A stretch of 64,000 nt of DNA from positions 2,701,998 to 2,765,997 of the forward strand of contig NZ_CP098514.1 of the NCBI RefSeq assembly GCF_023703775.1, read 5' to 3'. The position numbers and the translations under genes are program-made. Source of the stretch: Haloplanus sp. GDY1 (GTDB taxonomy: Archaea; Halobacteriota; Halobacteria; Halobacteriales; Haloferacaceae). The notes under the pieces are model-generated. The model saw only the letters and a list, made by a program, of their open reading frames with translations. It searched no databases and was not told the origin of the DNA. Position 1 is the stretch's first letter, and each line of letters opens with the position of its first letter. Of this stretch, positions 1-64,000 are shown one piece after another.

Positions 1-193
1 GCGGCGCCGGCCCGCCGGTGTTCTCGATGGCCCACGCCTGAGTGCTCCCACCACCGGCCCCCGGCGAGGCGGTCGCGCTGTTGACGGTGACCGTCCCGAG
101 GGCGCCGACCCCGGCGAGCGCCGAGCCGCCGACGACCCCTTTCACGAACCGTCGCCGGCCGCTCTCTTCGGGATACTTGTCGTCCGCGCTCAT
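1..193 (-). CDS. Tat-exported protein, N-terminus only (probable Rieske iron-sulfur protein), partial
   Basis: Only the first 64 codons lie in the window; the gene continues past position 1. The start is the ATG at 191-193. The N-terminus has a twin-arginine motif, GRRRFVKG at residues 12-19, followed by a glycine/alanine/valine-rich hydrophobic stretch (about 20-38), so the folded protein should be exported by Tat. The following text (SPGAGGGSTQ, then AIENTGGPAP) resembles what I recall of haloarchaeal ubiquinol-cytochrome-c-reductase-type Rieske proteins. The cluster-binding CxH/CxxH motifs would be outside the window, so the family assignment is tentative while the Tat signal is clear. Confidence 0.55.
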   Translation of the reverse strand, partial: MSADDKYPEESGRRRFVKGVVGGSALAGVGALGTVTVNSATASPGAGGGSTQAWAIENTGGPAP

Positions 194-278
194 GTCCGAC
201 CCTTGGAGCGGGACGTGAAAAGCATGACGAAGTGCCGGGCCACGGCCGCCGTCCACCGAAAAACCGCGGGCGCCGCGC

Positions 279-2843
<2,565 letters not shown>

Positions 2844-2844
<1 letters not shown>

Positions 2845-3761
2845 TGGTCGACGTCGACGAGTTCATCGAGGAGGCCACCGAGGAAATCGCCGACGAGGTC
2901 GGCGACGAGAACGCCATCATCGCGCTCTCGGGCGGGGTCGACTCCTCGGTCGCGGCCGCGCTGGCCTACCGCGCCATCGGCGACCGCCTCACGCCCGTCT
3001 ACGTCGACACCGGACTGATGCGGAAAGGGGAGACCGAGGGGATCCGGGAGACGTTCGCGTTCATGGACAGCCTGCGGATCGTCGAGGCCCAGGACCGCTT
3101 CCTCGACGCCCTCTCGGGAGTGACCGATCCCGAGGAGAAGCGCCACGTCATCGGCGAGTCGTTCATCCGGGAGTTCGAACGCGAGGCTCGGGAGGCCGAC
3201 GCCGACTACCTCGTCCAGGGGACCATCTACCCCGACCGCATCGAGAGCGAGGGCAACATCAAGTCCCACCACAACGTCGGCGGCCTGCCCGACGTCATCG
3301 ACTTCGAGGGCATCGTCGAACCCGTCCGCGACCTCTACAAGGACGAGGTTCGCGAGGTGGCCCGCGCGCTGGACCTGGAGGAGGTGGTCTCGGAGCGGAT
3401 GCCGTTCCCCGGGCCGGGACTGGCCGTCCGCATCCTCGGCGAGGTGACCGAGGAGAAACTCGACGTCGCGCGCGAGGCGTGTCACGTCGTCGAGGAGGAG
3501 GTGGCGGAACACGACCCGTGGCAGGCCTTCGCGGCCGTCATCGGCAAGGCGACGGGCGTGAAAGGCGACAACCGCGTCCACGGCTGGGTGGTCGCCGTCC
3601 GCTCGGTCGAGAGCCGAGACGGCATGACCGCCCGCGCACAGGACCTCCCCTGGGAGACGCTCCAGCGCATCCAGAGCCGCATCACCGGCGAGAACGAGAA
3701 CGTCGCGCGGGTCGTCTACGACGTGACGCACAAACCCCCCGCGACCATCGAGTACGAGTGA
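2844..3761 (+). CDS. guaAb: GMP synthase, ATP pyrophosphatase subunit
   Basis: This 305-residue subunit adenylates XMP and converts it to GMP with ammonia supplied by a separate glutaminase subunit; archaea encode the two halves as separate genes, and the glutaminase half is not in this window. The PP-loop SGGVDSS is at 29-35. The dimerization domain ends with [18 protein letters not shown] and PPATIEYE, the standard GuaA C-terminus. The gene starts inside the pyrG stop and ends in a GTGA overlap with the next small gene, forming one operon. Confidence 0.96.
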
Positions 3762-4078
3762 CCCGAGCCATCCTCGCGGGTCCGGACGACGCCGGTCTCG
3801 GCACCGCCCTGGAGGCGGAAGGCATCGAGGTGACCCGCGTCGAGGGCGTCCTCACCGGATCGGTCCTCGACGACGCCGGCCTGGCCGACGCCGACCTGTT
3901 CGTCCTCACGGACCTCGACGAGGCGACGGCCATCTCCGTCGCCAAGGACCGAAACCCCGACGTGCGGGTCGTGGTGTACTGCCACGACACCCTCCCCGAG
4001 TTCGCCCGCGGACAGGCCGACCTCGCGATGGATCCGGCGCTGTTCGGCGTCGACATGGTCGCCGAGGAACTGGCCTGA
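3758..4078 (+). CDS. Small conserved haloarchaeal protein downstream of guaAb
   Basis: This 106-residue acidic protein starts at a GTG that overlaps the guaAb stop (GTGA). It shows a beta-alpha-beta pattern ([10 protein letters not shown], then [31 protein letters not shown]) like a small Rossmann or receiver-type fold, but I see no phosphorylatable aspartate arrangement or nucleotide-binding glycine motif. I recall homologues beside guaA in other haloarchaea, so a role tied to GMP synthesis or just conserved neighbourhood is possible. No function is assigned. Confidence 0.8.
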
Positions 4079-4086
4079 GGTGGAGC

Positions 4087-4140
4087 TTAATCCGGATTAA
4101 ATCGGGTTAAAATCCTCCGAATCGTCGAAAATCGGGTTTA
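4087..4140. promoter_or_regulatory. Palindromic operator-like cluster before a secreted-protein gene
   Basis: A perfect 14-bp palindrome TTAATCCGGATTAA lies at 4087-4100. It shares its last TTAA with a second TTAA-N6-TTAA unit ending at 4110, and AAATCGGGTTTA follows at 4129-4140. The site sits 46-100 nt before the start of the secreted protein gene. A very similar site (TTAAACCCGGTTTAA) precedes the large surface-protein gene at 33.1 kb, which suggests a shared regulator. Confidence 0.45.
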
Positions 4141-4185
4141 GCGTCTGGACGGTTGATGTGGGTGGCCCCACAGGTGACGGGTGCG

Positions 4186-4824
4186 ATGTCCGCCACGAAA
4201 CCGCTCGCGATTCTGCTCGCCGTGCTGGTGGCCGCCACCGGCGTCGGCGCGGCAGTCGGGAGCACGTACGACACCGGTTCGAACGAGTACGGACTCGACG
4301 CAACGCTCGACGACGGGACGGTCGCCGTGACCGTCACGGGGAACGCGTCGGACGCGACCGTCCGCGTGGACGGGGACTCCGTCGGGACCGTCGACGGGAA
4401 CGACACCGTGACGTTCGACCGGCCCGGCGACGAATTCGAGGTGACCGTCGTGGTCGACGGCGCCGAACTGACCGCCGAGTACGGCGTCGCCGACGGCTCG
4501 CTCGTCCTGCAGGAAAGCGAGTTCGAGAGCGACGAGGAGGAACGCGAGGAAGATGAGGAAGATAGCGAGGAAGACGAAGAGGAACGCGAGGAAGACGAGG
4601 AAGATAGCGAGGAAGACGAAGAGGAACGCGAGGAAGCCGAGGAAGATAGCGAGGAAGCCGAGGAAGATAGCGAGGAAGCCGACGACGAGGAACGTCGCGG
4701 TCCGCCCGAGGACGCCGGTCCGCCCGAGGACGCCGACGCCGACGAACGGGGCCCGCCCGCCGCGGTCCGGACCCTGATCGGCGCCGTCCTCTCCGGGGAC
4801 TTCGGCGCTCTGGTCCCGGCGTGA
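4186..4824 (+). CDS. Secreted acidic repeat protein
   Basis: The 212-residue protein starts with a Sec-type signal peptide (MSATKPLAILLAVLVAATG). I chose ATG 4186 over the in-frame TTG/ATG at 4153/4156 because it puts the charged n-region directly before the hydrophobic core. Residues about 30-115 look like one small beta-sandwich (VTVTGNASDATVRVDG, FEVTVVVDG). Residues about 118-178 are a low-complexity Glu/Asp run built from tandem EEDSEEDEEEREE-like units, followed by Gly-Pro-Pro repeats (RGPPEDAGPPEDA). It resembles a short version of the surface protein at 33.2 kb and shares its upstream palindrome. There is no obvious C-terminal anchor. The function is unknown. Confidence 0.72.
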   Translation: MSATKPLAILLAVLVAATGVGAAVGSTYDTGSNEYGLDATLDDGTVAVTVTGNASDATVRVDGDSVGTVDGNDTVTFDRPGDEFEVTVVVDGAELTAEYGVADGSLVLQESEFESDEEEREEDEEDSEEDEEEREEDEEDSEEDEEEREEAEEDSEEAEEDSEEADDEERRGPPEDAGPPEDADADERGPPAAVRTLIGAVLSGDFGALVPA

Positions 4825-4890
4825 GCGACGCCGCCGGTCGGCCGTCGACGAAGCCCCACCGTTAAGACGACCGCCGCCGACCTTCCGTCC

Positions 4891-5214
4891 ATGACCCTCG
4901 ACCGACTGGAGTCGCTCGACCCCGACCCCGAGGAGGTGCTGACGGCGGAACTGGTCGTCAGCGACGACGTGCTGGTGAAGGCCTTCGCGCTCGGTCCCGA
5001 CGCGGAACTGGATCCTCACGAACACGGCGACAGCACGAACGTCTTCCACGTGCTCCGGGGGACCGTGACGGTGATTCAGGGAGAGACCGAGGAGCCGATC
5101 CCGGCGCCCGGCGTCGTCCACCACGACCGCGGCGTCGTCCACGGCGCCCGGAACGACACGGGGGAGGTGGCGGTCTTCACCGCCAGCCTCTGTCCGATGC
5201 CCGGATCCGGATGA
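4891..5214 (+). CDS. Cupin domain protein
   Basis: The protein has 107 residues and a single cupin beta-barrel. Motif 1 is visible as DPHEHGDSTNVFHVLRG, with metal-ligand-type His and Glu, and motif 2 as PGVVHHDRGVVHGARND, with its His. It is small and cytoplasmic, with no extra domain. Cupins of this size usually bind a metal and a small molecule; the ligand cannot be told. It sits 27 nt before the GHMP-family gene on the same strand and may be co-transcribed with it. Confidence 0.85.
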   Translation: MTLDRLESLDPDPEEVLTAELVVSDDVLVKAFALGPDAELDPHEHGDSTNVFHVLRGTVTVIQGETEEPIPAPGVVHHDRGVVHGARNDTGEVAVFTASLCPMPGSG

Positions 5215-5241
5215 GGCCGCGGTCCGCCCGGTGACCCAGCA

Positions 5242-6216
5242 ATGACACGCGTCAGCGTCACCGCCCACGCCCGGCTCCACTTCGGGTTCTGCAACCTGAG
5301 TCTCGCCCACGAGCGCCTCTACGGCAGCCTCGGCGTCGGCCTCGAACGTCCCTCCGTGACCGTCGCCGCGGCGCCGGACGGCGAGGTCCGGTGTGGACAC
5401 CCGACGGTCCGCGAGTACGCGGCGCGGGCGGTCGACCTGCTCGGCGTCGACGGCGCCGACGTGACCGTCGAGGGGGCCTTTCCCCGACACGTGGGGCTGG
5501 GAAGCGGGACGCAGTTCGCGCTCGCGACGCTCGCCGCCGTCGCCCGCGCTCACGACCGGACGGTCGACGTGCGGGAACGCGCCCCGGACCTCGGCCGGGG
5601 CGGCCGGTCGGGGATCGGCGTCGCCACCTTCGAGGACGGCGGGTTCGTCCTCGACGCCGGCCACCCGACGGCGCGTTTCACCACCGACCGGCCCGACGTC
5701 GGGGCGTGGTCGGTGCCGCCGGTCGCGGCCCGGCATCGGATTCCCGACGGCTGGCGGTTCCTCGTCGTCGTCCCCGACGCCCCCGCGGGACCGAGCGGCG
5801 ACGACGAGGACCGGAGCATGCGATCGGCGGTGGAGGCGGCGGCCCCCTCGCCGGGCGACCGCCTCGCCGGCGTGATCCTCCGGCGCGTCCTCCCGGCCGT
5901 GACGGAGGGATCCGCCGAGCGATTCGGCGCCGCCGTCGCGGAGGTGGGGCGCCTCAACGGCACCTGGTACGCGGACGAACAGGGTGGCGTGTACCGCCCG
6001 CCGGCGGGCGAACTCGTCGCGGCCCTCGACGACGACCCCGCGGTCTACGGCGCGGGACAGTCCTCGTGGGGGCCGGCGGTGTACGGCGTGACCGACGCCG
6101 ACCGGGTGGACGCGGCGCGGGCGGCGGGTCGGGCGGCCCTCGACGCCGCCGGGGTCGACGGGCGCGTCGTCGTCGTCGAGGGGCGAAACCGCGGTGCCGA
6201 GCGCCGCAACGACTAA
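5242..6216 (+). CDS. Beta-ribofuranosylaminobenzene 5'-phosphate synthase-like (GHMP superfamily)
   Basis: This 324-residue protein matches the COG1907-type GHMP family, named after the enzyme that joins p-hydroxybenzoate or p-aminobenzoate to PRPP in methanopterin synthesis. It has the N-terminal RLHFGFCNLS, the GHMP loop GLGSGTQ at 85-91 and a C-terminal GAGQSSWGPAVYG (about 270-282). Haloarchaea are not methanogens and use folates, so the true product may differ, such as a modified pterin or another ribosylated aromatic. The protein is soluble. Family call is confident, reaction is not. Confidence 0.85.
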   Translation: MTRVSVTAHARLHFGFCNLSLAHERLYGSLGVGLERPSVTVAAAPDGEVRCGHPTVREYAARAVDLLGVDGADVTVEGAFPRHVGLGSGTQFALATLAAVARAHDRTVDVRERAPDLGRGGRSGIGVATFEDGGFVLDAGHPTARFTTDRPDVGAWSVPPVAARHRIPDGWRFLVVVPDAPAGPSGDDEDRSMRSAVEAAAPSPGDRLAGVILRRVLPAVTEGSAERFGAAVAEVGRLNGTWYADEQGGVYRPPAGELVAALDDDPAVYGAGQSSWGPAVYGVTDADRVDAARAAGRAALDAAGVDGRVVVVEGRNRGAERRND

Positions 6217-6240
6217 CCCACGAACGGCCGTAGGGCGGCC

Positions 6241-7077
6241 ATGGCTCGCATTCCCTTCGGTATCTCTCGGCTCGACTCGATCGTCGGCGGGGGTGCGCCG
6301 CCGGGGAGCGTCGTCCTCCTGACCGGGGAGGCCGGCGCCGGCGCCCGCGAGTTCCTCCACACAAGCGCCGCGATGAACGGCCTGTACCACGGGGACCGCG
6401 AGGCGTTCGAACTCCACTACGGCGACGTGGACCCGGCCGCCGAACCCCCGCCGGAGATTCACTACGTCTCCCTTACCGCCGGCCGCGACCAGCTCGAACG
6501 GGAACTCTCCTACACGATGGACGAGGACCTCGTCCGCGGCGCCGTCGACCACATCCAGTTTCGCGACCTCTCGCCGGAGTACTTCCAGTTGAGCCCGATC
6601 CCCCGGGAGTGGTACGCCGGCGAGGCCCAGTCGGTGAGCGACCTGGCGACCCGCGAGCGACTGGAGAGCGCCCTGAGCGCGCTCGGGGACTACCTCGGCG
6701 AGCACGCCGCCGGCAACCTCGTCGTCATCGACTCCCTCACCGACCTCGTGGCGGCCGTCAGCGACGACATGACTTGGAGCGACATCGCCCTCCTGATGAA
6801 GGGAGTCCAGAAGGCGGCGTACGACTGGGGCGGGCTCATCCTCATGCTCGTTCAGGGCGAGACCCTCGAACCGACGGAACTCGGCCACCTGATGGACGCC
6901 GCCTCCGGAACCCTGCAGTTCGAGTGGGAGAGCGGCGGATCGAAGCGCGCCCGGACGATGTTCGTCAAGGAGTTCCGGGGTGTCCTCTCCAGACTCGAGG
7001 AGGAGAACATCATCCGCTTCGAGACGGAGGTCCACGAGGGCGGCTTCGACGTGAGCGGCGTCCGGAAGATCCGCTAG
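6241..7077 (+). CDS. RAD55/HTR-like RecA-superfamily protein with degenerate Walker A
   Basis: The 278-residue protein begins like KaiC/RAD55 ATPases (FGISRLDSIVGGGAPPGSVVLLTGEAG), and NLVVIDSLTD near residue 160 is the Walker B strand. The P-loop reads GEAGAGAR at 29-36, so the Lys-Ser/Thr pair required for ATP binding is replaced by Ala-Arg. It may be a non-hydrolysing regulatory relative; haloarchaeal HTR-like (signal-transducer-associated) proteins have this look. It is followed by a promoter-like TACTTAAG and the coiled-coil gene at 7121. Its partner is unknown. Confidence 0.85.
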   Translation: MARIPFGISRLDSIVGGGAPPGSVVLLTGEAGAGAREFLHTSAAMNGLYHGDREAFELHYGDVDPAAEPPPEIHYVSLTAGRDQLERELSYTMDEDLVRGAVDHIQFRDLSPEYFQLSPIPREWYAGEAQSVSDLATRERLESALSALGDYLGEHAAGNLVVIDSLTDLVAAVSDDMTWSDIALLMKGVQKAAYDWGGLILMLVQGETLEPTELGHLMDAASGTLQFEWESGGSKRARTMFVKEFRGVLSRLEEENIIRFETEVHEGGFDVSGVRKIR

Positions 7078-7120
7078 GCCGACCAATACTTAAGCCGGGG
7101 CGTAACTAGGCCAGAACAGA

Positions 7121-7954
7121 ATGGCAGGGGAGCAGTCGGAGGCCTTTCCGGACGAACTCCGGGACTGGATCGAACGGAAGGCGGCCGAGCGCGACGCGTC
7201 GCCCGAGACGGTCCTCGCGCGGGCCGTGATGGTCTACCGGGCGCTCGACGCCGAGACGGCCGACGACGCCTTCGACTTCGACCCCGACCAGGTCGCCGAA
7301 CTGGATGACCGGGTCGGCGCCGTCGAGGACGACCTCGACGCGAAGATCGAGGACGTTCGCGAGCGCGTGATCCAGGTCAAACGCGAGGCGGACGCCAAGG
7401 CGCCGGCCGACCACGACCACCCGGAGCTCGCCGACCGCGTCGAGGCCGCCCGTCGCGCCGCCGAGGACGTCGACGACCGGATCGACGACCTCGACGACCG
7501 ACTCGACAGCGGCTTCGAGAACTACGAGGAGATCCTGGAGTATCTGACCGAGACGACCGACGACCTCGACCGGCAGGTCGACCAGTTGGCCGGCGCCGTC
7601 GTCGACGTCCGGTCGGAACTCGGGCGCGTCGCCGCGGCGGAACACGACCGGGAGGCGGTCGACGACCTGCGGACGGCGGCGAACCGCCACGGCGAGCGGA
7701 CGGCGGCGTGTGGCGACTGCGGCGCGACCGTCGACCTCGGCCTGCTCTCCCGGCCCCAGTGCCCCCACTGCGAGGCCACCTACGTCGACTTCGAACCGGC
7801 CACGGGCTTTTTCGGGAGCGCCACGCTGACCACCGGCGACCGCCCCGCGCTGACCGACGGCACCGACGCGACCGACCTCCCCGGCGGCGCCGCGGACCTG
7901 CTCGACGCCGAGACGCGGGTCGACGGCGGCGAGGAGGGGACGGACGATGGGTGA
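7121..7954 (+). CDS. Coiled-coil protein with C-terminal zinc ribbon
   Basis: This 277-residue acidic protein has a short helical start (FPDELRDWIERKAAERDASPETVLARA, here split by function not motif), then a long heptad-rich coiled coil from about 60 to 185. A zinc ribbon follows with Cys197-x2-Cys200 and Cys214-x2-Cys217. The C-terminal tail is acidic and disordered. It overlaps the next gene by 8 nt. No enzyme motif is seen; a structural or nucleic-acid-associated role is possible. I recognise it only as a conserved haloarchaeal type. Confidence 0.8.
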   Translation: MAGEQSEAFPDELRDWIERKAAERDASPETVLARAVMVYRALDAETADDAFDFDPDQVAELDDRVGAVEDDLDAKIEDVRERVIQVKREADAKAPADHDHPELADRVEAARRAAEDVDDRIDDLDDRLDSGFENYEEILEYLTETTDDLDRQVDQLAGAVVDVRSELGRVAAAEHDREAVDDLRTAANRHGERTAACGDCGATVDLGLLSRPQCPHCEATYVDFEPATGFFGSATLTTGDRPALTDGTDATDLPGGAADLLDAETRVDGGEEGTDDG

Positions 7955-8432
7955 GGGCGACGCTGACGGGGCGGATGCAGCCGACGACTCGGTCACCGAC
8001 GACTCGGTCACCGACGAGGACCCCGGCATCGACGACGCGCCCCTCGCCGAACTCGTCCGCGAGGTGCGCGCCAAGCGGGCGGCCCGCGAGGAGGGCGAGA
8101 CAGCGGGCCTCGACCCCGAGACCGACCCCTTCGAGTCCGTCGAGGTGGACGAGGTGGACGAGGACGCGGTCTGGGAGGCGCTCGCCGAGGGTGAGACCGG
8201 GCCGGAGGCGCAGGTCGGAGTCGGTGCCGACCCCGAGACGACGGCGGACCCCGACGAGACGGTCGTCCCGAAGGCGGAGTTCTGCTCGCGGTGTCCACAC
8301 TTCGCCGACCCGCCGGAGACGGCCTGCACGCACGAGGGGACGACCATCGTCGAGGTGGTCGACGCCGACCGGTTCCGCGTGCGGAACTGCCCCATCGTCG
8401 CGGAGGAGCGCGCCTCCCCGGACGTCGAGTGA
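7947..8432 (+). CDS. Acidic protein with C-terminal four-cysteine motif
   Basis: The 161-residue protein starts inside the end of the coiled-coil gene, so the two are coupled. The first 105 residues are very acidic and look disordered, with a short helix LAELVREVRAKRAAREE. The C-terminal 50 residues have four cysteines (Cys113, Cys116, Cys127, Cys148) with His residues nearby (CPHF, CTHE), suggesting a bound zinc or iron-sulfur cluster. Homology beyond haloarchaea is not evident to me. Function is unknown. Confidence 0.78.
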   Translation: MGEGDADGADAADDSVTDDSVTDEDPGIDDAPLAELVREVRAKRAAREEGETAGLDPETDPFESVEVDEVDEDAVWEALAEGETGPEAQVGVGADPETTADPDETVVPKAEFCSRCPHFADPPETACTHEGTTIVEVVDADRFRVRNCPIVAEERASPDVE

Positions 8433-8470
8433 GTCGGGGAAGCTTTGTGGGGCGACCCGCTACCGCCGGT

Positions 8471-8794
8471 ATGCAGTTCTGCGACGACTGCGGCTCGATG
8501 ATGGTCGCCGACGACGGCGAGATGGTCTGTACCTCCTGTGGCGCCACCAGTCGACGCGACGAGGAGCGCGCCGCCGAGTTCGTCTCCACGGAGTCCCAGA
8601 GCGACGACGAACTGATCGAAACCGAGGAGGGGGCGAACTTCGAGGGGAAACCGACCGCCACCGACGTGACCTGCGAGGAGTGTGGGGCGGGCGAGGCGTG
8701 GTACACGATCAAACAGACCGGCGCCGCGGACGAACCGCCGACGCGCTTTTTCAAGTGCAAGGAGTGTGGGTACCGGTGGCGAGAGTATAACTGA
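8471..8794 (+). CDS. tfs: Transcription elongation factor TFS (TFIIS/RpoM-like)
   Basis: The 107-residue protein restarts backtracked RNA polymerase by stimulating RNA cleavage. It has two zinc ribbons: Cys4/Cys7/Cys20/Cys23 and Cys68/Cys71/Cys96/Cys99. The second carries the catalytic acidic pair Asp87-Glu88 in QTGAADEPPT, where TFIIS normally reads Q-T-R-S-A-D-E-P. The linker is acidic, as expected for a halophile. The start is the ATG at 8471, directly before QFCDDCGSMM. Confidence 0.95.
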   Translation: MQFCDDCGSMMVADDGEMVCTSCGATSRRDEERAAEFVSTESQSDDELIETEEGANFEGKPTATDVTCEECGAGEAWYTIKQTGAADEPPTRFFKCKECGYRWREYN

Positions 8795-8974
8795 ACGCAC
8801 ACCACCTCCGCAGGTGATTCGCGGGGAATCGGGCGTTCCAGCCGATGCTACTACCGATTCGTGGATCGGGCTCGTGGGCGGGGTCGCCCCAGCGGCGTCG
8901 TGGAACGAGTCCCCCAAACACGGCCCTCTTTCCCACATAGCTTTATGCAATGTCGCCGGAGGCGTCAAGGTACC

Positions 8975-9754
8975 ATGGAGAACGTCGACTACGATTTCGA
9001 CGGCGACACGGTCGTCGTCACTGGCGCGTCGAGCGGCATCGGTCGGGAGATCGCACTCATGTTCGCCGAGGCCGGAGCGACGGTGCTGAACGCCGACATC
9101 GAGGCCCGTCCCGACCACGTCGAGACCGCGACCCACGACGCGATCGAGGAGGCGGGGGGCACCGGCGAATACGTCGATACCGACGTCTCGGACCCCGAGG
9201 CTCTCGACGACCTGATCGACCGCGCCGGCGAGTACGGGGGCGTCGACGTGATGGTCAACAACGCCGGCGCCAACATCCGGAAGTCGGTCCTGGAGGTCAC
9301 GCCCGACGACTTCGATTCGGTCTCGGGCGTGAACCTCGGCGGGGTGATCTTCGGGACCCAGAAGGCCGCCGAGGACATGATCGAACGCGGCACCGAGGGG
9401 TGTATCGTCAACACCGTCTCCGTCCGGGCGCGCGTCGCGCTCGACAACCAGATCATGTACAACGCGACCAAGGGCGGTGTCCGGATGGTGACCCGAAGCA
9501 CCGCGCTCGAACTCGCGGACCACGACATCCGAGTGAACGGTATCGCTCCGGGCCGCACGATTACGGGGCTCAGCGACACCACCCGGGAAGCCGAGGAGAT
9601 GGCTGAGTCCGGTGACCTGGTGAAGCCGATCCCACTCGGGGGGCCGGCCTACCCCGAGGACATCGCCCCCACCGCCCTCTACGTCGCGAGCGACGCGGCC
9701 GACTACATGACCGGCGAGATCGTCTACGTCGACGGCGGGTGGTCGATCTACTGA
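8975..9754 (+). CDS. Short-chain dehydrogenase/reductase
   Basis: This 259-residue classical SDR has the NAD(P) motif TGASSGIG (16-23), NNAG in the middle, and the catalytic triad Ser149, Tyr162 and Lys166 (YNATK). The end GEIVYVDGGWSIY is typical of glucose/sorbitol-type SDRs. An Asp-Ile-Glu after beta-2 (NADIEAR) suggests NAD rather than NADP. A TTTATG-like box lies about 30 nt before the ATG, so it likely has its own promoter. The substrate is unknown. Confidence 0.93.
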   Translation: MENVDYDFDGDTVVVTGASSGIGREIALMFAEAGATVLNADIEARPDHVETATHDAIEEAGGTGEYVDTDVSDPEALDDLIDRAGEYGGVDVMVNNAGANIRKSVLEVTPDDFDSVSGVNLGGVIFGTQKAAEDMIERGTEGCIVNTVSVRARVALDNQIMYNATKGGVRMVTRSTALELADHDIRVNGIAPGRTITGLSDTTREAEEMAESGDLVKPIPLGGPAYPEDIAPTALYVASDAADYMTGEIVYVDGGWSIY

Positions 9755-9917
9755 CCTGTCTCGACCGCGTGGACTCGGACCGTGGGCGGACTCCCGCCGG
9801 CCCGGGCGACGGCGTTCGCCTCGCGGAGGCCGAGGTCGGGGCCGGTCCCGCCCGACGGATCGTCGGCGCCGGTAGCGTGGCACGCGCTCACACACGGGTC
9901 CGACGGCCGACCCGCGT

Positions 9918-10535
9918 TCACAGCGCGGCGTCGAAGAACGCCGCCACCCGTTCGCCCACTCTCCGCTCCTGTCCGACGAAGAAGTGATCGGCCGGGAACG
10001 TCTCCACCGTCCCCCCGCAGTCGCGGGCGGCGTCGGCGACGCCGGCCGAGTCGACCGTGTCGTCGCGGGTGCCGTACCCCACCCACAGCGGGGCGTCGAT
10101 CCGCGGGACGGCGGCCGCGACGTCCGATCCGTCGTCGAGGCGGGCCACGGGCGAGAGGGCGGCGACCGGCGTCGCCACCTCGGCGGCGGTCAGGAGGGCG
10201 ACGCCGCCGCCGAAACTGTAGCCGAACAGGCCGACCGCGCCGTAGCGGTCGGCGGCCCACTCCCGGGCGGTTCGGGCGTCGGCCCGTTCGCCGCGGCCCC
10301 CGTCCCAGGGGCCGTAGTCGAAGCGCAGGCAGTCGATCCGGTCGGGGAGGGCGTCGCTCACGGCGCCGAGGCGGGCGTCGTGGCGGTGGCCGTCGTGCTG
10401 GGGGTGGGGCGGGCAGGCGACGACGAGGGCGTCGGCGTCGGCGTCGGTGTCGAGGCTCGCTCGCACGTCGCGACCGCACGGGAGGTGGACGCGTTCGGTT
10501 GGCACGGGGGAGCGTTCGGGCTGCTGGCTCCTCAA
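9918..10535 (-). CDS. Alpha/beta hydrolase (dienelactone hydrolase-like)
   Basis: The 205-residue protein has an alpha/beta hydrolase core with nucleophile Ser107 in GYSFGGG, a probable acid near Asp159 (GTRDDTVD) and His184 (PADHFF). The HPQHDG stretch near residue 45 is seen in small COG2945-like esterases. It is monocistronic and divergent from the PspA-family gene. It would hydrolyse an ester or similar small substrate in the cytoplasm. Confidence 0.87.
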   Translation of the reverse strand: MRSQQPERSPVPTERVHLPCGRDVRASLDTDADADALVVACPPHPQHDGHRHDARLGAVSDALPDRIDCLRFDYGPWDGGRGERADARTAREWAADRYGAVGLFGYSFGGGVALLTAAEVATPVAALSPVARLDDGSDVAAAVPRIDAPLWVGYGTRDDTVDSAGVADAARDCGGTVETFPADHFFVGQERRVGERVAAFFDAAL

Positions 10536-10586
10536 TACTCCGGGTCGGCGGGTGAGATTTTAAGGTTCGCGTCCCGAACGGGGGGT

Positions 10587-11405
10587 ATGGGAATACTCTC
10601 GCGGGCCTCGTACGTCGTCCGGTCGAAGCTCAACGCCCTCCTGAATCGGGCCGAGGACCCGACGGAGACGCTCGATTACTCCTACGAGCGGATGCGCGAC
10701 GAGTTACAGGAGGTCAAACAGGGCATCGCGGACCTGACGACCCAGAAGAAGCGCCTGGAGATACAGAAACGACGGCTGGAGGAGAACGTCGAGAAACACA
10801 ACGAGCAGGCGCGAGAGGCGGTGCGGCAGGACCGCGACGACCTGGCACGGCGGGCGCTGGAGAAGAAAAAGGAGAAGATGAACCAGATCGAGGACCTGGA
10901 GGGACAGATCGCGGACCTCCAGTCGACGCAGGACGATCTGGTCGAGAAGAAAAACGAGTTGCAGAGCCGGATCGAGGAGTTCCGCACGAAAAAGGAGACG
11001 ATGAAGGCGCGATACGAGGCGGCGGAGGCCTCGACCCGCGTCTCGGAGGCGATGAGCGGCGTCGGCGACGAGATGAGCGACGTGGGGCGGGCGCTGGAGC
11101 GCGCCGAGGAGCGGACCGACGAGATGGAGGCCCGCGCGGCCGCGATGGACGAACTCCAGGAATCCGGCGCCTTCGAGGACGCCCTCTCCGACGAGGACGA
11201 AATCGACCGTCAACTCGAGGCCGGGCGGACCGAGAGCGAGGTGGAGGCGGAACTGGAGACGCTCAAGAGCGAACTGGGGACGTCGGAGGGGTCGAGCGAC
11301 CGGAGTGGGGGCGAGGGCGAGGTCGACGTCGACGCCGACGTCGAGGCCGAACTCGACGAACTGCGCGAGAGCGAGAACGACGAGGACACCGAGGAGTCGG
11401 CCTGA
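10587..11405 (+). CDS. PspA/IM30 family protein
   Basis: This 272-residue, almost wholly helical protein starts with MGILSRASYVVRSKLNALLNRAEDP, the conserved PspA/Vipp1 N-terminal helix. A long coiled coil follows to about residue 150, then a helical hairpin and an acidic disordered tail after about 215. The family (ESCRT-III relatives) coats and protects stressed membranes. The gene ends with a TGATG overlap with the ligase-like gene. The acidic tail is a halophile extension. Confidence 0.92.
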   Translation: MGILSRASYVVRSKLNALLNRAEDPTETLDYSYERMRDELQEVKQGIADLTTQKKRLEIQKRRLEENVEKHNEQAREAVRQDRDDLARRALEKKKEKMNQIEDLEGQIADLQSTQDDLVEKKNELQSRIEEFRTKKETMKARYEAAEASTRVSEAMSGVGDEMSDVGRALERAEERTDEMEARAAAMDELQESGAFEDALSDEDEIDRQLEAGRTESEVEAELETLKSELGTSEGSSDRSGGEGEVDVDADVEAELDELRESENDEDTEESA

Positions 11406-12934
11406 TGGACGCGGACGCCGACCTCGTCGCCGCCGTGCAGCGGTCGACCGACCCCGAGGTGCGGGCGGCGTTCGACCGGCGGGTGCGCGACCAGGCCGAG
11501 CGCATCCGCGCGGACATCCGATCCGGACGGCTCGACACCGGCGAGTTCGCCGTGGGGCTGGAACTGGAGGCCTACGCCGTCGACGACGCGTGTCGCCTCG
11601 CCCGCATCCCCGAGGCCGTCTTCGACCGTGCGGGCTGTGGGAAGGAACTCGGCGTCCACGACTTCGAGGTGAACTCGGCGGCGACGCCCTTCGACGCCGC
11701 CGGGGTCGCCGAACAGGCCGACCGGATCCGGGAGAGCGTCGACGCGGCGACCGAGGCGCTCCGGGCGGCCGACCTCGCGCCCGTCCTCGACGCCATGTGG
11801 ACGGTGCCGCCGGCCGAGGGGACCGACGCCTATCTCGGGACGGTCGAGGAGCGAAACGGCGTCGTCGTCGCGGCGAACATGCGCCACCACCCCCGATACG
11901 TCGCCCTCGACAACGAGATTCTGGAGCGAAGCGGCGGGACGATCACCCTCGACGTGCCCGGCGCCACCCTCGAACACCGGACGATCCTGATGGAGTCGCT
12001 CGCCACGTCCATCCAACCGCACCTCCAGGTCCCCGACGCCGACTCCTTTCCCCGCTACTTCAACGCCGCCCTGCGGACGATGGGGCCGGTGTTGTCGCTG
12101 TCGAGCAACTCCCCGTTCCTCCCCGCGGACTGTTACGACGACGACCCCGGCGTGGTCGAGGCCACGCCCCACGAACTCCGCGTCCCGGTCTTCGAGCGGA
12201 GCATCAACGCCGGCGCGCCGCGTGGCGAGGGGAAGGTCCGGTTCCCGGCGGACCTGCAGCGGGCGACCGATGTGGTCGACCGCGTCGTCGCCGACGAGAC
12301 GTACGCGCCGGTGCTCGCGGACGGCGAGGCCGACCCGGACGCCAGCCCCTACCGCGCGACGCTCCCGGAGTACGACCACAAGCGCGGCGTCCACTGGCGG
12401 TGGGTTCGGGGGGTCGTCGGCGGGCAACCGGTGGGGAGCGAGCGCGACGGCGCGTCGCTCCGCATCGAGTACCGCCCGCTCCCCACCCAGCCGACGGTGC
12501 GGGACACCGTCGCGCTGCAGGTGCTCGTCGTCGGCCTGCTCCGGGGGTTGGTCGCCGCGGACCACCCCCTGACCGACCTGCCGTGGGAGGCGGCGCGCGA
12601 CTGCTTCTACGACGCCGTCGACGCGGGGCCGGACGCCGACCTGGTCTGGGTGACGGCGGCCGGCGACCGGACCGACGACCCCGACGTCGTCTACGACGAG
12701 GTGTTCGAGTACGCCCGCCGCGGCCTCCGGGACGCCGGCCTCGCGGCCGACGCCATCGACGGCTACCTCGACCCGGTGGAGCGCCGGCGGGACGGGACCG
12801 TCCCCAGCGCGTGGAAGAAAGCGCGCGTCCGGGAGTCCGTGGCCGACGGCGCGACCCTGTCCGAGGCCATCTCGGAGATGCAGCGCGCGTACGTCGAGCG
12901 AGCGGGCGGGGAGACGGCCTTCGTCGACTGGTGA
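11405..12934 (+). CDS. Glutamate-cysteine ligase-like (GCS2 superfamily) protein
   Basis: The 509-residue protein has the GCS2-type opening FAVGLELEAYAVDD with acidic metal/ATP-binding residues, SIQPHLQVPDADSFPRYFNA, LSLSSNSPFLPADCYDDD and HWRWVRGVVGG, all typical of COG2170-like ATP-dependent amine ligases. Haloarchaea make gamma-glutamylcysteine as their main thiol, so this could be that enzyme or a paralogue acting on another amine. It is coupled to the PspA-family gene by overlap. Family call is firm; substrate is not. Confidence 0.8.
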   Translation: MDADADLVAAVQRSTDPEVRAAFDRRVRDQAERIRADIRSGRLDTGEFAVGLELEAYAVDDACRLARIPEAVFDRAGCGKELGVHDFEVNSAATPFDAAGVAEQADRIRESVDAATEALRAADLAPVLDAMWTVPPAEGTDAYLGTVEERNGVVVAANMRHHPRYVALDNEILERSGGTITLDVPGATLEHRTILMESLATSIQPHLQVPDADSFPRYFNAALRTMGPVLSLSSNSPFLPADCYDDDPGVVEATPHELRVPVFERSINAGAPRGEGKVRFPADLQRATDVVDRVVADETYAPVLADGEADPDASPYRATLPEYDHKRGVHWRWVRGVVGGQPVGSERDGASLRIEYRPLPTQPTVRDTVALQVLVVGLLRGLVAADHPLTDLPWEAARDCFYDAVDAGPDADLVWVTAAGDRTDDPDVVYDEVFEYARRGLRDAGLAADAIDGYLDPVERRRDGTVPSAWKKARVRESVADGATLSEAISEMQRAYVERAGGETAFVDW

Positions 12935-13963
12935 TCAGATCGGTCGCACGCCCGTCCCGGCCCGGTCCGGGAAGGAGACCGTCCCGCCCTCGTAGGTCGG
13001 CCCCTCGAAGTCGTCGGCCGCGAGGAGGAGCGCGCCGTCCAAGTCGACGTAGTCGACGAGGGGGGCGAGGTGACAGGCGGCGGCGATGGAGGCCGTCGAC
13101 TCGACCATGCAGCCGAGCATCACCTCCAGACCGTGCGCGCGGGCGGCGTGAACCATCCTGACCGCCTCGCGGACGCCCCCGCATTTCATCAGCTTCAGGT
13201 TGACGATGGCGGCGCGGTCGGCCACCGCGGCCACGTCGGGGAGCGTTCGACAGGACTCGTCGGCGGCGACGGGGAGGGCGCTTCGCTCGTGGACGCGGCG
13301 CAGACCCTCGGGGTTCTCGGCCGGCACGGGCTGTTCGACGAACTCGACGCCGAGGTCGGCCAGCCACTCGCTTTTCGTGATCGCCTCGTGGGGCGTCCAC
13401 GCCTCGTTGGCGTCGACGCGAACCGTCGCCTCGGGCGCCGCCGCGCACACCGCCTCGACGCGCTCGCGGTCCCGGTCGGTGCCCAGTTTCACCTTGAGGA
13501 TGGCGTAGCCCTCGTCGGCGGCCGCTGCGGCCGTCTCGCCCATCGCGTCGGGGTCGTCGATGGCGACGGTGTAGGAGGTGGGCGGCGCTCGGCCGGCGTC
13601 CAGGCCCAGGAACCGGTAGAGCGGGACGTCGAGTCGCCGCGTCGCCAGGTCGTGACAGGCGACGCTCACGGCGGCTCGGGCGGCGGGGTTGTCCCGGACC
13701 GTCCCCCGGAGGCGGCGCTCGATCCGGTCCAGTGCGAGCGGATCGTCGACCCCCTCGACGGCGTCGAGGAGGGCGGGGAGGACCGCGGCCACGGTGTCGG
13801 CCGTCTCGCCGTAGTGGGCGGAGGGGGCGGCGGCGCCGACGCCGGTTCGCCCCTCGTCGTCGTGCACGCGGACGACGACCGCCTCCACGTCGGTCTGTAC
13901 CCCCCGCGAGATGGTGAACTCGCCGTCGACCGGCAGGGTCAGTCGCTCGTACTCCGCGTTCAT
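12935..13963 (-). CDS. dgcA: Dipeptide epimerase / N-acetyl-glutamate racemase family (enolase superfamily)
   Basis: The 342-residue enzyme has an enolase-superfamily barrel. Catalytic bases are Lys159 (KVKLG) and Lys257 (NLKLMK), and metal ligands Asp184 (RVDANEAW), Glu210 (VEQPV) and Asp235 (ADES). This is the L-Ala-D/L-Glu epimerase branch. Its start overlaps the end of the DUF1611 gene by 4 nt (ATGA). That pair is known in marine bacteria as DgcA/DgcN, in which DgcN N-acetylates D-glutamate and DgcA racemizes the product. The D-Glu role here is inferred from pairing; dipeptide epimerization remains possible. Confidence 0.82.
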   Translation of the reverse strand: MNAEYERLTLPVDGEFTISRGVQTDVEAVVVRVHDDEGRTGVGAAAPSAHYGETADTVAAVLPALLDAVEGVDDPLALDRIERRLRGTVRDNPAARAAVSVACHDLATRRLDVPLYRFLGLDAGRAPPTSYTVAIDDPDAMGETAAAAADEGYAILKVKLGTDRDRERVEAVCAAAPEATVRVDANEAWTPHEAITKSEWLADLGVEFVEQPVPAENPEGLRRVHERSALPVAADESCRTLPDVAAVADRAAIVNLKLMKCGGVREAVRMVHAARAHGLEVMLGCMVESTASIAAACHLAPLVDYVDLDGALLLAADDFEGPTYEGGTVSFPDRAGTGVRPI

Positions 13964-15006
13964 AGCAGGGCGTCGAGCAGTTCGTCCGCGTCGAAGCGGA
14001 CGGGGTCGGTCGCCGGGGCGTCGAGCGCGTCGGCGTAGGCGTCGACCGCCTCGCGTGCCGCCGCGTCGTCCTCGAACGTCCGGGTGTCGAGCGCGCCGGC
14101 GGCCACCGTCGTCGGCGCGACCGGTTCCGCGAGGTCGGTGTAGAGGTCGGCGTGGGTCTCGACCGGCGGGATCGGGAACGACTCGTAGCCGTGGATGGCC
14201 TCCCGGCCGGCGCTGTGGGTCACGACCAGCGCGTCGGGCATGGCGCCGTGGAGCAGGCTACAGGTGACCCCGGAGTAGGCGGGGTGGAGGATCGATCCCT
14301 GGCCCTCGACGAACAGCACGTCGTGATCGGGGGCGGCGTCGAGGATCATCCGCTCGACGGCGCCGGCGGCGAAGTCGGAAATCGTCCGGTCGATCGGGAC
14401 CCCCCAGCCGGCGATCATGATGCCCGTCTGGCCCGTGGGGACGAACCCGGCGTCGACGCCCCGCGCCCTCGCCGCGGCGACGAGTTCGAGCGTCGTCGTC
14501 ATCTTCCCCGTCGAGCAGTCGGTACCCACGGTCAACACCACGTCGGCGTCGGCCTCGCGGGCGCGGCCCTCGCTCACGGTGAGGTCGTCCGGCGGGCGGC
14601 GCACGTCGATCAGATCCACGCCGTGATCGGCGGCCAGCGCCGCGAACTCCGCGTCGTCTTCGAGGAAGTAGTGCAGCCCGGCGATCACGTCACAGCCGGC
14701 CTCGATGGCGGCCCGCACGTCCGGGCGCCAGGACTCGTCGAACCCGCCGCCGATGGGAGCGATGCCGATCACCAGCGCGTCGGGGTCCGCGACGCCGAGG
14801 GCGGCGTCCATGCTCTCGACGATCGGGGCGTCGGGCACGTCGGGGACGTGGTCGCCGACCGACTCGCCGGCGCGGTCCCGGTCGAGCACCGCCGTCACGT
14901 CGTACTCCGCGTATCGGAGGACGCCGACGGCCGTCTTCGCCCGGTCGGGGAACTGTTCGTGGGCGAGGACGACCACCGAGTCGTCCGGATCCAGTGGCAA
15001 CGACAT
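13960..15006 (-). CDS. dgcN: DUF1611 protein, probable D-glutamate N-acetyltransferase
   Basis: The 348-residue protein has an N-terminal Rossmann-like domain and a C-terminal P-loop domain with GTDCSTGKMTT at 161-171, the signature of DUF1611. Members in marine bacteria (DgcN) acetylate D-glutamate with acetyl-CoA. It is the first gene of a two-gene operon with dgcA. FVEGQGSILHP and CSLLHGAMPDALVVTH are further family blocks. The activity is inferred from family and pairing, not shown by sequence alone. Confidence 0.82.
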   Translation of the reverse strand: MSLPLDPDDSVVVLAHEQFPDRAKTAVGVLRYAEYDVTAVLDRDRAGESVGDHVPDVPDAPIVESMDAALGVADPDALVIGIAPIGGGFDESWRPDVRAAIEAGCDVIAGLHYFLEDDAEFAALAADHGVDLIDVRRPPDDLTVSEGRAREADADVVLTVGTDCSTGKMTTTLELVAAARARGVDAGFVPTGQTGIMIAGWGVPIDRTISDFAAGAVERMILDAAPDHDVLFVEGQGSILHPAYSGVTCSLLHGAMPDALVVTHSAGREAIHGYESFPIPPVETHADLYTDLAEPVAPTTVAAGALDTRTFEDDAAAREAVDAYADALDAPATDPVRFDADELLDALL

Positions 15007-15095
15007 GGGTAGTCCGACGGGAGTGACGCGAATTAACCCCTCGCTTCCGCGCCGTCGCCCGCGCGCTTATCCGCGTCTCGACCCTAGCCCTCGGT

Positions 15096-15575
15096 ATGGC
15101 GACCTACCGACGCCGGACGCGCGTCGACGCGCCGCTGGATTCGGTGTGGGACTTCCACTCCCGGGTGAGCGGCCTGGAGGCGCTGACCCCCGACTGGCTG
15201 AACCTCCGGATCGAGGCGGTCCGGGGACCGGACGGCGAACCCGACCCCGGGATTCTGGAGACGGGGTCGCGGATCGACGCCTCGATCCGGCCGTTCGGCG
15301 TCGGCCCGCGACAGCGCTGGACCTCCGTCATCACCGACCGGGTGCGCGACGGTGCCAGCGCGTACTTCAGAGACGAGATGGTCGACGGCCCGTTCCGCCG
15401 GTGGGAACACACCCACCGTTTCTTCGCCGACGGGGCGAAGACGGTCGTCGACGACCGGGTGGAGTACGCCCTCCCCTTCGGTCCCCTCGGCGAGGCCGTC
15501 GCGCCGCTCGCCCGCGTCGGGTTCGAACCCATGTTCCGGTACCGTCACCGGCGGACGCGCGCGCTCCTCGAGTGA
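15096..15575 (+). CDS. SRPBCC (START-like) family protein
   Basis: This 159-residue protein has a polyketide-cyclase/START-like fold: it opens with TYRRRTRVDAPLDSVWDFH, the usual first strand and helix, and ends with a long helix FRYRHRRTRALLE. The middle PFRRWEHTHRFFAD and VEYALPFGPLGEAVAP are typical of the family. Such proteins bind a hydrophobic ligand in a deep cavity. No catalytic residues can be identified. It lies 37 nt before the VOC gene. Confidence 0.85.
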   Translation: MATYRRRTRVDAPLDSVWDFHSRVSGLEALTPDWLNLRIEAVRGPDGEPDPGILETGSRIDASIRPFGVGPRQRWTSVITDRVRDGASAYFRDEMVDGPFRRWEHTHRFFADGAKTVVDDRVEYALPFGPLGEAVAPLARVGFEPMFRYRHRRTRALLE

Positions 15576-15612
15576 CCGTACGGTTTTGAGGGCGGCGGTC
15601 CAACCACCGGGT

Positions 15613-16011
15613 ATGGACGTCGTCGACATGGACCACGTCGCCATCCGCGTGAGCGACCTCGACCGGGCGCTGGAGTTCTACCACGACCTGCTGGGGATGG
15701 AGATCCGCGACCGCGAGCGGTTCGAGGACGGCGAGGTGCCGTACGTGGCCGTCGTCGCCGGCGGCCGGCACCTCCACCTCGTGCCCACCGACGGGGCGTT
15801 CGACGTGGACGGCGAACACGTCTGTCTGCTCGTCCGTTCGGAGGGGACGGGTACCCGGGCGGAACTCGACGCCCTCCTCGACGACCTCCGGGCGGCGGGC
15901 GTCGAGGTGGAGGCGGGGGAGCCCCACGAACGCTACGGCGCGTACGGCCGCGACTGGGCGGCGTACGTCCGCGACCCCGACGGCCGCCGGATCGAACTCA
16001 AACTTCACTGA
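15613..16011 (+). CDS. VOC (glyoxalase/dioxygenase fold) protein
   Basis: The 132-residue protein starts DHVAIRVSDLDRALEFYHDLLGMEI, the classic first betaalphabetabeta unit of the vicinal-oxygen-chelate fold, and ends YVRDPDGRRIELKLH with the metal-ligand Glu. The opening His (DHVAI) and HLHLVP provide further metal ligands. Substrate is unknown. Its 3' end overlaps the convergent EamA gene by 7 nt. Confidence 0.88.
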   Translation: MDVVDMDHVAIRVSDLDRALEFYHDLLGMEIRDRERFEDGEVPYVAVVAGGRHLHLVPTDGAFDVDGEHVCLLVRSEGTGTRAELDALLDDLRAAGVEVEAGEPHERYGAYGRDWAAYVRDPDGRRIELKLH

Positions 16012-16925
16012 GGCCGTGCCGAGGCGGTGACGTAGATGCCGGCGAGGACGACCGTACCGCCGAGGAGCGTCCCGGCCGTCGGCACCTCGGACAGGAGGAC
16101 GACCGCGAGCAGCGTACTCCCCACGGGTTCGCCGAGCAGCGAGACGCTGACGACGTGGGATTCGAGGTGGCCGAGCGCCCAGTTCACGACGGTGTGGCCG
16201 AGGACGCCCGGCCCGAGGGCCATCGCGGCGAACAGCGCCCACTCGTGGGGCGGGTACGACAGCAGTTCGTGCCCCCGGGCGACGGCGACGGCGAGCAGGA
16301 CCAGCGCACAGGCCGTGTACACGACCGTCACGTACGGCAACACCCCGAGCCGTCGCCGTAACGACCGGCCGGCGAGGTAGTAGGCCGCCACCGCCACCGC
16401 GCCGAGGAGTGCGAGCGCGTTGCCGTACTGCGCCCCAGCCACGGGGGCGTCCGGCGTGGCGGTCGGATCGACCGCCGCGAGGAGGGTCGGGCCGAACGAC
16501 AGCGCGACCATTCCGAGGAGGGCGATGCCGATGCCGACGGCCCCTCGCCGACTCACTCGCTCCCCGAGGAGGACCCACGCCCCGGCGGCGACGAACACCG
16601 GCTGGGCCTGGACGATGGTGACGCTCGCGGCGACCGTCGTGTGATCGAGGCTCTCGAACCAGACCACGAAGTGGACCGCGAGGGCGACGCCAGCGGCGAC
16701 GGCGACCAGTCCGTCCCGCCGCCCGACCCGACGCAACGACGCCCTGTCGCCGCCGTCGACGAGGGGGGCGAGCGCCACGACGGTGAACGTCACCCGATAC
16801 AGCGCCTTGACCACGTTCGGAGCGTCGCTCCAGCGGACCAGTATCGCGCTCGTGCTGATCGCGAGCACCGCGACGCCGAGGGCGACGAGCGGCGGGGCGA
16901 CGACTCCATCGTCTGTCGCGGACAC
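16005..16925 (-). CDS. EamA/DMT-family transporter
   Basis: The 306-residue membrane protein has ten predicted hydrophobic helices in two EamA repeats. The first half ends around FVAAGAWVLLGERVSRRGAVGIGIALLGMV and the second around SLLGEPVGSTLLAVVLLSEVPTAG, the same motif twice. It probably exports or imports a small metabolite. I place the start at the GTG at 16925, because the upstream in-frame extension is charged and unlike the family; the first helix then begins at VAPPLVALG. Confidence 0.88.
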   Translation of the reverse strand: MSATDDGVVAPPLVALGVAVLAISTSAILVRWSDAPNVVKALYRVTFTVVALAPLVDGGDRASLRRVGRRDGLVAVAAGVALAVHFVVWFESLDHTTVAASVTIVQAQPVFVAAGAWVLLGERVSRRGAVGIGIALLGMVALSFGPTLLAAVDPTATPDAPVAGAQYGNALALLGAVAVAAYYLAGRSLRRRLGVLPYVTVVYTACALVLLAVAVARGHELLSYPPHEWALFAAMALGPGVLGHTVVNWALGHLESHVVSVSLLGEPVGSTLLAVVLLSEVPTAGTLLGGTVVLAGIYVTASARPQ

Positions 16926-16970
16926 ACGACGTCGCTCGGGGTGCCGCGGCTTACCGGTGTCGACGCTATC

Positions 16971-17087
16971 CGAAAGACGAACGCCGATTCTACGTCTTTC
17001 CGAAGACAATTTTTCTTCGAAGCTCGGAGTGGAGGATGTTTTGGCATCATTTACGTAGTTGGAGATATGAGCATGGTCCAACCATGC
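16971..17087. promoter_or_regulatory. Inverted repeats between the EamA and DUF3311/SSS genes
   Basis: Three small inverted repeats crowd this divergent intergenic region. AAAGACG at 16973-16979 pairs with CGTCTTT at 16993-16999. CGAAGA at 17001-17006 pairs with TCTTCG at 17014-17019. GCATGGT at 17071-17077 pairs with ACCATGC at 17081-17087 and covers the start codon of the DUF3311 gene. The last could mask the start in mRNA or bind a repressor. Confidence 0.4.
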
Positions 17088-17335
17088 GTTCGATACGCGA
17101 TTGGCTATGGATAGCGGCGTTCGTCATACTCGTCACGTTCTCGATCCCCTGGTTCCTCTGGGGGACCTCGACGGTGGTCGCCGGACTGCCGGTCTGGCTC
17201 TGGTGGCACCTCGGGTGGATGGGCCTCGCGGCGGTCACCTTCGCGCTGTTCACCCGGTACGGGTGGGATCGACTGATGGGCGTCGAGGGCGAGGCCGGCC
17301 TCGGCGCCGGGGGGACGCGGGGTGGTGAGCCGTGA
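17084..17335 (+). CDS. DUF3311 small membrane protein
   Basis: The 83-residue protein has two transmembrane helices (WIAAFVILVTFSIPWFLWG and LWWHLGWMGLAAVTFALFT) joined by a short loop, with a Gly-rich tail. This DUF3311 pattern is found just before sodium:solute symporter genes in many prokaryotes. Here it ends in a GTGA overlap with that symporter, so it is probably a small accessory subunit of the transporter. Confidence 0.88.
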   Translation: MRSIRDWLWIAAFVILVTFSIPWFLWGTSTVVAGLPVWLWWHLGWMGLAAVTFALFTRYGWDRLMGVEGEAGLGAGGTRGGEP

Positions 17336-18828
17336 GCCTCGGCCCGCTCGGCATCGTCCTCGCGTACCTCCTGCTCGCGCTCGGCGTCGGCCTGCTGGCC
17401 TACCGCGTCGGAGGGAACGACGCCGAGGACTTCTACCTCGCGAGTCGGACGCTGGGCACGCTCGTCCTCCTCTTTACCACCTTCGCGACCCTGCTGTCCG
17501 CGTTCACCTTCTTCGGGGGGCCGAACCTCGCGTACGCGGCCGGTCCCGAGTGGATCCTCGTCATGGGCGTGATGGACGGCGTGCTCTTTGCCCTCCTCTG
17601 GTACGTCATCGGCTACCGCCAGTGGCTCATCGGTCGCGCACGCGAGTACGTCACGCTGGGCGAGATGCTCGGCGACCGCTTCGCCTCGCCGGCGCTCCGC
17701 GGCCTGGTCGCCGGGGTCAGCCTCCTGTGGCTGTTCCCGTACGTCATGCTCCAGCAGATGGGGGCCGGCGAGGCCATCAGGGGCCTGACCGCCGGCGCCG
17801 TGCCCTACTGGGGTGGCGCCGCGCTCATCACCGTCTTCATGATCGTCTACGTGATGCTCGCCGGCCTGCGCGGCGTCGCCTGGACCGACACGCTCCAGGG
17901 CCTGTTCATGCTCTCGGTCCTCTGGATCGCGGTGGTCTGGATCGTCGGCGACCTCGGCGGCGTCGGCGCGGCCACCCGGGGGATGGTCGCGGCCAATCCC
18001 GACTTCGCCGCCCTCGGCGGCGGCCTCTACTCGCCGCAGTTCATCATCTCCTCGGCGGTCACCATCGCCTTCGGCGTCACCATGTTCCCACAGATCAACC
18101 AGCGCTTCTTCGTCGCGAAGTCGGCGACGGTGCTGAAACGCTCGTTCGCGCTGTGGCCCGTGCTCGTCCTCCTCCTGTTCGTCCCCGCGTTCATGCTCGG
18201 GGCGTGGGCCGCCGGCCTCCCCATCGAGGTGCCCGAGGGGGCGAACGTGCTGTCGGTGCTGCTGGCGGAGTACACGCCGGGCTGGTTCGCCGCACTCGTC
18301 GTCGCCGGCGCGATGGCGGCGATGATGTCCTCTTCGGACTCGATGCTCCTCTCGGGGTCGTCGTACTTCACCCGCGACCTCTATCGCCCCTTCGTCAGCC
18401 CCGAGGCGAGCGACCGCCGCGAGGCGTGGATCGCCCGGGTCGGCGTCGCCATCTTCGCCACGCTCGCCTTCGTCGCCAGCCTCTCTCGGCCCGGCACGCT
18501 CATCCAGGTAGGGGACACCGCCTTCTCCGGGTTCGCCCTGCTCGCCCCGCCGGTCATCGTCGCGCTCTACTGGGAGGCGACCACCCGCGACGGGATGCTC
18601 GTCGGCGTCGGCGTCCCGCAGGCGCTCTATCTCGCGCACGTCCTCGTCCCGTCCACGCCCGTCGAGGTGGGCGGGACGACGGTGGCGCTCCTCGCGCGAT
18701 CCTACGCCGGGTGGGACGTCGCCCTCGCCTTCATGCTGCTCGGGGGTGCCCTCACCGTCGGCGTCTCACTCGTCTCCTCGCAGGCGGTCGACGAGGACGC
18801 GACGGCGTTCGCGGTCGGCGGCGACTGA
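17332..18828 (+). CDS. Sodium:solute symporter (SSS family)
   Basis: The 498-residue membrane protein has about thirteen hydrophobic helices and SSS hallmarks: YRVGGNDAEDFYLASRTLG near the start, GVAWTDTLQGLFML, and AAMMSSSDSMLLSGSSYFTRDLY in the sodium-site helix. It starts at a GTG inside the DUF3311 stop. It would import an organic solute (carboxylate, amino acid or sugar) driven by sodium. The substrate is not readable. Confidence 0.93.
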   Translation: MSLGPLGIVLAYLLLALGVGLLAYRVGGNDAEDFYLASRTLGTLVLLFTTFATLLSAFTFFGGPNLAYAAGPEWILVMGVMDGVLFALLWYVIGYRQWLIGRAREYVTLGEMLGDRFASPALRGLVAGVSLLWLFPYVMLQQMGAGEAIRGLTAGAVPYWGGAALITVFMIVYVMLAGLRGVAWTDTLQGLFMLSVLWIAVVWIVGDLGGVGAATRGMVAANPDFAALGGGLYSPQFIISSAVTIAFGVTMFPQINQRFFVAKSATVLKRSFALWPVLVLLLFVPAFMLGAWAAGLPIEVPEGANVLSVLLAEYTPGWFAALVVAGAMAAMMSSSDSMLLSGSSYFTRDLYRPFVSPEASDRREAWIARVGVAIFATLAFVASLSRPGTLIQVGDTAFSGFALLAPPVIVALYWEATTRDGMLVGVGVPQALYLAHVLVPSTPVEVGGTTVALLARSYAGWDVALAFMLLGGALTVGVSLVSSQAVDEDATAFAVGGD

Positions 18829-18887
18829 CCGTCGGCCCCCCGACCGGCATCCGACACCCTGATTGCCGTCCCCGTCCTCCCTCCCCC

Positions 18888-19112
18888 ATGAGCGACATCC
18901 TCGACGACGAGACCGCGGCGAAGGTCATCAAGCACATCCGCGAGAGCGACCAGCCGAGTCCGCACTTCCAGGCGACGATGATCAACTTCGTCTACTCGCT
19001 CCACCAGAGCGACGGCGACCTCGACGAGATCGTCCTCGAGGACGGCGAGATGGCGGAGATCTTCAGCACCCTCCCGACCAACCCGGAACGCGAACTGCCC
19101 TACGTCGAATAG
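18888..19112 (+). CDS. Small conserved helical protein
   Basis: This 74-residue acidic protein (DILDDETAAKVIKHIRESD, then FVYSLHQSDGDLDEIVLEDG) is predicted mostly helical with no cysteines and no signal peptide. It follows the symporter gene by 59 nt, which contain no strong terminator. I do not know the family; codon bias and acidic composition support a real gene. About 260 nt of non-coding sequence with an AT-rich patch near 19225-19240 and a T6 run near 19312-19318 follow. Confidence 0.7.
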   Translation: MSDILDDETAAKVIKHIRESDQPSPHFQATMINFVYSLHQSDGDLDEIVLEDGEMAEIFSTLPTNPERELPYVE

Positions 19113-19373
19113 CGCGCGGTCCGGCCCCCGACGGACCGTTCGCGGTCACCGGCCGTGGGAGTACCGTTCCCCTCCTCTTCACCTCGAACGCCACACGACT
19201 GTCGTTGCGTCTTCGGTTAATCTCCCCATTTTTATATTTCTAGCTCGACCTCTCCTCCGGGGAAAGGGTGCCTCTGACAATCCGAGCCTCGCTCGGCCGA
19301 AACCCCTCCCCGTTTTTTGTGCCCGAGACGGTCGGCCCGGGCCGACTCCCCGCCTGTCGTCCCGCGGCGGCCG

Positions 19374-19517
19374 TCAGTCCACCTCGATGCCGTCCAGTTC
19401 GGCCTCGCAGTACGGACACCGGTAGTGGGTGACGAACTCCTCGTCTTTCAACCGGGTGTCCGCGTCGATTTCACGATACGACACCTCCCGGTCGCACTCC
19501 TGACACGTGACCTTCAT
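19374..19517 (-). CDS. Tiny zinc-ribbon protein (47 residues)
   Basis: The reading frame from ATG 19517 encodes a 47-residue protein with two CxxC knuckles, CQEC near residue 5 and CPYC near residue 34, spaced as in a single zinc ribbon. Haloarchaea carry many such zinc-finger microproteins; some affect swarming and biofilm formation. It lies 16 nt downstream of another tiny zinc-finger gene, suggesting a two-gene transcript. A longer in-frame extension is possible, but it would run through the other gene in a different frame. Confidence 0.7.
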   Translation of the reverse strand: MKVTCQECDREVSYREIDADTRLKDEEFVTHYRCPYCEAELDGIEVD

Positions 19518-19533
19518 CCGTTCCGTGGCGTCG

Positions 19534-19650
19534 CTACTCCGCGACGTCGAGATCTCGATCACAGACGGGACACGAGACGTCCGTCCCCGGCTCCGAAACC
19601 CGTCCCGTCCATCCACAGTCCGGACACTGTACTGGCTCCGGTCGAGACAT
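19534..19650 (-). CDS. Tiny zinc-finger protein (38 residues)
   Basis: Reading the minus strand from the ATG at 19650 gives a 38-residue protein, MSRPEPVQCPDCGWTG at the start and SCPVCDRDLDVAE at the end, with a TAG stop at 19534. The CPDC/CPVC pairs are 17 residues apart and make a complete zinc site. Bases before the ATG are non-coding. It is upstream of, and parallel to, the 47-residue zinc-ribbon gene. Both are typical in size and composition of haloarchaeal zinc-finger microproteins. Confidence 0.68.
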   Translation of the reverse strand: MSRPEPVQCPDCGWTGRVSEPGTDVSCPVCDRDLDVAE

Positions 19651-19877
19651 GACGGATGGGGCGCGTCGCTTCCGACGGAAAAATCCCTTGCCGGTGGCGT
19701 CCGCCGTGACCACTCCCCCGACGGGCCACCTCTCCCGACCCCTCCGGACCCGTGAGAGGGCGTCCTCGACACAATTCTTTTAGTCCCTGCAATAGCTCAC
19801 GATAACTAACGCTATCGCGGGCAACTCGGCGGCGGTTCCGACCGACGATCCCCGAGCTACCAATCGAGAACTAGATA

Positions 19878-21728
19878 ATGGACGCACGATTTCACGAAGC
19901 CGGCGACCGGAGCGGGAACACGTATCTCGCAGCGTTCCTGATCGTCCTCGGCGTTCTGCAGTCGAGTAAGATCGTCGCGCCGGAGGTGGTTCTGACCTCC
20001 GACATCGGCACTCCGTTCGTCGCCTCCCCCGTGATCGTCACGCCCGCCATACTGCTGAGCGAATTCGCGGGCGTCGACCTGTGGCGGTTCTTCTGCACCA
20101 ACGTAACCACGTCTTGTGTCTTCAACGACGTTCAGGCGGTCACCTACGCGCTGGCGTACGTGGGGACGGGGACGTTACTCTACGTTCGACCGTCTGGGAC
20201 CGCGGTTCGCGCCGTTCGAGCGTTCCTGGCCGCCAATTTGCTGCTGTTCGTGCTAGTCGAACTGCTCCCGAGCGTTCCGCTCAGTCCGACTCGGATCGTG
20301 ATTTACGCGGGGCTGATGGGTCTCGGACTGTCTCTCACGGGAGTCGGCGACCGCTCCTGGCTGCCGCGTCGCACCAGCAGTGACGCTTCACCGGCGAGTA
20401 GTGAGCGATCGGCGCCGCCCTCCACCGCCGGCGGAGGGGGGTCGGCCGCTGCCGACGGAGAGAGGTCGGCCGCTGCCGACGGAGAAAGGTCGGCCGCTGC
20501 CGATCCGCAGGGGCGGGCACCGACTGGCTCCGATGCGTCCCCGTCGACGCCGAACGCCGAGGCCCCGAACGCCGGGACCCCGAACGCCGAGGCCCCGAAC
20601 GCCGGGACCCCGGACGACGAGGACCCCGGAAGCCACCGCCGACGCCTCCGGGACGACGTGGCGTCGCTCCGCGCCGACCTCGACCGTGCCGGGACGCTCG
20701 CCGACGAGGGTGACCTGGAGGACGCCCGCCAGCGACTCGTGGCCCTCGAATCACGCCTCGCGTCGGCCGAGGAGCGGGCCGCCGAACGTGGCTTCGGCGG
20801 TCTCCACGAGGAGATCGAGTCCCTCGAACGACGGCGAGCGGACCGCCTGCAGCACGTCACCGCCCGACTGGAGTCGTCATCCGTCCCCGACGAGATTCCA
20901 CGCGCACCCGACGTGTCCGTCGACTACGGGGCGCTGACCGACGAAGAACCCATCGGCGGCGGCGGCAACGCCGACGTGAGCAAGGCGACGCTCCCGACGC
21001 CGACCGGGAACGTTACGCTGGCTATCAAACGGCCGCGGATGGCCGGGACCCTCCACACCGACGCCGTCGCCCGCATACTCGACGAGGCCGAAACGTGGGA
21101 CCGGCTGGACGACCACGACCACATCGTCGGCGTCGTCGATTACGGGGACCAGCCGCTTCCCTGGATCGCGATGGAGTACATGGACGGCGGCCATCTCGGT
21201 GCGCGAAGCGGCGAGATGCCGCTCCCGCAGGCGCTCTGGACCGCGATCGCAGTCACGAAGGGGGTCCGACACGCTCACCGGCGCGGCGTCGCGCATCTCG
21301 ACCTCAAGCCCGAGAACGTGCTGTTCCGTACGGTCGACGGCGCGTGGGACGTCCCCAAGGTGGCCGACTGGGGGCTCTCGAAGCACCTGCTCGACCACTC
21401 CGAGAGCGTCGACGGGCTGTCGGTCCACTACGCCGCGCCGGAGCAGTTCGAGGACGGGGGAGCGGCGACCGACGACCTCACCGACGTCTACCAGCTCGGG
21501 GCGGTGTTTTACGAACTGTTCACCGGCCAGCCGCCCTTCGACGGGCAGCCGTTCTCCGTGATCGAGCAGATCAAAACCGCTCGGCCGACGCCGCCGAGCG
21601 AGGTGGCGGACGTCCCGCCCGCCCTCGACGACGTCCTCCTGACGGCGCTGGCCAAGGAGAAGGCCGATCGCTACGAGGACATCATCCTCCTGCGGAACGC
21701 CCTACAAGACGTCTCCGAGGAGTTGTGA
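19878..21728 (+). CDS. Membrane-anchored eukaryotic-type Ser/Thr protein kinase
   Basis: The 616-residue protein has four hydrophobic segments in residues 15-155 (TYLAAFLIVLGVL, SPVIVTPAILLS, AVTYALAYVGTGTLLY, AFLAANLLLFVLVELL and further), then a low-complexity linker with tandem AAADGERS and NAEAPNAGTP repeats, a coiled coil (about 255-330) and a Hanks-type kinase domain from about 355. The kinase has GGGGNADVSKA, Lys384 (AIKRPR), catalytic Asp475 in HLDLKPEN, metal Asp497 in DWG (usual DFG) and YAAPEQF. It should be active in the cytoplasm. It is flanked by non-coding DNA and lies next to tRNA-Tyr. Confidence 0.9.
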   Translation: MDARFHEAGDRSGNTYLAAFLIVLGVLQSSKIVAPEVVLTSDIGTPFVASPVIVTPAILLSEFAGVDLWRFFCTNVTTSCVFNDVQAVTYALAYVGTGTLLYVRPSGTAVRAVRAFLAANLLLFVLVELLPSVPLSPTRIVIYAGLMGLGLSLTGVGDRSWLPRRTSSDASPASSERSAPPSTAGGGGSAAADGERSAAADGERSAAADPQGRAPTGSDASPSTPNAEAPNAGTPNAEAPNAGTPDDEDPGSHRRRLRDDVASLRADLDRAGTLADEGDLEDARQRLVALESRLASAEERAAERGFGGLHEEIESLERRRADRLQHVTARLESSSVPDEIPRAPDVSVDYGALTDEEPIGGGGNADVSKATLPTPTGNVTLAIKRPRMAGTLHTDAVARILDEAETWDRLDDHDHIVGVVDYGDQPLPWIAMEYMDGGHLGARSGEMPLPQALWTAIAVTKGVRHAHRRGVAHLDLKPENVLFRTVDGAWDVPKVADWGLSKHLLDHSESVDGLSVHYAAPEQFEDGGAATDDLTDVYQLGAVFYELFTGQPPFDGQPFSVIEQIKTARPTPPSEVADVPPALDDVLLTALAKEKADRYEDIILLRNALQDVSEEL

Positions 21729-21797
21729 CCCGCCGACTGCCCGTGGTGGCCTCTCGGGTCCGGATCGACGGGCGCACGACGGCGTTCTAATTTCGTA

Positions 21798-21819
21798 TCC
21801 GCCCTCTCCGAGTTGAACG
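21798..21819 (-). repeat. Duplicated 3' end of tRNA-Tyr (possible att-site relic)
   Basis: Twenty of 22 bases match the 3' end of the tRNA-Tyr gene at 21901-21922, in the same orientation, about 103 nt away. The match covers the acceptor 3' strand and T-arm. Archaeal integrases commonly insert into tRNA 3' ends and leave such copies. The enclosed 80 nt encode nothing recognisable. Confidence 0.55.
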
Positions 21820-21900
21820 AGTCGGGACGTTCCTGCTCGCTACGCTGCGCGGGCTGCGACTACCGAGCTCAAATCGGCTCGGTTGAATTTGCTCAGCGAA

Positions 21901-21974
21901 TCCGCCCTCCCCGATTTGAACGGGGGGCAAGCCGATCTACAGTCGGCTGCTCTACCAGTCTGAGCTAAGGGCGG
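21901..21974 (-). tRNA. tRNA-Tyr (anticodon GTA)
   Basis: On the minus strand the 74-nt gene folds into a full cloverleaf. The acceptor stem pairs CCGCCCT with AGGGCGG, discriminator A. The anticodon stem GCCGA/TCGGC holds loop CTGTAGA, anticodon GTA for tyrosine. The T-arm has the GTTCAAAT loop. No intron is present and CCA is not encoded. Confidence 0.95.
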
Positions 21975-22070
21975 GCACCTACACGTAATCGCCAGACTGG
22001 ACTTAAGGATTCCCATTTGCCCGGCGGCCGGATCCGAACCCTTTCGTCGGCCGGTCGCCATCCACGCGGC

Positions 22071-22832
22071 ATGGACGAGGAGCGACAGGCCACCTTCGGG
22101 CCGGACGGCGAACTGGAGACCGAGGCGCCGGAGGCGACGGGGACGAACGACTTCGGGGAGGAGACGGGCGCCGACGAGACGGACGGCGGCTTCAACCGCT
22201 ACGCCGTCGTCAGCCTGCTCCAGAAGGCGATCCGACGCGGCGACGAGGAGGTGGCGGCGTGGTGTGCTTGGGAACTCGCCCGCTCGGGCTTCGGGTGGAA
22301 CCTCTGGGACCGACTCAACACCTTCGTCGTCGAGGACCTGAAGGCCGACACGCAGGCCCCCCTGCTCGTCGGTCGGTACGAGGACCTGGCCGAGCGGTGG
22401 GACATGGACTCCCGGCGCGGGCAGATGGCGGCGGTCCAGGCCGCGCTCGTCGTCGCGCGTGCCCGGGCGGCCCGCGAGGGGGCCAACGCGGTGAACGGCT
22501 TCCACGCCGTCGCGGCGGAGCGGGCCGACGCCCACGACAGGGGCGAGGAGCCGACCCACACGTTCCCGGTCACGGCCGACGACCTGTCGGCGGACGGCGA
22601 GTACGACGTGGCCCTCGACGGCCACACCGGCGAGGGGAAGCGACTGGGGCGCAGTTCCCCCTTCTTTCGGGTCCACGGCGCGCGCGTCGGTCCCGAGGGC
22701 GAGACGGACGTGAGCGCCCGGTGGAAGCGGCTCTTTCTGACCCTCGACGAGTACGACTACACCGACGAACAGATCGAACACGCCCTCTCCGCGGTCGATC
22801 CGGGCGATCGGTGGACCGAGCCGGACTTCTAG
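22071..22832 (+). CDS. Conserved haloarchaeal protein with RarA-C-terminus-like helical region
   Basis: The 253-residue soluble protein opens with an acidic tail. Residues about 45-100 (YAVVSLLQKAIRRGDEEVAAW, then LARSGFGWNLWDRLNTFVVEDL) resemble the helical tetramerization region of RarA/WRNIP1-type proteins, which helps at stalled replication forks; no AAA+ domain is present. Family resemblance is weak and by eye only. It ends four nucleotides inside the convergent AIR-synthase-like gene. Confidence 0.72.
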   Translation: MDEERQATFGPDGELETEAPEATGTNDFGEETGADETDGGFNRYAVVSLLQKAIRRGDEEVAAWCAWELARSGFGWNLWDRLNTFVVEDLKADTQAPLLVGRYEDLAERWDMDSRRGQMAAVQAALVVARARAAREGANAVNGFHAVAAERADAHDRGEEPTHTFPVTADDLSADGEYDVALDGHTGEGKRLGRSSPFFRVHGARVGPEGETDVSARWKRLFLTLDEYDYTDEQIEHALSAVDPGDRWTEPDF

Positions 22833-23788
22833 TCCCAGAGGTCGTACATGTCGTCGCGGATCGTCTCCGCGTACCGCTCCCCGTCGATTCTGACCGACGG
22901 TTCCCCGGGTTCGACCCGCCCGACGTCGACGGCGTCGATGCCCTCCTCGCCCAGTGCCGCCAGGGCGTCGTCCGCCTCGTCGGCGTCGACCGTCGCCAGC
23001 AACGCGCCGGAGCCGAGGACGCGAAGCGGGTCGACGCCGACTGCGTCGCAGGCGGCGCGGGTCTCCTCGCGGACGTGGACGGCGTCGCGGTCGACGTGGA
23101 GGGTGACCTGGCCGGTCAGCGCCATCTCGATCAGGCCCTCGAGGACGCCGCCCTCGGTGGGGTCGTGCATGGCCGTCGCCACGGGGGCGAGGACGGCCGC
23201 CTCGGGCATCACGCTGAGGTCGTCGAACGCGGCCGTCGCGCGGTCGAGCAGGTCCGCCGGGAGGTCGAGTCGGTCGCGGAAGTCCGTCGCGAGCACCCCC
23301 GTCGCCTCGATGCCCGCGCCCTTGGTGAGGAGGATCCGGTTCCCCGGTTCGGCGCCGCCGGTCGGGACGAAACGGTCGGCCATCCCGAGACAGGTGAGCG
23401 AGCAGAGCGGCCGGTCGAGGCCGGCGACGACTTCGGTGTGCCCCCCGGCGACGGTCAGGCCGAGGCGCTCCGACTCCGCGTCGAGTTGGCCGGTGATGGT
23501 ATCCAGCAGTTCGGGGTCGGCGTCGGGAAGCAGGACGGTGTTCAGGAGATACTCGGGCCGTCCGCCGGCGGCCGCCACGTCGTTCGAGGCGACGGCCACC
23601 GCCAGGTGGCCGATACGCTCGGCCGCCAGCGAGATGGGATCGGTGCTGGCGACCAGCGTCCCCTCCTCGACCCTGATCGCCGCGGCGTCCTCACCGAACG
23701 CCGGCCCCGCGAGCAGGTTCGGGTTGGGGGCACCCGTCCGGGAGAGGACGAGGTCCGACAGGACCGCCGGATCGAGTTTGCCGGTCAT
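22829..23788 (-). CDS. AIR synthase/HypE/ThiL-superfamily protein
   Basis: The 319-residue protein belongs to the PurM/HypE fold: FGEDAAAIRVEEGTLVASTDPIS binds ATP, AVASNDVAAAGGRPEYLL and HDPTEGGVLEGLIEMA are the conserved loops. Members form purine intermediates, thiamine diphosphate or hydrogenase ligands; this orphan branch is common in haloarchaea without hydrogenases. I use ATG 23788 (TGKLDPAVLSDLVLSR), though an ATG at 23815 is in frame. The real substrate is unknown. Confidence 0.85.
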   Translation of the reverse strand: MTGKLDPAVLSDLVLSRTGAPNPNLLAGPAFGEDAAAIRVEEGTLVASTDPISLAAERIGHLAVAVASNDVAAAGGRPEYLLNTVLLPDADPELLDTITGQLDAESERLGLTVAGGHTEVVAGLDRPLCSLTCLGMADRFVPTGGAEPGNRILLTKGAGIEATGVLATDFRDRLDLPADLLDRATAAFDDLSVMPEAAVLAPVATAMHDPTEGGVLEGLIEMALTGQVTLHVDRDAVHVREETRAACDAVGVDPLRVLGSGALLATVDADEADDALAALGEEGIDAVDVGRVEPGEPSVRIDGERYAETIRDDMYDLWD

Positions 23789-23899
23789 GCGCCGCGATAG
23801 GTCCGCCCCGCTCATGTGCCTTCCCGTCGGCACCCGTCGGATCGTCACGGATCGGCCCCACACCGCACCCTACAAGCCCCCCGGCGGGCTAGGTGGCGT

Positions 23900-24946
23900 A
23901 TGCTCATGACGCCCGGTCCGACGGCCCTCCCGCCGTCGGTCAGGGAGGCGGCCGGCGAGGAACTGCTCAACCCCGACGTCGATCCGGCCTTCGCGGACCG
24001 GTACGACGCGCTCGAACGGAAGCTGTCGACGGTCTTCGGCACCGACGACGAGGTGGTCGTCCTCGGCGGCGAGGGCATCCTCGGACTGGAGGCGGCCATC
24101 GCCTCCACCGTCGCCCCCGGTGACCGCGTCCTCTGTCTCTCGAACGGGCCGTACGGCGACGGGTTCGCGGACTTCGTCGAGAGCTACGGCGGCGAGGCGA
24201 CCCTCGTCGACGCCGACTACGACGGCCCGCTACCCGTCGACGACCTGGAGGCGACGCTCGCCGAGGAGTCGTTCGACCTCGCGACGATGGTCCACTGCGA
24301 GACGCCGACGGGCACGCTCAACGACCTCGACGCCGCGCTCGACCTGTTCGATGCCCACGACGTCCTCACCGTCGTCGACGCCGTCTCGTCGCTCGGCGGC
24401 GTGCCCGTCCCCACCGACCGAATCGACGTCGCACTCGGCGCGTCACAGAAGTGTTTCAGCGCGCCGCCCGGCCTCGCAGTCTGTGCCGTGAGCGACGCCG
24501 CGTGGGAGCGGATCGAGGCCCGCGACCCCGACTCGCTGTACACCAACCTGCTCCCGTGGCACGACGCCGAGCAGCCCTACCCCTACACCCACCTGTCGAC
24601 GCTGGTGGTCGCGCTGGATGCGGCGCTCGACCTGTTGCTGGAGGAGGGCCTCGACGCCGTCTACGACCGCCACCGCGAGGCCGCCCGAGTCTGTCGGGAG
24701 CGGGGCCGCGAACTCGGTCTGGAGCCGTACCCGGATTCCGAGCGCAGTTCGCCGACGGTCACGGCCTTCTCGGTGCCGGGCCGGGCGACCGAGTTGCAGG
24801 AGCGCCTGCAAAGCGACCACGACGTCACCCTCTCGACCGGGCTCGGCGGCCTCGCGAACGACGTGCTCCGGGTCGGTCACATGGGATACAACGCCGACGT
24901 CGAGCGGGTGGCGCGGACGATGGACGCCCTCGGCACCGCACTCTAG
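23900..24946 (+). CDS. Class V aminotransferase (alanine-glyoxylate/serine-pyruvate type)
   Basis: The 348-residue PLP enzyme has the class V start LMTPGPTALPPSVREAA, the PLP-phosphate loop GGEGILGLEAAI, VDAVSSLGGVP, and the Schiff-base Lys184 in GASQKCFSAPPG. It ends with GYNADVERVARTMDALG. It would transfer an amino group between alanine or serine and a 2-oxoacid. A second in-frame ATG is two codons later. Its 3' end overlaps the convergent helicase gene by 4 nt. Confidence 0.93.
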   Translation: MLMTPGPTALPPSVREAAGEELLNPDVDPAFADRYDALERKLSTVFGTDDEVVVLGGEGILGLEAAIASTVAPGDRVLCLSNGPYGDGFADFVESYGGEATLVDADYDGPLPVDDLEATLAEESFDLATMVHCETPTGTLNDLDAALDLFDAHDVLTVVDAVSSLGGVPVPTDRIDVALGASQKCFSAPPGLAVCAVSDAAWERIEARDPDSLYTNLLPWHDAEQPYPYTHLSTLVVALDAALDLLLEEGLDAVYDRHREAARVCRERGRELGLEPYPDSERSSPTVTAFSVPGRATELQERLQSDHDVTLSTGLGGLANDVLRVGHMGYNADVERVARTMDALGTAL

Positions 24947-26763
24947 TCCACGCCCCGCTCGGTCACCCGAATCCCCTTCTCCGCGAGGTGGCGCATCCGT
25001 CGCTGGGCGAACTCCTCCTCGCTCGTGCCGCGGGTCGCCAGCACGTACACCGTCGCGCTCCCCGCGGGCCGCATCGTCCGCCCGGCACGCTGTGCGCCCT
25101 GACGGCGCGACCCGCCGAGTCCCGAGGCGACGACGGCGAGTTCCGCGTTCGGCAGGTCGATGCCTTCGTCGCCGACGCGGGAGACCACGAGCGTCCGGCG
25201 CTCGCCCTCGCGGAACTCCTCGAACAGGCGATCCCGTTCGTGGTGTGGCGTCTCGCCGCTCACGAACGGAGCGTCGATGGCCGCCGCGATCTCCCGCCCG
25301 TGATCCAGCCAGTCGACGAACACGAGCGCCTTCGCGGCCGGATGCTCCGCGAGGAGGTGGCGCACCTCGTCGACCTTCGCCGGGTTCTCCGCGGCGATCC
25401 GGTGTTTCGCGCGCGGCTCCGCGCTCGCGTACGCGTTCCGTTCCTCGTCGTTCGCCCACGGGAGGTACCGGATCTCGACTTCGGGTTCCTGCACGTAGCC
25501 GGCGTCGAACAGCGCGTCCCAGTCGGTGCCGATGGGCGGCCCGACGAGCGTGTAGATCTCCGTCTCGCGGTCGTCCTCCCGAACCGGGGTCGCCGAGAGG
25601 CCGAGGCGGTGTTTGCTCTGGAGGTCCGCGCTGCGACGATACACTTCGCTCGGGATGTGGTGGACCTCGTCGTAGACGATCAGCCCCCACTCGCGGCGGT
25701 CGAACAGCGCGCGGTGCCGGTCCATGCCCGCGACCTGATAGGTGGCGACGGTGACGGGGCTGATGTCCTTCTCGCCGCCGTGGTACTCCCCAATCTGCTC
25801 CGGGCCGAGCGTCGTGTGTTCGAGGAGTTCCGACCGCCACTGGCCGGCGAGCTCTCGGCTGGGGACGAGGATCAGCGTCTCGCCGCCGACGGCGACGAGC
25901 GCGCCGATGGCGGCGACGGTCTTCCCGCTCCCCGAGGGGCCGACGAACACGCCCGCGCGCTGGTCCAGGAAGCGATCCACCCAGTCGCGCTGGTAGTCAC
26001 GCAGGCTCGTCCGGAGTTCTACGTCGAGCGGCTCGCCCGTCTCCAGGTCGCGCTCGTCGACGACGGGGTAGCCCGCCTCGTAGAGGATCCGCTTGATCGC
26101 CGCCTCGCTCCCCTCGACCACCCAGCTCTCCGTGTCGGAGATGGGCGCGTGGAGGTGCTCCTCGTCGAGCTTCTGTCTGGCGACGTTGCCCATCAGGCTC
26201 TCGCTCGCCGCCTCGAGTACCGTGTAGCCGTCCTCGTGGGTGGTGAGGGTGAACTGTCTGGCGCGGGTCCACTGGCGCTCGATCCACTCCTCCAGATGGG
26301 GGGAGCGGCGGGGGAGGACCGACCGGACGGTTCCCAGGAGGTCGTCGAGGTCGTCGAACGGGGCGGCCCACACGTCCTCCTGGCGCACGCGGTAGAGGTA
26401 GCCTTTGGCCCCCGAGGTGTCGATCAGGTGGGCGAACCGGGAGAGCTGCGCGCGGGTGTACTGCGTCGGCTCGTCGACGACGAGTTCGCGGCGCTCCGGA
26501 AAGAGGATCACGCGCTCGCGGTCCGCGAGACGTCCCCACTCCGAGGGGTACCAGACCACGGGGTCGGACTCCACGTCGAGGCGCTCGACGTCGCCGGCGG
26601 CGACCAGTCGGTCGAGAGCCTCGCTCGCGGTCGCCTGCGAACAGTCGAGTCGGCGTGCGACCTGCTGGGCGGTGGCGACGGGTCGCCCCTCGTCCTGTAG
26701 CGCGTCGAGAAACGACTCCAGCGTGACGGCTCCGTCGTCACCGTCCCTCGGTTCGTCGGTCAT
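24943..26763 (-). CDS. XPB/Rad25-like DNA helicase
   Basis: This 606-residue SF2 helicase has Walker A GPSGSGKT (275-282), Walker B DEVH (365-368), SAT (390-392) and motif VI QRAGRTMRP near 560. Ahead of the motor lies a 270-residue region with a winged-helix-like start (TAQQVARRLDCSQATASEAL) and a damage-recognition-like part, a layout seen in archaeal XPB. It probably acts in nucleotide excision repair, with an XPF/Bax1-type nuclease not found here. Confidence 0.9.
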   Translation of the reverse strand: MTDEPRDGDDGAVTLESFLDALQDEGRPVATAQQVARRLDCSQATASEALDRLVAAGDVERLDVESDPVVWYPSEWGRLADRERVILFPERRELVVDEPTQYTRAQLSRFAHLIDTSGAKGYLYRVRQEDVWAAPFDDLDDLLGTVRSVLPRRSPHLEEWIERQWTRARQFTLTTHEDGYTVLEAASESLMGNVARQKLDEEHLHAPISDTESWVVEGSEAAIKRILYEAGYPVVDERDLETGEPLDVELRTSLRDYQRDWVDRFLDQRAGVFVGPSGSGKTVAAIGALVAVGGETLILVPSRELAGQWRSELLEHTTLGPEQIGEYHGGEKDISPVTVATYQVAGMDRHRALFDRREWGLIVYDEVHHIPSEVYRRSADLQSKHRLGLSATPVREDDRETEIYTLVGPPIGTDWDALFDAGYVQEPEVEIRYLPWANDEERNAYASAEPRAKHRIAAENPAKVDEVRHLLAEHPAAKALVFVDWLDHGREIAAAIDAPFVSGETPHHERDRLFEEFREGERRTLVVSRVGDEGIDLPNAELAVVASGLGGSRRQGAQRAGRTMRPAGSATVYVLATRGTSEEEFAQRRMRHLAEKGIRVTERGVD

Positions 26764-26847
26764 CGGCCGCCGTACGGTCCCGACGGAGAAACGCGTTGTG
26801 ACCCGTCGGTGTTCCCCCCTCGCCGTCCGGGCGGCGCCGACGGAGCG

Positions 26848-27408
26848 CTATCCCAGGAGGCCGAGGTCGTCGATCCGATCGACGATCACGTCGACCGCCT
26901 CGGCCGCGTCGGCGGTTCGCTTCCCGCCCGTGATGACGATCTTTCCGCTGCCGAAAAGCAGGATGACCACGTCGGGATCGTCCATCCGGTAGACCAGTCC
27001 CGGGAACTGCTCGGGTTCGTACTCGACGTCCTCCAGTCCCAGCCCGATGGCGAGGGCGTTGAGGTTGAGCGTGTGGCCGAGGTCGGCGCTGGAGACGATG
27101 TTCTGGACCGTGATCTCCGGGTCCTCCTCCACCGGAATCCTGAGGTCGCGGAGTTTCCCGAAGATGATTCCGAGTGCCTCGTGTACGTCGTCGATGCTCT
27201 TCGCGCCCGTACACACGATCTTGCCGGAGCGGAAGATGAGGGCCGCCGCCTTCGGCTCCTGTGTCCGATAGACCAGCCCCGGGAAGTTGTCCGGGTTGAA
27301 GTCGGCACCGGGGAGGTCCTCGGCCAGCGCTTCGAGGTCGAGTTCCTGTCCGATACCCGTCGACGCCACCACGTTCTGAATCTCTATCGAATCTGCCGGG
27401 TCACTCAT
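26848..27408 (-). CDS. tbp: TATA-box-binding protein
   Basis: The 186-residue protein is a two-repeat TBP saddle. Each repeat has the pattern QNVVAST / QNIVSSA, FPGLVYR, ALIFRSGKIVCTGAKS / ILLFGSGKIVITGGKR. It recruits TFB and RNA polymerase to promoters. A TATA element (TTTATAA, minus strand) at 27437-27443 is about 32 nt before ATG 27408, so that start is preferred over an upstream in-frame one. Haloarchaea often carry several tbp genes; this one is divergent from the rRNA operon. Confidence 0.96.
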   Translation of the reverse strand: MSDPADSIEIQNVVASTGIGQELDLEALAEDLPGADFNPDNFPGLVYRTQEPKAAALIFRSGKIVCTGAKSIDDVHEALGIIFGKLRDLRIPVEEDPEITVQNIVSSADLGHTLNLNALAIGLGLEDVEYEPEQFPGLVYRMDDPDVVILLFGSGKIVITGGKRTADAAEAVDVIVDRIDDLGLLG

Positions 27409-27555
27409 CGTATGCGCGTCATTGGTATCCCCATCCTTATAAACCACCACGGCGATCCGCCGGATCGCCGGCTCCGCTCGTGTGGGCCGCTCCCACGAGA
27501 GAGGTCACCACGCAAATATCAGTACGGCTGCCGATTTCGTCCCAGATCGGAGCGG

Positions 27556-27592
27556 TTAAGTGTTCACCTCCCATCCGAGTGTAATGCGAAGG
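27556..27592 (+). promoter_or_regulatory. rRNA operon promoter
   Basis: TTAAGT at 27556-27561 and TGCGAAGG at 27585-27592 match the haloarchaeal rRNA promoter layout, in which transcription starts at the T of a TGCGAAC-like element about 25-28 nt after the TATA-like box. That places a start near 27585, about 295 nt before 16S. Weaker GC-poor steps near 27668 and 27738 could be further promoters, but I cannot confirm them. Confidence 0.6.
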
Positions 27593-27761
27593 GCGAGGGC
27601 GACGGTGCCCTCGGCCTCACCCGGACCGGTCAGATCGACCGAGGCGATCCCGCGCCCGATCAACGGGCTTATGTGGATCGCCCTCGTCGGTTCAGGTCCG
27701 GACGAAACATGAGGATTCCACCCCTGCGGTCCGCCGTAAGCCGGAATCTGATGTGAGCCTT

Positions 27762-27817
27762 GGTGGTTCGGTGTCACCCGGTCGACGCGGTGACTCGAAC
27801 CACGGACCTCAGTGGTC
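27762..27817 (+). other. 16S processing stem, 5' strand
   Basis: This stretch is complementary, with small bulges, to 29387-29440 beyond the 3' end of 16S. Together they form the long helix that archaeal splicing endonuclease cuts at a bulge-helix-bulge to free pre-16S. The best-paired block is CCCGGTCGACGCGGTG. Confidence 0.75.
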
Positions 27818-27827
27818 TATACGACGC

Positions 27828-27875
27828 GGAGACTCTCTACGAGTCTCCCCGCCACCCCTCACTCGCAAGAGTGAG
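27828..27875 (+). other. Two leader hairpins before 16S
   Basis: GGAGACTC-TCTAC-GAGTCTCC (27828-27848) and CTCACTC-GCAA-GAGTGAG (27858-27875) are perfect hairpins directly ahead of the 16S 5' end. They may guide leader folding or anti-termination. Confidence 0.6.
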
Positions 27876-27878
27876 CCC

Positions 27879-29349
<1,471 letters not shown>

Positions 29350-29386
29350 ACTGACCGGGACCTCCCACACGGGAGGCCCACCACAC

Positions 29387-29440
29387 GACCACACGGTCCA
29401 CGGATCGACCACCGCATCGACCGGGCACCTTAGAACCACC
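29387..29440 (+). other. 16S processing stem, 3' strand
   Basis: Its reverse complement matches 27762-27817 closely (ACCGCATCGACCGGGCACC pairs with GGTGtcaCCCGGTCGACGCGGT, bulge in lower case). It closes the 16S precursor helix before tRNA-Ala. Confidence 0.75.
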
Positions 29441-29487
29441 ACGGCTCACACTTCACCCACACCACCGTGTCCCCCCTCTCGGGGACC

Positions 29488-29559
29488 GGGCCCGTAGCTC
29501 AGCGGTAGAGCACCTCCTTTGCAAGGAGGACGCCCTGGGTTCGAATCCCAGCGGGTCCA
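29488..29559 (+). tRNA. tRNA-Ala (anticodon TGC) in the 16S-23S spacer
   Basis: The 72-nt gene folds as a cloverleaf: acceptor GGGCCCG/CGGGTCC with discriminator A, anticodon stem CCTCC/GGAGG with loop TTTGCAA (anticodon TGC), and T-arm with GGTTCGAATCC. Spacer tRNA-Ala is standard in archaeal rRNA operons. Confidence 0.97.
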
Positions 29560-29694
29560 TGCCAGCCCGCCGCGCCGGATCGCACGCCTTAAGTGCGTGA
29601 CGGCGCTCGGTTGGGCTACGCAAGACCGATGCACCATCCCGTGCGAACGCGGATGGGAAGGGTCGAACGCTCTCGCGTCCACGGGAGCGTGATG

Positions 29695-29743
29695 AAACCG
29701 TATGTACGTGCGATCCAGGCGTCCACTGGACCCGACAGTCAAA
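29695..29743 (+). other. 23S processing stem, 5' strand
   Basis: The stretch is nearly fully complementary to 32703-32751 downstream of 23S (GTACGTGCGATCCAG and CTGGACCCGACAGTC are paired blocks with an unpaired centre). The unpaired centre is the expected bulge-helix-bulge cutting site. Confidence 0.8.
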
Positions 29744-29770
29744 CCGGGTCACTAGTGTGACAACCATCAA

Positions 29771-32675
<2,905 letters not shown>

Positions 32676-32702
32676 TTCATTGGAATTCGCACTGTGATCC
32701 GA

Positions 32703-32751
32703 TTTGACTGTCGGGTCCAGGCGCTAACTGGATCGCACGTATATACGGTTT
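32703..32751 (+). other. 23S processing stem, 3' strand
   Basis: This is the partner of 29695-29743; together they close the 23S precursor helix with a central bulge. Confidence 0.8.
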
Positions 32752-32756
32752 CGGAC

Positions 32757-32800
32757 GGACCGACCCTGGTGTGACGACGGTTCGATTCCGTCGGTCGGCA
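32757..32800 (+). other. tRNA-like (acceptor plus T-arm) element before 5S
   Basis: GACCGAC (32758-32764) pairs with GTCGGTC (32790-32796), and inside it GACGG-TTCGATT-CCGTC forms a T-arm with a tRNA T-loop. The D- and anticodon arms are missing. The 5S gene starts directly after it. In Haloferax volcanii the 5S 5' end is made by tRNase Z at such a structure, so this is very likely the cutting signal. Confidence 0.7.
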
Positions 32801-32922
32801 TGAAGGCGGCCAGAGCGGCGGGGACACACCCGTACCCATCCCGAACACGGACGTTAAGCCCGCCTGCGTATCGAGCAGTACTGGAGTGGGCGACCCTCTG
32901 GGAGTCTCGGTTCGCCGCCTCA
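32801..32922 (+). rRNA. rrf: 5S ribosomal RNA
   Basis: The gene runs from TGAAGGCGGCCAGAGCGG to GGTTCGCCGCCTCA, about 122 nt, with the conserved CCCGTACCCATCCCGAACACG. Helix I pairs AGGCGGC with GCCGCCT. Ends are estimated from the helix. No tRNA-Cys follows, unlike some haloarchaeal operons. Confidence 0.96.
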
Positions 32923-32952
32923 CCACTCATACTGCAGTTTTCGTACCCACGA

Positions 32953-32972
32953 GCGACGGGGCTCCCCGTCGC
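32953..32972 (+). terminator. Hairpin after 5S
   Basis: GCGACGGG-GCTC-CCCGTCGC is a perfect 8-bp stem with a 4-nt loop about 30 nt after 5S. A TTTT run (32937-32941) precedes it. It may help end rRNA transcription or protect the 3' end; archaeal terminators are usually T-runs, so the role is uncertain. Confidence 0.4.
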
Positions 32973-33074
32973 CGCCGTTCGACTCCGACAGCGACCGCAC
33001 CAGTCAGCGACCGCGTTCGTCGGTCGGAACGCGGTCAGCGGATCAGTCGGATCGACCCGGCGCAGTCTGTCGAA

Positions 33075-33137
33075 TTAAACCCGGTTTAATCGGCGTAAAC
33101 CCGGCCGAACCCGGGTTCAGCGCTGTCCCGATTTAAT
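33075..33137. promoter_or_regulatory. Palindromic operator-like site before the surface-protein gene
   Basis: TTAAACCCGGTTTAA (33075-33089) has perfect 7-bp arms around one base. Related half-sites follow: GTAAACCCGG at 33095-33104, AACCCGGGTT at 33109-33117 and GATTTAAT at 33130-33137. The layout mirrors that at 4087-4140. It lies 28-90 nt before ATG 33165, where a promoter is expected. Confidence 0.45.
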
Positions 33138-33164
33138 GGGGTGAGCGTCCGGGGACCGAACGGA

Positions 33165-34964
33165 ATGAACACGAAACGAACCGGTGCGGTACTGATGGCG
33201 GTCGTGTTGCTGGTGTCGGCGGTGGCGCCAGCGATGGTGGCAGCGCAGACGGAATCGCTGTCGGTCGATCTCACACAGGCCGACGAGACGGGCATCGCGA
33301 CGGTTTCCGTCGCGAGCAACGGGACGGCGGTGGAGAACGCGACGGTGGCCGTGACCGTCGGCGAGAACGAGACGTACGCGGGGACGGGCACGTACGAAAC
33401 CGATGCCAACGGCGTCGTGTCGCTGCCGGAACCGAACGAGTCGGTGACGGTGACCGTCGAGGCGACGTACGATGGCGCGAACGCGTCGACGACGGCCACT
33501 CTCGATCCGGCGCTCGGCGCGACCCTCGCGGAGGCCGACGACGGGTCGGCGACGGTGACGGTGACGCGTGGGAACGCGACCGTGGAGAACGCGACGGTGA
33601 CCGTGACCGTCGGTGAGAACGAGACGTACACGGGAACGGGCGAGTACGTGACCGACGCGAACGGGACGGTGTCGCTGCCGGTGCCGAACGAGTCGGTGAC
33701 GGTGACGGTCGAGGCCACGTACGAGGGTGACTCGGTGACGACGACAGCCGATCTCGATCCGGGCCTCGACGTCGCCGTCGAGGGTGCCGACGACGGATCG
33801 GTCGTCGTGACGGTGACGCGTGGGAACGCGACCGTGGAGAACGCGACGGTGACCGTGACGGCGAACACGACCTACGCCGACGAGGGCGAGTACGAGACCG
33901 ACGAGAACGGAACGGTCACGCTTGCCAACCCCGACGAGACGGCCGAACTGACCATCACGACCGCCGACGACGGTGACGAGGCGACCACCTCGGTGATCGT
34001 TCAGCACGTCCAGACGCTCGCGGTGGGCGTCGAACAGGCTGACGACGGCACGGTGACGGTCTCGGTCGGTCGTCTCGGCGAACCCGTGGCGAACGCGACG
34101 GTCGAGGTGACGGCCGACGGGAACGAGAGCTACGCGGGATCGGGCGAGTACGAAACGAGTGAGGGCGGAACGGTCGTGCTCCCCGCACCGTCGGAGAACG
34201 TCACGGTGACCGTGACGGCGACGGACGACGACGAGATGGCGACGACCACGACGGAACTGACGGCGCCGGACCCGGTCGGACCGTTCGGCCGGATCGTCTC
34301 GGGGTTCGTCGACGCGCTGAAGGGGTCGGGCTTCAGCGGCCCGCTCGGTCAGCAGGTGTCGGAGTTCGTGACGAACAACAACCCGTCGAACGCCAACGCT
34401 AGCGAGCGCGGACCGCCGGAGCACGCGCCCGACGACGACGGAAACGAAACCGAGGCGGACGGCAACGGGTCCCGGGTCGTTCCGGCCGGCCCACCGGTCG
34501 AGAACCCGGGCAACTCGGGATCGGCGCCGGGCCAGTCCGACGAGAGCGATGACGAGTCGGACGACTCGGACGCGCCGGGCAACTCGGGGTCGGCGCCGGG
34601 GCAGTCCGGCGACGATGACGACGGCCCGGGCAGCTCGGGGTCGGCGCCGGGCCAGTCCGACGAGAGCGATGACGATTCGGACGACTCGGACGCGCCGGGC
34701 AACTCGGGGTCGGCGCCGGGGCAGTCCGGTGAGGACGACCAGTCCGACGAGGCGGAGTCGGACGATAGCGACGGCTCGGACGATAGCGACGACTCGGACG
34801 ACTCCAGCGACTCGGACGACTCCAGCGACTCGGACGACTCCAGCGACTCGGACGACTCCAGCGACTCGGACGACGGCGGAAACGGCAACGCGGGCGGAAA
34901 CGGCAACGCGGGCGGTAACAGTGGCGGCAACGGCAACGCGGGCGGCAACGGCAACGGCCGATAG
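33165..34964 (+). CDS. Large secreted surface protein with Ig-like repeats and Ser-Asp tail
   Basis: The 599-residue protein begins with a Sec signal peptide (TGAVLMAVVLLVSAVAPAMVAAQ). Four tandem domains of about 85 residues follow (about 30-365), each with NATVxVTV, an ETY/TY(A/T)GTG turn, NGTVSLP and ESVTVTVEA, and many NxS/T sequons for N-glycosylation. Residues about 410-600 are low complexity: repeated PGNSGSAPGQS, then a Ser-Asp run and Gly-Asn repeats. No PGF-CTERM or transmembrane anchor is seen. ATG 33165 is chosen because it starts right at the signal. It is likely a cell-surface or adhesion protein. Confidence 0.8.
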   Translation: MNTKRTGAVLMAVVLLVSAVAPAMVAAQTESLSVDLTQADETGIATVSVASNGTAVENATVAVTVGENETYAGTGTYETDANGVVSLPEPNESVTVTVEATYDGANASTTATLDPALGATLAEADDGSATVTVTRGNATVENATVTVTVGENETYTGTGEYVTDANGTVSLPVPNESVTVTVEATYEGDSVTTTADLDPGLDVAVEGADDGSVVVTVTRGNATVENATVTVTANTTYADEGEYETDENGTVTLANPDETAELTITTADDGDEATTSVIVQHVQTLAVGVEQADDGTVTVSVGRLGEPVANATVEVTADGNESYAGSGEYETSEGGTVVLPAPSENVTVTVTATDDDEMATTTTELTAPDPVGPFGRIVSGFVDALKGSGFSGPLGQQVSEFVTNNNPSNANASERGPPEHAPDDDGNETEADGNGSRVVPAGPPVENPGNSGSAPGQSDESDDESDDSDAPGNSGSAPGQSGDDDDGPGSSGSAPGQSDESDDDSDDSDAPGNSGSAPGQSGEDDQSDEAESDDSDGSDDSDDSDDSSDSDDSSDSDDSSDSDDSSDSDDGGNGNAGGNGNAGGNSGGNGNAGGNGNGR

Positions 34965-34973
34965 CTGACGCGC

Positions 34974-35327
34974 TCACTCCTTCTTTCGCCGGTCGAGGGC
35001 GGCGTCGAGCGTCGTCGCCGAGCAGTTCGCGAGGTCGGCGGCCCGATCGAGGGGGAGGTCCCGCGACCGGACCGCCGCCGCGGCGCCGGCGACGACGAAC
35101 GGTTCGGGATCGGTGCCCGGCTCCCAGGCATCCTCGTCGAGTGCTCGGTCGGGACCGGTGGCGAGTGCGCGGACGGCCAGCAGCGTGGCGGCGAACGACT
35201 CGTCGACCGACTCGGCGCCGGCGGTGCCCGCGACGTCGACGACGCCCGCGAGGGCGAGTGCTGTTTCGGGGTCGTCGCCGACCAGGGCGCGGTCGATGGC
35301 GGCCGCCCGGACGTCGTCGAGGCTCAT
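34974..35327 (-). CDS. Small alanine-rich protein with HTH-like C-terminus
   Basis: This 117-residue protein is the second of a two-gene unit: its ATG overlaps the upstream gene's stop (ATGA). It is helical; the end DRAADLANCSATTLDAALDRR has the spacing of a helix-turn-helix recognition pair. No other motif is seen. I do not recognise the family outside haloarchaea. Confidence 0.75.
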   Translation of the reverse strand: MSLDDVRAAAIDRALVGDDPETALALAGVVDVAGTAGAESVDESFAATLLAVRALATGPDRALDEDAWEPGTDPEPFVVAGAAAAVRSRDLPLDRAADLANCSATTLDAALDRRKKE

Positions 35328-35620
35328 TCGTCCGGCGGGGAGAGGGCGTGGCCGACGACGGTGCCGTCGGGCGCCAGCGTCACCGTGCCGAGTTCGACGC
35401 GTTCGCCGGCGTCGGCGACCCGGTCGACCGCCCGGAGGGTGCGCTCGCGGTCGAGACGGTCCCAGACGGCCCGTTCGACGAGTCGCTGGAAGGCGTCCCG
35501 GTCGTCCCACGACGCCGTGAGGGTCGAGGGGACGTGGACGAGGAACCGGAGGGCGTCGTCGTCGACGCCGATGCTGACGCCGAAGGTGTCCGCGGGGGGT
35601 GCGTCGGGGTCGTCGCTCAT
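35324..35620 (-). CDS. Small conserved haloarchaeal protein
   Basis: The 98-residue acidic protein has an alternating strand-helix pattern (FGVSIGVDDDALRFLVHVP, VERAVWDRLDRERTLRAVD, VELGTVTLAPDGTVVGHAL) and no signal peptide or cysteines. It is coupled by overlap to the next gene. It lies about 108 nt from, and divergent to, the YchF-like GTPase gene. Function is unknown. Confidence 0.75.
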   Translation of the reverse strand: MSDDPDAPPADTFGVSIGVDDDALRFLVHVPSTLTASWDDRDAFQRLVERAVWDRLDRERTLRAVDRVADAGERVELGTVTLAPDGTVVGHALSPPDE

Positions 35621-35728
35621 GGGCGCGTTCGGCCCGCCGGAGGCATAAGCCGGTCGATGTGAGAGTGACTGACAGCCAGACGACGCCGCGATGGCGGCGC
35701 TTTTCAGCCGCCGACGCGGACTGCCGTC

Positions 35729-36919
35729 ATGAGCTACGCCGTCGGACTCGTCGGCAAGCCCTCGGTGGGCAAGTCGACGTTCTTCAACGCCGCGACGATG
35801 AACGACGTGCCGGAGGGCGCCTATCCGTTCACGACCATCGATCCCAGCGTCGGGGAGGCGTACGTCCGCGTCGAGTGTGCGGCCCCGGAGTTCGGGGAGA
35901 CTTGCACCCCGAGCGTGGGCTACTGTGACGACGGCGCACGTTTCGTCCCCGTCCAGCTCGTCGACGTCGCGGGCCTCATCCCCGGGGCACACGAGGGGAA
36001 GGGCCTCGGAAACCAGTTCCTGAGCGACCTCAACGAGACGGACGTGCTGATCCACGTCGTCGATTTCTCGGGCAAGACCGACAGCGAGGGCGAGGCGACC
36101 GAGGGCCACGACCCCCGCGACGACATCGACTTCCTCGAGGACGAACTCGACATGTGGTATCTGGGAGTTCTGGAGAAGGGCATCGAGCGCTTCGAGAGCA
36201 AGTACCACGGCGCGGACGCGGCCATCGAGGCCGACCTGGCCGAGCAGATGAGCGCCTTCCGGATCACCGAAGACGAGATCACGCAGGTGATCCTCTCGCT
36301 GGGTCTCGGTTTCGATCCGGCGGCGTGGGACGACGCGGATCGCGAGTCGCTGGCCCGGGAGATTCGCAAGCGCACGAAGCCGATGGTGATCGCGGCGAAC
36401 AAGATCGACGACCCCGCGGCGGCGGCGAACTTCGCGGAGATTTCGGCCGATCCGGAGTACGACCACCTGACCTTCGTGCCCGTGAGCGCCCACGCGGAGA
36501 AGGCGCTGAAGGTCGCCGACGAGGCGGGGACGGTCGATTACCGCCCGGGTGACGACGACTTCGACGTCGTCGGCGACCCGAGCGAGGAGCAGGCGGCCGG
36601 ATTGGAGCGGATCGGGGGTCTGCTGGCGGAGTACGGCGGGACGGGCGTCCAGGCGTCGCTGGAGGCGGCGCTATTCGACGCCCTCGACCTCATCGCGGTG
36701 TTCCCGGGGAGCGACGACGGGTCGACGAGCGATCAGGGGGTCTTCCGCGACTGTTTCCTCCTGCCCGACGGGTCGACGACGGCCGACTTCGCCTCCCACA
36801 TCCACTCGGATCTGGGCGACGGGTTGCTCCACGGCATCGATTGCCGGTCGTCGAGACAGATCGGCGGTGGCCACGAACTCGACGACCGCGACGTGGTCGA
36901 ACTCGTGACGACGAACTAA
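35729..36919 (+). CDS. OBG/YchF-family GTPase with TGS domain
   Basis: The 396-residue protein has a P-loop GKPSVGKS at 9-16, G2/G3 (PFTTIDPSVG, DVAGLIPGAHEGKGLG) and the NKID G4 motif with a C-terminal TGS-like domain. The archaeal YchF/OBG branch binds ribosomes. It carries a helical insertion after G3. Its TAA stop overlaps the convergent CinA gene. Confidence 0.94.
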   Translation: MSYAVGLVGKPSVGKSTFFNAATMNDVPEGAYPFTTIDPSVGEAYVRVECAAPEFGETCTPSVGYCDDGARFVPVQLVDVAGLIPGAHEGKGLGNQFLSDLNETDVLIHVVDFSGKTDSEGEATEGHDPRDDIDFLEDELDMWYLGVLEKGIERFESKYHGADAAIEADLAEQMSAFRITEDEITQVILSLGLGFDPAAWDDADRESLAREIRKRTKPMVIAANKIDDPAAAANFAEISADPEYDHLTFVPVSAHAEKALKVADEAGTVDYRPGDDDFDVVGDPSEEQAAGLERIGGLLAEYGGTGVQASLEAALFDALDLIAVFPGSDDGSTSDQGVFRDCFLLPDGSTTADFASHIHSDLGDGLLHGIDCRSSRQIGGGHELDDRDVVELVTTN

Positions 36920-37446
36920 TCCAGCGCGTCGAGGAGTGCGTCCAGCGCGGCCCGCGTGCTCTCCCGTTTCACGGCCCAGCGGTCGCCGTCGAAGACGTGG
37001 CGTTCGGCTCGGACGAAGGAGTCGCCGCTCCCCCAGGGGGCGGCGTGGGCGACGCCGACGAAGACGAGCCCGACCGGCTTCTCCTCGGTGCCGCCGGCGG
37101 GGCCGGCGATGCCGGTGGTGGAGACGCCCCAGTCCGTCCCGGCGATGTCGCGGACGCCCCGTGCCATCTCGCGGGCGACGGGCGCGGAGACGGCGCCGTG
37201 GGCGTCGAGGGACTCCCGGGAGACGCCCAGCGCGTCGAGTTTGGCGTCGTTGGAGTACGCGACCACGCCGCGGTCGAAGTAGTCGCTCGATCCGGGCACG
37301 TCGGTCAGGCGGGAGCCGACGAGGCCGCCGGTGAGGGATTCGGCGACGGCGACGGTCTCGTCCCGGTCACGGAGGCGGCGACCGAGGCGGCGTTCGGCGG
37401 CGTCTTCGGCGGGTTCGCCCTCGGTCGGTGCGACGGCGTCGGTCAT
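36916..37446 (-). CDS. CinA-family nicotinamide-nucleotide amidohydrolase
   Basis: The 176-residue protein is the C-terminal CinA (PncC) domain alone: VAVAESLTGGLVGSRLTDVPGSSDYFDRGVVAYSN opens with the conserved Glu-Ser, and STTGIAGPAGGTEEKPVGLVFVG is the second signature (broken here to keep short). The enzyme deamidates NMN to NaMN in NAD salvage. I start at ATG 37446, since the upstream extension is unrelated. Confidence 0.92.
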   Translation of the reverse strand: MTDAVAPTEGEPAEDAAERRLGRRLRDRDETVAVAESLTGGLVGSRLTDVPGSSDYFDRGVVAYSNDAKLDALGVSRESLDAHGAVSAPVAREMARGVRDIAGTDWGVSTTGIAGPAGGTEEKPVGLVFVGVAHAAPWGSGDSFVRAERHVFDGDRWAVKRESTRAALDALLDALD

Positions 37447-37540
37447 ACGGCCCCGTTGCACGCCGACGCCTATCAAACGGGTGGCGGACGCGGTATCCGC
37501 ATCCCTCTCCTTTATGTCGGACGAGGTGAGTGAACGTGAC

Positions 37541-38443
37541 ATGGCAGACGAGACAATCGCGTTCGTCGGACTCGGAATCATGGGTGGACCGATGGCGAAG
37601 AACCTGCTGGACGCGGGCTACACCGTGATCGGCCACAACCGGTCACAGGAGCCGGTGGACGAACACGTCGAGGCCGGCGGCGAGTCCGCCGAGACGCCGA
37701 AGGAGGCGGCCGAACGGGCCGACGTGACCATCATGTGTCTGCCCAACTCGGACGTGGTCAGCGAGATCATGCGCAGCGAGGACGGCGTCCTCGCCGGTCT
37801 GAGCGAGGGGGACGTGGTGATCGACAACTCCACCATCTCGCCGATGGTGACCGAGGACCTCGCCGAGGAGGTCCGCGAGCGCGGCGCCCAGATGCTCGAC
37901 GCGCCGATCAGCGGCGGCGAGGAGGGTGCCATCGCGGGGACGCTGTCGATCATGGTCGGCGGCGACGAGGACGTTCTCGAGCGGTGTCGGCCGATCCTCG
38001 AGGCGATGGGCGAGACGATCACGTACTGCGGCGACAACGGCGCCGGGCAGGTCACCAAGGCCTGCAACCAGATCGTCGTCGCCGGGACGATGGAGGCCGT
38101 CAGCGAGGCGCTGGTGTTCGCCTACAAGGCCGACGCGGACTTGGAGGCCGTCGTCGACGCCATCAGCGGCGGTGCCGCCGGCTGTTGGACGCTCGACAAC
38201 CGCGCCCCCAGCATGATCCGGGGCGACTTCGAACCCGGCTTCTTCGCCGACTACCAGTACAAGGACCTGCGCATCGCGACCGACGCCGGCGAGGCGTACG
38301 AGGCGCCGATGCCCCAGACGGAACTCGTCCACGAGATGTACAAGTCCATGGTCGCCACGGGACGGGGGAAGGACGACAACTCCGGCGTGATGCAGGTCGT
38401 CGAGGACATGGCGGGCGTCGAGGCGCGAATCGAGGACGACTGA
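37541..38443 (+). CDS. 3-hydroxyisobutyrate dehydrogenase-family oxidoreductase
   Basis: The 300-residue enzyme has a Rossmann motif GLGIMGGPMAKN at 10-21 and the catalytic Lys173 in GAGQVTKACNQ. The serine/glycine patch DAPISGGEEGA is the substrate loop of beta-hydroxyacid dehydrogenases; tartronate semialdehyde reductase is a close alternative. A TTTATG box at 37511 sits 28 nt before ATG 37541, so a leaderless start there is preferred to ATG 37514. Confidence 0.92.
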   Translation: MADETIAFVGLGIMGGPMAKNLLDAGYTVIGHNRSQEPVDEHVEAGGESAETPKEAAERADVTIMCLPNSDVVSEIMRSEDGVLAGLSEGDVVIDNSTISPMVTEDLAEEVRERGAQMLDAPISGGEEGAIAGTLSIMVGGDEDVLERCRPILEAMGETITYCGDNGAGQVTKACNQIVVAGTMEAVSEALVFAYKADADLEAVVDAISGGAAGCWTLDNRAPSMIRGDFEPGFFADYQYKDLRIATDAGEAYEAPMPQTELVHEMYKSMVATGRGKDDNSGVMQVVEDMAGVEARIEDD

Positions 38444-38476
38444 CGCTCCGCGTCGTCCGACGGCGTTCGCTTCCAC

Positions 38477-38908
38477 TCACTCCACGTCGTCGTGGTCCAG
38501 CAGTCGCCGCTCCCGGTCCGCGGGTGCGGGGTCGTAGGTGACGACCTCCAGCAGGTTGCCGGACGGATCGACGAAGTAGAACCCCTCGAACTCGCCCCAG
38601 TCGTACGGTCCCTGCTTCGGGAACTGGTCGTCGAGGGCGTCCATCAGCGACTCGTAGGTCTCGCGATCCGTCTCGAAGGCGACGTGGGCCTTGTCGAGCG
38701 GGTGGTCGAGCCCCCGTTCGTCCCACTTCTCGGCGCGTCCCGTCTCCATGAGCGTGACGACGGTTCCCGCCCCCGTCTCGAACATCACGTGTGCGCCCTG
38801 GAAGTCCTCCGGCGGGCGCAACAGGTTGAGGCCGAGGACGTCCCTGTAGAACTCGTGTGCGGCGTCGAGGTCGTCCACGTCGATGTTGATGTGGTCGACG
38901 GCGTCCAT
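38477..38908 (-). CDS. VOC-family protein
   Basis: The 143-residue glyoxalase-fold protein starts DHINIDVDDLDAAHEFYRDVLGL and ends GFYFVDPSGNLLEVVTYDP, with the two metal-ligand positions (His near 6, Glu in LLEV) present. HPLDKAHVAFE supplies a middle His. It could be a lyase, isomerase or dioxygenase. It is monocistronic. Confidence 0.88.
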   Translation of the reverse strand: MDAVDHINIDVDDLDAAHEFYRDVLGLNLLRPPEDFQGAHVMFETGAGTVVTLMETGRAEKWDERGLDHPLDKAHVAFETDRETYESLMDALDDQFPKQGPYDWGEFEGFYFVDPSGNLLEVVTYDPAPADRERRLLDHDDVE

Positions 38909-39016
38909 GGCACTACTGACGACGGAGTGCCGATATAGGTTTTCCCCGACGGTCGCCGTGACGCCGTCCGGATCGGCCGTGACGACCGAAGTGATACGGC
39001 AGAGGTCGCGGCCGGT

Positions 39017-39358
39017 TCAGGACTGCTTCCAGTCGGGTTCCGAACGAGGCGGCGAGAGGACGCCGATGCCGACGGCGGGTTCGTCGCCGCGGTTCTCGGC
39101 GCCGTGGAGTTCGTCGCTGGTGAACAGGTACGAGTCGCCCGGTCGGAGCGTGACCTCCCCGTCGTCGGTGATCGCCGTGAGAGTCCCCCGAATCATGTAG
39201 CCGATCTGCTCGTTGTCGTGCCGGTGGACGGGGAGCCGTGCTCCCGGGTCGACTCGCCAGTGTTTCATCGCCGCACGCTCGCCCGACGCGAGGTCCGCGA
39301 GGTACACCCCGCTGGCGACCTCCTCCCCGTCGGACGCGTCCTCGCTGATCCGCCTCAT
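39017..39358 (-). CDS. Cupin domain protein
   Basis: The 113-residue single-cupin protein has motif 1 LPVHRHDNEQIGYMIRG with His, His and Glu ligands, and motif 2 RPGDSYLFTSDELHGAEN with the fourth His. It is divergent from the substrate-binding-like cluster, sharing its intergenic promoter region. It may bind a small effector or metal. The start is ATG 39358. Confidence 0.87.
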   Translation of the reverse strand: MRRISEDASDGEEVASGVYLADLASGERAAMKHWRVDPGARLPVHRHDNEQIGYMIRGTLTAITDDGEVTLRPGDSYLFTSDELHGAENRGDEPAVGIGVLSPPRSEPDWKQS

Positions 39359-39402
39359 TCGAACTGTCCCCGTCACCGAGATGCGGAGGGGAGTTAATAA
39401 AG

Positions 39403-39446
39403 GTTCCTGAGGAACTTTTATATAATTACAGTCGTACCCTGCGGGT
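39403..39446 (+). promoter_or_regulatory. Promoter with inverted repeat before the SBP-like cluster
   Basis: GTTCCT-G-AGGAAC (39403-39415) directly abuts the TATA box TTTTATATAA (39416-39425), which is 27 nt before ATG 39447, so the transcript is leaderless. A repressor bound at the repeat would block TFB access. A second copy is found at 41366-41408. Confidence 0.65.
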
Positions 39447-40343
39447 ATGTCAGCCGACGACACGATTCGGGTGTTTCACCTACCCTTCTCGTTCATGTTG
39501 CCCCAGCGCGTCGCGGCCGACCGGGGCTACTTCGCCGACGAGGGGCTCGACGTCGAACTGATCGAGCGGGACCGGACCTGCGTGACGAACAAGTACATCC
39601 CCGCCGAGGAGACGCTGACCGGCGACAACGACGTCGACCTCTATCCCATCTGCAAGTGGGAGAGCCTCAAGCGGACCTGGGAGTTCGACGACGGCCGCAT
39701 CGTCGCCAAGGGCACGTTCGCGGACCAGCCCTACGCCGTCTTCGTGCGCCCCGACTCGGACGTCGAGACGCCGGCCGATCTGGCGAACACGCCCGTCGGC
39801 GTCAACCGACGGACGGGCCAGGAGTACACCGCGATCAGGGCGCTCGAGGAACACATGGACGAGGACGAGGTGATCGTCGAGGGTCACGGGATGCCGACCG
39901 ACCGCCTGCGGGCGCTACGCGACGGCGACGTCGAGGCGGTTTCCCTCCTCGACCCGCACATCACCCTCGCCGAACACCTCGGCTTCGAGAAGGTCCTGGA
40001 GTTCGAGAACCACATGGGCGTCGTCGGCGCCGAGGGACTGGAGGGGGAGACCCTCGACGCCTTCATGTGCGCCTATCGTCGGGCGGTCGAGACGATCAAC
40101 GCCGAGCCGTCGGCCTATCGCGACCGGTATCTCGACATGCTCTGGAAGGACAGCGACGTCGCGCCGGACCTGTTCGAGGACGTCGACGCCGAGGCCGTCC
40201 GCGACGCCATCGAGGTGCCCGAGTACGAGGTGCCCGAACTCGCCGACCGCGAGGACCTGGACTACCACCTCGACTGGATGAAACGGCGGCAGTTGATCGA
40301 CGCCGACGCCGACATCGACGCCATCGTCTCCCCGGTGCGGTGA
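39447..40343 (+). CDS. Substrate-binding-protein-fold protein A, cytoplasmic (no signal peptide)
   Basis: The 298-residue protein has the type II periplasmic-binding fold of NMT1/SsuA-like proteins: RVFHLPFSFMLPQRVAADRGYFADEGLDVELIE (split as strand plus helix), DLANTPVGVNRRTGQEYTAI and LRDGDVEAVSLLDPH. It starts directly with the first strand, with no signal peptide or lipobox, although the TATA distance fixes the start. It therefore stays in the cytoplasm. It is the first of a cluster of such proteins and overlaps the next gene (GTGA). Some SBP-fold proteins are enzymes (THI5, dihydroxyphthalate decarboxylase), which is a possible role. Confidence 0.8.
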   Translation: MSADDTIRVFHLPFSFMLPQRVAADRGYFADEGLDVELIERDRTCVTNKYIPAEETLTGDNDVDLYPICKWESLKRTWEFDDGRIVAKGTFADQPYAVFVRPDSDVETPADLANTPVGVNRRTGQEYTAIRALEEHMDEDEVIVEGHGMPTDRLRALRDGDVEAVSLLDPHITLAEHLGFEKVLEFENHMGVVGAEGLEGETLDAFMCAYRRAVETINAEPSAYRDRYLDMLWKDSDVAPDLFEDVDAEAVRDAIEVPEYEVPELADREDLDYHLDWMKRRQLIDADADIDAIVSPVR

Positions 40344-41332
40344 GCCGGCGCCACGTCGACGCCCAGCAGGCCGCCTTCGACGAGTACCACGGGGACCCCG
40401 GCGACCTGCCGGTCGTGCGGGCGCGGTTCGAACACAACGGGAGCCCGCGGTACCTCCTCTATACGATCAAGCGGTTCGGCCTCGACCGGGCGCACGGCTT
40501 CCACCTCGACGTGGAACTCGTCTCGGACGACCTCGAAAGCGGGCTGACGACGATCCGGGAGCGACTGGACGAGGGGAGAACCGACCTCGTCGACACCGAC
40601 TTCATCTCCGCCGCCCGGGAGCGTGCCGGGGGCGCCGACGTCGTCGCCGTCCACCCCTACGGGCGGACGGTCGGCGGGCTGGTCGCCCCCGAGGGGACGG
40701 ACATCGAGGGACTGGCGGACCTCCGGGATCGCCGCGTCGGCGTCACCCGCCGCCTCGACAAGAACTGGATCCTGACGCGGGCGGCCTGCCGGGCGTTCCA
40801 CGGCTTCGACCCCGCCGACACCGTCACCCTCGTCGAGGCGGGGTCGCGCGACGGGCTCACCGACCTGATCCGCGAGGGCGAGGTCGACGCCGGCTTTCAG
40901 TTCTGGCCGCTCGTGCCCGAACTCACGCGGACCGGACCGTACACGGAGGTCCTCCCGGTGGCCGGCCTGGTCCAGCGGCTCTCCGGCACCGACCGAAGAC
41001 TCCCCGTGGCGACGTTTCTCACCGGCGAGTCGTTCCTGCGCGAGGAGACCGAGACGGTGCGGGCGTTCGCCCGCGCCGCCCGCGACGCGACCGACCGCCT
41101 CCGGGCCGACGACGACCTCTGGGTGGAACTCGGCGAGCGCCTGATGGCCGACGACGACCCCCGGGTCGTCCGGGCGGTCCGGGACGGCTGGCGCGACATG
41201 GCGGTCCGCGACTGGGACGCGGAGACGGTGGCGGGAATGCACCGGCTGTTCGACCACCTGAAATCCGTCGCCGGCACGGAGGCGCTGGGCGTCCAGGGGA
41301 TCCCCGAGGGAACCCTCCGCCCGGATCCGTGA
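40340..41332 (+). CDS. Substrate-binding-protein-fold protein B1, cytoplasmic
   Basis: The 330-residue protein starts at a GTG inside the previous stop. It opens SRRHVDAQQAAFDEY, then RARFEHNGSPRYLLYTIKRF, and has VGVTRRLDKNWILTRAACRAF and VDAGFQFWPLVPE, typical of an SBP-type two-lobe ligand fold. No signal peptide is present. It is the paralogue of the gene at 41519: equal length, and roughly two thirds or more identical by eye, with near-identical DNA over the first third. The ligand is unknown. Confidence 0.78.
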   Translation: MSRRHVDAQQAAFDEYHGDPGDLPVVRARFEHNGSPRYLLYTIKRFGLDRAHGFHLDVELVSDDLESGLTTIRERLDEGRTDLVDTDFISAARERAGGADVVAVHPYGRTVGGLVAPEGTDIEGLADLRDRRVGVTRRLDKNWILTRAACRAFHGFDPADTVTLVEAGSRDGLTDLIREGEVDAGFQFWPLVPELTRTGPYTEVLPVAGLVQRLSGTDRRLPVATFLTGESFLREETETVRAFARAARDATDRLRADDDLWVELGERLMADDDPRVVRAVRDGWRDMAVRDWDAETVAGMHRLFDHLKSVAGTEALGVQGIPEGTLRPDP

Positions 41333-41365
41333 CCGGTGTGCCGTGGTTCGACCACCGGTATGAAC

Positions 41366-41408
41366 GTTTCCAAGGAACTTTTATCAGGGTACAGTCGTAC
41401 CTGCGGGT
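41366..41408 (+). promoter_or_regulatory. Second copy of the inverted-repeat promoter
   Basis: GTTTCCAAGGAAC (41366-41378) is followed by TTTTATC (41379-41385) and ACAGTCGTACCTGCGGGT. The last block is shared, with one base missing, with the promoter at 39428-39446. It was copied together with the gene cluster. Confidence 0.6.
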
Positions 41409-41522
41409 ATGCCGACCGACGAGAGTCTCGCGGCGCCCCGTCTGGGATCGCCCGGCGCCGCGGCGTGTGCCGCCCCCGAGTCGACGCGCCAGGTGACCGC
41501 TCCACGGCCCGGTGACCGATGA
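41409..41522 (+). pseudogene. 37-codon relic of a duplicated SBP-A gene
   Basis: A short frame (MPTDESLAAPRLGSPG and so on) starts right after the copied promoter at the position where gene A starts after its own promoter. The first codons (atg-ccg-acc-gac-gag) resemble those of gene A (atg-tca-gcc-gac-gac). It ends in an ATGA overlap with gene B2, like A does with B1. It is best read as an internally deleted copy of A that still couples translation; a genuine leader peptide is the alternative. Confidence 0.55.
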
Positions 41523-42511
41523 CCCGGGGCCACGTCGACGCCCAGCAGGCCGCCCTCGACGCGCACCACGACGATCCGGGGGAACTGCCGGTCATGCGGG
41601 CGCGGTTCGAGCACAACGGGAGCCCGCGATACCTCCTCTATACGATCAAGCGGTTCGGCCTCGACCGGGCGCACGGCTTCCACCTCGACGTGGAACTCGT
41701 CTCCGACGCCCTCGAAGACGGCATCGAGACCGTCGAGGCCCAGCTGCAGGAGGGGCACGCCGACCTCATCGACATCGACTACATCTCCATCGCCCGGGAG
41801 CGCGCCGAGGGGGCGGACATCGTCGCCTTCCACCCCTACGGGCGGACGGTGGGGGGGCTGGTCGCCCCGGAGGACGCCGACATCGACGGGCTGGCGGACC
41901 TGTCCGGTCACCGGATCGGCGTCGTCCGCCGCCTCGACAAGAACTGGATCCTGACGCGGGCGGCCTGCCGGGAGTTCCACGGCTTCGACCCCGACGAGAC
42001 GGCCACCCCCGTCGAGGCCGGGTCGAAGGTCGAACTCACGCGGATGATCGAGGAGGGCGAGGTCGACGCCGGCTTCCAGTTCTGGCAGATCGTCCCGGAG
42101 ATCACGGAGACGGGCCCCTACGAGAACGTCCTGCCCGTCTCGGAACTGGTCCAGCGCCTCTCCGAGACGGACAACAAACTCCCCGTGGCGGCCTTCCTCA
42201 CCAGCGAGTCGTACCTGCGCGAGGAGACCGAGACGGTGCGGGCGTTCACGGAGGCGTACCGCGACGCGGTCGACCGCCTCGTCGAGGACGACGAGATATG
42301 GGCGGAGATCAGCGAGCAACTCATGAGCTACGACGACCCCGACGTGATGCGCGCGGTGCGTGACGGCTGGCGCGACATGGTGGTCCGCGACTGGGACGCC
42401 GAGAGCGTCGAGGGGATGTACCGGCTGTTCGACCACCTGAAGTCAGTCGCCGGCGCCGAGGCGCTCGGCGTCGGGGAGATCCCCGAGGGCACCTTCGAGG
42501 TCGATCCATGA
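41519..42511 (+). CDS. Substrate-binding-protein-fold protein B2, cytoplasmic
   Basis: This 330-residue paralogue of B1 opens TRGHVDAQQAALDAHHDD and keeps the motifs RFEHNGSPRYLLY, RRLDKNWILTRAACREF and DAGFQFWQIVPEI. No signal peptide is present. It is coupled downstream to gene C by an ATGA overlap and upstream to the relic. Retention of both copies suggests they may form a heteromer or bind different ligands. Confidence 0.78.
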   Translation: MTRGHVDAQQAALDAHHDDPGELPVMRARFEHNGSPRYLLYTIKRFGLDRAHGFHLDVELVSDALEDGIETVEAQLQEGHADLIDIDYISIARERAEGADIVAFHPYGRTVGGLVAPEDADIDGLADLSGHRIGVVRRLDKNWILTRAACREFHGFDPDETATPVEAGSKVELTRMIEEGEVDAGFQFWQIVPEITETGPYENVLPVSELVQRLSETDNKLPVAAFLTSESYLREETETVRAFTEAYRDAVDRLVEDDEIWAEISEQLMSYDDPDVMRAVRDGWRDMVVRDWDAESVEGMYRLFDHLKSVAGAEALGVGEIPEGTFEVDP

Positions 42512-43476
42512 CGGAGACGGTCACCTTCCAGTTGAACTGGGAGCCGAACGGCTTCCAGGCACCGTACTTCCTCGCGCGCCGCGAGGGCTTCTACGAGGAG
42601 GAGGGCCTCGACGTGGAGTTCGTCGAGGGTCACGGCTCGCCCTTCGCCGCCGAACAGACCGCGAAGGGTCGAAGCGACCTCGGCCTCGCCGGTGGGAGCG
42701 CCGTCCTCTCGGTGCGGAGCCAGGGGCTCGAACCGCTGGCGGTCGCCGCGGTCAGCCAGAAGACGCCGGCGACGGTCTACAGCCTCCGGGACGTCTTCGG
42801 CGAGCCGTTCACCGATCCCGAACAGCTCCGGGGACGGACGGTCGGCCCGTCGGCGACCAAGACCCGGATCCTCACCCTCCAGTTGCTGGAGGACCGGGGC
42901 ATCCGCGACGAGGTGACGGTCAACGACGTCCAGAAACACACGCACCACCGCGTCGAACACCAGTTGCTCGACGGCGACGTCGACGCCGCGGTGGGGGTCG
43001 TCACCAACGGCAAGGAACTCGAACGGGAGTACGACCGGACGGCCGACGAACTCCTGATCGGGGACTACCTCGACGTCTACGGCATGACGGTCGTCACCAA
43101 CCCCGAGTTCGCGGCGTCGAACCCGGGGACGATCCGCTCGTTCCTGCGAGCGACCGCCCGGGGGTGGGAACTGGCGACGAACGACCCCGATCGGGCCGTC
43201 GACGCGCTGATCGACCGGAACGCCCAGCTCGAACACAACCGCGAGGTCGAACACATGAAGTTCCTCGCGTCCGCCGAGGACCTCCAGTTCACCGAGTTCG
43301 TCCGCGAGGCGGGCTGGGGACACTTCGACGGCGGACGCTGGGAGAACCTGGCCGAGATGCTGGCGGAGACGGACTTGCTCGAATCGCCCGTCGACCCCGG
43401 GGCGGCGTGGACGAACGAGTACGTCGACGACGACGATCCGGTGATCGCGAACTACGCCGACCGGATCGGACGCTAG
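42508..43476 (+). CDS. NMT1/THI5-like substrate-binding-fold protein C, cytoplasmic
   Basis: The 322-residue protein starts TVTFQLNWEPNGFQAPYFLARR, the NMT1/THI5-like signature, and has FYEEEGLDVEFVEGHG, SDLGLAGGSAVLSVRSQG and NDVQKHTHHRVEHQLLDG. No signal peptide precedes the first strand. THI5 homologues convert their own histidine and PLP into HMP-P; a His-rich HTHH is present here, but I do not see the Cys-rich THI5 loop. It could equally be a cytosolic binding protein. It converges on the next gene. Confidence 0.78.
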   Translation: MTETVTFQLNWEPNGFQAPYFLARREGFYEEEGLDVEFVEGHGSPFAAEQTAKGRSDLGLAGGSAVLSVRSQGLEPLAVAAVSQKTPATVYSLRDVFGEPFTDPEQLRGRTVGPSATKTRILTLQLLEDRGIRDEVTVNDVQKHTHHRVEHQLLDGDVDAAVGVVTNGKELEREYDRTADELLIGDYLDVYGMTVVTNPEFAASNPGTIRSFLRATARGWELATNDPDRAVDALIDRNAQLEHNREVEHMKFLASAEDLQFTEFVREAGWGHFDGGRWENLAEMLAETDLLESPVDPGAAWTNEYVDDDDPVIANYADRIGR

Positions 43477-44048
43477 CCCCCGAGTCGCCACAGCGCGCGG
43501 TAGACCGTCCAGGGGTCGCGGTCGATTCGGTCGGCCACCGCCGTCACCGCGTCGAGATACTGCCAGTAGTCGGCGGGCGTGATCGGGTCCGGGGACGGTG
43601 CGGCCAGTTCCCCGGCGGCGCGGAGGCCCTCCCACTCCCGGTCACCGACGGCGACGTACGCCTCGGGGTGGGTGAACGCCAGAAACGCCGACGCCACCGC
43701 GACGTCGACGCCGGTTAACGCGGTTAATCGCTCGAGCTTACGCTCCCGGTCGGACGCGGCCGCCGCCCCGGTGATGGCGTCGACCATCGCCTCGTAGTCG
43801 TTGTCGAGGAACCGCTCCTCGGCCGCCCGTCGCTCCGCGTCCGGGACGGCCCGGCGGCGGTAGTACCACTGGACGACCCACTCGGCGTCGCGACGGCCGA
43901 ACTCCCCGTCGGCGAACGCCCGGGGCAGCGTCTCGGTGTGTTCGCGTTCGACCATGTCGAACGGCTCCTCGCGTTCGTACGCCGCGGCCAGGTCGTCGAC
44001 CGTCCCCGAGGTGAGGTCGTCGACCGACGATCCGTCTCGGTCGCTCAT
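43473..44048 (-). CDS. Helical protein with HhH/glycosylase-like core
   Basis: This 191-residue protein is all-alpha. VDVAVASAFLAFTHPEAYVAVGDREWEGLRAAG followed by YWQYLDAVTAVADRI and WTVYRALWRLG matches the pattern of small proteins related to HhH-GPD DNA glycosylases (VASA-L, then a fixed Asp, then W-LR). The catalytic Lys/Asp cannot be placed. The start is ATG 44048. Its 3' end overlaps gene C by 4 nt. Confidence 0.7.
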   Translation of the reverse strand: MSDRDGSSVDDLTSGTVDDLAAAYEREEPFDMVEREHTETLPRAFADGEFGRRDAEWVVQWYYRRRAVPDAERRAAEERFLDNDYEAMVDAITGAAAASDRERKLERLTALTGVDVAVASAFLAFTHPEAYVAVGDREWEGLRAAGELAAPSPDPITPADYWQYLDAVTAVADRIDRDPWTVYRALWRLGG

Positions 44049-44190
44049 ACCGTTCCGTACGGACCCGAACGGGTGAACGTTTCCGTTTTCGAAAATACCC
44101 GCGTGTACCGACGCGAGGCGCCGATTGGGCGGTTTTCGTACGGTACGGGATGACAACATTGATGTTCGACCGTCCTGATTTTTACACACA

Positions 44191-46311
44191 ATGTCATCCG
44201 AATCAAGCGGCGAACAGGACGGGCCGACCAAGACGATCTGCCCGTACTGCGGCGTGGGGTGTGGGATCCAGATTACGCAGGACGACGACGGGGAAGTCAA
44301 CTTCCGGCCGTGGGGCGACGCGCCGGTCAACGAGGGGAGCATCTGCATCAAGGGCGGGGCGGCGACCCAGTCGGTCAACCACGAGGATCGGCTGACCGAC
44401 CCGCTGATCCGCGACGACGACGGCGAACTCCGTGAAGCCTCCTGGGACGAGGCCTACGACCTGGTCGTCGACGAGATGGAGCGCATCCGCGACGACCACA
44501 GCGCGCAGGCGATGGGCTTCTACGGCTGTTCGAAGGCGATGAACGAGGAGAACTACCTCATCCAGAAGCTCGCCCGTCGCTACGGCACCAACAGCGTCGA
44601 CACCTGTACGCGGATGTGTCACTCCTCGACGGTGTACGCGCTCAAGAACAGCCTCGGCGAGGGCGCGATGACCAACAGCATGGCAGACCTGGAGGAGGCC
44701 GCGGACGTGTTCTGGATCCAGGGCGCCAACCCCGGCGAACAGCACCCCATCGCCAACAGCCAGTACTTCCGACAGGCGGTGCTGGAGGGGGCGACCGTCA
44801 TCCAGGTCGACCCGCACGCGAACAAGACGACGCGGTCGTTCGAGATCGACGAGACCGACCGCCACATGCACCTCCAGCTCGAACCGGGGACGGACATCCC
44901 GCTGCTGAACGTCGTCATCAAGACCGTACTGGAGAACGGCTGGGTCGACGAGGAGTTCGTCGAGGAGCGCACCGAGGGCTTCGAGCACTTGGAGGAGACG
45001 CTGGCGGACTTCGACAAGGAGGAGGCCGCCGAGGAGTGTGGCGTCCCCCTGGAGGACATCGAACTCGCCGCCGAGAAGTACGCCAAGGCGAACAACGCGG
45101 CCATCTTCACGGGCATGGGGATGAGCCAGCACACCTGCGGCGTCGACAACGTGCAAAACGAGATCAACCTCGCCCTCATCACCGGGAACCTGGGCCGTCC
45201 GGGCACGGGCGTCAACCCCCTCCGCGGCCAGAACAACGTGCAGGGTGCCTCCGACGTGGGCGCGATGCCGAACGTCCTCCCCGGCTACCGCGACGTCTCC
45301 GACCCCGAGGTTCGCGCCGACGTCGAGGAGGTGTGGGACTTCGAGATCCCCTCGACGCCCGGGCTGACGAACGTCGAGGTCTCCCACGAGATCGGCGAGA
45401 CGATCCACGGGCTCTACATCATGGGCGAGAACCCCGTGATGAGCGAACCCGACACCAACCAGGTCGAGAAGCGCCTGGAGGAACTGGACTTCATGGTGGT
45501 CCAGGACATCTACAAGACCGAGACCGCCGAGTACGCCGACGTGATCCTGCCCGCCACCTCGTGGGCCGAGCGCGACGGAACGGTCGTCAACACCGACCGC
45601 CGCACCCAGCGGATGCGCGGGGTCGACAAGGTCCACCCGAACACGAAACACGACCTCGAGATCCTCTGTGACGTCGGGAACCGCCTGTTCGGCGACGGCA
45701 GCTTCGACTTCGACGGTCCGGAGGAGGTGTTCGAGGAACTCCGGCAGGTCGCGCCCATCTTCCACGGCATGACCTACGACGTGCTCGGCGAGGAGGGGGT
45801 CCACTGGCCCTGCTACGAACCCGGCGACGAGGGCGACCCCTACCTCTACGAGGACGGGTTCACCACCGAGAGCGGCCTCGGTCAGATCGAGGGTGTGCGC
45901 CACCAGCCGCCGAAGGAAGTGCCCGACGACGAGTACCCGCTGATCCTCACCACCGGTCGGATCATCGAACACTACAACACGGGGACGATGAGCCGTCGCT
46001 CCGAGACGCTCAACCGCGTCGAGCCCGAGAACTTCGTCGACGTCCACCCGAACGACGCCGAGAACTACGGCATCGAGGACGGCGACTACGTGACCCTTCG
46101 GTCCCGGCGCGGGGAAATCGAGGTCGAGGCTCGCGTCACCGAGGACATCAAGGAGGGGACGGTGTGGACGACGCCGCACTTCGCCGACGCCGCTGGCAAC
46201 CGGCTCACGAACGACGTGCTCGACGAGCGGGCGAAGATCCCCGAGTACAAGGCCGCAGCCGCGGAGATCGAGGTCACGGTCGACACCGCCGACGCCCCGG
46301 CGGACGACTAA
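44191..46311 (+). CDS. fdhA-like: Formate dehydrogenase-type molybdopterin oxidoreductase
   Basis: The 706-residue protein has a 4Fe-4S site Cys17/Cys20/Cys24/Cys52 (CPYCGVGCG, ICIKG), a catalytic Cys143 in TRMCHSSTV at the FDH Cys/Sec position, and the molybdopterin regions GANPGEQHP, ATSWAERDGTVVNTDRR and TTGRIIEHYNTGTMSRRS. It would oxidize formate to CO2 in the cytoplasm; there is no Tat signal. No FdhD or electron-transfer subunit is adjacent, so the acceptor is unknown. TTTTTACA lies about 25-30 nt before the start. Confidence 0.9.
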   Translation: MSSESSGEQDGPTKTICPYCGVGCGIQITQDDDGEVNFRPWGDAPVNEGSICIKGGAATQSVNHEDRLTDPLIRDDDGELREASWDEAYDLVVDEMERIRDDHSAQAMGFYGCSKAMNEENYLIQKLARRYGTNSVDTCTRMCHSSTVYALKNSLGEGAMTNSMADLEEAADVFWIQGANPGEQHPIANSQYFRQAVLEGATVIQVDPHANKTTRSFEIDETDRHMHLQLEPGTDIPLLNVVIKTVLENGWVDEEFVEERTEGFEHLEETLADFDKEEAAEECGVPLEDIELAAEKYAKANNAAIFTGMGMSQHTCGVDNVQNEINLALITGNLGRPGTGVNPLRGQNNVQGASDVGAMPNVLPGYRDVSDPEVRADVEEVWDFEIPSTPGLTNVEVSHEIGETIHGLYIMGENPVMSEPDTNQVEKRLEELDFMVVQDIYKTETAEYADVILPATSWAERDGTVVNTDRRTQRMRGVDKVHPNTKHDLEILCDVGNRLFGDGSFDFDGPEEVFEELRQVAPIFHGMTYDVLGEEGVHWPCYEPGDEGDPYLYEDGFTTESGLGQIEGVRHQPPKEVPDDEYPLILTTGRIIEHYNTGTMSRRSETLNRVEPENFVDVHPNDAENYGIEDGDYVTLRSRRGEIEVEARVTEDIKEGTVWTTPHFADAAGNRLTNDVLDERAKIPEYKAAAAEIEVTVDTADAPADD

Positions 46312-46313
46312 GG

Positions 46314-47093
46314 TTACGGGTTCCGCTCCCCGTCGCCGACGTCCTCTATCAGTCGAACGTCACAGTCCACACAGGTCGCCATCAGGACGCGCTCGGATTC
46401 GGTGCAGCACGTCTCTATCGTCTCCGTCCGCTCGTCGTCGAGGCCGCCGCCACAGAGCGGACAGTAGCCGAGATACTTCCGCAGGTCACGGAGCGTCGCC
46501 ACCCGCTCGTCTGGGTCGAGCGCCGTCCAGCGCTCGTCGCCACGCGATTCGAGGACCGCCGCGGCCGCGGCGTCGGCGAGGAGCGCGGCCGGCGAGAGCC
46601 ACCGTCTCAACCCGCCGTCGGCGACGTAGGCCGCCTCGCCGACGTTCGACGCCTCGTCGACGCCGAGTAGCGTCGCCACGTCGTCGTCGGTCGGGCCCGC
46701 GTCCCGCATCCGTTCGATGCGGTCGTCCCACGCCGACGCGAACGAGTCCCGGAGGCGCCCCCCGCCGGGCGTCGCCCGGACGGCCGTCCCCTCGACGGGA
46801 TCGAGCGTCTCGGGCAGGCGGAGTTCCTTGCCGAACAGTTCGAGGACCCGAGGCGGCAGATAGCGGACGGTGAGTTCCGGCGTTCCGGGGACGAGGTAGC
46901 CGCGGAAGTAGATCGCACCGAGCGCACCCACCAGCACGACGATGCCGCCCGCGACCCCCAGACCCGCCGCGACGGCGGCGGCGGCGAGAAGCGAGAGGAC
47001 GACGTTCACCACCGTACAGGGGAGACATCGGTTCTCCCCGGTGTACTCGGGACGCCGCAGTCGATCGCCGACAGCGGTGAGTTCGTTACGCAT
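46314..47093 (-). CDS. Membrane protein with CxxC motif and C-terminal zinc domain
   Basis: The 259-residue protein has CLPC at 23-26 followed by two transmembrane helices (VVNVVLSLLAAAAVAAGLGVAGG, IVVLVGALGAIYFRG, split for length). The C-terminal half is soluble and ends with CPLC near 214 and CVDC near 245, likely a zinc site. It is the last gene of the leftward PQQ cluster, about 48 nt from the cupredoxin. CLPC beside the membrane could be redox-active, but I recall similar widespread haloarchaeal proteins without a known role. Confidence 0.72.
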   Translation of the reverse strand: MRNELTAVGDRLRRPEYTGENRCLPCTVVNVVLSLLAAAAVAAGLGVAGGIVVLVGALGAIYFRGYLVPGTPELTVRYLPPRVLELFGKELRLPETLDPVEGTAVRATPGGGRLRDSFASAWDDRIERMRDAGPTDDDVATLLGVDEASNVGEAAYVADGGLRRWLSPAALLADAAAAAVLESRGDERWTALDPDERVATLRDLRKYLGYCPLCGGGLDDERTETIETCCTESERVLMATCVDCDVRLIEDVGDGERNP

Positions 47094-47141
47094 CGCTGTC
47101 CGGTAGTGGGTACACCTCGAAAAAACCTGCGTGCCGAACGA

Positions 47142-47795
47142 CTACTCGTCGCCGTTGCGCTTCAGCGCGCCGTAGGCGCCCGCACCGATCGCGGTCAGGG
47201 CTGCGCCGACGCCGAAGCCGGGGCCGCCGCCGGAGGTCTCACCGCCGCCGTCGCCGCCGTCACCGCCGTCGCCGCCGTCGCCGTCGCCCATGTCGCCGTC
47301 GGATTCCGTGGGCGTCGCCGTCGCGTCGCCGCCGTCGTCCATGCCGCCGCCGTCGGTTTCGGTGGGCGTCGCCGTCATGCCGCCGGAGACGCTGAACTCG
47401 CCACCTTCGCCCATGTGTTCCTCACAGAAGTATTCCGTGAGGCCGCCGGTAGCCTGGAAGGACGCCGAGCGGGTCACGCCGGTCTCGAAGACGTACTCGC
47501 CGCGGTAGACGATGCCGTCCTCCGCCGCGACCACGAGGTTGTGGCGTGACGTGCCTGCCTGACTGCTCTCGGGGATGAAGCTGGTGGTCCACTCGATGGA
47601 GTACTGACTGCCCGCTTCGACTTCCAGCGTCGGGTTGGTCGTCCCCGCGATGCTGGAGGGGGCGCGGCCGACGAACCCTTCTTCCGTCAGCTCCAGTTCG
47701 AACGTCGTTGCCTGTGCCGTCGTCGATCCCACGGCGCCGGCTAACCCTGCCGTCGTTGCTGCAGCACCGATCAGGAACTTTCTTCGCGTCGCCAT
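47142..47795 (-). CDS. Tat-exported cupredoxin-like protein with PGF-CTERM anchor
   Basis: The 217-residue protein has a Tat signal (ATRRKFLIGAAATTAGLAG), a cupredoxin domain (about 30-138) with His85 (RHNLVV), Cys124 and His127 (FCEEHM), then Thr/Asp/Gly-rich linkers and the C-terminal GPGFGVGAALTAIGAGAYG, the archaeosortase PGF-CTERM type. It would be lipid-anchored outside the membrane. The usual Met four residues after the His is missing, so the copper site would be unusual, or Met128 serves. It lies beside the PQQ dehydrogenase, so electron acceptance is inferred. Confidence 0.78.
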   Translation of the reverse strand: MATRRKFLIGAAATTAGLAGAVGSTTAQATTFELELTEEGFVGRAPSSIAGTTNPTLEVEAGSQYSIEWTTSFIPESSQAGTSRHNLVVAAEDGIVYRGEYVFETGVTRSASFQATGGLTEYFCEEHMGEGGEFSVSGGMTATPTETDGGGMDDGGDATATPTESDGDMGDGDGGDGGDGGDGGGETSGGGPGFGVGAALTAIGAGAYGALKRNGDE

Positions 47796-47912
47796 GTCCG
47801 CACCGTGTATCCCGCATCAAATAAAATTACGGGATAGTATCCGTGAGTTTCACTCTCACAATAGCTAAATGCGCCGCTATCGAGTCGCGAAAAAACGGAG
47901 AAGTCGGTCGGG

Positions 47913-49640
47913 TTACTCTTCGCTGAGGCCGAAGACGGCGATGGTGGAGCCACGGCGACCGCCGTGGAGCCAGCCGGAGCCGCCGACCTGGACCGCGACG
48001 TACTGTTTGCCCTCGCCGGGGTCGTACCAGCTGGAGAGCGACGAGCAGATCGGTGCGCCGAGCTGGAACTGCCAGAGGCGGTCACCGCTCTCGCCGTCGT
48101 AGGCGATGATGTTCCCGTTCTGGGTGCCGGTGAACATGAGGCCGGTCGCGGTCGTGATCGACCCGCCCCAGAGGTAGTCGCTGGTGACTTCCTGGGAGAT
48201 CCAGTCGCGCCAGACGACGTCGCCCGAGGCCGGGTCGACGGCGACGATGGCGCTGAGGTTGCCGTTCCAGTCGGCCGGTTCGGTGACGTCGGGCCAGTCG
48301 TTGAGGCCGCCGCCCCAGTAGGTCTGGCCGGCCTCGTACTGCGCCTCCTCCCAGAAGATCTCGTGAGGCGCGTTGTTCTGGTTCATGTACATCAGGCCCG
48401 TCTCGTGGCTGTACGACGGCGGCTGCCAGTCGTTGCCACCGTGTGCGCCCGGCACGAAGGCGACCCGACGGTCCTCGTCGGTGTGTGGAATCATCTTCCA
48501 CATGTTGATGTGCTGGGTCGTCTCCTCGGAGCGCTCGAGCAGGCGACCGTTCTCGGCGTCCATCGTGTAGACCCAGGCGGTCTTGCCGGGGCTGAGGACG
48601 ACGTCGCGCGTCTCGTCGCCCATCTCCATGTCGTTGACGCGGATCTTGGTCGCCGAGGAGTCGTAGTCCCACACGTCGTGGGGGGACTCGCCGTAGTGCC
48701 ACTGGATGGACCCGTCGTCGGCGCTGAGGGTCAGCGTCCCGATGGTGTAGCGGTTCGGACCCGGACGGACCGTGCCGTCGAAGTCCGGGCCGGGGTTCCC
48801 GACGGGCGCGTGGATCATGCCGCTGTCGGGATCGATGGTCGGCGTCATCCACACGGTACCGGCGCCGTGTTCGTGGGAGTCGCCGGCCCACTCCTCGGGC
48901 GGCGTCGTGTTGGTTCGCCAGATCTCGTCCCCGCTCTCGGGGTCGAGCGCCGCGACGAACCCGCTGACGCCGTACTCGCCGCCGGCGGAGCCGGTGATGA
49001 CCTGGCCCTCGTAGACGACGGGCGCCCAGGTGGCGGAGTAGCCGATCTCGTGGTCACCGGTCGACTTGTACCACGCCTCTTGGCCGGTGTAGCGGTTGAG
49101 CGCCACGACACCGGAGTCGAGCGTGGTCATGTAGACCTTGTCGCCGTAGACGGCGAAGCCACGGTTGTTCGCGTCACAGCAGAGTAGGAGCCCCTGCGGG
49201 TTCGCGTACGTGTAACTCCAGAGGGTCTCGCCGGTGCGGGCGTTGATCGCCTTCGCGTGGTTCGGCCCGTTGGTCTGGTACATGACCGGCGGATCCCCGG
49301 GGACGACGATGGGGACGCCCTCCATGCTGGAGGCGACGCCGCTCTGTACCAGATACTCCATCTGGAGGTTCTCGACGTTGTCGGGCGTGATCACGTCGGC
49401 GGACGTGTACCGCTGCTGCTGGTAGTTCCCGCCGTACATCAGCCAGCTCTCGGGGTTGTCGACCGCCGAGGCGTGGAGATCCTCCTGGGTGACGTCTCGC
49501 TGGGGGATCTGCTCGATGTCGAACTGGTGGGTGATCGACTCGTCGGGCAGGTTCGTCAGCGTGTACCCGTCCTCGACCTCCACCATCTCGATGTTCTGTG
49601 CCGCCTGAGCCGCTTTGTCTACTTCCTGAATGCTAGCCAT
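47913..49640 (-). CDS. PQQ-dependent alcohol dehydrogenase, lanthanide-type signature
   Basis: The 575-residue protein is an eight-bladed quinoprotein dehydrogenase of the methanol/ethanol family. The vicinal disulfide is Cys154-Cys155 (LLCCDANNRG). Metal ligands are Glu222 (GGEYGVSG) and Asn282 (GNPGPDFD), with the stacking Trp264 and the catalytic Asp325 in HDVWDYD. Asp327, two after it, is the extra ligand that marks lanthanide-dependent XoxF/PedH-type enzymes; calcium enzymes have another residue. No signal peptide is present, though it must act outside with PQQ. It follows a Tat-signal gene by 3 nt. No cytochrome domain is fused. Confidence 0.9.
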   Translation of the reverse strand: MASIQEVDKAAQAAQNIEMVEVEDGYTLTNLPDESITHQFDIEQIPQRDVTQEDLHASAVDNPESWLMYGGNYQQQRYTSADVITPDNVENLQMEYLVQSGVASSMEGVPIVVPGDPPVMYQTNGPNHAKAINARTGETLWSYTYANPQGLLLCCDANNRGFAVYGDKVYMTTLDSGVVALNRYTGQEAWYKSTGDHEIGYSATWAPVVYEGQVITGSAGGEYGVSGFVAALDPESGDEIWRTNTTPPEEWAGDSHEHGAGTVWMTPTIDPDSGMIHAPVGNPGPDFDGTVRPGPNRYTIGTLTLSADDGSIQWHYGESPHDVWDYDSSATKIRVNDMEMGDETRDVVLSPGKTAWVYTMDAENGRLLERSEETTQHINMWKMIPHTDEDRRVAFVPGAHGGNDWQPPSYSHETGLMYMNQNNAPHEIFWEEAQYEAGQTYWGGGLNDWPDVTEPADWNGNLSAIVAVDPASGDVVWRDWISQEVTSDYLWGGSITTATGLMFTGTQNGNIIAYDGESGDRLWQFQLGAPICSSLSSWYDPGEGKQYVAVQVGGSGWLHGGRRGSTIAVFGLSEE

Positions 49641-49643
49641 GCG

Positions 49644-50561
49644 TTACGCACCTCCCGTGCGCGGGGCGCGCATTTCGTCCGTGATGCGCATCACGTCGTT
49701 CGTGAGATCCTCCTGTCCGACGATCATCATCGCCGCACCGGCCGACAGCGCGGCGGTGAGCTGCGCGTCGCTCAGCTCCTGAGCGCCGGCGAGGTCCTCG
49801 GCGGCGTTGGCGAGCAGATGCAGTCCGGCGTACATCTGCTTGAGGTCCCCGTAGTTGTTGTCGAGGATGGTGTCCGTCAGGAGTACCTCGTTCTGCCAGA
49901 GGTACGTATCGAGGTAGTCCGTCCACAGCAGGACGCCCGCCGCCGCTCGCTGGTGGAGCGGAGCGATGTTGGCGGGGTCGAACCCCTCGACGCCGGCCGG
50001 GATGTTCTTCGTCGGCACCCACATGGCCAGCCGTTCCTTGTTGTTGACGACGTTGACGACCGTCGACGTCAGCTCCTCCTCGGTGTAGCCGAGTTCGAGG
50101 AGCGCGGACGCGAGCGCGCCCGTGCTGATGAGTTCGCGCGCCGTCGCGGCGATGTGCTCGGGCGTGAACTCCGGCAGGTTCTCCTCGACGCTCTCGAAGA
50201 AGCCGACTTCGACGAGATGCTCGTGGATCGCCCAGCCGGGCTCGGCGAGCTCCTGATAGGCCGTGCTGTCCTCGGCCGGGACGCCCATCGCGCGGAGCTC
50301 GTCCAGCTGAGCGATCTGTCCTTCCAGGGCGGCGAGTTCGCTACCCAGCAGACCCGCGTCCAGTTCTCCGGTCAGGTCCTCGCTGATGGCCTCGCCCATC
50401 GCGGCGAGTTCCCCCGCCGTCTCCCCTTCTACTTCTCCCCTGAGGTCGCTCAGGGTGAACTCACTACCTGCTGCCACTGCGCCGGTCAACCCGACGACCT
50501 TGAGGAACTGTCGGCGGTCCTCTTGGTCGATCTGGGGCATTCCGTTTACATATTGCGACAT
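49644..50561 (-). CDS. Tat-signal helical partner of the PQQ dehydrogenase
   Basis: The 305-residue protein begins with DRRQFLKVVGLTGAVAAG, a twin-arginine signal without a lipobox, followed by an all-alpha domain (TAGELAAMGEAISEDL, LGSELAALEGQIAQLDEL, YGDLKQMYAGLHLLANAAEDL). No metal or haem motif is visible. It is immediately upstream of and in the same operon as the dehydrogenase, which lacks any signal, so it may carry it through Tat as a complex and act as a small subunit. That role is inferred. Confidence 0.78.
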   Translation of the reverse strand: MSQYVNGMPQIDQEDRRQFLKVVGLTGAVAAGSEFTLSDLRGEVEGETAGELAAMGEAISEDLTGELDAGLLGSELAALEGQIAQLDELRAMGVPAEDSTAYQELAEPGWAIHEHLVEVGFFESVEENLPEFTPEHIAATARELISTGALASALLELGYTEEELTSTVVNVVNNKERLAMWVPTKNIPAGVEGFDPANIAPLHQRAAAGVLLWTDYLDTYLWQNEVLLTDTILDNNYGDLKQMYAGLHLLANAAEDLAGAQELSDAQLTAALSAGAAMMIVGQEDLTNDVMRITDEMRAPRTGGA

Positions 50562-50593
50562 GCCATACCACTCCGTACGTAGCGTAGGAATTG

Positions 50594-50624
50594 TCTATAT
50601 TTAACTTTGTGATATATTTCACAA
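50594..50624 (-). promoter_or_regulatory. Inverted repeat and TATA box before the PQQ operon
   Basis: TTGTGA-TATATT-TCACAA (50607-50624) has perfect 6-bp arms. Reading leftward, TTAAATATA (50594-50602) is next and could be the TATA box, about 35 nt before ATG 50561. The region is very AT-rich beside GC-rich genes. A repressor or activator dimer is expected there. Confidence 0.55.
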
Positions 50625-50726
50625 TTGAAGACGTTAATTAAATATGAGTGTATAAGGGGCTATAGCGGAAACGTGCGCTGCCGAGAGGATGGGACCGTCT
50701 ATCCGCCGTTGTCGAATTTGTTCGGG

Positions 50727-51260
50727 TTATCGGACCGTGAGTTGACCGATCATCCCGGACGCCACGTGGGGGACACAGACGTAGGTGTAGTCGCCGGTCG
50801 TTTCGAAGGTGTGGTAGTACGACGTTCCGGCCGCGTTGAGCGAGAGGTGGTTGACGTTCTCGCCCGAGATGTCGTAGCTCGCGAACGGCTCCGCACCTTC
50901 CGGGAGTTCGACGTCGCTCGCGGCGTCGGGGTGTCCCGAGACGTTGTGGCCGCCAGAGTCGAAGACCCACTCGACGGTGTCGCCCTGTGACACCGCGGTG
51001 TTCGCCGGTTCGAACTGGAGGCTGCCACCCGGACCGACGGAGATCGTCGCGTCCGGCTCCGGCGCCGGCGTCGACGTGGCCGTCGCCGTCGCCGTGGCCG
51101 TCGGTTCCGGGGTGTCGGTCGCCGTCGCCGTCGCCGTCGCCTCTCCGCCACCGCCACCGTTGCCGCCGGAACAGCCCGCGAGCCCGGCGAGAACGACACT
51201 GCTGAACGTGGCTGCGAATTTCCGCCGCGACAGGAACTCGTTCGACTGCTTTGAGACCAT
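50727..51260 (-). CDS. Halocyanin-like blue copper lipoprotein
   Basis: The 177-residue protein has a Tat signal (SRRKFAATFSSVVLAGLAG) with lipobox Cys30, a Thr/Pro/Ala-rich linker and a complete plastocyanin-like domain. Copper ligands are His105 (GGHNVSG), Cys162, His165 (YVCVPH) and Met170. It is anchored outside the membrane and can carry electrons. It sits upstream of the PQQ operon on the same strand, about 165 nt away, and is a natural electron acceptor for it (inference). Confidence 0.92.
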   Translation of the reverse strand: MVSKQSNEFLSRRKFAATFSSVVLAGLAGCSGGNGGGGGEATATATATDTPEPTATATATATSTPAPEPDATISVGPGGSLQFEPANTAVSQGDTVEWVFDSGGHNVSGHPDAASDVELPEGAEPFASYDISGENVNHLSLNAAGTSYYHTFETTGDYTYVCVPHVASGMIGQLTVR

Positions 51261-51373
51261 CGACTCGAACTTCGGTTTGCGTCTAATAAACCTGATGAAG
51301 TCGCGTCAGGGACTCCCACACACACGCCCGGACATGTCCGATCCGCTACCAGATCGCGGCCGTTCGCCGGCAG

Positions 51374-51381
51374 TTTATATA
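51374..51381 (+). promoter_or_regulatory. TATA box that decides the start of the HTH-SBP gene
   Basis: TTTATATA at 51374-51381 overlaps the in-frame ATG at 51381, so that ATG cannot be in the transcript. The in-frame GTG at 51405 is 27-28 nt from the box centre, the leaderless spacing seen elsewhere here. Confidence 0.6.
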
Positions 51382-51404
51382 TGGCGTGGGACCAAGCATC
51401 CACC

Positions 51405-52658
51405 GTGCGAGTTCGAGAGTTTCCCGTCCTCGGCGACGAGGACGAACGAGCGGTCGAGGCGTTCGCCGCGGGACTCGACCGCGAGGCGGCGCGGGTCCTC
51501 GCCTATCTGGTCGGGCGCGAGGACACCGACCGCTTCTCCGGCGAGGCGGCGTCGCGGCTGGCCGTCCGCGTCGGCGTCGACCTGGGTCGCGGCCGGGTCT
51601 CCGACGTCCTCGCCACGCTCACCGACAGCGGTCTGGTCACCGAGACGACCGTCGAGAGCGAGGCGCCGGGCCGTCCCCCCAAGGGCTGGCGCGCCGACGC
51701 CGGCCACGACCGGACGGTCGAGCGCGTGCGCGCCCTCCACTCCGAGGCGCTGCTCGACCGGGCGGCGTCGGTCGCCGCGAGCCTCGGCGACGACGTCGGC
51801 GTCGACGCCGGCGCACGGTCGGGGACCCTCGATCCGGTCGCGGTGGGGCTCAACTGGGAGCCCAACGGTCTCCACGCGCCCCTGTTCGCGGGGCGCTACG
51901 ACGTCGACGTGAGCTTCACGGGCCGTCGCGGCTCCCGCGCCGCGCTGTCCGCGGTGGCCGACGGCGACGTCGACGTGGCGCTCACCGGCGCCGCGACGCT
52001 GCTTCGCGCCCACGCCGACGGTCACGACGTGATCCCCCTCGCGCTCTACTACCAGCGGGCGATGGTCGTCCTCTACACCACCCGCGAGACGTTCGGGGGT
52101 CCGCTCCGGAGCGTGGAGGACGTGCGCGGCCGTCGGGTCGCCATGCCCGCCGGCTCCGAGACGGGGGCGCTCGGGCGGCTCTTCCTGTCACAGGCCGGCG
52201 TCGTCGACGACGTGACCGTCGTCCGCGCCGACGGCGAGGAGCGCGAGGCGCTGCTCGACGGCGACGCCGACGTGGCGACCGGCGTCTTCACCGATCCGCT
52301 GGAACTGGAGGCCGCCGGCCACGACGTGGATTCGGTGCTCGTGGCCGACCACTTCCCGGTCCCCGGGCCCGCCTTCGTCGTCCGCCGGGAGACGCTCCGG
52401 GACCGTCCCGCCGCGCTCCGGGGGTTCCTCGAAGGCGCGATGGCCGGCTGGAGCGCCGCCAAGGTCGACCCCGCGGCGGCGGTCGACGCCCTCGACGGAC
52501 GAGGCGGCGAGCGGGACGCGGCCGAGCGGCGCAAACTCGCCCAGGCGCTCGACCGCTTCGCGGACAGCGACGCCGTCGAGAAGAACGGCTGGGGGTGGCA
52601 CTCCGTCGAGACGTGGCAGCGGCTCCGGATCGCCCTCGATCAGGCGGACGCGCTATGA
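51405..52658 (+). CDS. Winged-helix DNA-binding domain fused to an NMT1/SsuA-like binding domain
   Basis: The protein has 417 residues from GTG 51405 (an ATG at 51381 would add eight). Residues about 20-100 form a winged helix (ARVLAYLVGREDTDRF, RLAVRVGVDLGRGRVSDVLATLTDSGLV), then GRPPKGWRA as a wing. From about 128 the SBP domain begins VAVGLNWEPNGLHAPLFAGRYDVDV with FTGRRGSRAALSAVADGDVDVALTG. No signal peptide or lipobox is present. It heads an ABC-transporter operon (ATGA overlap), so it probably senses the transported ligand in the cytoplasm and regulates the locus. Confidence 0.82.
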   Translation: MRVREFPVLGDEDERAVEAFAAGLDREAARVLAYLVGREDTDRFSGEAASRLAVRVGVDLGRGRVSDVLATLTDSGLVTETTVESEAPGRPPKGWRADAGHDRTVERVRALHSEALLDRAASVAASLGDDVGVDAGARSGTLDPVAVGLNWEPNGLHAPLFAGRYDVDVSFTGRRGSRAALSAVADGDVDVALTGAATLLRAHADGHDVIPLALYYQRAMVVLYTTRETFGGPLRSVEDVRGRRVAMPAGSETGALGRLFLSQAGVVDDVTVVRADGEEREALLDGDADVATGVFTDPLELEAAGHDVDSVLVADHFPVPGPAFVVRRETLRDRPAALRGFLEGAMAGWSAAKVDPAAAVDALDGRGGERDAAERRKLAQALDRFADSDAVEKNGWGWHSVETWQRLRIALDQADAL

Positions 52659-53428
52659 TTCGGGTCGAGGATCTGTCGGTCACCTACGGCGACCTCCGCG
52701 CGCTCGCCGACGTCTCCCTCGACGTCGCCGACGGCGAGTTCGTCACGGTCGTCGGCCCCTCGGGCTGTGGCAAGACCACGCTCCTTCGGACCATCGGCGG
52801 GCTGGAGGAGCCGACGACGGGCCGCGTCACCGTCGACGGCGACCCGCCCGAGGTCGCCCAGTCGGACGCCCGCCTCGGCTTCGTCTTCCAGGAGCACACC
52901 CTGTTGCCTTGGAAGACCGCCGTCGAGAACGTCACCTTCCTCCGGCGGATGGCGGGGAAGGACCCCGACCCCGAGGGCGCCCGCGACCTGCTCTCGACGA
53001 CGGGGCTCGACGGCTTCGAGGACGCCCGCCCCGGCGAACTCTCCGGGGGCATGAAACAGCGGGTCGCCATCGCCCGCGCCATCCACCTCGGCGCCGAGGT
53101 GTTGCTCATGGACGAACCGTTCGGCGAACTCGACGAGATCACCCGCGACGAGATGAGCGTCGAGATCCTCCGCCTCTGGCGCGAGAACCGAAAGACCGTC
53201 GTGTTCGTCACCCACAGCGTCCCCGAGGCCGTCTTCCTCGGCGACCGCTGCATCGTGGTCTCGGGGTCGTCCGGCGCCGACCCGGCCGCCGGCGACGACG
53301 CGCCCGGTCGGATCGTCGGCGAGTTCGACGTCGACCTCCCGCGTCCCCGCGACGAGTCGGTGTTCGGCTCCGAGGCCTTCGGGACCCAGGTCGCCGAGGT
53401 GCGCCGGGCGCTCCACGACGACGCATGA
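52655..53428 (+). CDS. ABC transporter ATP-binding protein (nitrate/sulfonate/taurine type)
   Basis: The 257-residue ATPase has Walker A GPSGCGKTT (34-42), Q-loop FVFQEHTLLPWKT, signature LSGGMKQRVAIARA, Walker B LLMDEPFGELDEITR and switch His in FVTHSV. It is the SsuB/TauB/ThiZ-like branch. It overlaps genes on both sides. It would power both permeases nearby, as no other ATPase gene is present in the locus. Confidence 0.95.
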   Translation: MIRVEDLSVTYGDLRALADVSLDVADGEFVTVVGPSGCGKTTLLRTIGGLEEPTTGRVTVDGDPPEVAQSDARLGFVFQEHTLLPWKTAVENVTFLRRMAGKDPDPEGARDLLSTTGLDGFEDARPGELSGGMKQRVAIARAIHLGAEVLLMDEPFGELDEITRDEMSVEILRLWRENRKTVVFVTHSVPEAVFLGDRCIVVSGSSGADPAAGDDAPGRIVGEFDVDLPRPRDESVFGSEAFGTQVAEVRRALHDDA

Positions 53429-54180
53429 GCGTCGCGGAACGCGTTCCGCTCCCCGACGTGACGCTCCCGGTCGCGGGACTGGTCGCCGCCGTCGGCTGCT
53501 GGTGGGCGGTCACCGTCGCCTTCGCCATTCCCCCCTTTCTCCTGCCGTCGCCGGCCGCCGTCGCCGCCCGCCTCGCCGGCGACCCCGCGCTCTACCTGTC
53601 GAGCGCCGCCGAGACGCTCCGGAAGGTCCTCGTCGGCGGCGCCGTCGGGGTGGTCGCCGGCTTCGCCATCGCCGTCCTCGTCGCCACGATCCCCCTGCTC
53701 AAGCGGGCGATCTACCCCTACCTCGTCGCGATGCGCGTCCTCCCGAAGATCGCGGTCGCGCCCCTCTTTCTCATCTACTTCGGCGTCGGCTTCGGGACGG
53801 CCGTCCTCTTCGTCGCCCTCGTCGTCTTCTTCCCCGTCGTCGTCGGGACGGCCGCGGGCCTCTCGCGGACGCCCGAGGCCCACCTCGATCTGCTCCGGTC
53901 GGTCGACGCCGACCCCGTCCGGACCTTCCTCGCAGTACGGCTGCCCCACGCCCTCCCCGACGTCTTCGCCGGCCTGAAACAGGCGGTCACGCTGGCCGTC
54001 GTGGGCGCCGTCGTCGCGGAGTGGATCCTCTCGAACGACGGCCTCGGCTCCCTGATCCTCGTCGCCTCGGAGAACGTGCAGGTGGACGTGATGCTCGCCG
54101 CGCTCGCGGTGTTGCTCCCCATCGGGTTCCTCCTCTACGGCGGCGTGACGCTCTGTCAGCGCGCGGTCGCGTGGGCCTAG
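53425..54180 (+). CDS. ABC transporter permease, SsuC/ThiX type
   Basis: The 251-residue protein has six hydrophobic helices and the inner-membrane EAA loop (MRVLPKIAVAPLFLIYFGVGFGTA, then RLPHALPDVFAGLKQAVTLAVVGAVVAEW). It overlaps the ATPase gene by 4 nt. It belongs to the BPD_transp_1 family for SsuC-like importers. It converges on the second permease gene. Confidence 0.92.
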   Translation: MSVAERVPLPDVTLPVAGLVAAVGCWWAVTVAFAIPPFLLPSPAAVAARLAGDPALYLSSAAETLRKVLVGGAVGVVAGFAIAVLVATIPLLKRAIYPYLVAMRVLPKIAVAPLFLIYFGVGFGTAVLFVALVVFFPVVVGTAAGLSRTPEAHLDLLRSVDADPVRTFLAVRLPHALPDVFAGLKQAVTLAVVGAVVAEWILSNDGLGSLILVASENVQVDVMLAALAVLLPIGFLLYGGVTLCQRAVAWA

Positions 54181-54194
54181 CCCCTGTCCAGTCG

Positions 54195-54998
54195 CTAGCC
54201 CCAGTCCAGGCGCCGCTCCACCGCCGCGGGCACGAGGTAGAAGCCGAGGCCGAGGAGGGTGAGGGCGCCCAGGGTCGCGAAGGTGGCGCTCGTCCGCAGG
54301 AACTCGGCGGTGTGGAACAGCCGGTAGCCGAGCCCGGACTGGAGGGTGAGGAACTCCGCGACGACGGTGCCCACGACGGCCAGCGCGGCGGCGAGTTTCA
54401 CGCCGGCGAAGACGCTCGGCGCGGCCGCGGGCACCCGGACCCGGAGGAAGGTCCGCGCCGGCGACGCCCGAACCGAGCGGGCGAGGTCGGTGTACTCTCG
54501 GGGGACCGACCGGAGCCCGTCGACCGACGCGATTGCGACGGGAAAGACGGTCATGGTGGTGACGAGGGCGGCCCGCGAGAGGACGCCGTCGCCGATCCAG
54601 AGGAAGACGAGGGGGGCGACCGCGATCAGCGGCGCGATGCGCAGCGCGATCAGGTAGGGGTGGAGGATCGCGGCCGCCGCCCGCGACCCGACCATCGCGA
54701 AGGCGAGGGTGAGACCGACGACGACCCCGCCGACGAGGCCGAGGGCCGCCGTCGCCGCCGTGACGCCCGTCGCCGCGAGCAGCGTCCCCCGGGCCGCCAC
54801 GGCCGCCGTCGCCACGTCGACCGGCGAGGGGAGGATCACCTCCGGGACGCCGGTCGCCGTCACGAACCACTGCCAGCAGCCGACGACGACGACGAACACC
54901 GCGACGGGGGGCCAGGCGTGGCCGAGGACCGACCGGACGGTCCCGCCGCTCACCGTCGGCGTCTCGACGGCCGCGAGTCGCCGATCGGAGGTCGACAT
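54195..54998 (-). CDS. ABC transporter permease, second (SsuC/ThiX type)
   Basis: The 267-residue membrane protein parallels the other permease (ALRIAPLIAVAPLVFLWIGDGVL, PAAAPSVFAGVKLAAALAVVGTVVAEF) but is only distantly similar. It starts in an ATGA overlap with the binding-protein gene, so these two form a separate operon. It lacks its own ATPase and may use the one at 52655, either as a heterodimer or as a second importer. Confidence 0.92.
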   Translation of the reverse strand: MSTSDRRLAAVETPTVSGGTVRSVLGHAWPPVAVFVVVVGCWQWFVTATGVPEVILPSPVDVATAAVAARGTLLAATGVTAATAALGLVGGVVVGLTLAFAMVGSRAAAAILHPYLIALRIAPLIAVAPLVFLWIGDGVLSRAALVTTMTVFPVAIASVDGLRSVPREYTDLARSVRASPARTFLRVRVPAAAPSVFAGVKLAAALAVVGTVVAEFLTLQSGLGYRLFHTAEFLRTSATFATLGALTLLGLGFYLVPAAVERRLDWG

Positions 54999-56089
54999 CA
55001 GACGACGTCGGCGTACGACCCCACGTATCGGGAGTCGGTGTCGAGGTAGTCGTTGGTCCAGACGGCGCTCGGGTCGACTTCGCCGCCCAGGGCGTCCGCG
55101 TCCGCGAGGGCGTCGCGGACGACCCGCCAGGGTTCGGCCTCGCTCCACCCCCAGCCGTGGTCCCTGACGGCGTCGCTCAGCATGAACTCCCCGGCCATGG
55201 TCTCCCACTTCCGGCGCTGCTGGTCGCGGGACTCCGAGAGGACGCCGTTCGCCTCGACCAGCAGGTCGGTCGCCTCGCCGGGGCGCTGCTGAGCCCACGC
55301 GGCCCCGCGGGCGGTCGCCCGGAGGAACGCCCGGACGGCCTCGGGGTTGGCTGCGGCCCAGTCCCGCTCCGCCGCGATCACGTGGCCGTAGGAGGGGATC
55401 GCGTTCGCGACGGGGATGCTGTCGACGGTGTAGTCCTGGGCCTCGGCGCTGATGGCGTCGCCGAAGACGCCGCCGGCGGCGTCGATCTCGCCCGCGAGGA
55501 GCTGCTGGACCGTGTCGTAGCCGGTGTCGACCATCTCGACGTCCTCGCGGACGCCCGCCTCCGCCAGGAGCAGCGAGGTGAGCATCCGCACCATCCCCGG
55601 ACCGGTGCCGACCGTCTTGCCGGCGAGTTGCTCGACGTCGGTCAGTTCGCCGCCGAAGGTCTCCCGCGTCGAGAACACCACCGCCGGACTCCGCTGCATC
55701 ACGACCCCCACCGACTGCGGTGAGAGGCCCCGGCTGTTGATGTTCAGCACCTGATCGCTGCTCGTGACCGCGAAGTCGACGTTGCCGAGGCCGGCCTGCT
55801 TCGCCGAGAACGTCGATCCCTCTCCCGTCTCGATGGCGTCGAGCGTCAGCCCCTCCTCCTCGTAGAACCCCTTCGCCTTCGCGGTGAAGTAGGGGACGTG
55901 GAGCCCGCTCGGCTTCCAGTTGAGGAGCAGCGACGACTCGCCCGGGATCGGCGTCCCCGTGGCCGTGCCGGTGGGTGTCGCCTCCCCGCCGGCCCCGGCG
56001 TCCGTCCCGCCGAGACATCCCGAGAGCCCCGTCGCCCCGGCAGCGCCCGCCGCGACGAGAAACGATCGTCTCGTCGGTGTGGATTCCAT
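54998..56089 (-). CDS. ABC substrate-binding Tat lipoprotein, NMT1/THI5-like
   Basis: The 363-residue protein has a Tat signal (TRRSFLVAAGAAGATGLSG) with lipobox Cys25. The binding domain has LLLNWKPSGLHVPYFTAKAKG, FYEEEGLTLDAIETGEGSTF and VDFAVTSSDQVLNINSRG. It is exported and lipid-anchored outside. The ATG 56089 start is preferred to the GTG at 56098. The LNWxPxG segment is also in the HTH-fused protein and gene C at 42508, so all three bind related ligands (inference); thiamine-precursor-like pyrimidines are one possibility. Confidence 0.92.
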   Translation of the reverse strand: MESTPTRRSFLVAAGAAGATGLSGCLGGTDAGAGGEATPTGTATGTPIPGESSLLLNWKPSGLHVPYFTAKAKGFYEEEGLTLDAIETGEGSTFSAKQAGLGNVDFAVTSSDQVLNINSRGLSPQSVGVVMQRSPAVVFSTRETFGGELTDVEQLAGKTVGTGPGMVRMLTSLLLAEAGVREDVEMVDTGYDTVQQLLAGEIDAAGGVFGDAISAEAQDYTVDSIPVANAIPSYGHVIAAERDWAAANPEAVRAFLRATARGAAWAQQRPGEATDLLVEANGVLSESRDQQRRKWETMAGEFMLSDAVRDHGWGWSEAEPWRVVRDALADADALGGEVDPSAVWTNDYLDTDSRYVGSYADVV

Positions 56090-56138
56090 GGGCGCCACTC
56101 AGGACACGGATAGTATAAAAATTCCGGTGAAACGTTTA

Positions 56139-56429
56139 TTAACTGACCCCGATCTCGTCGTCCGACGGCGACCACTCGAACTCGAGTTCGAGTTCCAGTT
56201 GGCGGTGGGTCTCGCCCACGAACTCCACCTCGACCTCGATGGGTTCGTCGAACTCGAAGGGGATCTCCCACTCGTCGGTGGAGATCGTGAGTCGGGGCTC
56301 CGATTCGATCTGGTCGGCGAGGTCACGCAGGAACGCCGCCGTCGACTCCCGGGAGAGGCGCACCTCCCGCTCGAAGTAGCCGTCGGTGACGGTCCGTGGA
56401 CCGTCGTTCGCGTCCGGCAGGTCGGCCAT
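56139..56429 (-). CDS. Amphi-Trp domain protein
   Basis: This 96-residue protein has the small amphi-Trp fold: EVRLSRESTAAFLRDLADQI, then a beta-hairpin with Trp (STDEWEIPFEFDEP) and ELELEFEWSPS. The domain is common in haloarchaea and of unknown biochemical role. It is monocistronic and divergent from the ArsR gene. Confidence 0.85.
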   Translation of the reverse strand: MADLPDANDGPRTVTDGYFEREVRLSRESTAAFLRDLADQIESEPRLTISTDEWEIPFEFDEPIEVEVEFVGETHRQLELELEFEWSPSDDEIGVS

Positions 56430-56485
56430 ACCGTGCCATACGAGGAGAGAGGTAAAATAGTGTGCGTCCCAAGGACGGACGACCG

Positions 56486-56776
56486 ATGTCCCTGTTCGAC
56501 GTTCTCGGGAGCAAGGCGCGACTACAGATCATCCGCGAACTGTCCACGGAACCCCGGTACGTCTCCGAACTCGCCGACCGCGTCGGGATGGACGGCAAGA
56601 CCGCGGTACACCACCTCTCGACGCTCGAGGAGGCGGGCATCGTCGAGAGCTACCGGACCAGCCGACGGAAGTACTACCGGCTGACCAAGCGCATCGAACT
56701 GCGCGCCTCGCCCGAACCCGACCCCATGTTTCTGCTACACGCCGTCGACGTCGACGAGGCCGAACAGTCCCGGTAG
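56486..56776 (+). CDS. ArsR-family transcriptional regulator
   Basis: The 96-residue winged-helix protein has SLFDVLGSKARLQIIRELSTE, YVSELADRVGMDGKTAVHHL (recognition helix) and SYRTSRRKYYRLTKRI (wing). No metal-binding cysteines are present, so it is not a metal sensor of the classic type. The start is ATG 56486. It may regulate the nearby antiporter gene 100 nt downstream. Confidence 0.9.
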   Translation: MSLFDVLGSKARLQIIRELSTEPRYVSELADRVGMDGKTAVHHLSTLEEAGIVESYRTSRRKYYRLTKRIELRASPEPDPMFLLHAVDVDEAEQSR

Positions 56777-56877
56777 CGCGACGTCCGCCCCGCTCCCGAC
56801 GGCGCGTGTATAATAATTCAATGCACGTTACTACTCGCGTACTAACATACATAACGGTCGACCGCTATCGACGGTCC

Positions 56878-58098
56878 ATGGTACGCACGCGGATGGTTGT
56901 CGGTATCGTGTTGTTGCTGTCGCTTCTCGTCGCTTCTCCGGCGGCGTCGGCGGTGGCCGACGACGTGGGGATCGAGGCCCCCGTCGACCCGGTCCTCGCC
57001 CAGGAGGAGGGTGAGGAGGAAGAGGGCGGTATCGAGGGGGCCATCGAGGGCTTCATCGAGGCACAGGGCACCGTCGGGGCGGTGATCGTGTTGCTCGGCG
57101 GCGCCCTCCTGCTGGCCGCCAGTACGGAAAAGCTCATCAGTTACCTCGCCCGCGCCGCGCTCAACCTGAAGATGTCGCTGTTCGCGCTCGCCATCATCTT
57201 CACCGGCTTCGAGTTCGACGACACGATCCTCGCGCTCGTGTTGTCGGCCGGCGGGCTGGAGGAGGCGGCGCTCGGGTCGGCGCTCGGGACGGGGCTGGCG
57301 ATCATCGGCGTGACGCTCGCGCTCGCGGCCCTCGTCGAGCCGTTCCCGGTCGACCTGCCGAACGACTACGTCGCCATCTTCGGGCTCGCGCCGCTGATCC
57401 TGGTCCCCTTCGTCCTGCTGGGGACGTTGACGGCGATCCACGGGATCGTCCTGACGGCCTTCTTCGTCTTCGCGTTCGGCTACTTCATCGTCCGGGAGCG
57501 CCGGCGCGACGTGCCCGTGTTCCGGAACACGGATCTGGGAAAGCAGCTCCGCCCCGACGGCGGAACCGCGACGCGGGCGGACGCGCTCGACGAGATCGCG
57601 GAGGAACGGATCCTCGGCGACCTCGCGGACTCCGGGATCGTGTGGATCGTCCTCTCGATCCTGGCGCTGGTCGGCATCGTCTTCGCGGCCATGCTCCTCG
57701 AGGGCGGCTCCGGCGTCGTGATGGAGGGGTTCGGCCTCTCCGGCACCGTCTTCGGGGCGACCATCCTCACCCTGATCCTCACCTTCGAGGACATCATGCT
57801 GACGCTGGAGCCGGTTCGGCGGGGCTTCCCCGAGATCGGCGTCGGCAACGTCATCGGGAGCGTCCTGTTCTCCGTGACGGGGAACATCGGCGTCATCATG
57901 TTCCTCAGCGAGGTGAGCATCTCCTCGTCCGTCCTCACCTTCCACCTGCCCTTCATGATCGTCGTGACGGCCCTCGCCGCGTACTTCTTCTACGAGGGGC
58001 AGATCGAGCGGTGGCACGGCGCCCTGCTCGGGGGGCTCTACGTCGCGTACTGGGTGATCGCGCTCGTCGTGTTCAGCGGCGTCCCGATCGGCGAGTAA
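56878..58098 (+). CDS. CaCA-superfamily (Na+/Ca2+ exchanger-like) protein with signal peptide
   Basis: The 406-residue membrane protein has a cleavable-looking N-terminus (VVGIVLLLSLLVASPAASA), an acidic loop and two five-helix halves. The second alpha repeat is ILTFEDIMLTLEPVRRG, then IGVGNVIGSVLFSVTGN; the first is FTGFEFDDTILALVL, in which the usual GTSLPE is not kept. It probably exchanges cations across the membrane, but the altered motif makes the ion uncertain. It converges on a related gene. Confidence 0.85.
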   Translation: MVRTRMVVGIVLLLSLLVASPAASAVADDVGIEAPVDPVLAQEEGEEEEGGIEGAIEGFIEAQGTVGAVIVLLGGALLLAASTEKLISYLARAALNLKMSLFALAIIFTGFEFDDTILALVLSAGGLEEAALGSALGTGLAIIGVTLALAALVEPFPVDLPNDYVAIFGLAPLILVPFVLLGTLTAIHGIVLTAFFVFAFGYFIVRERRRDVPVFRNTDLGKQLRPDGGTATRADALDEIAEERILGDLADSGIVWIVLSILALVGIVFAAMLLEGGSGVVMEGFGLSGTVFGATILTLILTFEDIMLTLEPVRRGFPEIGVGNVIGSVLFSVTGNIGVIMFLSEVSISSSVLTFHLPFMIVVTALAAYFFYEGQIERWHGALLGGLYVAYWVIALVVFSGVPIGE

Positions 58099-58135
58099 CG
58101 TCCCCCCGGCCATTTCGACCGCCGGAGCCGTGCCC

Positions 58136-59203
58136 TCACACCGCGTAGTTCGCGACCCAGTACGCGGCGTACGCGGCGAGCAGGACGGCGCCCGTGGGGC
58201 GACCCACCTTCCCGCGGTAGAACGCGACGGCGACGACGAGCATCGTCCCGAAGAAGAAGGGCCAGTGGACGGTGACGACCGAGCCGGTCGTGTTCAGCGG
58301 GTGGACCAGCGCGATCAGCCCCGCGTTGGCGCTGACGAAAAAGAGCATGCTCCCGACGACGTTGCCGACGCCGATGTGGGGTCGCCCCCGGCGGACGGGC
58401 TCGACCGTCAGGAACAGTTCCTCCAGCGACGCGATGAAGCTCATCACCGTCGCGCCGAAGGCGAGGCCGGTCACCCCGAGGAGCGTCAGCAGTTCCTTCG
58501 CCCCCTCGACGGCGAGTTCGGAGCCGACGGTCATCCCCACCGTGGCGACGACGGCGACGCCGAGAAACGCCGGACCCTCGTACCTCTCGGGGACGTGCTC
58601 CTCGACCAGGTCGTCGACGTCGAGGTCCAGATCCACGTCGAACCACTCCTCGTCGTCGTCGTCCTCGCTCGCCTCCCGCTCTGCCTCCATGACTTCCACC
58701 TCCTCCGAGGAGAGATAGCGGGTGTCCGTGTACCGCTCGAGCGTGTAGACGACGGCGAGGTAGGGGACGAACGTCGCGGTGAGGACGGCGCCGTCGAACC
58801 GGGAGAGGGTGCCGTCGAGCGCGAGGCCGAAGAAGAGAAACGGGGCCAGCAGCATGAGTCCGAGGTAGTTCCGCGGCACGTCGGTCTCGAAGGGGACGAG
58901 GACGCCGGCGAGGCCGACGGCCGCCCCGAGGATGAACAGCGCCTCGCCGAAGACGGTGCCGAGCGCCAGGTCCGGTAACTGGTCGTACGCGGCGGCGATG
59001 CCGAGGATCACGTTCTCCAGGTCCGTCCCCGCGAGGACGACGGTCAGGAAGAATCCGGAGACGCCGAGCGCGAGCGCCCCCTCGGCGACCGCCTCGATGA
59101 ACGTCTCGACGCTGACGATGACGACGGCCACCCCGACCAGGAACAACACGACCGACACCAGTTCGCCCGACAAGCCGAGTACCATGAGGGTTGACGGGGG
59201 CAT
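58136..59203 (-). CDS. CaCA-superfamily antiporter
   Basis: The 355-residue protein shares the fold with its neighbour: alpha repeat 1 VVLAGTDLENVILGIA and repeat 2 SFIASLEELFLTVEPVRRG, then IGVGNVVGSMLFFVSAN. A central acidic cytoplasmic loop (EASEDDDDEEWFDVDLDLD) separates the halves. The start may be at residue 7 (MVLGLSGEL). The common signature TVEPVRRGRPHIGVGN links both genes to one sub-branch. Confidence 0.85.
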   Translation of the reverse strand: MPPSTLMVLGLSGELVSVVLFLVGVAVVIVSVETFIEAVAEGALALGVSGFFLTVVLAGTDLENVILGIAAAYDQLPDLALGTVFGEALFILGAAVGLAGVLVPFETDVPRNYLGLMLLAPFLFFGLALDGTLSRFDGAVLTATFVPYLAVVYTLERYTDTRYLSSEEVEVMEAEREASEDDDDEEWFDVDLDLDVDDLVEEHVPERYEGPAFLGVAVVATVGMTVGSELAVEGAKELLTLLGVTGLAFGATVMSFIASLEELFLTVEPVRRGRPHIGVGNVVGSMLFFVSANAGLIALVHPLNTTGSVVTVHWPFFFGTMLVVAVAFYRGKVGRPTGAVLLAAYAAYWVANYAV

Positions 59204-59223
59204 ACGCCCACCGTCACATAAGC

Positions 59224-60012
59224 CTACAGGTTCGAGGCGCTCTCGCCGCCGTCGACGGGGACGGCGGCGCCGTTGATGTACCCCGACCGCTCCGAGGAGA
59301 GGAAGGCGACGACGTCGCCGAACTCGGACGGCTGGCCGATCCGGCCGAGCGGGGTGCCGGCGCTCCAGTCCGCGAGTCCCGCCTCGTAGTCGGGGTAGTC
59401 GCCGCGTTCGACCGCCTGTGTCACCACCTCCTCGATCCGCGGCGTCTCGTGGATACCCGGCAACACCGCGTTCGCCCGCACCTCGGGGGCGAGTTCCCGC
59501 GACAGCGTCTTCTCCAGGCCGACGACGCCCATCCGGACCGAGTTCGACAGCACGAGCGACTCGATGGCCTCCTTGACGCTCATCGAGGCGACGGTGACGA
59601 CGGTCCCGCCGCCGTCCCGGAGGTGGGGCGCCGCCTCCCGAACCAGGCGCACCACGCTCATCACCAGCAGGTCGAAGGCGGCGTCCCAGTCCCCGTCGTC
59701 GGTGTCGAGGAAGGGGCCGCTCGGCGGCCCGCCGGCGTTCGTCACCAGGTGGTCGAGGCCGCCGAACGACTCGACGGTGCGGTCGACCAGCCGTTCGACG
59801 TCGGCGGGGTCGGTCAGGTCGCCGCGGACGCCCATCACCTCGCCGGTCGCCGTCTCGCGGACGTCCGCGACGGCGGCGTCGAGTCGGTCGGGGTCCCGGC
59901 CGTTGAGGACGACGTTCGCGCCCTCGGCGGCGAGCGTCGCCGCCGACGCCTTCCCCAAGCCGCTGCTGGAGGCCGTCACCAGGGCCGCGTCGCCGTCGAG
60001 TCCGAGGTCCAT
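59224..60012 (-). CDS. SDR-family oxidoreductase lacking the canonical Tyr-Lys pair
   Basis: The 262-residue protein has the Rossmann motif TASSSGLG (13-20), NAGG and a C-terminal YINGAAVPVDGG. Where YxxxK belongs, the sequence reads LSNSVRMGVVGL, so Tyr is Ser/Asn and Lys is Arg; the upstream Ser is in VASMSV. This is a known sub-branch of 3-oxoacyl-reductase-like SDRs, possibly with different chemistry. The start is ATG 60012. Confidence 0.88.
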   Translation of the reverse strand: MDLGLDGDAALVTASSSGLGKASAATLAAEGANVVLNGRDPDRLDAAVADVRETATGEVMGVRGDLTDPADVERLVDRTVESFGGLDHLVTNAGGPPSGPFLDTDDGDWDAAFDLLVMSVVRLVREAAPHLRDGGGTVVTVASMSVKEAIESLVLSNSVRMGVVGLEKTLSRELAPEVRANAVLPGIHETPRIEEVVTQAVERGDYPDYEAGLADWSAGTPLGRIGQPSEFGDVVAFLSSERSGYINGAAVPVDGGESASNL

Positions 60013-60185
60013 GCGCCGACGTGTACTGCGGTCCGGCAAAGAGTCACCGATGCCGGAAATCCGTTCGGTGACGACTCCCAAACGGTAAAGTCAGTCCGCC
60101 TCCCCAGGGTGGACATGAACGGGCACGTCGGTGGCCGGTCGACCGCCCTCCCTACGGTCACGACACCGCGGTCGGGGGTGGTGGG

Positions 60186-60833
60186 ATGAGTCTCATCGCC
60201 GTCGTCGACATCGACCACCCGGACCTGGCGCTCACGCCGACCATCCGCTCGACGGACGCGTCGATTCAGGTGGTTTCCCACACCGCAACCGACCCCGAGA
60301 CGGGGATGTTCTTCTTCCTCGTCGAATCCGACTCCTTTCCCACGTTCGAGGCGGCCCTCGAACGCGACCACACGGTCGAGGAGTCGATGCTGGTCGCGGA
60401 GGCGTCCTCGACGCGCATCTACCGGCTCCGTCACACCCCCGGGACGAAACTCGTCTCCCCCACGACCACCGAGATGGGCGGCCTCATGCTCGAAGCCGAG
60501 AGCACCGACACCGGGTGGTCGATCCGCATGCAACTCCCCGACCGCGAGACGCTCGGCACGCTCTGGGAGTACTGCGACCGCGAGGAGATCGAGTTCGAGA
60601 TCGACCACATCTACAGCCTCGACGAGTTCTCCGTCGACGACGGCGTCGGACTCACCGACGCCCAGCGCGACGCCCTGCTGACCGCCTACGAGGCGGGCTA
60701 CTTCGAGGAACCGCGCGGTACCTCGCTGCAGGAACTGGCCGACGACCTCGGCATCTCCCCCACCGCCGTCGGCGGGCGCATCCGGCGCGGCACCTCCCGA
60801 CTCATCGAGCGGACGCTCCTCGAGGACGAGTGA
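60186..60833 (+). CDS. Bat-type HTH regulator
   Basis: The 215-residue protein has an N-terminal sensor-like domain and a C-terminal HTH_10 (bacterio-opsin-activator type) domain: LTDAQRDALLTAYEAGYFEEPRG, then SLQELADDLGISPTAVGGRIRRG. Such proteins regulate genes in response to light, oxygen or metabolites in haloarchaea. The effector is unknown. It lies 64 nt before the HalOD1 gene. Confidence 0.92.
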   Translation: MSLIAVVDIDHPDLALTPTIRSTDASIQVVSHTATDPETGMFFFLVESDSFPTFEAALERDHTVEESMLVAEASSTRIYRLRHTPGTKLVSPTTTEMGGLMLEAESTDTGWSIRMQLPDRETLGTLWEYCDREEIEFEIDHIYSLDEFSVDDGVGLTDAQRDALLTAYEAGYFEEPRGTSLQELADDLGISPTAVGGRIRRGTSRLIERTLLEDE

Positions 60834-60896
60834 CCGGCTTAAAGGCCACAGGTGAGACACCCGGAGAGTCAACCCTCCGGCCGAACACCGTCGACT

Positions 60897-61190
60897 ATGA
60901 GCACTGCTACCACGGATCGTGGCGAGATCCACCACGTCCACCACGACGCGGACGGGGACGAGCGGCTGAGTGTCACGCTCGTCGAGGCCGTCGCCTCGCT
61001 CGCCGACACCGAGCCAGCCGACCTCCCGCCCCTGGAGTCCCGGATCAACGTCGCCGCGCTCGACGCCCTCTGGGACACCGACGGCCCCGGTCGACCCTCC
61101 GCCGGCTGTCTCACCTTCTCCTACGGCGGCTACGTCGTCGTCGTCCGGAGCACCGGTACCGTGTTCCTCCGCGACACGGCCGAAGCGTAA
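60897..61190 (+). CDS. HalOD1 output-domain protein
   Basis: This 97-residue protein matches the HalOD1 domain: VEAVASLADTEPADLPPLESRINVAALDALWD (here one helix then strand), LTFSYGGYVVVVRSTGTVFLR. The domain occurs as an output module in haloarchaeal signalling and as a stand-alone protein. The start is ATG 60897. Confidence 0.88.
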   Translation: MSTATTDRGEIHHVHHDADGDERLSVTLVEAVASLADTEPADLPPLESRINVAALDALWDTDGPGRPSAGCLTFSYGGYVVVVRSTGTVFLRDTAEA

Positions 61191-61502
61191 CATATCCGTT
61201 CCGACACGGCTGGCTATCGGCTTTTCCAGTGACAGTACACGCGAGGCCGCACTCGTCACTCACGTCTCGGAACCCGCGGCGGTTCGCCCGGTCGGTCCGT
61301 CGCCGACGCGAAGCGTCGGCTGCCCGATTGACCTTCAGTCCGGTTTCGCCCTCGGCGAAACGCGGGACCCTCCGCAGACCGGGATTCGACCCCGACGATG
61401 ACGGACGGCTGATACTCGACTATCGAGGCGGATTCGATCCGGCGTCGCTCGAAACTTCTCGGATTCCAGTATAGTTACTAATTCCGGTACGACGCCGACC
61501 GG
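61191..61502. other. Non-coding stretch with hairpins
   Basis: I see no convincing gene in these 312 nt. Two perfect hairpins stand out: GCCGACGC-GAA-GCGTCGGC (61302-61320) and TTTCGCC-CTC-GGCGAAA (61344-61360). The frame to their right (GFDPDDDGRLILDYRGGFDP) looks codon-biased and may be a gene relic. Confidence 0.4.
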
Positions 61503-61844
61503 TCAGACGACGGCCACGTGGTCGTCTCGCGGTTCCCAGAGCGCGCCCGTCAGCCGTCGGTCGTGGACCGCATCGAGCGTCTCGCCGACGGTCCAGCCCC
61601 ACTCGCTCGCCGCCGCGGCGACGGTTCCGAGCGCGGCGTCGGGGTCACCGAGGGCGGCGACGGCGTCCTCGACGTCGGCGTTCGGCGGGAGGTCGGGGAG
61701 CGATGGGGGTCGCTCCCACACCACGTCGTGGCCGGTGACCGCGTGGTGGCGCCGGTAGAACCGCACCACCTCGTTCGGGTCCTCGGCGGTCCTCCGCTCC
61801 TCGCAGTCCGGACAGGACGCGACGGGGGAGTCGTTCCGGGCCAT
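61503..61844 (-). CDS. Small protein with CxxC, coupled to the Rieske oxygenase
   Basis: The 113-residue protein starts with an ATGA overlap to the oxygenase stop. Near the N-terminus it has CPDC (11-14) and His residues (RRHHAVTGH), which may bind zinc. The rest is helical (AVAALGDPDAALGTVAAAASEWGW). It does not resemble a ferredoxin or reductase, so the oxygenase's electron donor is not encoded here. Function is unknown. Confidence 0.75.
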   Translation of the reverse strand: MARNDSPVASCPDCEERRTAEDPNEVVRFYRRHHAVTGHDVVWERPPSLPDLPPNADVEDAVAALGDPDAALGTVAAAASEWGWTVGETLDAVHDRRLTGALWEPRDDHVAVV

Positions 61845-62986
61845 CAGGCGTCGTACGCCTCCTGGGCGAGCCGGTGGAACCGGTGGAGGGTGTGTTCGTT
61901 GGGGCCGAGCTGTCCCTGGCCGAGCGCGCCCGACCGGAGGCCCTCGTACTGCCGTTCGCACAGTTCGAAGTCCTCCTCCTGAAGCTGGCGGCTGGTGCGG
62001 ACGAACTCCTCCTCGTCCTCGCTGAGGTCCGACTCCGCGAAGTAGTAGTCCGCGATCAGCTGGAACCGCCCCTCGTCGATCGGATCGACGATGTACGTCC
62101 CGTAGCCGTCCGCGGTGCCGTACATGTTGACCGTGAAGTTGGGCCAGAAGTAGTGGAACTGGGCCTCGTGTTCGTCGTGGATGCGCAGTTCGTCCTCGAC
62201 GTCCTCCTCGTGGGTGTAGTGGAGCACCCAGTGGTAGTCGTTGACCTCCAGTTCCGACTCGTCGAGCTGGATTCCCCTGATCCAGTCCTGGTGGTTCGCC
62301 TGACAGTGGTCGCACTCGGAGTAGTTGCCGCCGAAGGTCTTCCAGTTGCACTCCACCTCGGAGACGTACCGGCGGGCGTGTTCGTACTCCGACAGCGGGA
62401 GCGACTCCAGCCGGGTCTTCAGCTTCCCGGCCTGTTCGGCCAGCGTGAGCGGCGGGTCGTCGGCGAAGTTCAGGAAGACCAGCGGGCCGATGTCGTCGGT
62501 GCGAACCTCCATGAGGCCGTTCTCGTCGGGATCGAGCCCCGAGACGTCCGCGTCGTCGAGGTCCGGGTTGAGACTCGCCTCCTCGAAGCTCCGGGGCGTG
62601 CTCCGCAGGTCGCCGTCCAGGTCGTAGGTCCAGAGGTGGTACGGACACTGGATCCGCCCCATGTTCCCGGGGTCGGTCATCGGCGTGTCCTCGACCATCT
62701 TCGAGCCGCGGTGCGCACAGACGTTGTAGAACGCGCGCACGTCGCCGTCCTCGTCGCGCGCGACGACGACCTGCTTGTCGCCGACGGTCCGGGTGAAGTA
62801 GTCGCCCGTCTCGGGGATGCAGTTCTCGTGACCGGCGTAGACCCAGTACCGGGAGAAAATCTTCTCCTTTTCCATCTCCCAGACGTCGGGGTCGGTGAAG
62901 TATCTCGCCGGCAGGGCGTTCGTCTCGTCGGTGATGTCGGGGCTCACGGCGCTCACTTCCTCCGCGCCGTCGTTCCACCGTGTCAT
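61844..62986 (-). CDS. Rieske non-haem iron oxygenase, quaternary-amine type
   Basis: The 380-residue alpha subunit has a Rieske centre Cys90-x-His92 and Cys114-x2-His117 (VCAHRG, CPYHLW), and the iron site Glu224-x2-His227-x4-His232 in NYSECDHCQANH. Glu instead of the usual bridging Asp is typical of carnitine/glycine-betaine-type oxygenases (CntA/GbcA relatives), which demethylate or cleave quaternary amines. Glycine betaine is a common halophile osmolyte. The exact substrate is inferred. Confidence 0.88.
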   Translation of the reverse strand: MTRWNDGAEEVSAVSPDITDETNALPARYFTDPDVWEMEKEKIFSRYWVYAGHENCIPETGDYFTRTVGDKQVVVARDEDGDVRAFYNVCAHRGSKMVEDTPMTDPGNMGRIQCPYHLWTYDLDGDLRSTPRSFEEASLNPDLDDADVSGLDPDENGLMEVRTDDIGPLVFLNFADDPPLTLAEQAGKLKTRLESLPLSEYEHARRYVSEVECNWKTFGGNYSECDHCQANHQDWIRGIQLDESELEVNDYHWVLHYTHEEDVEDELRIHDEHEAQFHYFWPNFTVNMYGTADGYGTYIVDPIDEGRFQLIADYYFAESDLSEDEEEFVRTSRQLQEEDFELCERQYEGLRSGALGQGQLGPNEHTLHRFHRLAQEAYDA

Positions 62987-63149
62987 GTACCCTCACGTCG
63001 ACGCCCCGGGATCAAAGTCCCTGACCTGTCTCACGTGTGGCCTTTAATATGGATTGACGATTCGCCCCCGAAACGGCTGGGGAACTTACGAATCAGATAT
63101 AAAACCGGGAAAACTTCCAAAACGAACGGACGTCACCGACGAGACTTCG

Positions 63150-64000
63150 TCACGCGTCGAGCCGTCCGCGCCGCCACGCCTCGGTGTCGGCCACCTGGTT
63201 GAAGGTGTAGATGTGGAGCCCCCGGATGCCGTACTCCGGGTCGCCGGCGTACGGGGCCAGGCCGTCGACCAGGTCGTCCGGCGTGTACTTCCCGCGCGAG
63301 CCGACGAGCTGGCGGACGAACCCCACGATGCCGCTCGTCTTCCGCAGGAAGCGCACCGAGTCGCCGACGCCGACCTTCTGTGAGATGTTCAGGAGGCGCT
63401 GGTACTTCATGACGCCCGGGATCCCCACCTCGACGGGGAGGTCGATCCCGCGGTCGCGGATCTCCTCGATCCAGCGCCGGACGGCCTCCGGGTCGTAACA
63501 GAGCTGCGTCGTGACGTACGTGGCGTACGGCGCCTTCTTCGCCATCGACTCGGCCAGCGTCCGGTCGTCGAGGAAGTCGTGGCCCTCCGGGTACCCCGTG
63601 ATCCCCACCTCGTCGAAGTCGTAGCCGAGGTCGTCGAGCGCCACGAGGAGGTCGTGGGCCGACTCGAACTCGCCGACGGGATCCTCGCGGTCGCCGCCGG
63701 GCACGAAGACGTCGGTGACGCCGGCGTCGACGAGGCGGCCGGCGACCTCGTCGAGGTGGTCGTCGTCGCGCACGTACCGCGCGGCGACGTGGGGGATGGG
63801 GTCGTACCCCCGGGCGGCCGCCCGCTCGGACCACTCCACCGTCGCGTCGAGGCCGAGCTGTGGCGAGGCCGTGACCGCGATCTCGGCGCCCTCCGGAAGC
63901 TGTTCCATCTGCCCCTCGAAGCTGTCGAAGGGCATCAGCTCGAACCGGGGGTCGGTGAGCAGGCTCGATGCGCCGTCGGCGGATTCGGTCGAGGTGGTGA
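63150..64000 (-). CDS. Methylenetetrahydrofolate reductase-like, partial (5' end outside)
   Basis: The frame is open from the stop at 63150 through position 64000, so the N-terminus is missing. LLTDPRFELMPFDSFEGQ and GAEIAVTASPQLGLDAT open the TIM barrel, IPHVAARYVRD and YATYVTTQLCYDPEAV match the MTHFR family, and GIPGVMKYQRLLNISQKVGV is conserved. The enzyme reduces or oxidizes folate-bound C1 units. It lies 163 nt from the Rieske oxygenase on the same strand, consistent with handling methyl groups (inference). Confidence 0.85.
   Translation of the reverse strand, partial: TTSTESADGASSLLTDPRFELMPFDSFEGQMEQLPEGAEIAVTASPQLGLDATVEWSERAAARGYDPIPHVAARYVRDDDHLDEVAGRLVDAGVTDVFVPGGDREDPVGEFESAHDLLVALDDLGYDFDEVGITGYPEGHDFLDDRTLAESMAKKAPYATYVTTQLCYDPEAVRRWIEEIRDRGIDLPVEVGIPGVMKYQRLLNISQKVGVGDSVRFLRKTSGIVGFVRQLVGSRGKYTPDDLVDGLAPYAGDPEYGIRGLHIYTFNQVADTEAWRRGRLDA

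Follow-up and report, generated by a model that had tools for sequence, protein, structure and literature searches.

A conserved haloarchaeal quinoprotein system with a lanthanide-type metal site, a helical partner protein, and two associated gene modules

RESULTS AND DISCUSSION

Overview

We found that a 64,000-nucleotide stretch of the Haloplanus sp. GDY1 genome (NZ_CP098514.1, positions 2,701,998 to 2,765,997; hereafter the window) encodes a real, conserved, and uncharacterised haloarchaeal quinoprotein system, in which a PQQ-type alcohol dehydrogenase with a lanthanide-type site is accompanied by a helical partner and two gene modules (A and B), the partner and the modules being the more surprising part. 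In the explanation that fits the data best, to which we give a probability of about 0.5, a lanthanide-type quinoprotein would be made without a signal peptide, translationally coupled to the 305-aa partner, would fold inside the cell with its cofactor and metal, and would leave by the Tat pathway on the Tat signal of the partner as a "hitchhiker" complex. Outside the membrane, the dehydrogenase would oxidise an alcohol and pass the electrons to blue-copper proteins, not to cytochrome c. The known Pqq route would not be the source of PQQ; instead, the ABC importer of module A, the cytoplasmic proteins of module B, or both would provide the cofactor. If this is right, about one in six of the haloarchaeal genomes sampled would have rare-earth, or at any rate PQQ, enzymology, the dehydrogenase would be supported by an export partner without a known fold match and by copper proteins replacing cytochrome c, and modules A and B would take the place of the absent PQQ synthesis genes; we found no literature link of either module to quinoproteins.

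The dehydrogenase and its metal site

The dehydrogenase is encoded at 47913-49640 on the minus strand of the window, in a host genome of 3.4 Mb. The protein of 575 aa lacks a signal peptide and any hydrophobic segment at its N-terminus, and its open frame of 576 codons is closed just upstream of the start. It matched the PQQ beta-propeller dehydrogenases of PF01011 (E 1e-52; 179.8 bits, above the gathering cut-off of 26.7), and it scored 388.6 bits against TIGR03075 (PQQ-dependent dehydrogenase, methanol/ethanol family), which is under the curated cut-off of 480. Its best solved relatives in phmmer and profile searches of the PDB include PedH (6zcv/6zcw) and XoxF (6dam). When an AlphaFold model (mean pLDDT 83) was compared with solved structures, the nearest fold was that of PedH (Z 42.4 over 495 residues, 34% identity), with XoxF (Z 40.5) and other PQQ alcohol dehydrogenases close behind. 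The homologue of Haloplanus ruber is 89% identical.

The initial annotation had placed a lanthanide-type aspartate, Asp327, two residues after the catalytic Asp325 in a WDYD motif and had listed Glu222, Asn282, Trp264, and the Cys154-Cys155 pair as being in place. All of these residue numbers proved right. In a residue-by-residue alignment, the vicinal cysteines (codons 49176-49181, minus strand), the metal ligands Glu222 (48975-48977, minus) and Asn282 (48795-48797, minus), Trp264, Asp325, and Asp327 are in register with PedH and XoxF. The motif W324-D325-Y326-D327 (codons 48660-48671, minus) falls so that Asp327, far from lying outside the metal site, occupies the column of the extra Asp of PedH (6zcw/6zcv, WDFD) and XoxF (6dam/6oc5/4mae, WDYD/WDFD) in both profile and pairwise alignments. 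At this column, the calcium enzymes carry Ala (MxaF; 4tqo, 1lrw), Ser (ExaA; 1flg), or Thr (the quinohaemoprotein alcohol dehydrogenases 1kb0 and 1kv9). Every further PQQ contact checked is retained as well (E107, R160, K353, W491, and GSGW); Lys353 replaces an Arg, and the quinohaemoprotein enzymes also have Lys there. Since D325 and D327 are invariant in all 38 tabulated haloarchaeal homologues, down to about 35% identity, the site is not a product of chance. We regard PQQ as the very probable cofactor of the enzyme.

The Asp-x-Asp motif supports lanthanide use, as judged from sequence, but it is neither decisive nor sufficient, because it also occurs in five unbiased bacterial plasmid relatives (L206-L210; WDLD) and in membrane glucose dehydrogenases, one of which (L204) aligns with WDMD at the motif; the characterised E. 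coli mGDH has an Asp-x-Asp motif, too (PMC11996626). Other bacterial relatives had been found by the pattern WD[YW]D, and their motif, being ascertained, was excluded from the evidence. Asp327 had been proposed as the residue that separates lanthanide from calcium enzymes. This holds for the aligned calcium enzymes, which have Ala, Ser, or Thr, but not for the membrane glucose dehydrogenases.

These observations bear on a different reading, in which the protein is a calcium-dependent or metal-promiscuous PQQ alcohol dehydrogenase that uses Ca2+ and Mg2+ in brine, the Asp-x-Asp being ancestral and non-selective. The deeper haloarchaeal tiers lack the Cys-Cys pair, and some of them also Glu222, yet the motif is kept in all paralogues and thus may be a retained feature of the clade. 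Metal promiscuity has been predicted for enzymes such as the membrane glucose dehydrogenases (PMC11996626), Na/Ca exchanger genes recur near the locus, and genomes with module A only lack a LutA-like protein. Against this, the solved enzymes of the XoxF/PedH clades that carry this Asp use lanthanides and the aligned solved calcium enzymes lack it, the nearest solved fold is that of PedH, and the locus includes a gene of the LutA family. On balance we consider metal promiscuity rather unlikely, and we give a lanthanide preference, as predicted from the sequence, about even odds; lanthanide dependence is plausible.

Distribution and phylogeny

At a threshold of E ≤ 1e-50, the dehydrogenase is present in 69 of 391 haloarchaeal genomes, belonging to 20 of 86 genera, and its homologues fall into tiers of about 54-91%, 46-53%, and 34-45% identity. 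A 197-genome sample of the phylum added no holder beyond the haloarchaea already known, and no relative was found on viral contigs. In a quick maximum-likelihood tree that included MxaF, XoxF, ExaA, and PedH, the haloarchaeal enzymes form one clade with a support of 100, next to uncharacterised proteobacterial enzymes. XoxF and MxaF are in a separate clade, also with a support of 100, and the dehydrogenase groups with neither of these references; it is likewise apart from PedH/ExaA and from the quinohaemoprotein clades. Lying in a haloarchaea-only clade outside XoxF and PedH, the dehydrogenase is neither of them by descent, yet it may function similarly. The lanthanide-type assignment of the initial annotation is therefore to be qualified: the site in the alignment, the PedH/XoxF fold, and the LutA homologue in the locus speak for it, but the protein belongs to a clade of its own.

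The comparison with bacterial systems has the same two sides. With PedH of Pseudomonas putida (6zcw/6zcv), the Haloplanus enzyme shares the fold, the vicinal Cys-Cys pair, the Glu/Asn/Asp ligands, and the extra Asp; PedH belongs to another clade, is a bacterial periplasmic enzyme that works with cytochrome c, and has Arg in place of Lys353, whereas the haloarchaeal protein has no signal of its own, no cytochrome c, and an additional helical partner. The XoxF methanol dehydrogenases (6dam, 4mae, 6oc5) are alike in fold and metal-site residues but are of another clade; their XoxG-type cytochrome partner is absent from the haloarchaeal loci examined, and methanol is not indicated as the substrate. 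In general, bacterial periplasmic PQQ alcohol dehydrogenase systems combine a signal peptide on the enzyme with a nearby cytochrome c, and the haloarchaeal dehydrogenase has neither.

As to the suggestion that rare-earth-dependent metabolism would be unusual for an archaeon, the literature, which we covered incompletely, yielded no description of a PQQ or lanthanide dehydrogenase from haloarchaea. Quinoproteins with a DYD motif have, however, already been reported from marine Thaumarchaeota (PMC7300363). The thaumarchaeal proteins resemble the present one in being archaeal, in the DYD motif of some of them, and in the blue-copper acceptors proposed for them. They differ in lacking the Cys-Cys pair, in carrying, for the most part, signal peptides or membrane helices of their own, and in the PQQ synthase gene reported in the same paper.

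A helical partner with a Tat-like signal

Immediately upstream of the dehydrogenase lies the partner gene (49644-50561, minus strand), with 3 bases between its stop codon and the first codon of the dehydrogenase. The partner is present in exactly the 69 of 391 genomes that hold the dehydrogenase, and its gene adjoins that of the enzyme in every locus examined (about 68 distinct loci). It encodes a 305-aa protein, all-helical in a model of high confidence (pLDDT 90.8), which had no match among Pfam, NCBIfam, or PDB sequences. Foldseek returned no match to the model with E ≤ 0.001, and VIA-align gave Z values of 5.6 or less, typical for helical bundles, which does not by itself prove a new fold.

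Between the two proteins, only the partner carries a twin-arginine motif (RRQFLK) followed by a hydrophobic stretch, DRRQFLKVVGLTGAVAAG, and the dehydrogenase has none. Because of this arrangement, the folded dehydrogenase-partner complex is likely to be co-exported through Tat on the partner's predicted signal. An RRxFLK motif with a hydrophobic stretch is found in Haloplanus and also in deeper tiers. The signal is lost, however, in many relatives, including the main tier of the Natrialbaceae type, so partner-borne co-export cannot be general. Where it has decayed, export could rely on a downstream Tat-signalled cupredoxin; alternatively, the enzyme could stay in the cytoplasm.

Some homologues are attached to other elements. 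Three distant ones have a C-terminal Thr-rich linker followed by a PGF-CTERM-like surface anchor, recognised in one case by a PGF_CTERM match just under the cut-off and in the others via surface-glycoprotein models, and four (L066, L071, L073, L074) are fused behind a blue-copper domain. None of these seven anchored or copper-fused homologues has an N-terminal signal of its own. At loci L052, L053, L077, L079, L083, L084, and L085, the partner lacks the Tat-like motif, and often a 2Fe-2S ferredoxin gene, and no cupredoxin gene, is nearby. The haloarchaeal ferredoxin in place of a cupredoxin suggests that the dehydrogenase may be cytoplasmic at such loci and may use a different electron acceptor.

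Candidate electron acceptors

Two copper proteins flank the enzyme and its partner. Downstream of the dehydrogenase is a cupredoxin-like protein (47142-47795, minus strand) with an RRKFL signal and a PGF-CTERM anchor (PGF_CTERM over cut-off). It keeps a His and a Cys-x2-His, the axial Met not being obvious, and is itself below the Copper-bind threshold of PF00127, which its homologues match. Upstream is a halocyanin-type blue-copper lipoprotein (50727-51260, minus strand; PF00127 E 6e-17, TIGR03102). Among the 528 genes called around 41 haloarchaeal dehydrogenase loci, none encodes a CxxCH protein, in contrast to several bacterial relatives of the dehydrogenase that have a cytochrome c gene next door. 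Halocyanin generally takes the place of cytochrome c in haloarchaea (PMC8305020). We therefore think it quite likely that blue-copper proteins accept the electrons here in place of cytochrome c. A single acceptor common to all loci was considered and rejected, since the loci are not uniform and some have a 2Fe-2S ferredoxin instead of a cupredoxin.

PQQ synthesis genes and the cofactor question

The initial annotation had remarked that the window holds no PQQ synthesis genes, and genome searches agreed, yielding no PqqC and no PqqB or PqqE above cut-off. PqqC was absent in all 40 relatives searched. Haloferax volcanii, included as a control genome, gave no PqqC match and no PQQ_enz_alc_DH match above cut-off. 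It exceeded the cut-off in 0 of 30 haloarchaea holding the dehydrogenase, versus four of six bacterial controls with relatives of the enzyme (E 1e-99 or lower), and the corresponding figures for PqqB were 0 of 12 haloarchaea versus four of four bacterial controls. The PqqE-like matches turned out to be generic radical-SAM proteins, far below cut-off. One genome (G191, C3:228020-228796) encodes a PqqB-like metallo-hydrolase of 114 bits (cut-off 245), well over the generic matches of other haloarchaea.

The lack of PqqC, and of PqqB above cut-off, would also fit an "empty" or repurposed quinoprotein, in which the fold is kept and PQQ is not the cofactor, as the acidobacterial family called "empty quinoprotein" implies by its name. 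The dehydrogenase matches that family, TIGR04528, with 287 bits, and deep paralogues have lost the Cys-Cys pair and the Glu. But TIGR03075 outscores TIGR04528, the main tier retains all the PQQ and metal contacts tested, the dehydrogenase never occurs without a transporter or gene set dedicated to it, and PQQ can be scavenged, as is known for E. coli, which does so without synthesising it (PMC12124388). An empty quinoprotein is thus improbable, and we retain the reading of a PQQ enzyme. An enzyme exported by Tat has to be loaded inside the cell, and the cofactor would have to be obtained there.

Modules A and B

Module A spans 51381-56089 and is an ABC importer. It comprises SBP1, a Tat lipoprotein and NMT1/THI5-like substrate-binding protein (54998-56089, minus strand; PF09084 E 1e-35), ABC permease 2 (54195-54998, minus; PF00528), ABC permease 1 (53425-54180, plus; PF00528), an ABC ATPase (52655-53428, plus; PF00005), and a protein without a signal in which, by domain matches, an NMT1 domain follows a helix-turn-helix-like N-terminus (51381-52658, plus). 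The last of these is, to judge by its domains, a probable regulator that senses the ligand of the module A transporter, and relatives of it were seen at seven further loci.

Module B spans 38477-43476. Its proteins of the c38, c13, and SBPcyt kinds have periplasmic-binding folds without signal peptides: c38 is a cytoplasmic NMT1-fold protein (39495-40343, plus strand; PF09084 E 6e-10), c13 (41519-42511, plus; PDB 9b1u/9ooz E 1e-30) and its second copy c13b (40340-41332, plus; assigned by sequence comparison) are LutA-family proteins, and SBPcyt (42508-43476, plus) is THI5/ThiY-like (binding protein 4nmy, the closest in the PDB, E 2e-20; THI5 4h65 E 3e-16; ThiY 3ix1 E 6e-15). The c13 gene is thus present as a tandem duplicate at 40340-42511, with copies 74% identical; it is single in the other module B loci checked. 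A cupin (39017-39358, minus; PF07883) with conserved His45-x-His47, Gln51, and His85 and a protein of the VOC (glyoxalase/dioxygenase) superfamily (38477-38908, minus; PF00903), the latter found in most loci examined, complete the set.

SBPcyt is 39% identical to SBP1, and both belong to the NMT1 fold family together with the THI5/NMT1 pyrimidine synthase (4h65) and ThiY (3ix1), a family in which cytoplasmic and secreted versions coexist; these are far relatives. The LutA/PedA1 transporters of the M. extorquens lut and P. putida ped systems support lanthanide-dependent growth (PMC7391723, PMC6839425), and S. meliloti is reported to have lutABEFG homologues (PMC12628762). Over most of their length, c13 and c13b are 30-32% identical to the S. 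meliloti LutA homologue beside xoxF (31% over 309 columns for c13), and 9b1u is the best PDB match common to c13 (E 1e-30) and to that homologue (E 3e-60), whose gene has xoxF and genes for YVTN, ATPase, and permease proteins in its vicinity. Another LutA-like gene adjoins a membrane glucose dehydrogenase. The haloarchaeal proteins differ from LutA/PedA1 in that they have no signal peptide and no LutE/LutF-type transporter and are encoded with c38, SBPcyt, and the cupin.

Co-distribution with the dehydrogenase

SBP1 matches found in B-only genomes were actually to SBPcyt, and for this reason A and B were split into two modules. SBP1 (at least 52% identity) is present in 45 of the 69 genomes with the dehydrogenase versus 2 of the 322 without it, and c38 orthologues in 53 of 69 versus 1 of 322. 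At least one of the two modules accompanies the dehydrogenase in all 69 genomes (16 with A only, 24 with B only, and 29 with both), compared with 3 of the 322 others. If the two modules were distributed independently, 5.6 of the 69 would be expected to have neither, and none was observed. The Fisher values of 1e-38 and below overstate the significance, as the genomes are related, although the pattern recurs in several families. The presence of c13 tracks module B exactly in a 60-genome subset, and module B is often distant from the dehydrogenase on the chromosome. None of the 16 genomes with module A only encodes a LutA-like protein, so this route of lanthanide uptake is not a requirement.

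Among the three exceptions with A or B and no dehydrogenase, two (L183 and L184, in genomes G090 and G279) have transporter A at a distance of 0.2 kb from another lipoprotein with PQQ-type repeats, and one has B alone. In genome G193, also without the dehydrogenase, a decayed SBPcyt next to a VOC gene is all that is left, and G135, the sampled Haloplanus genome in which the dehydrogenase is missing, likewise has neither the partner nor A nor B.

We see about even odds that the two modules are alternative means of supplying the cofactor, PQQ with or without the metal. The main rival is that they handle the enzyme's substrate or its product; an aromatic or a sulfonated alcohol and the steps of its breakdown would be an example. 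SBP1 weakly matches sulfonate/taurine binding families, catabolic pathways often include VOC and cupin proteins, and the stretch between module B and the dehydrogenase contains a formate dehydrogenase gene. This reading, however, has to accommodate that A or B goes with all tiers of the enzyme (35-100% identical), whose substrates probably differ, even where unlinked, that SBPcyt is close to THI5 and ThiY, proteins of cofactor-precursor synthesis and uptake, and that the nearest relative of c13 is LutA, which takes part in metal/cofactor uptake. We hold substrate handling to be the less probable of the two, and cofactor supply is kept as the working explanation. A more specific version of the latter, which we advance with considerable doubt, is that module B constitutes a cytoplasmic pathway, archaeal and independent of Pqq, for making PQQ or a PQQ-like quinone, or for loading it together with a lanthanide into the dehydrogenase before the folded enzyme is exported by Tat, and that module A imports the same cofactor. 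If true, this would be a haloarchaeal rare-earth quinoprotein system assembled in the cytoplasm, in contrast to the periplasmic assembly in bacteria.

Other neighbouring genes

The formate dehydrogenase gene, at 44191-46311 on the plus strand, encodes an alpha-type molybdopterin enzyme (TIGR01591 over cut-off), and the close relative L047 also has a gene falling in the same cluster. Two Na+/Ca2+ exchanger family proteins (56953-58098, plus strand, and 58136-59185, minus strand; both PF01699) are recurrent neighbours whose membership of the system is unsure. In several genera, at about ten loci in all, such a pair is found close to the dehydrogenase; it possibly serves metal supply or Ca2+ control. 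An Amphi-Trp domain protein and an ArsR-like regulator, encoded as a divergent pair (56139-56429, minus, and 56486-56776, plus), recur in about ten loci.

Follow-up and report, generated by a model that had tools for sequence, protein, structure and literature searches.

Our analysis of the window, by which we mean the whole 64-kb stretch of DNA (68.6% G+C, from a genome of 3.44 Mb), centres on a gene at 51405–52658 (+) whose 417-residue product lacks a signal peptide and joins a winged-helix-type region to an NMT1/ThiY-type substrate-binding domain. This fusion is conserved among haloarchaea, has a single origin, and is associated with a PQQ-type alcohol dehydrogenase. We propose, with a probability of about 0.6, that it is a cytoplasmic one-component regulator serving a cluster of PQQ-dehydrogenase and importer genes, with PQQ or something from its pathway as the leading, though weakly favoured, candidate ligand.

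Reading frame, promoter and operon

The reading frame is intact, opens with GTG, and has its start codon at the identical position in 32 of the 32 relatives compared (31 intact genes and one split copy from a MAG). Close upstream, at 51374–51381 (+), lies a TATA-like box of the TTTATATA type, conserved in seven congeners (the window and six others), at what appears to be about the position that a leaderless haloarchaeal transcript needs. On inspection, no hydrophobic or Tat/Sec-like stretch is visible at the N-terminus of the protein. The export signal expected of the binding protein of an ABC importer is absent, and both the fixed start and the leaderless-type promoter agree with this, bearing out the initial annotation, which had described a fusion without a signal peptide.

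That annotation had also placed the gene at the head of an ABC-importer operon, and rightly so: an ABC ATPase gene (52655–53428, +) overlaps the stop codon of the fusion gene and is itself overlapped by a permease gene (53425–54180, +). Convergent with these are a second ABC permease gene (54195–55001, −) and the gene for an exported NMT1-type lipoprotein (54998–56098, −), the partner binding protein, which has a Tat/lipobox start (RRSFLVAAGAAGATGLSGC) and a weak match to Pfam TAT_signal. Elsewhere in the window (39447–43476, +) stand four further NMT1-type proteins without an evident signal peptide (39447–40343, about 40379–41332, 41519–42511 and 42508–43476), which are possibly cytoplasmic carriers or enzymes. 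Close homologues of the third occur in 40 of the 292 genomes sampled, and 38 of these 40 genomes also have the PQQ-type dehydrogenase.

Domain make-up of the fusion

The protein consists of a winged-helix-type region (residues ~1–100; 51405–51704, +), a linker (residues ~101–142; 51705–51830, +) and a complete NMT1/ThiY-type binding-protein fold (residues ~143–417; 51831–52655, +), and the two-domain make-up seen at the outset is thereby borne out, the NMT1 fold being modelled with confidence and the winged helix supported by sequence profiles. Searched separately, as had been suggested, the two halves behave differently. The C-terminal half matches Pfam NMT1 (PF09084) over residues 167–359 with E 8.4e-23 and 81.8 bits, well above the cut-off of 20.5. 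For the N-terminal half, the NCBIfam MreA model matches all 32 family members (best E 4.9e-7), and the Lrs14 model and Pfam MarR_2 each match 24 of the 32, whereas the window protein alone gives weak matches (MarR_2 at 0.0028, below the curated cut-off, and MreA at 2.9e-5). Tested against the MreA family itself (NF053756), it scores 23.8 bits where the curated cut-off is 100; at most, the N-terminal region would be a relative of that family.

Further comparisons point the same way. The family profile aligns with PDB entries 2d1h (E 0.0087) and 6cmv (E 0.032), both archaeal regulators, across the recognition helix and the GRP wing, and a wing motif GRPP-x-x-W is conserved; the invariant N-terminal residues are L9, G23, R30, L32, L35, R38, G57, L72, G89, R90, P91 and W95. 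Counting against a winged helix, an hhalign comparison of the N-terminal profile with the neighbouring ArsR family reached a probability of no more than 15%, although it was the best of 14 such comparisons. Each match to the winged-helix superfamily is weak singly and consistent over the family, and taken together the profiles support a winged helix in the N-terminal half well. AlphaFold2 models this half with low confidence, with pLDDT below 50 for residues 1–101 of the whole protein and a mean of 43 when the half is folded alone, from alignments in which only 4–5 usable sequences span it. The modelling check set by the initial annotation thus neither shows a winged helix nor speaks against one. 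As a separate observation, an Orc1-like protein of another haloarchaeon (locus L099, 3506–4672) has a C-terminal winged helix that aligns with the N-terminal profile of the fusion by way of a GRPP wing.

The linker, modelled with low confidence, opens with a predicted long helix. Residues 145–417 are modelled with pLDDT mostly between 80 and 95 as a two-lobed type-II binding-protein fold, whose best structural match is ThiY (3ix1; Z 26.6 over 269 residues), followed by a thiamin-binding protein (4nmy; 23.4), Thi5 (22.8), SsuA (20.7) and PqqT (19.3); the regulatory domains that NrtC and CmpC carry in the cytoplasm (8wm7, 9uak) match with Z of about 17–18. Over 12 pairwise comparisons, dN/dS was 0.06–0.59 for residues 2–100, 0.10–0.40 for residues 143–417, and 0.22–1.70 for the fast-evolving linker. 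Both domains are under purifying selection while the linker, residues 101–142, drifts.

Several positions are common to the fused domain, the partner lipoprotein and the signal-less paralogue (L149, N150, W151, P159, G176, S177, R227, G395-W396-G397 and W404), which suggests related ligands. Others (R201, R244, E252, E278 and E279) never vary among the fusions but are not the same in the partner, so that the ligand of the fusion may differ from that of the partner. The invariant set as a whole appears pocket-like, as a one-component sensor needs.

Origin of the fused domain

How did an importer-type domain come to be joined to a winged helix? In a tree with four bacterial proteins as outgroup, the 15 fused domains that we included fall together in a single clade (100/99), with the partner lipoproteins and the signal-less paralogue as its sister group (94/93). 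Because of these clades, we read the family as the product of a single old fusion event and the fused domain as a paralogue of the importer binding protein rather than a recent copy; the notion that it is simply the partner lipoprotein stripped of the signal peptide is rejected by the same tree. The initial annotation had seen a one-component sensor made from the importer's own fold. What stands of this is a cytoplasmic, conserved unit of winged-helix-type region and NMT1-type domain with a single origin, and what falls is the direct derivation, since the domain belongs to a clade separate from the importer's own binding protein.

Distribution and gene company

When 292 haloarchaeal genomes were searched for similar fusions, 46 proved to have the whole architecture (in 42 of them one match spans the full length, and in 4 two matches share one frame), spread over 18 of 77 genera as counted by hand from genus labels, all belonging to the single-origin family. 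In a sample of the phylum no fusion was found outside Halobacteria, the 8 positive genomes of 392 each lying within the window's own order, and in a plasmid search the bacterial matches spanned only about the binding domain. In seven plasmid records at least 80% of the fusion is present; it is annotated as an ABC substrate-binding protein in four, as hypothetical in two, and not at all in one.

The association with the dehydrogenase is strong. Of the 46 fusion genomes 44 have a PQQ-type dehydrogenase, and of the 49 genomes with the dehydrogenase 44 have the fusion and five do not (Fisher p 5e-44); by genus, again counted by hand, the association is 17 of 18 each way (p 7e-15, with no further correction for phylogeny). 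The two lie within 20 kb of each other in 35 of the 46 genomes. In G135, a genome from the same genus as the window, the fusion, the dehydrogenase, the signal-less binding protein that was searched for and the ArsR homologue are all missing together.

The tie to the importer is looser. Among 24 loci compared, 17 have the arrangement of the window, with fusion, ATPase and permease facing permease and lipoprotein, six do not have that importer adjoining, and one shows remnants. In this last locus (L050) the fusion is followed by short stretches left over from the ATPase and from the partner binding protein, as though the importer were being lost and the fusion were staying. In a search of 52 genomes picked for the fusion, the dehydrogenase or the signal-less operon, 31 of the 46 with the fusion yielded a close partner binding protein and 15 did not. 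These counts lend only partial support to the earlier proposal that the fusion could report on what the importer brings in, given the 15 genomes in which no close partner was found and the 44 in which the dehydrogenase was.

The PQQ-type dehydrogenase and its neighbours

The dehydrogenase of the window (47913–49640, −) carries CC and DYD motifs and starts directly after the preceding gene, without any signal peptide. Among 12 clustered homologues the Asp-x-Asp arrangement (WDYD) is present in all 12 and the vicinal CC in 11, the twelfth being a fragment; the former is the signature of the lanthanide type. The dehydrogenase forms an operon with a conserved unknown protein (49644–50561, −). Export of the enzyme as a Tat hitchhiker with this protein was considered and rejected, since no more than 4 of 11 homologues have the RRxFL motif and these 4 belong to the same genus as the window.

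No genome of 59 had a PqqE match over the cut-off, weak matches being found everywhere, including all 14 controls, and none of the 59 had a PqqC match, in a search that held no positive control. From these results and the signal-less dehydrogenase, an imported cytoplasmic PQQ pool is a reasonable guess and no more. PMC12124388 describes the PQQ enzymes of bacteria as predominantly periplasmic. Given this, a cytoplasmic PQQ enzyme would be a surprise.

Several other genes accompany the cluster. An exchanger-like protein pair (56806–59203), the first of which matches Pfam Na_Ca_ex, adjoins it in many genomes and may have to do with the metal that the dehydrogenase uses. The alpha subunit of a formate dehydrogenase (44191–46311, +), over the NCBIfam cut-off, is found near it in genomes of the same genus as the window and in a small number of others, and an Amphi-Trp protein (56142–56432, −) travels with it, as does an ArsR-type regulator.

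Candidate DNA sites and the ArsR-type neighbour

A palindromic, operator-like inverted repeat with the pattern TAAASRTT-N7-AAYSTTTA covers the TATA region of both the signal-less binding-protein operon (39398–39420) and the partner lipoprotein gene (56116–56138), and recurs upstream of the third signal-less binding protein (41361–41383). These are the only three places in the whole 3.44-Mb genome where it occurs, all of them in the cluster, while a backward control pattern occurs at one place. This confinement is good evidence that the cluster would have a dedicated local regulator; a thiamin regulator, which we had entertained as the operator binder, was dropped on the same ground.

Which protein might bind the repeat? 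Allowing up to 2 mismatches, the site is present in 30 of 38 signal-less-operon promoters from 36 fusion genomes and in 3 of 4 from fusion-less genomes. Promoters of the partner lipoprotein have the site in 10 of 18 cases among fusion genomes and in neither of 2 cases elsewhere, promoters of the fusion itself in 1 of 24, and promoters of the dehydrogenase operon in 0 of 13, the backward control giving 0 in every set. Fusion-less genomes keep the operator, and promoters of the fusion and of the dehydrogenase operon hardly ever or never have it, so we assign no DNA site to the fusion. Two other repeats deserve mention. The dehydrogenase-operon promoter contains a perfect inverted repeat, TTGTGA-N6-TCACAA (50607–50624), which has no second copy in the window even when 2 mismatches are allowed. 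In four genomes whose dehydrogenase operon and fusion gene are divergent, a GATAA-type repeat, recognised by eye alone, lies upstream.

The distribution of the operator brings in a rival binder, the single-domain ArsR-type regulator encoded at 56462–56776 (+). All but one of the 49 dehydrogenase genomes and all but one of the 46 fusion genomes have a homologue of it, and none of 7 control genomes does; it is found in the three genomes that retain the operator without the fusion and is absent from a genome (G037) that has neither operator nor fusion. On the other hand, one genome (G162) has the ArsR homologue and an importer promoter without the site. By these patterns the ArsR-type neighbour would fit the operator-like site at least as well as the fusion does. 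It is a serious possibility, to which we give somewhat less than even odds, that this neighbour controls the cluster and that the fusion is a minor or auxiliary regulator, an arrangement that would nonetheless be compatible with a second, fusion-specific set of sites.

Proposed role and ligand

In the reading that we prefer, a regulator serving the cluster, an archaeal winged helix of MreA/Lrs14/MarR-like type would read DNA, probably as a dimer. The type-II fold of the ThiY/NMT1 group would close on a small intracellular ligand and thereby shift the DNA-binding half, acting by activation or by repression at promoters that presumably belong to the cluster of the signal-less dehydrogenase and the NMT1-type ABC importer. 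The importer would bring in the ligand, presumably PQQ or a pathway compound, and the cluster proteins would be made once it is inside.

The cues to the ligand diverge, sequence favouring the thiamin and pyrimidine-precursor group and gene company favouring PQQ. PQQ or a relative leads weakly, because the dehydrogenase is signal-less and no PQQ-synthesis gene reaches its cut-off. A broader picture, that some haloarchaea unable to make PQQ have a cytoplasmic PQQ-dependent and perhaps lanthanide-dependent dehydrogenase whose PQQ is imported by an NMT1-type ABC transporter, held on signal-less binding proteins and sensed by the fusion as a gene-switching PQQ receptor in the cytoplasm, we regard as rather unlikely.

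A regulator that instead senses thiamin or a pyrimidine-type compound, with the tie to the dehydrogenase reflecting a shared habitat or transfer of the whole cluster, is a tentative alternative. By sequence, both the binding domain and the partner resemble thiamin and pyrimidine-precursor binders, the nearest fold and sequence are those of ThiY, the 4nmy protein and Thi5, and the LNW-x-P pocket stretch of the fusion recurs in other NMT1-type proteins of the cluster; PqqT was not among the matches obtained with the partner lipoprotein as query at E up to 10. Against this reading are the restriction of the operator-like site to the three cluster places in the window's genome and the dehydrogenase in 44 of 46 fusion genomes.

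We consider it improbable that the fusion gates the co-transcribed ABC transporter in the manner of NrtC/CmpC, with the N-terminal region as a protein-contact module. The overlap with the ATPase gene and the closeness of the fold to the NrtC/CmpC regulatory domains would suit such a role, but the importer is missing beside the fusion in six of the 24 loci and reduced to remnants in one more, and winged-helix profiles match all 32 members, with the GRPP wing conserved.

That the N-terminal region is a mis-called start or a non-functional extension of a stray binding protein, as the low-confidence model of this half and the plasmid annotations might suggest, is very improbable and largely refuted by the start fixed in 32 of 32 relatives, the purifying selection on residues 2–100 and the invariant N-terminal residues.

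Comparison with known systems

In a literature search of largely open-access papers, we recognised no account of a fusion of this kind or of a PQQ sensor in haloarchaea. The nearest arrangements are bacterial. SgrR of enterobacteria combines a winged-helix DNA-binding domain with a cytoplasmic ABC-type solute-binding domain (SBP_bac_5), and the fusion, with its probable DNA-binding region and cytoplasmic binding domain, resembles it in this pairing; neither the SgrR N-terminal domain nor SBP_bac_5 is among the Pfam matches of the fusion at E up to 1. Btr of Bacillus subtilis joins an AraC-type DNA-binding domain to a FeuA-like siderophore-binding domain and is encoded beside the importer of the same ligand. 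It too shares with the fusion a cytoplasmic binding domain joined to a DNA-binding one, in the fusion a probable one, but it is bacterial, AraC-type and FeuA-like. LysR-type regulators, often divergent from their target operon, have a winged helix, a linker helix and an effector domain of type-II binding-protein fold; their HTH and substrate families are not among the four Pfam families that match the fusion at E up to 1, and the effector part of the fusion is, unlike theirs, an importer-type NMT1/ThiY domain of ~275 residues.

Other relatives share one half only. NrtC and CmpC have a cytoplasmic NrtA-type domain of similar fold with a sensing role, but theirs is fused to a transporter ATPase rather than to a DNA-binding domain. 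ThiY, the thiamin-binding protein of Clostridioides difficile (4nmy) and Thi5 are closest to the C-terminal half in fold and sequence; the first two are extracytoplasmic importer parts, Thi5 is an enzyme, and to our knowledge none of the three carries a winged helix. PqqT of Methylobacterium, whose ligand is PQQ according to PMC12124388, belongs to the same fold group (Z 19.3, behind ThiY at 26.6) but is periplasmic and without a winged helix. The MreA and Lrs14 regulators match the N-terminus of the fusion (32 and 24 of 32 members), their models being single domains of ~100 positions.

We propose a conserved haloarchaeal regulator in which a winged-helix-type region and an importer-type binding domain appear as a variant of the SgrR/Btr arrangement, and which is unusual in being tied to a PQQ-type dehydrogenase that lacks a signal peptide. 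The family would offer a handle on the cargo of the linked importer and on archaeal regulation of a PQQ-type dehydrogenase. While the binding proteins of ABC importers are normally taken as extracytoplasmic, this family would, like SgrR and Btr, use such a fold as a cytoplasmic sensor.
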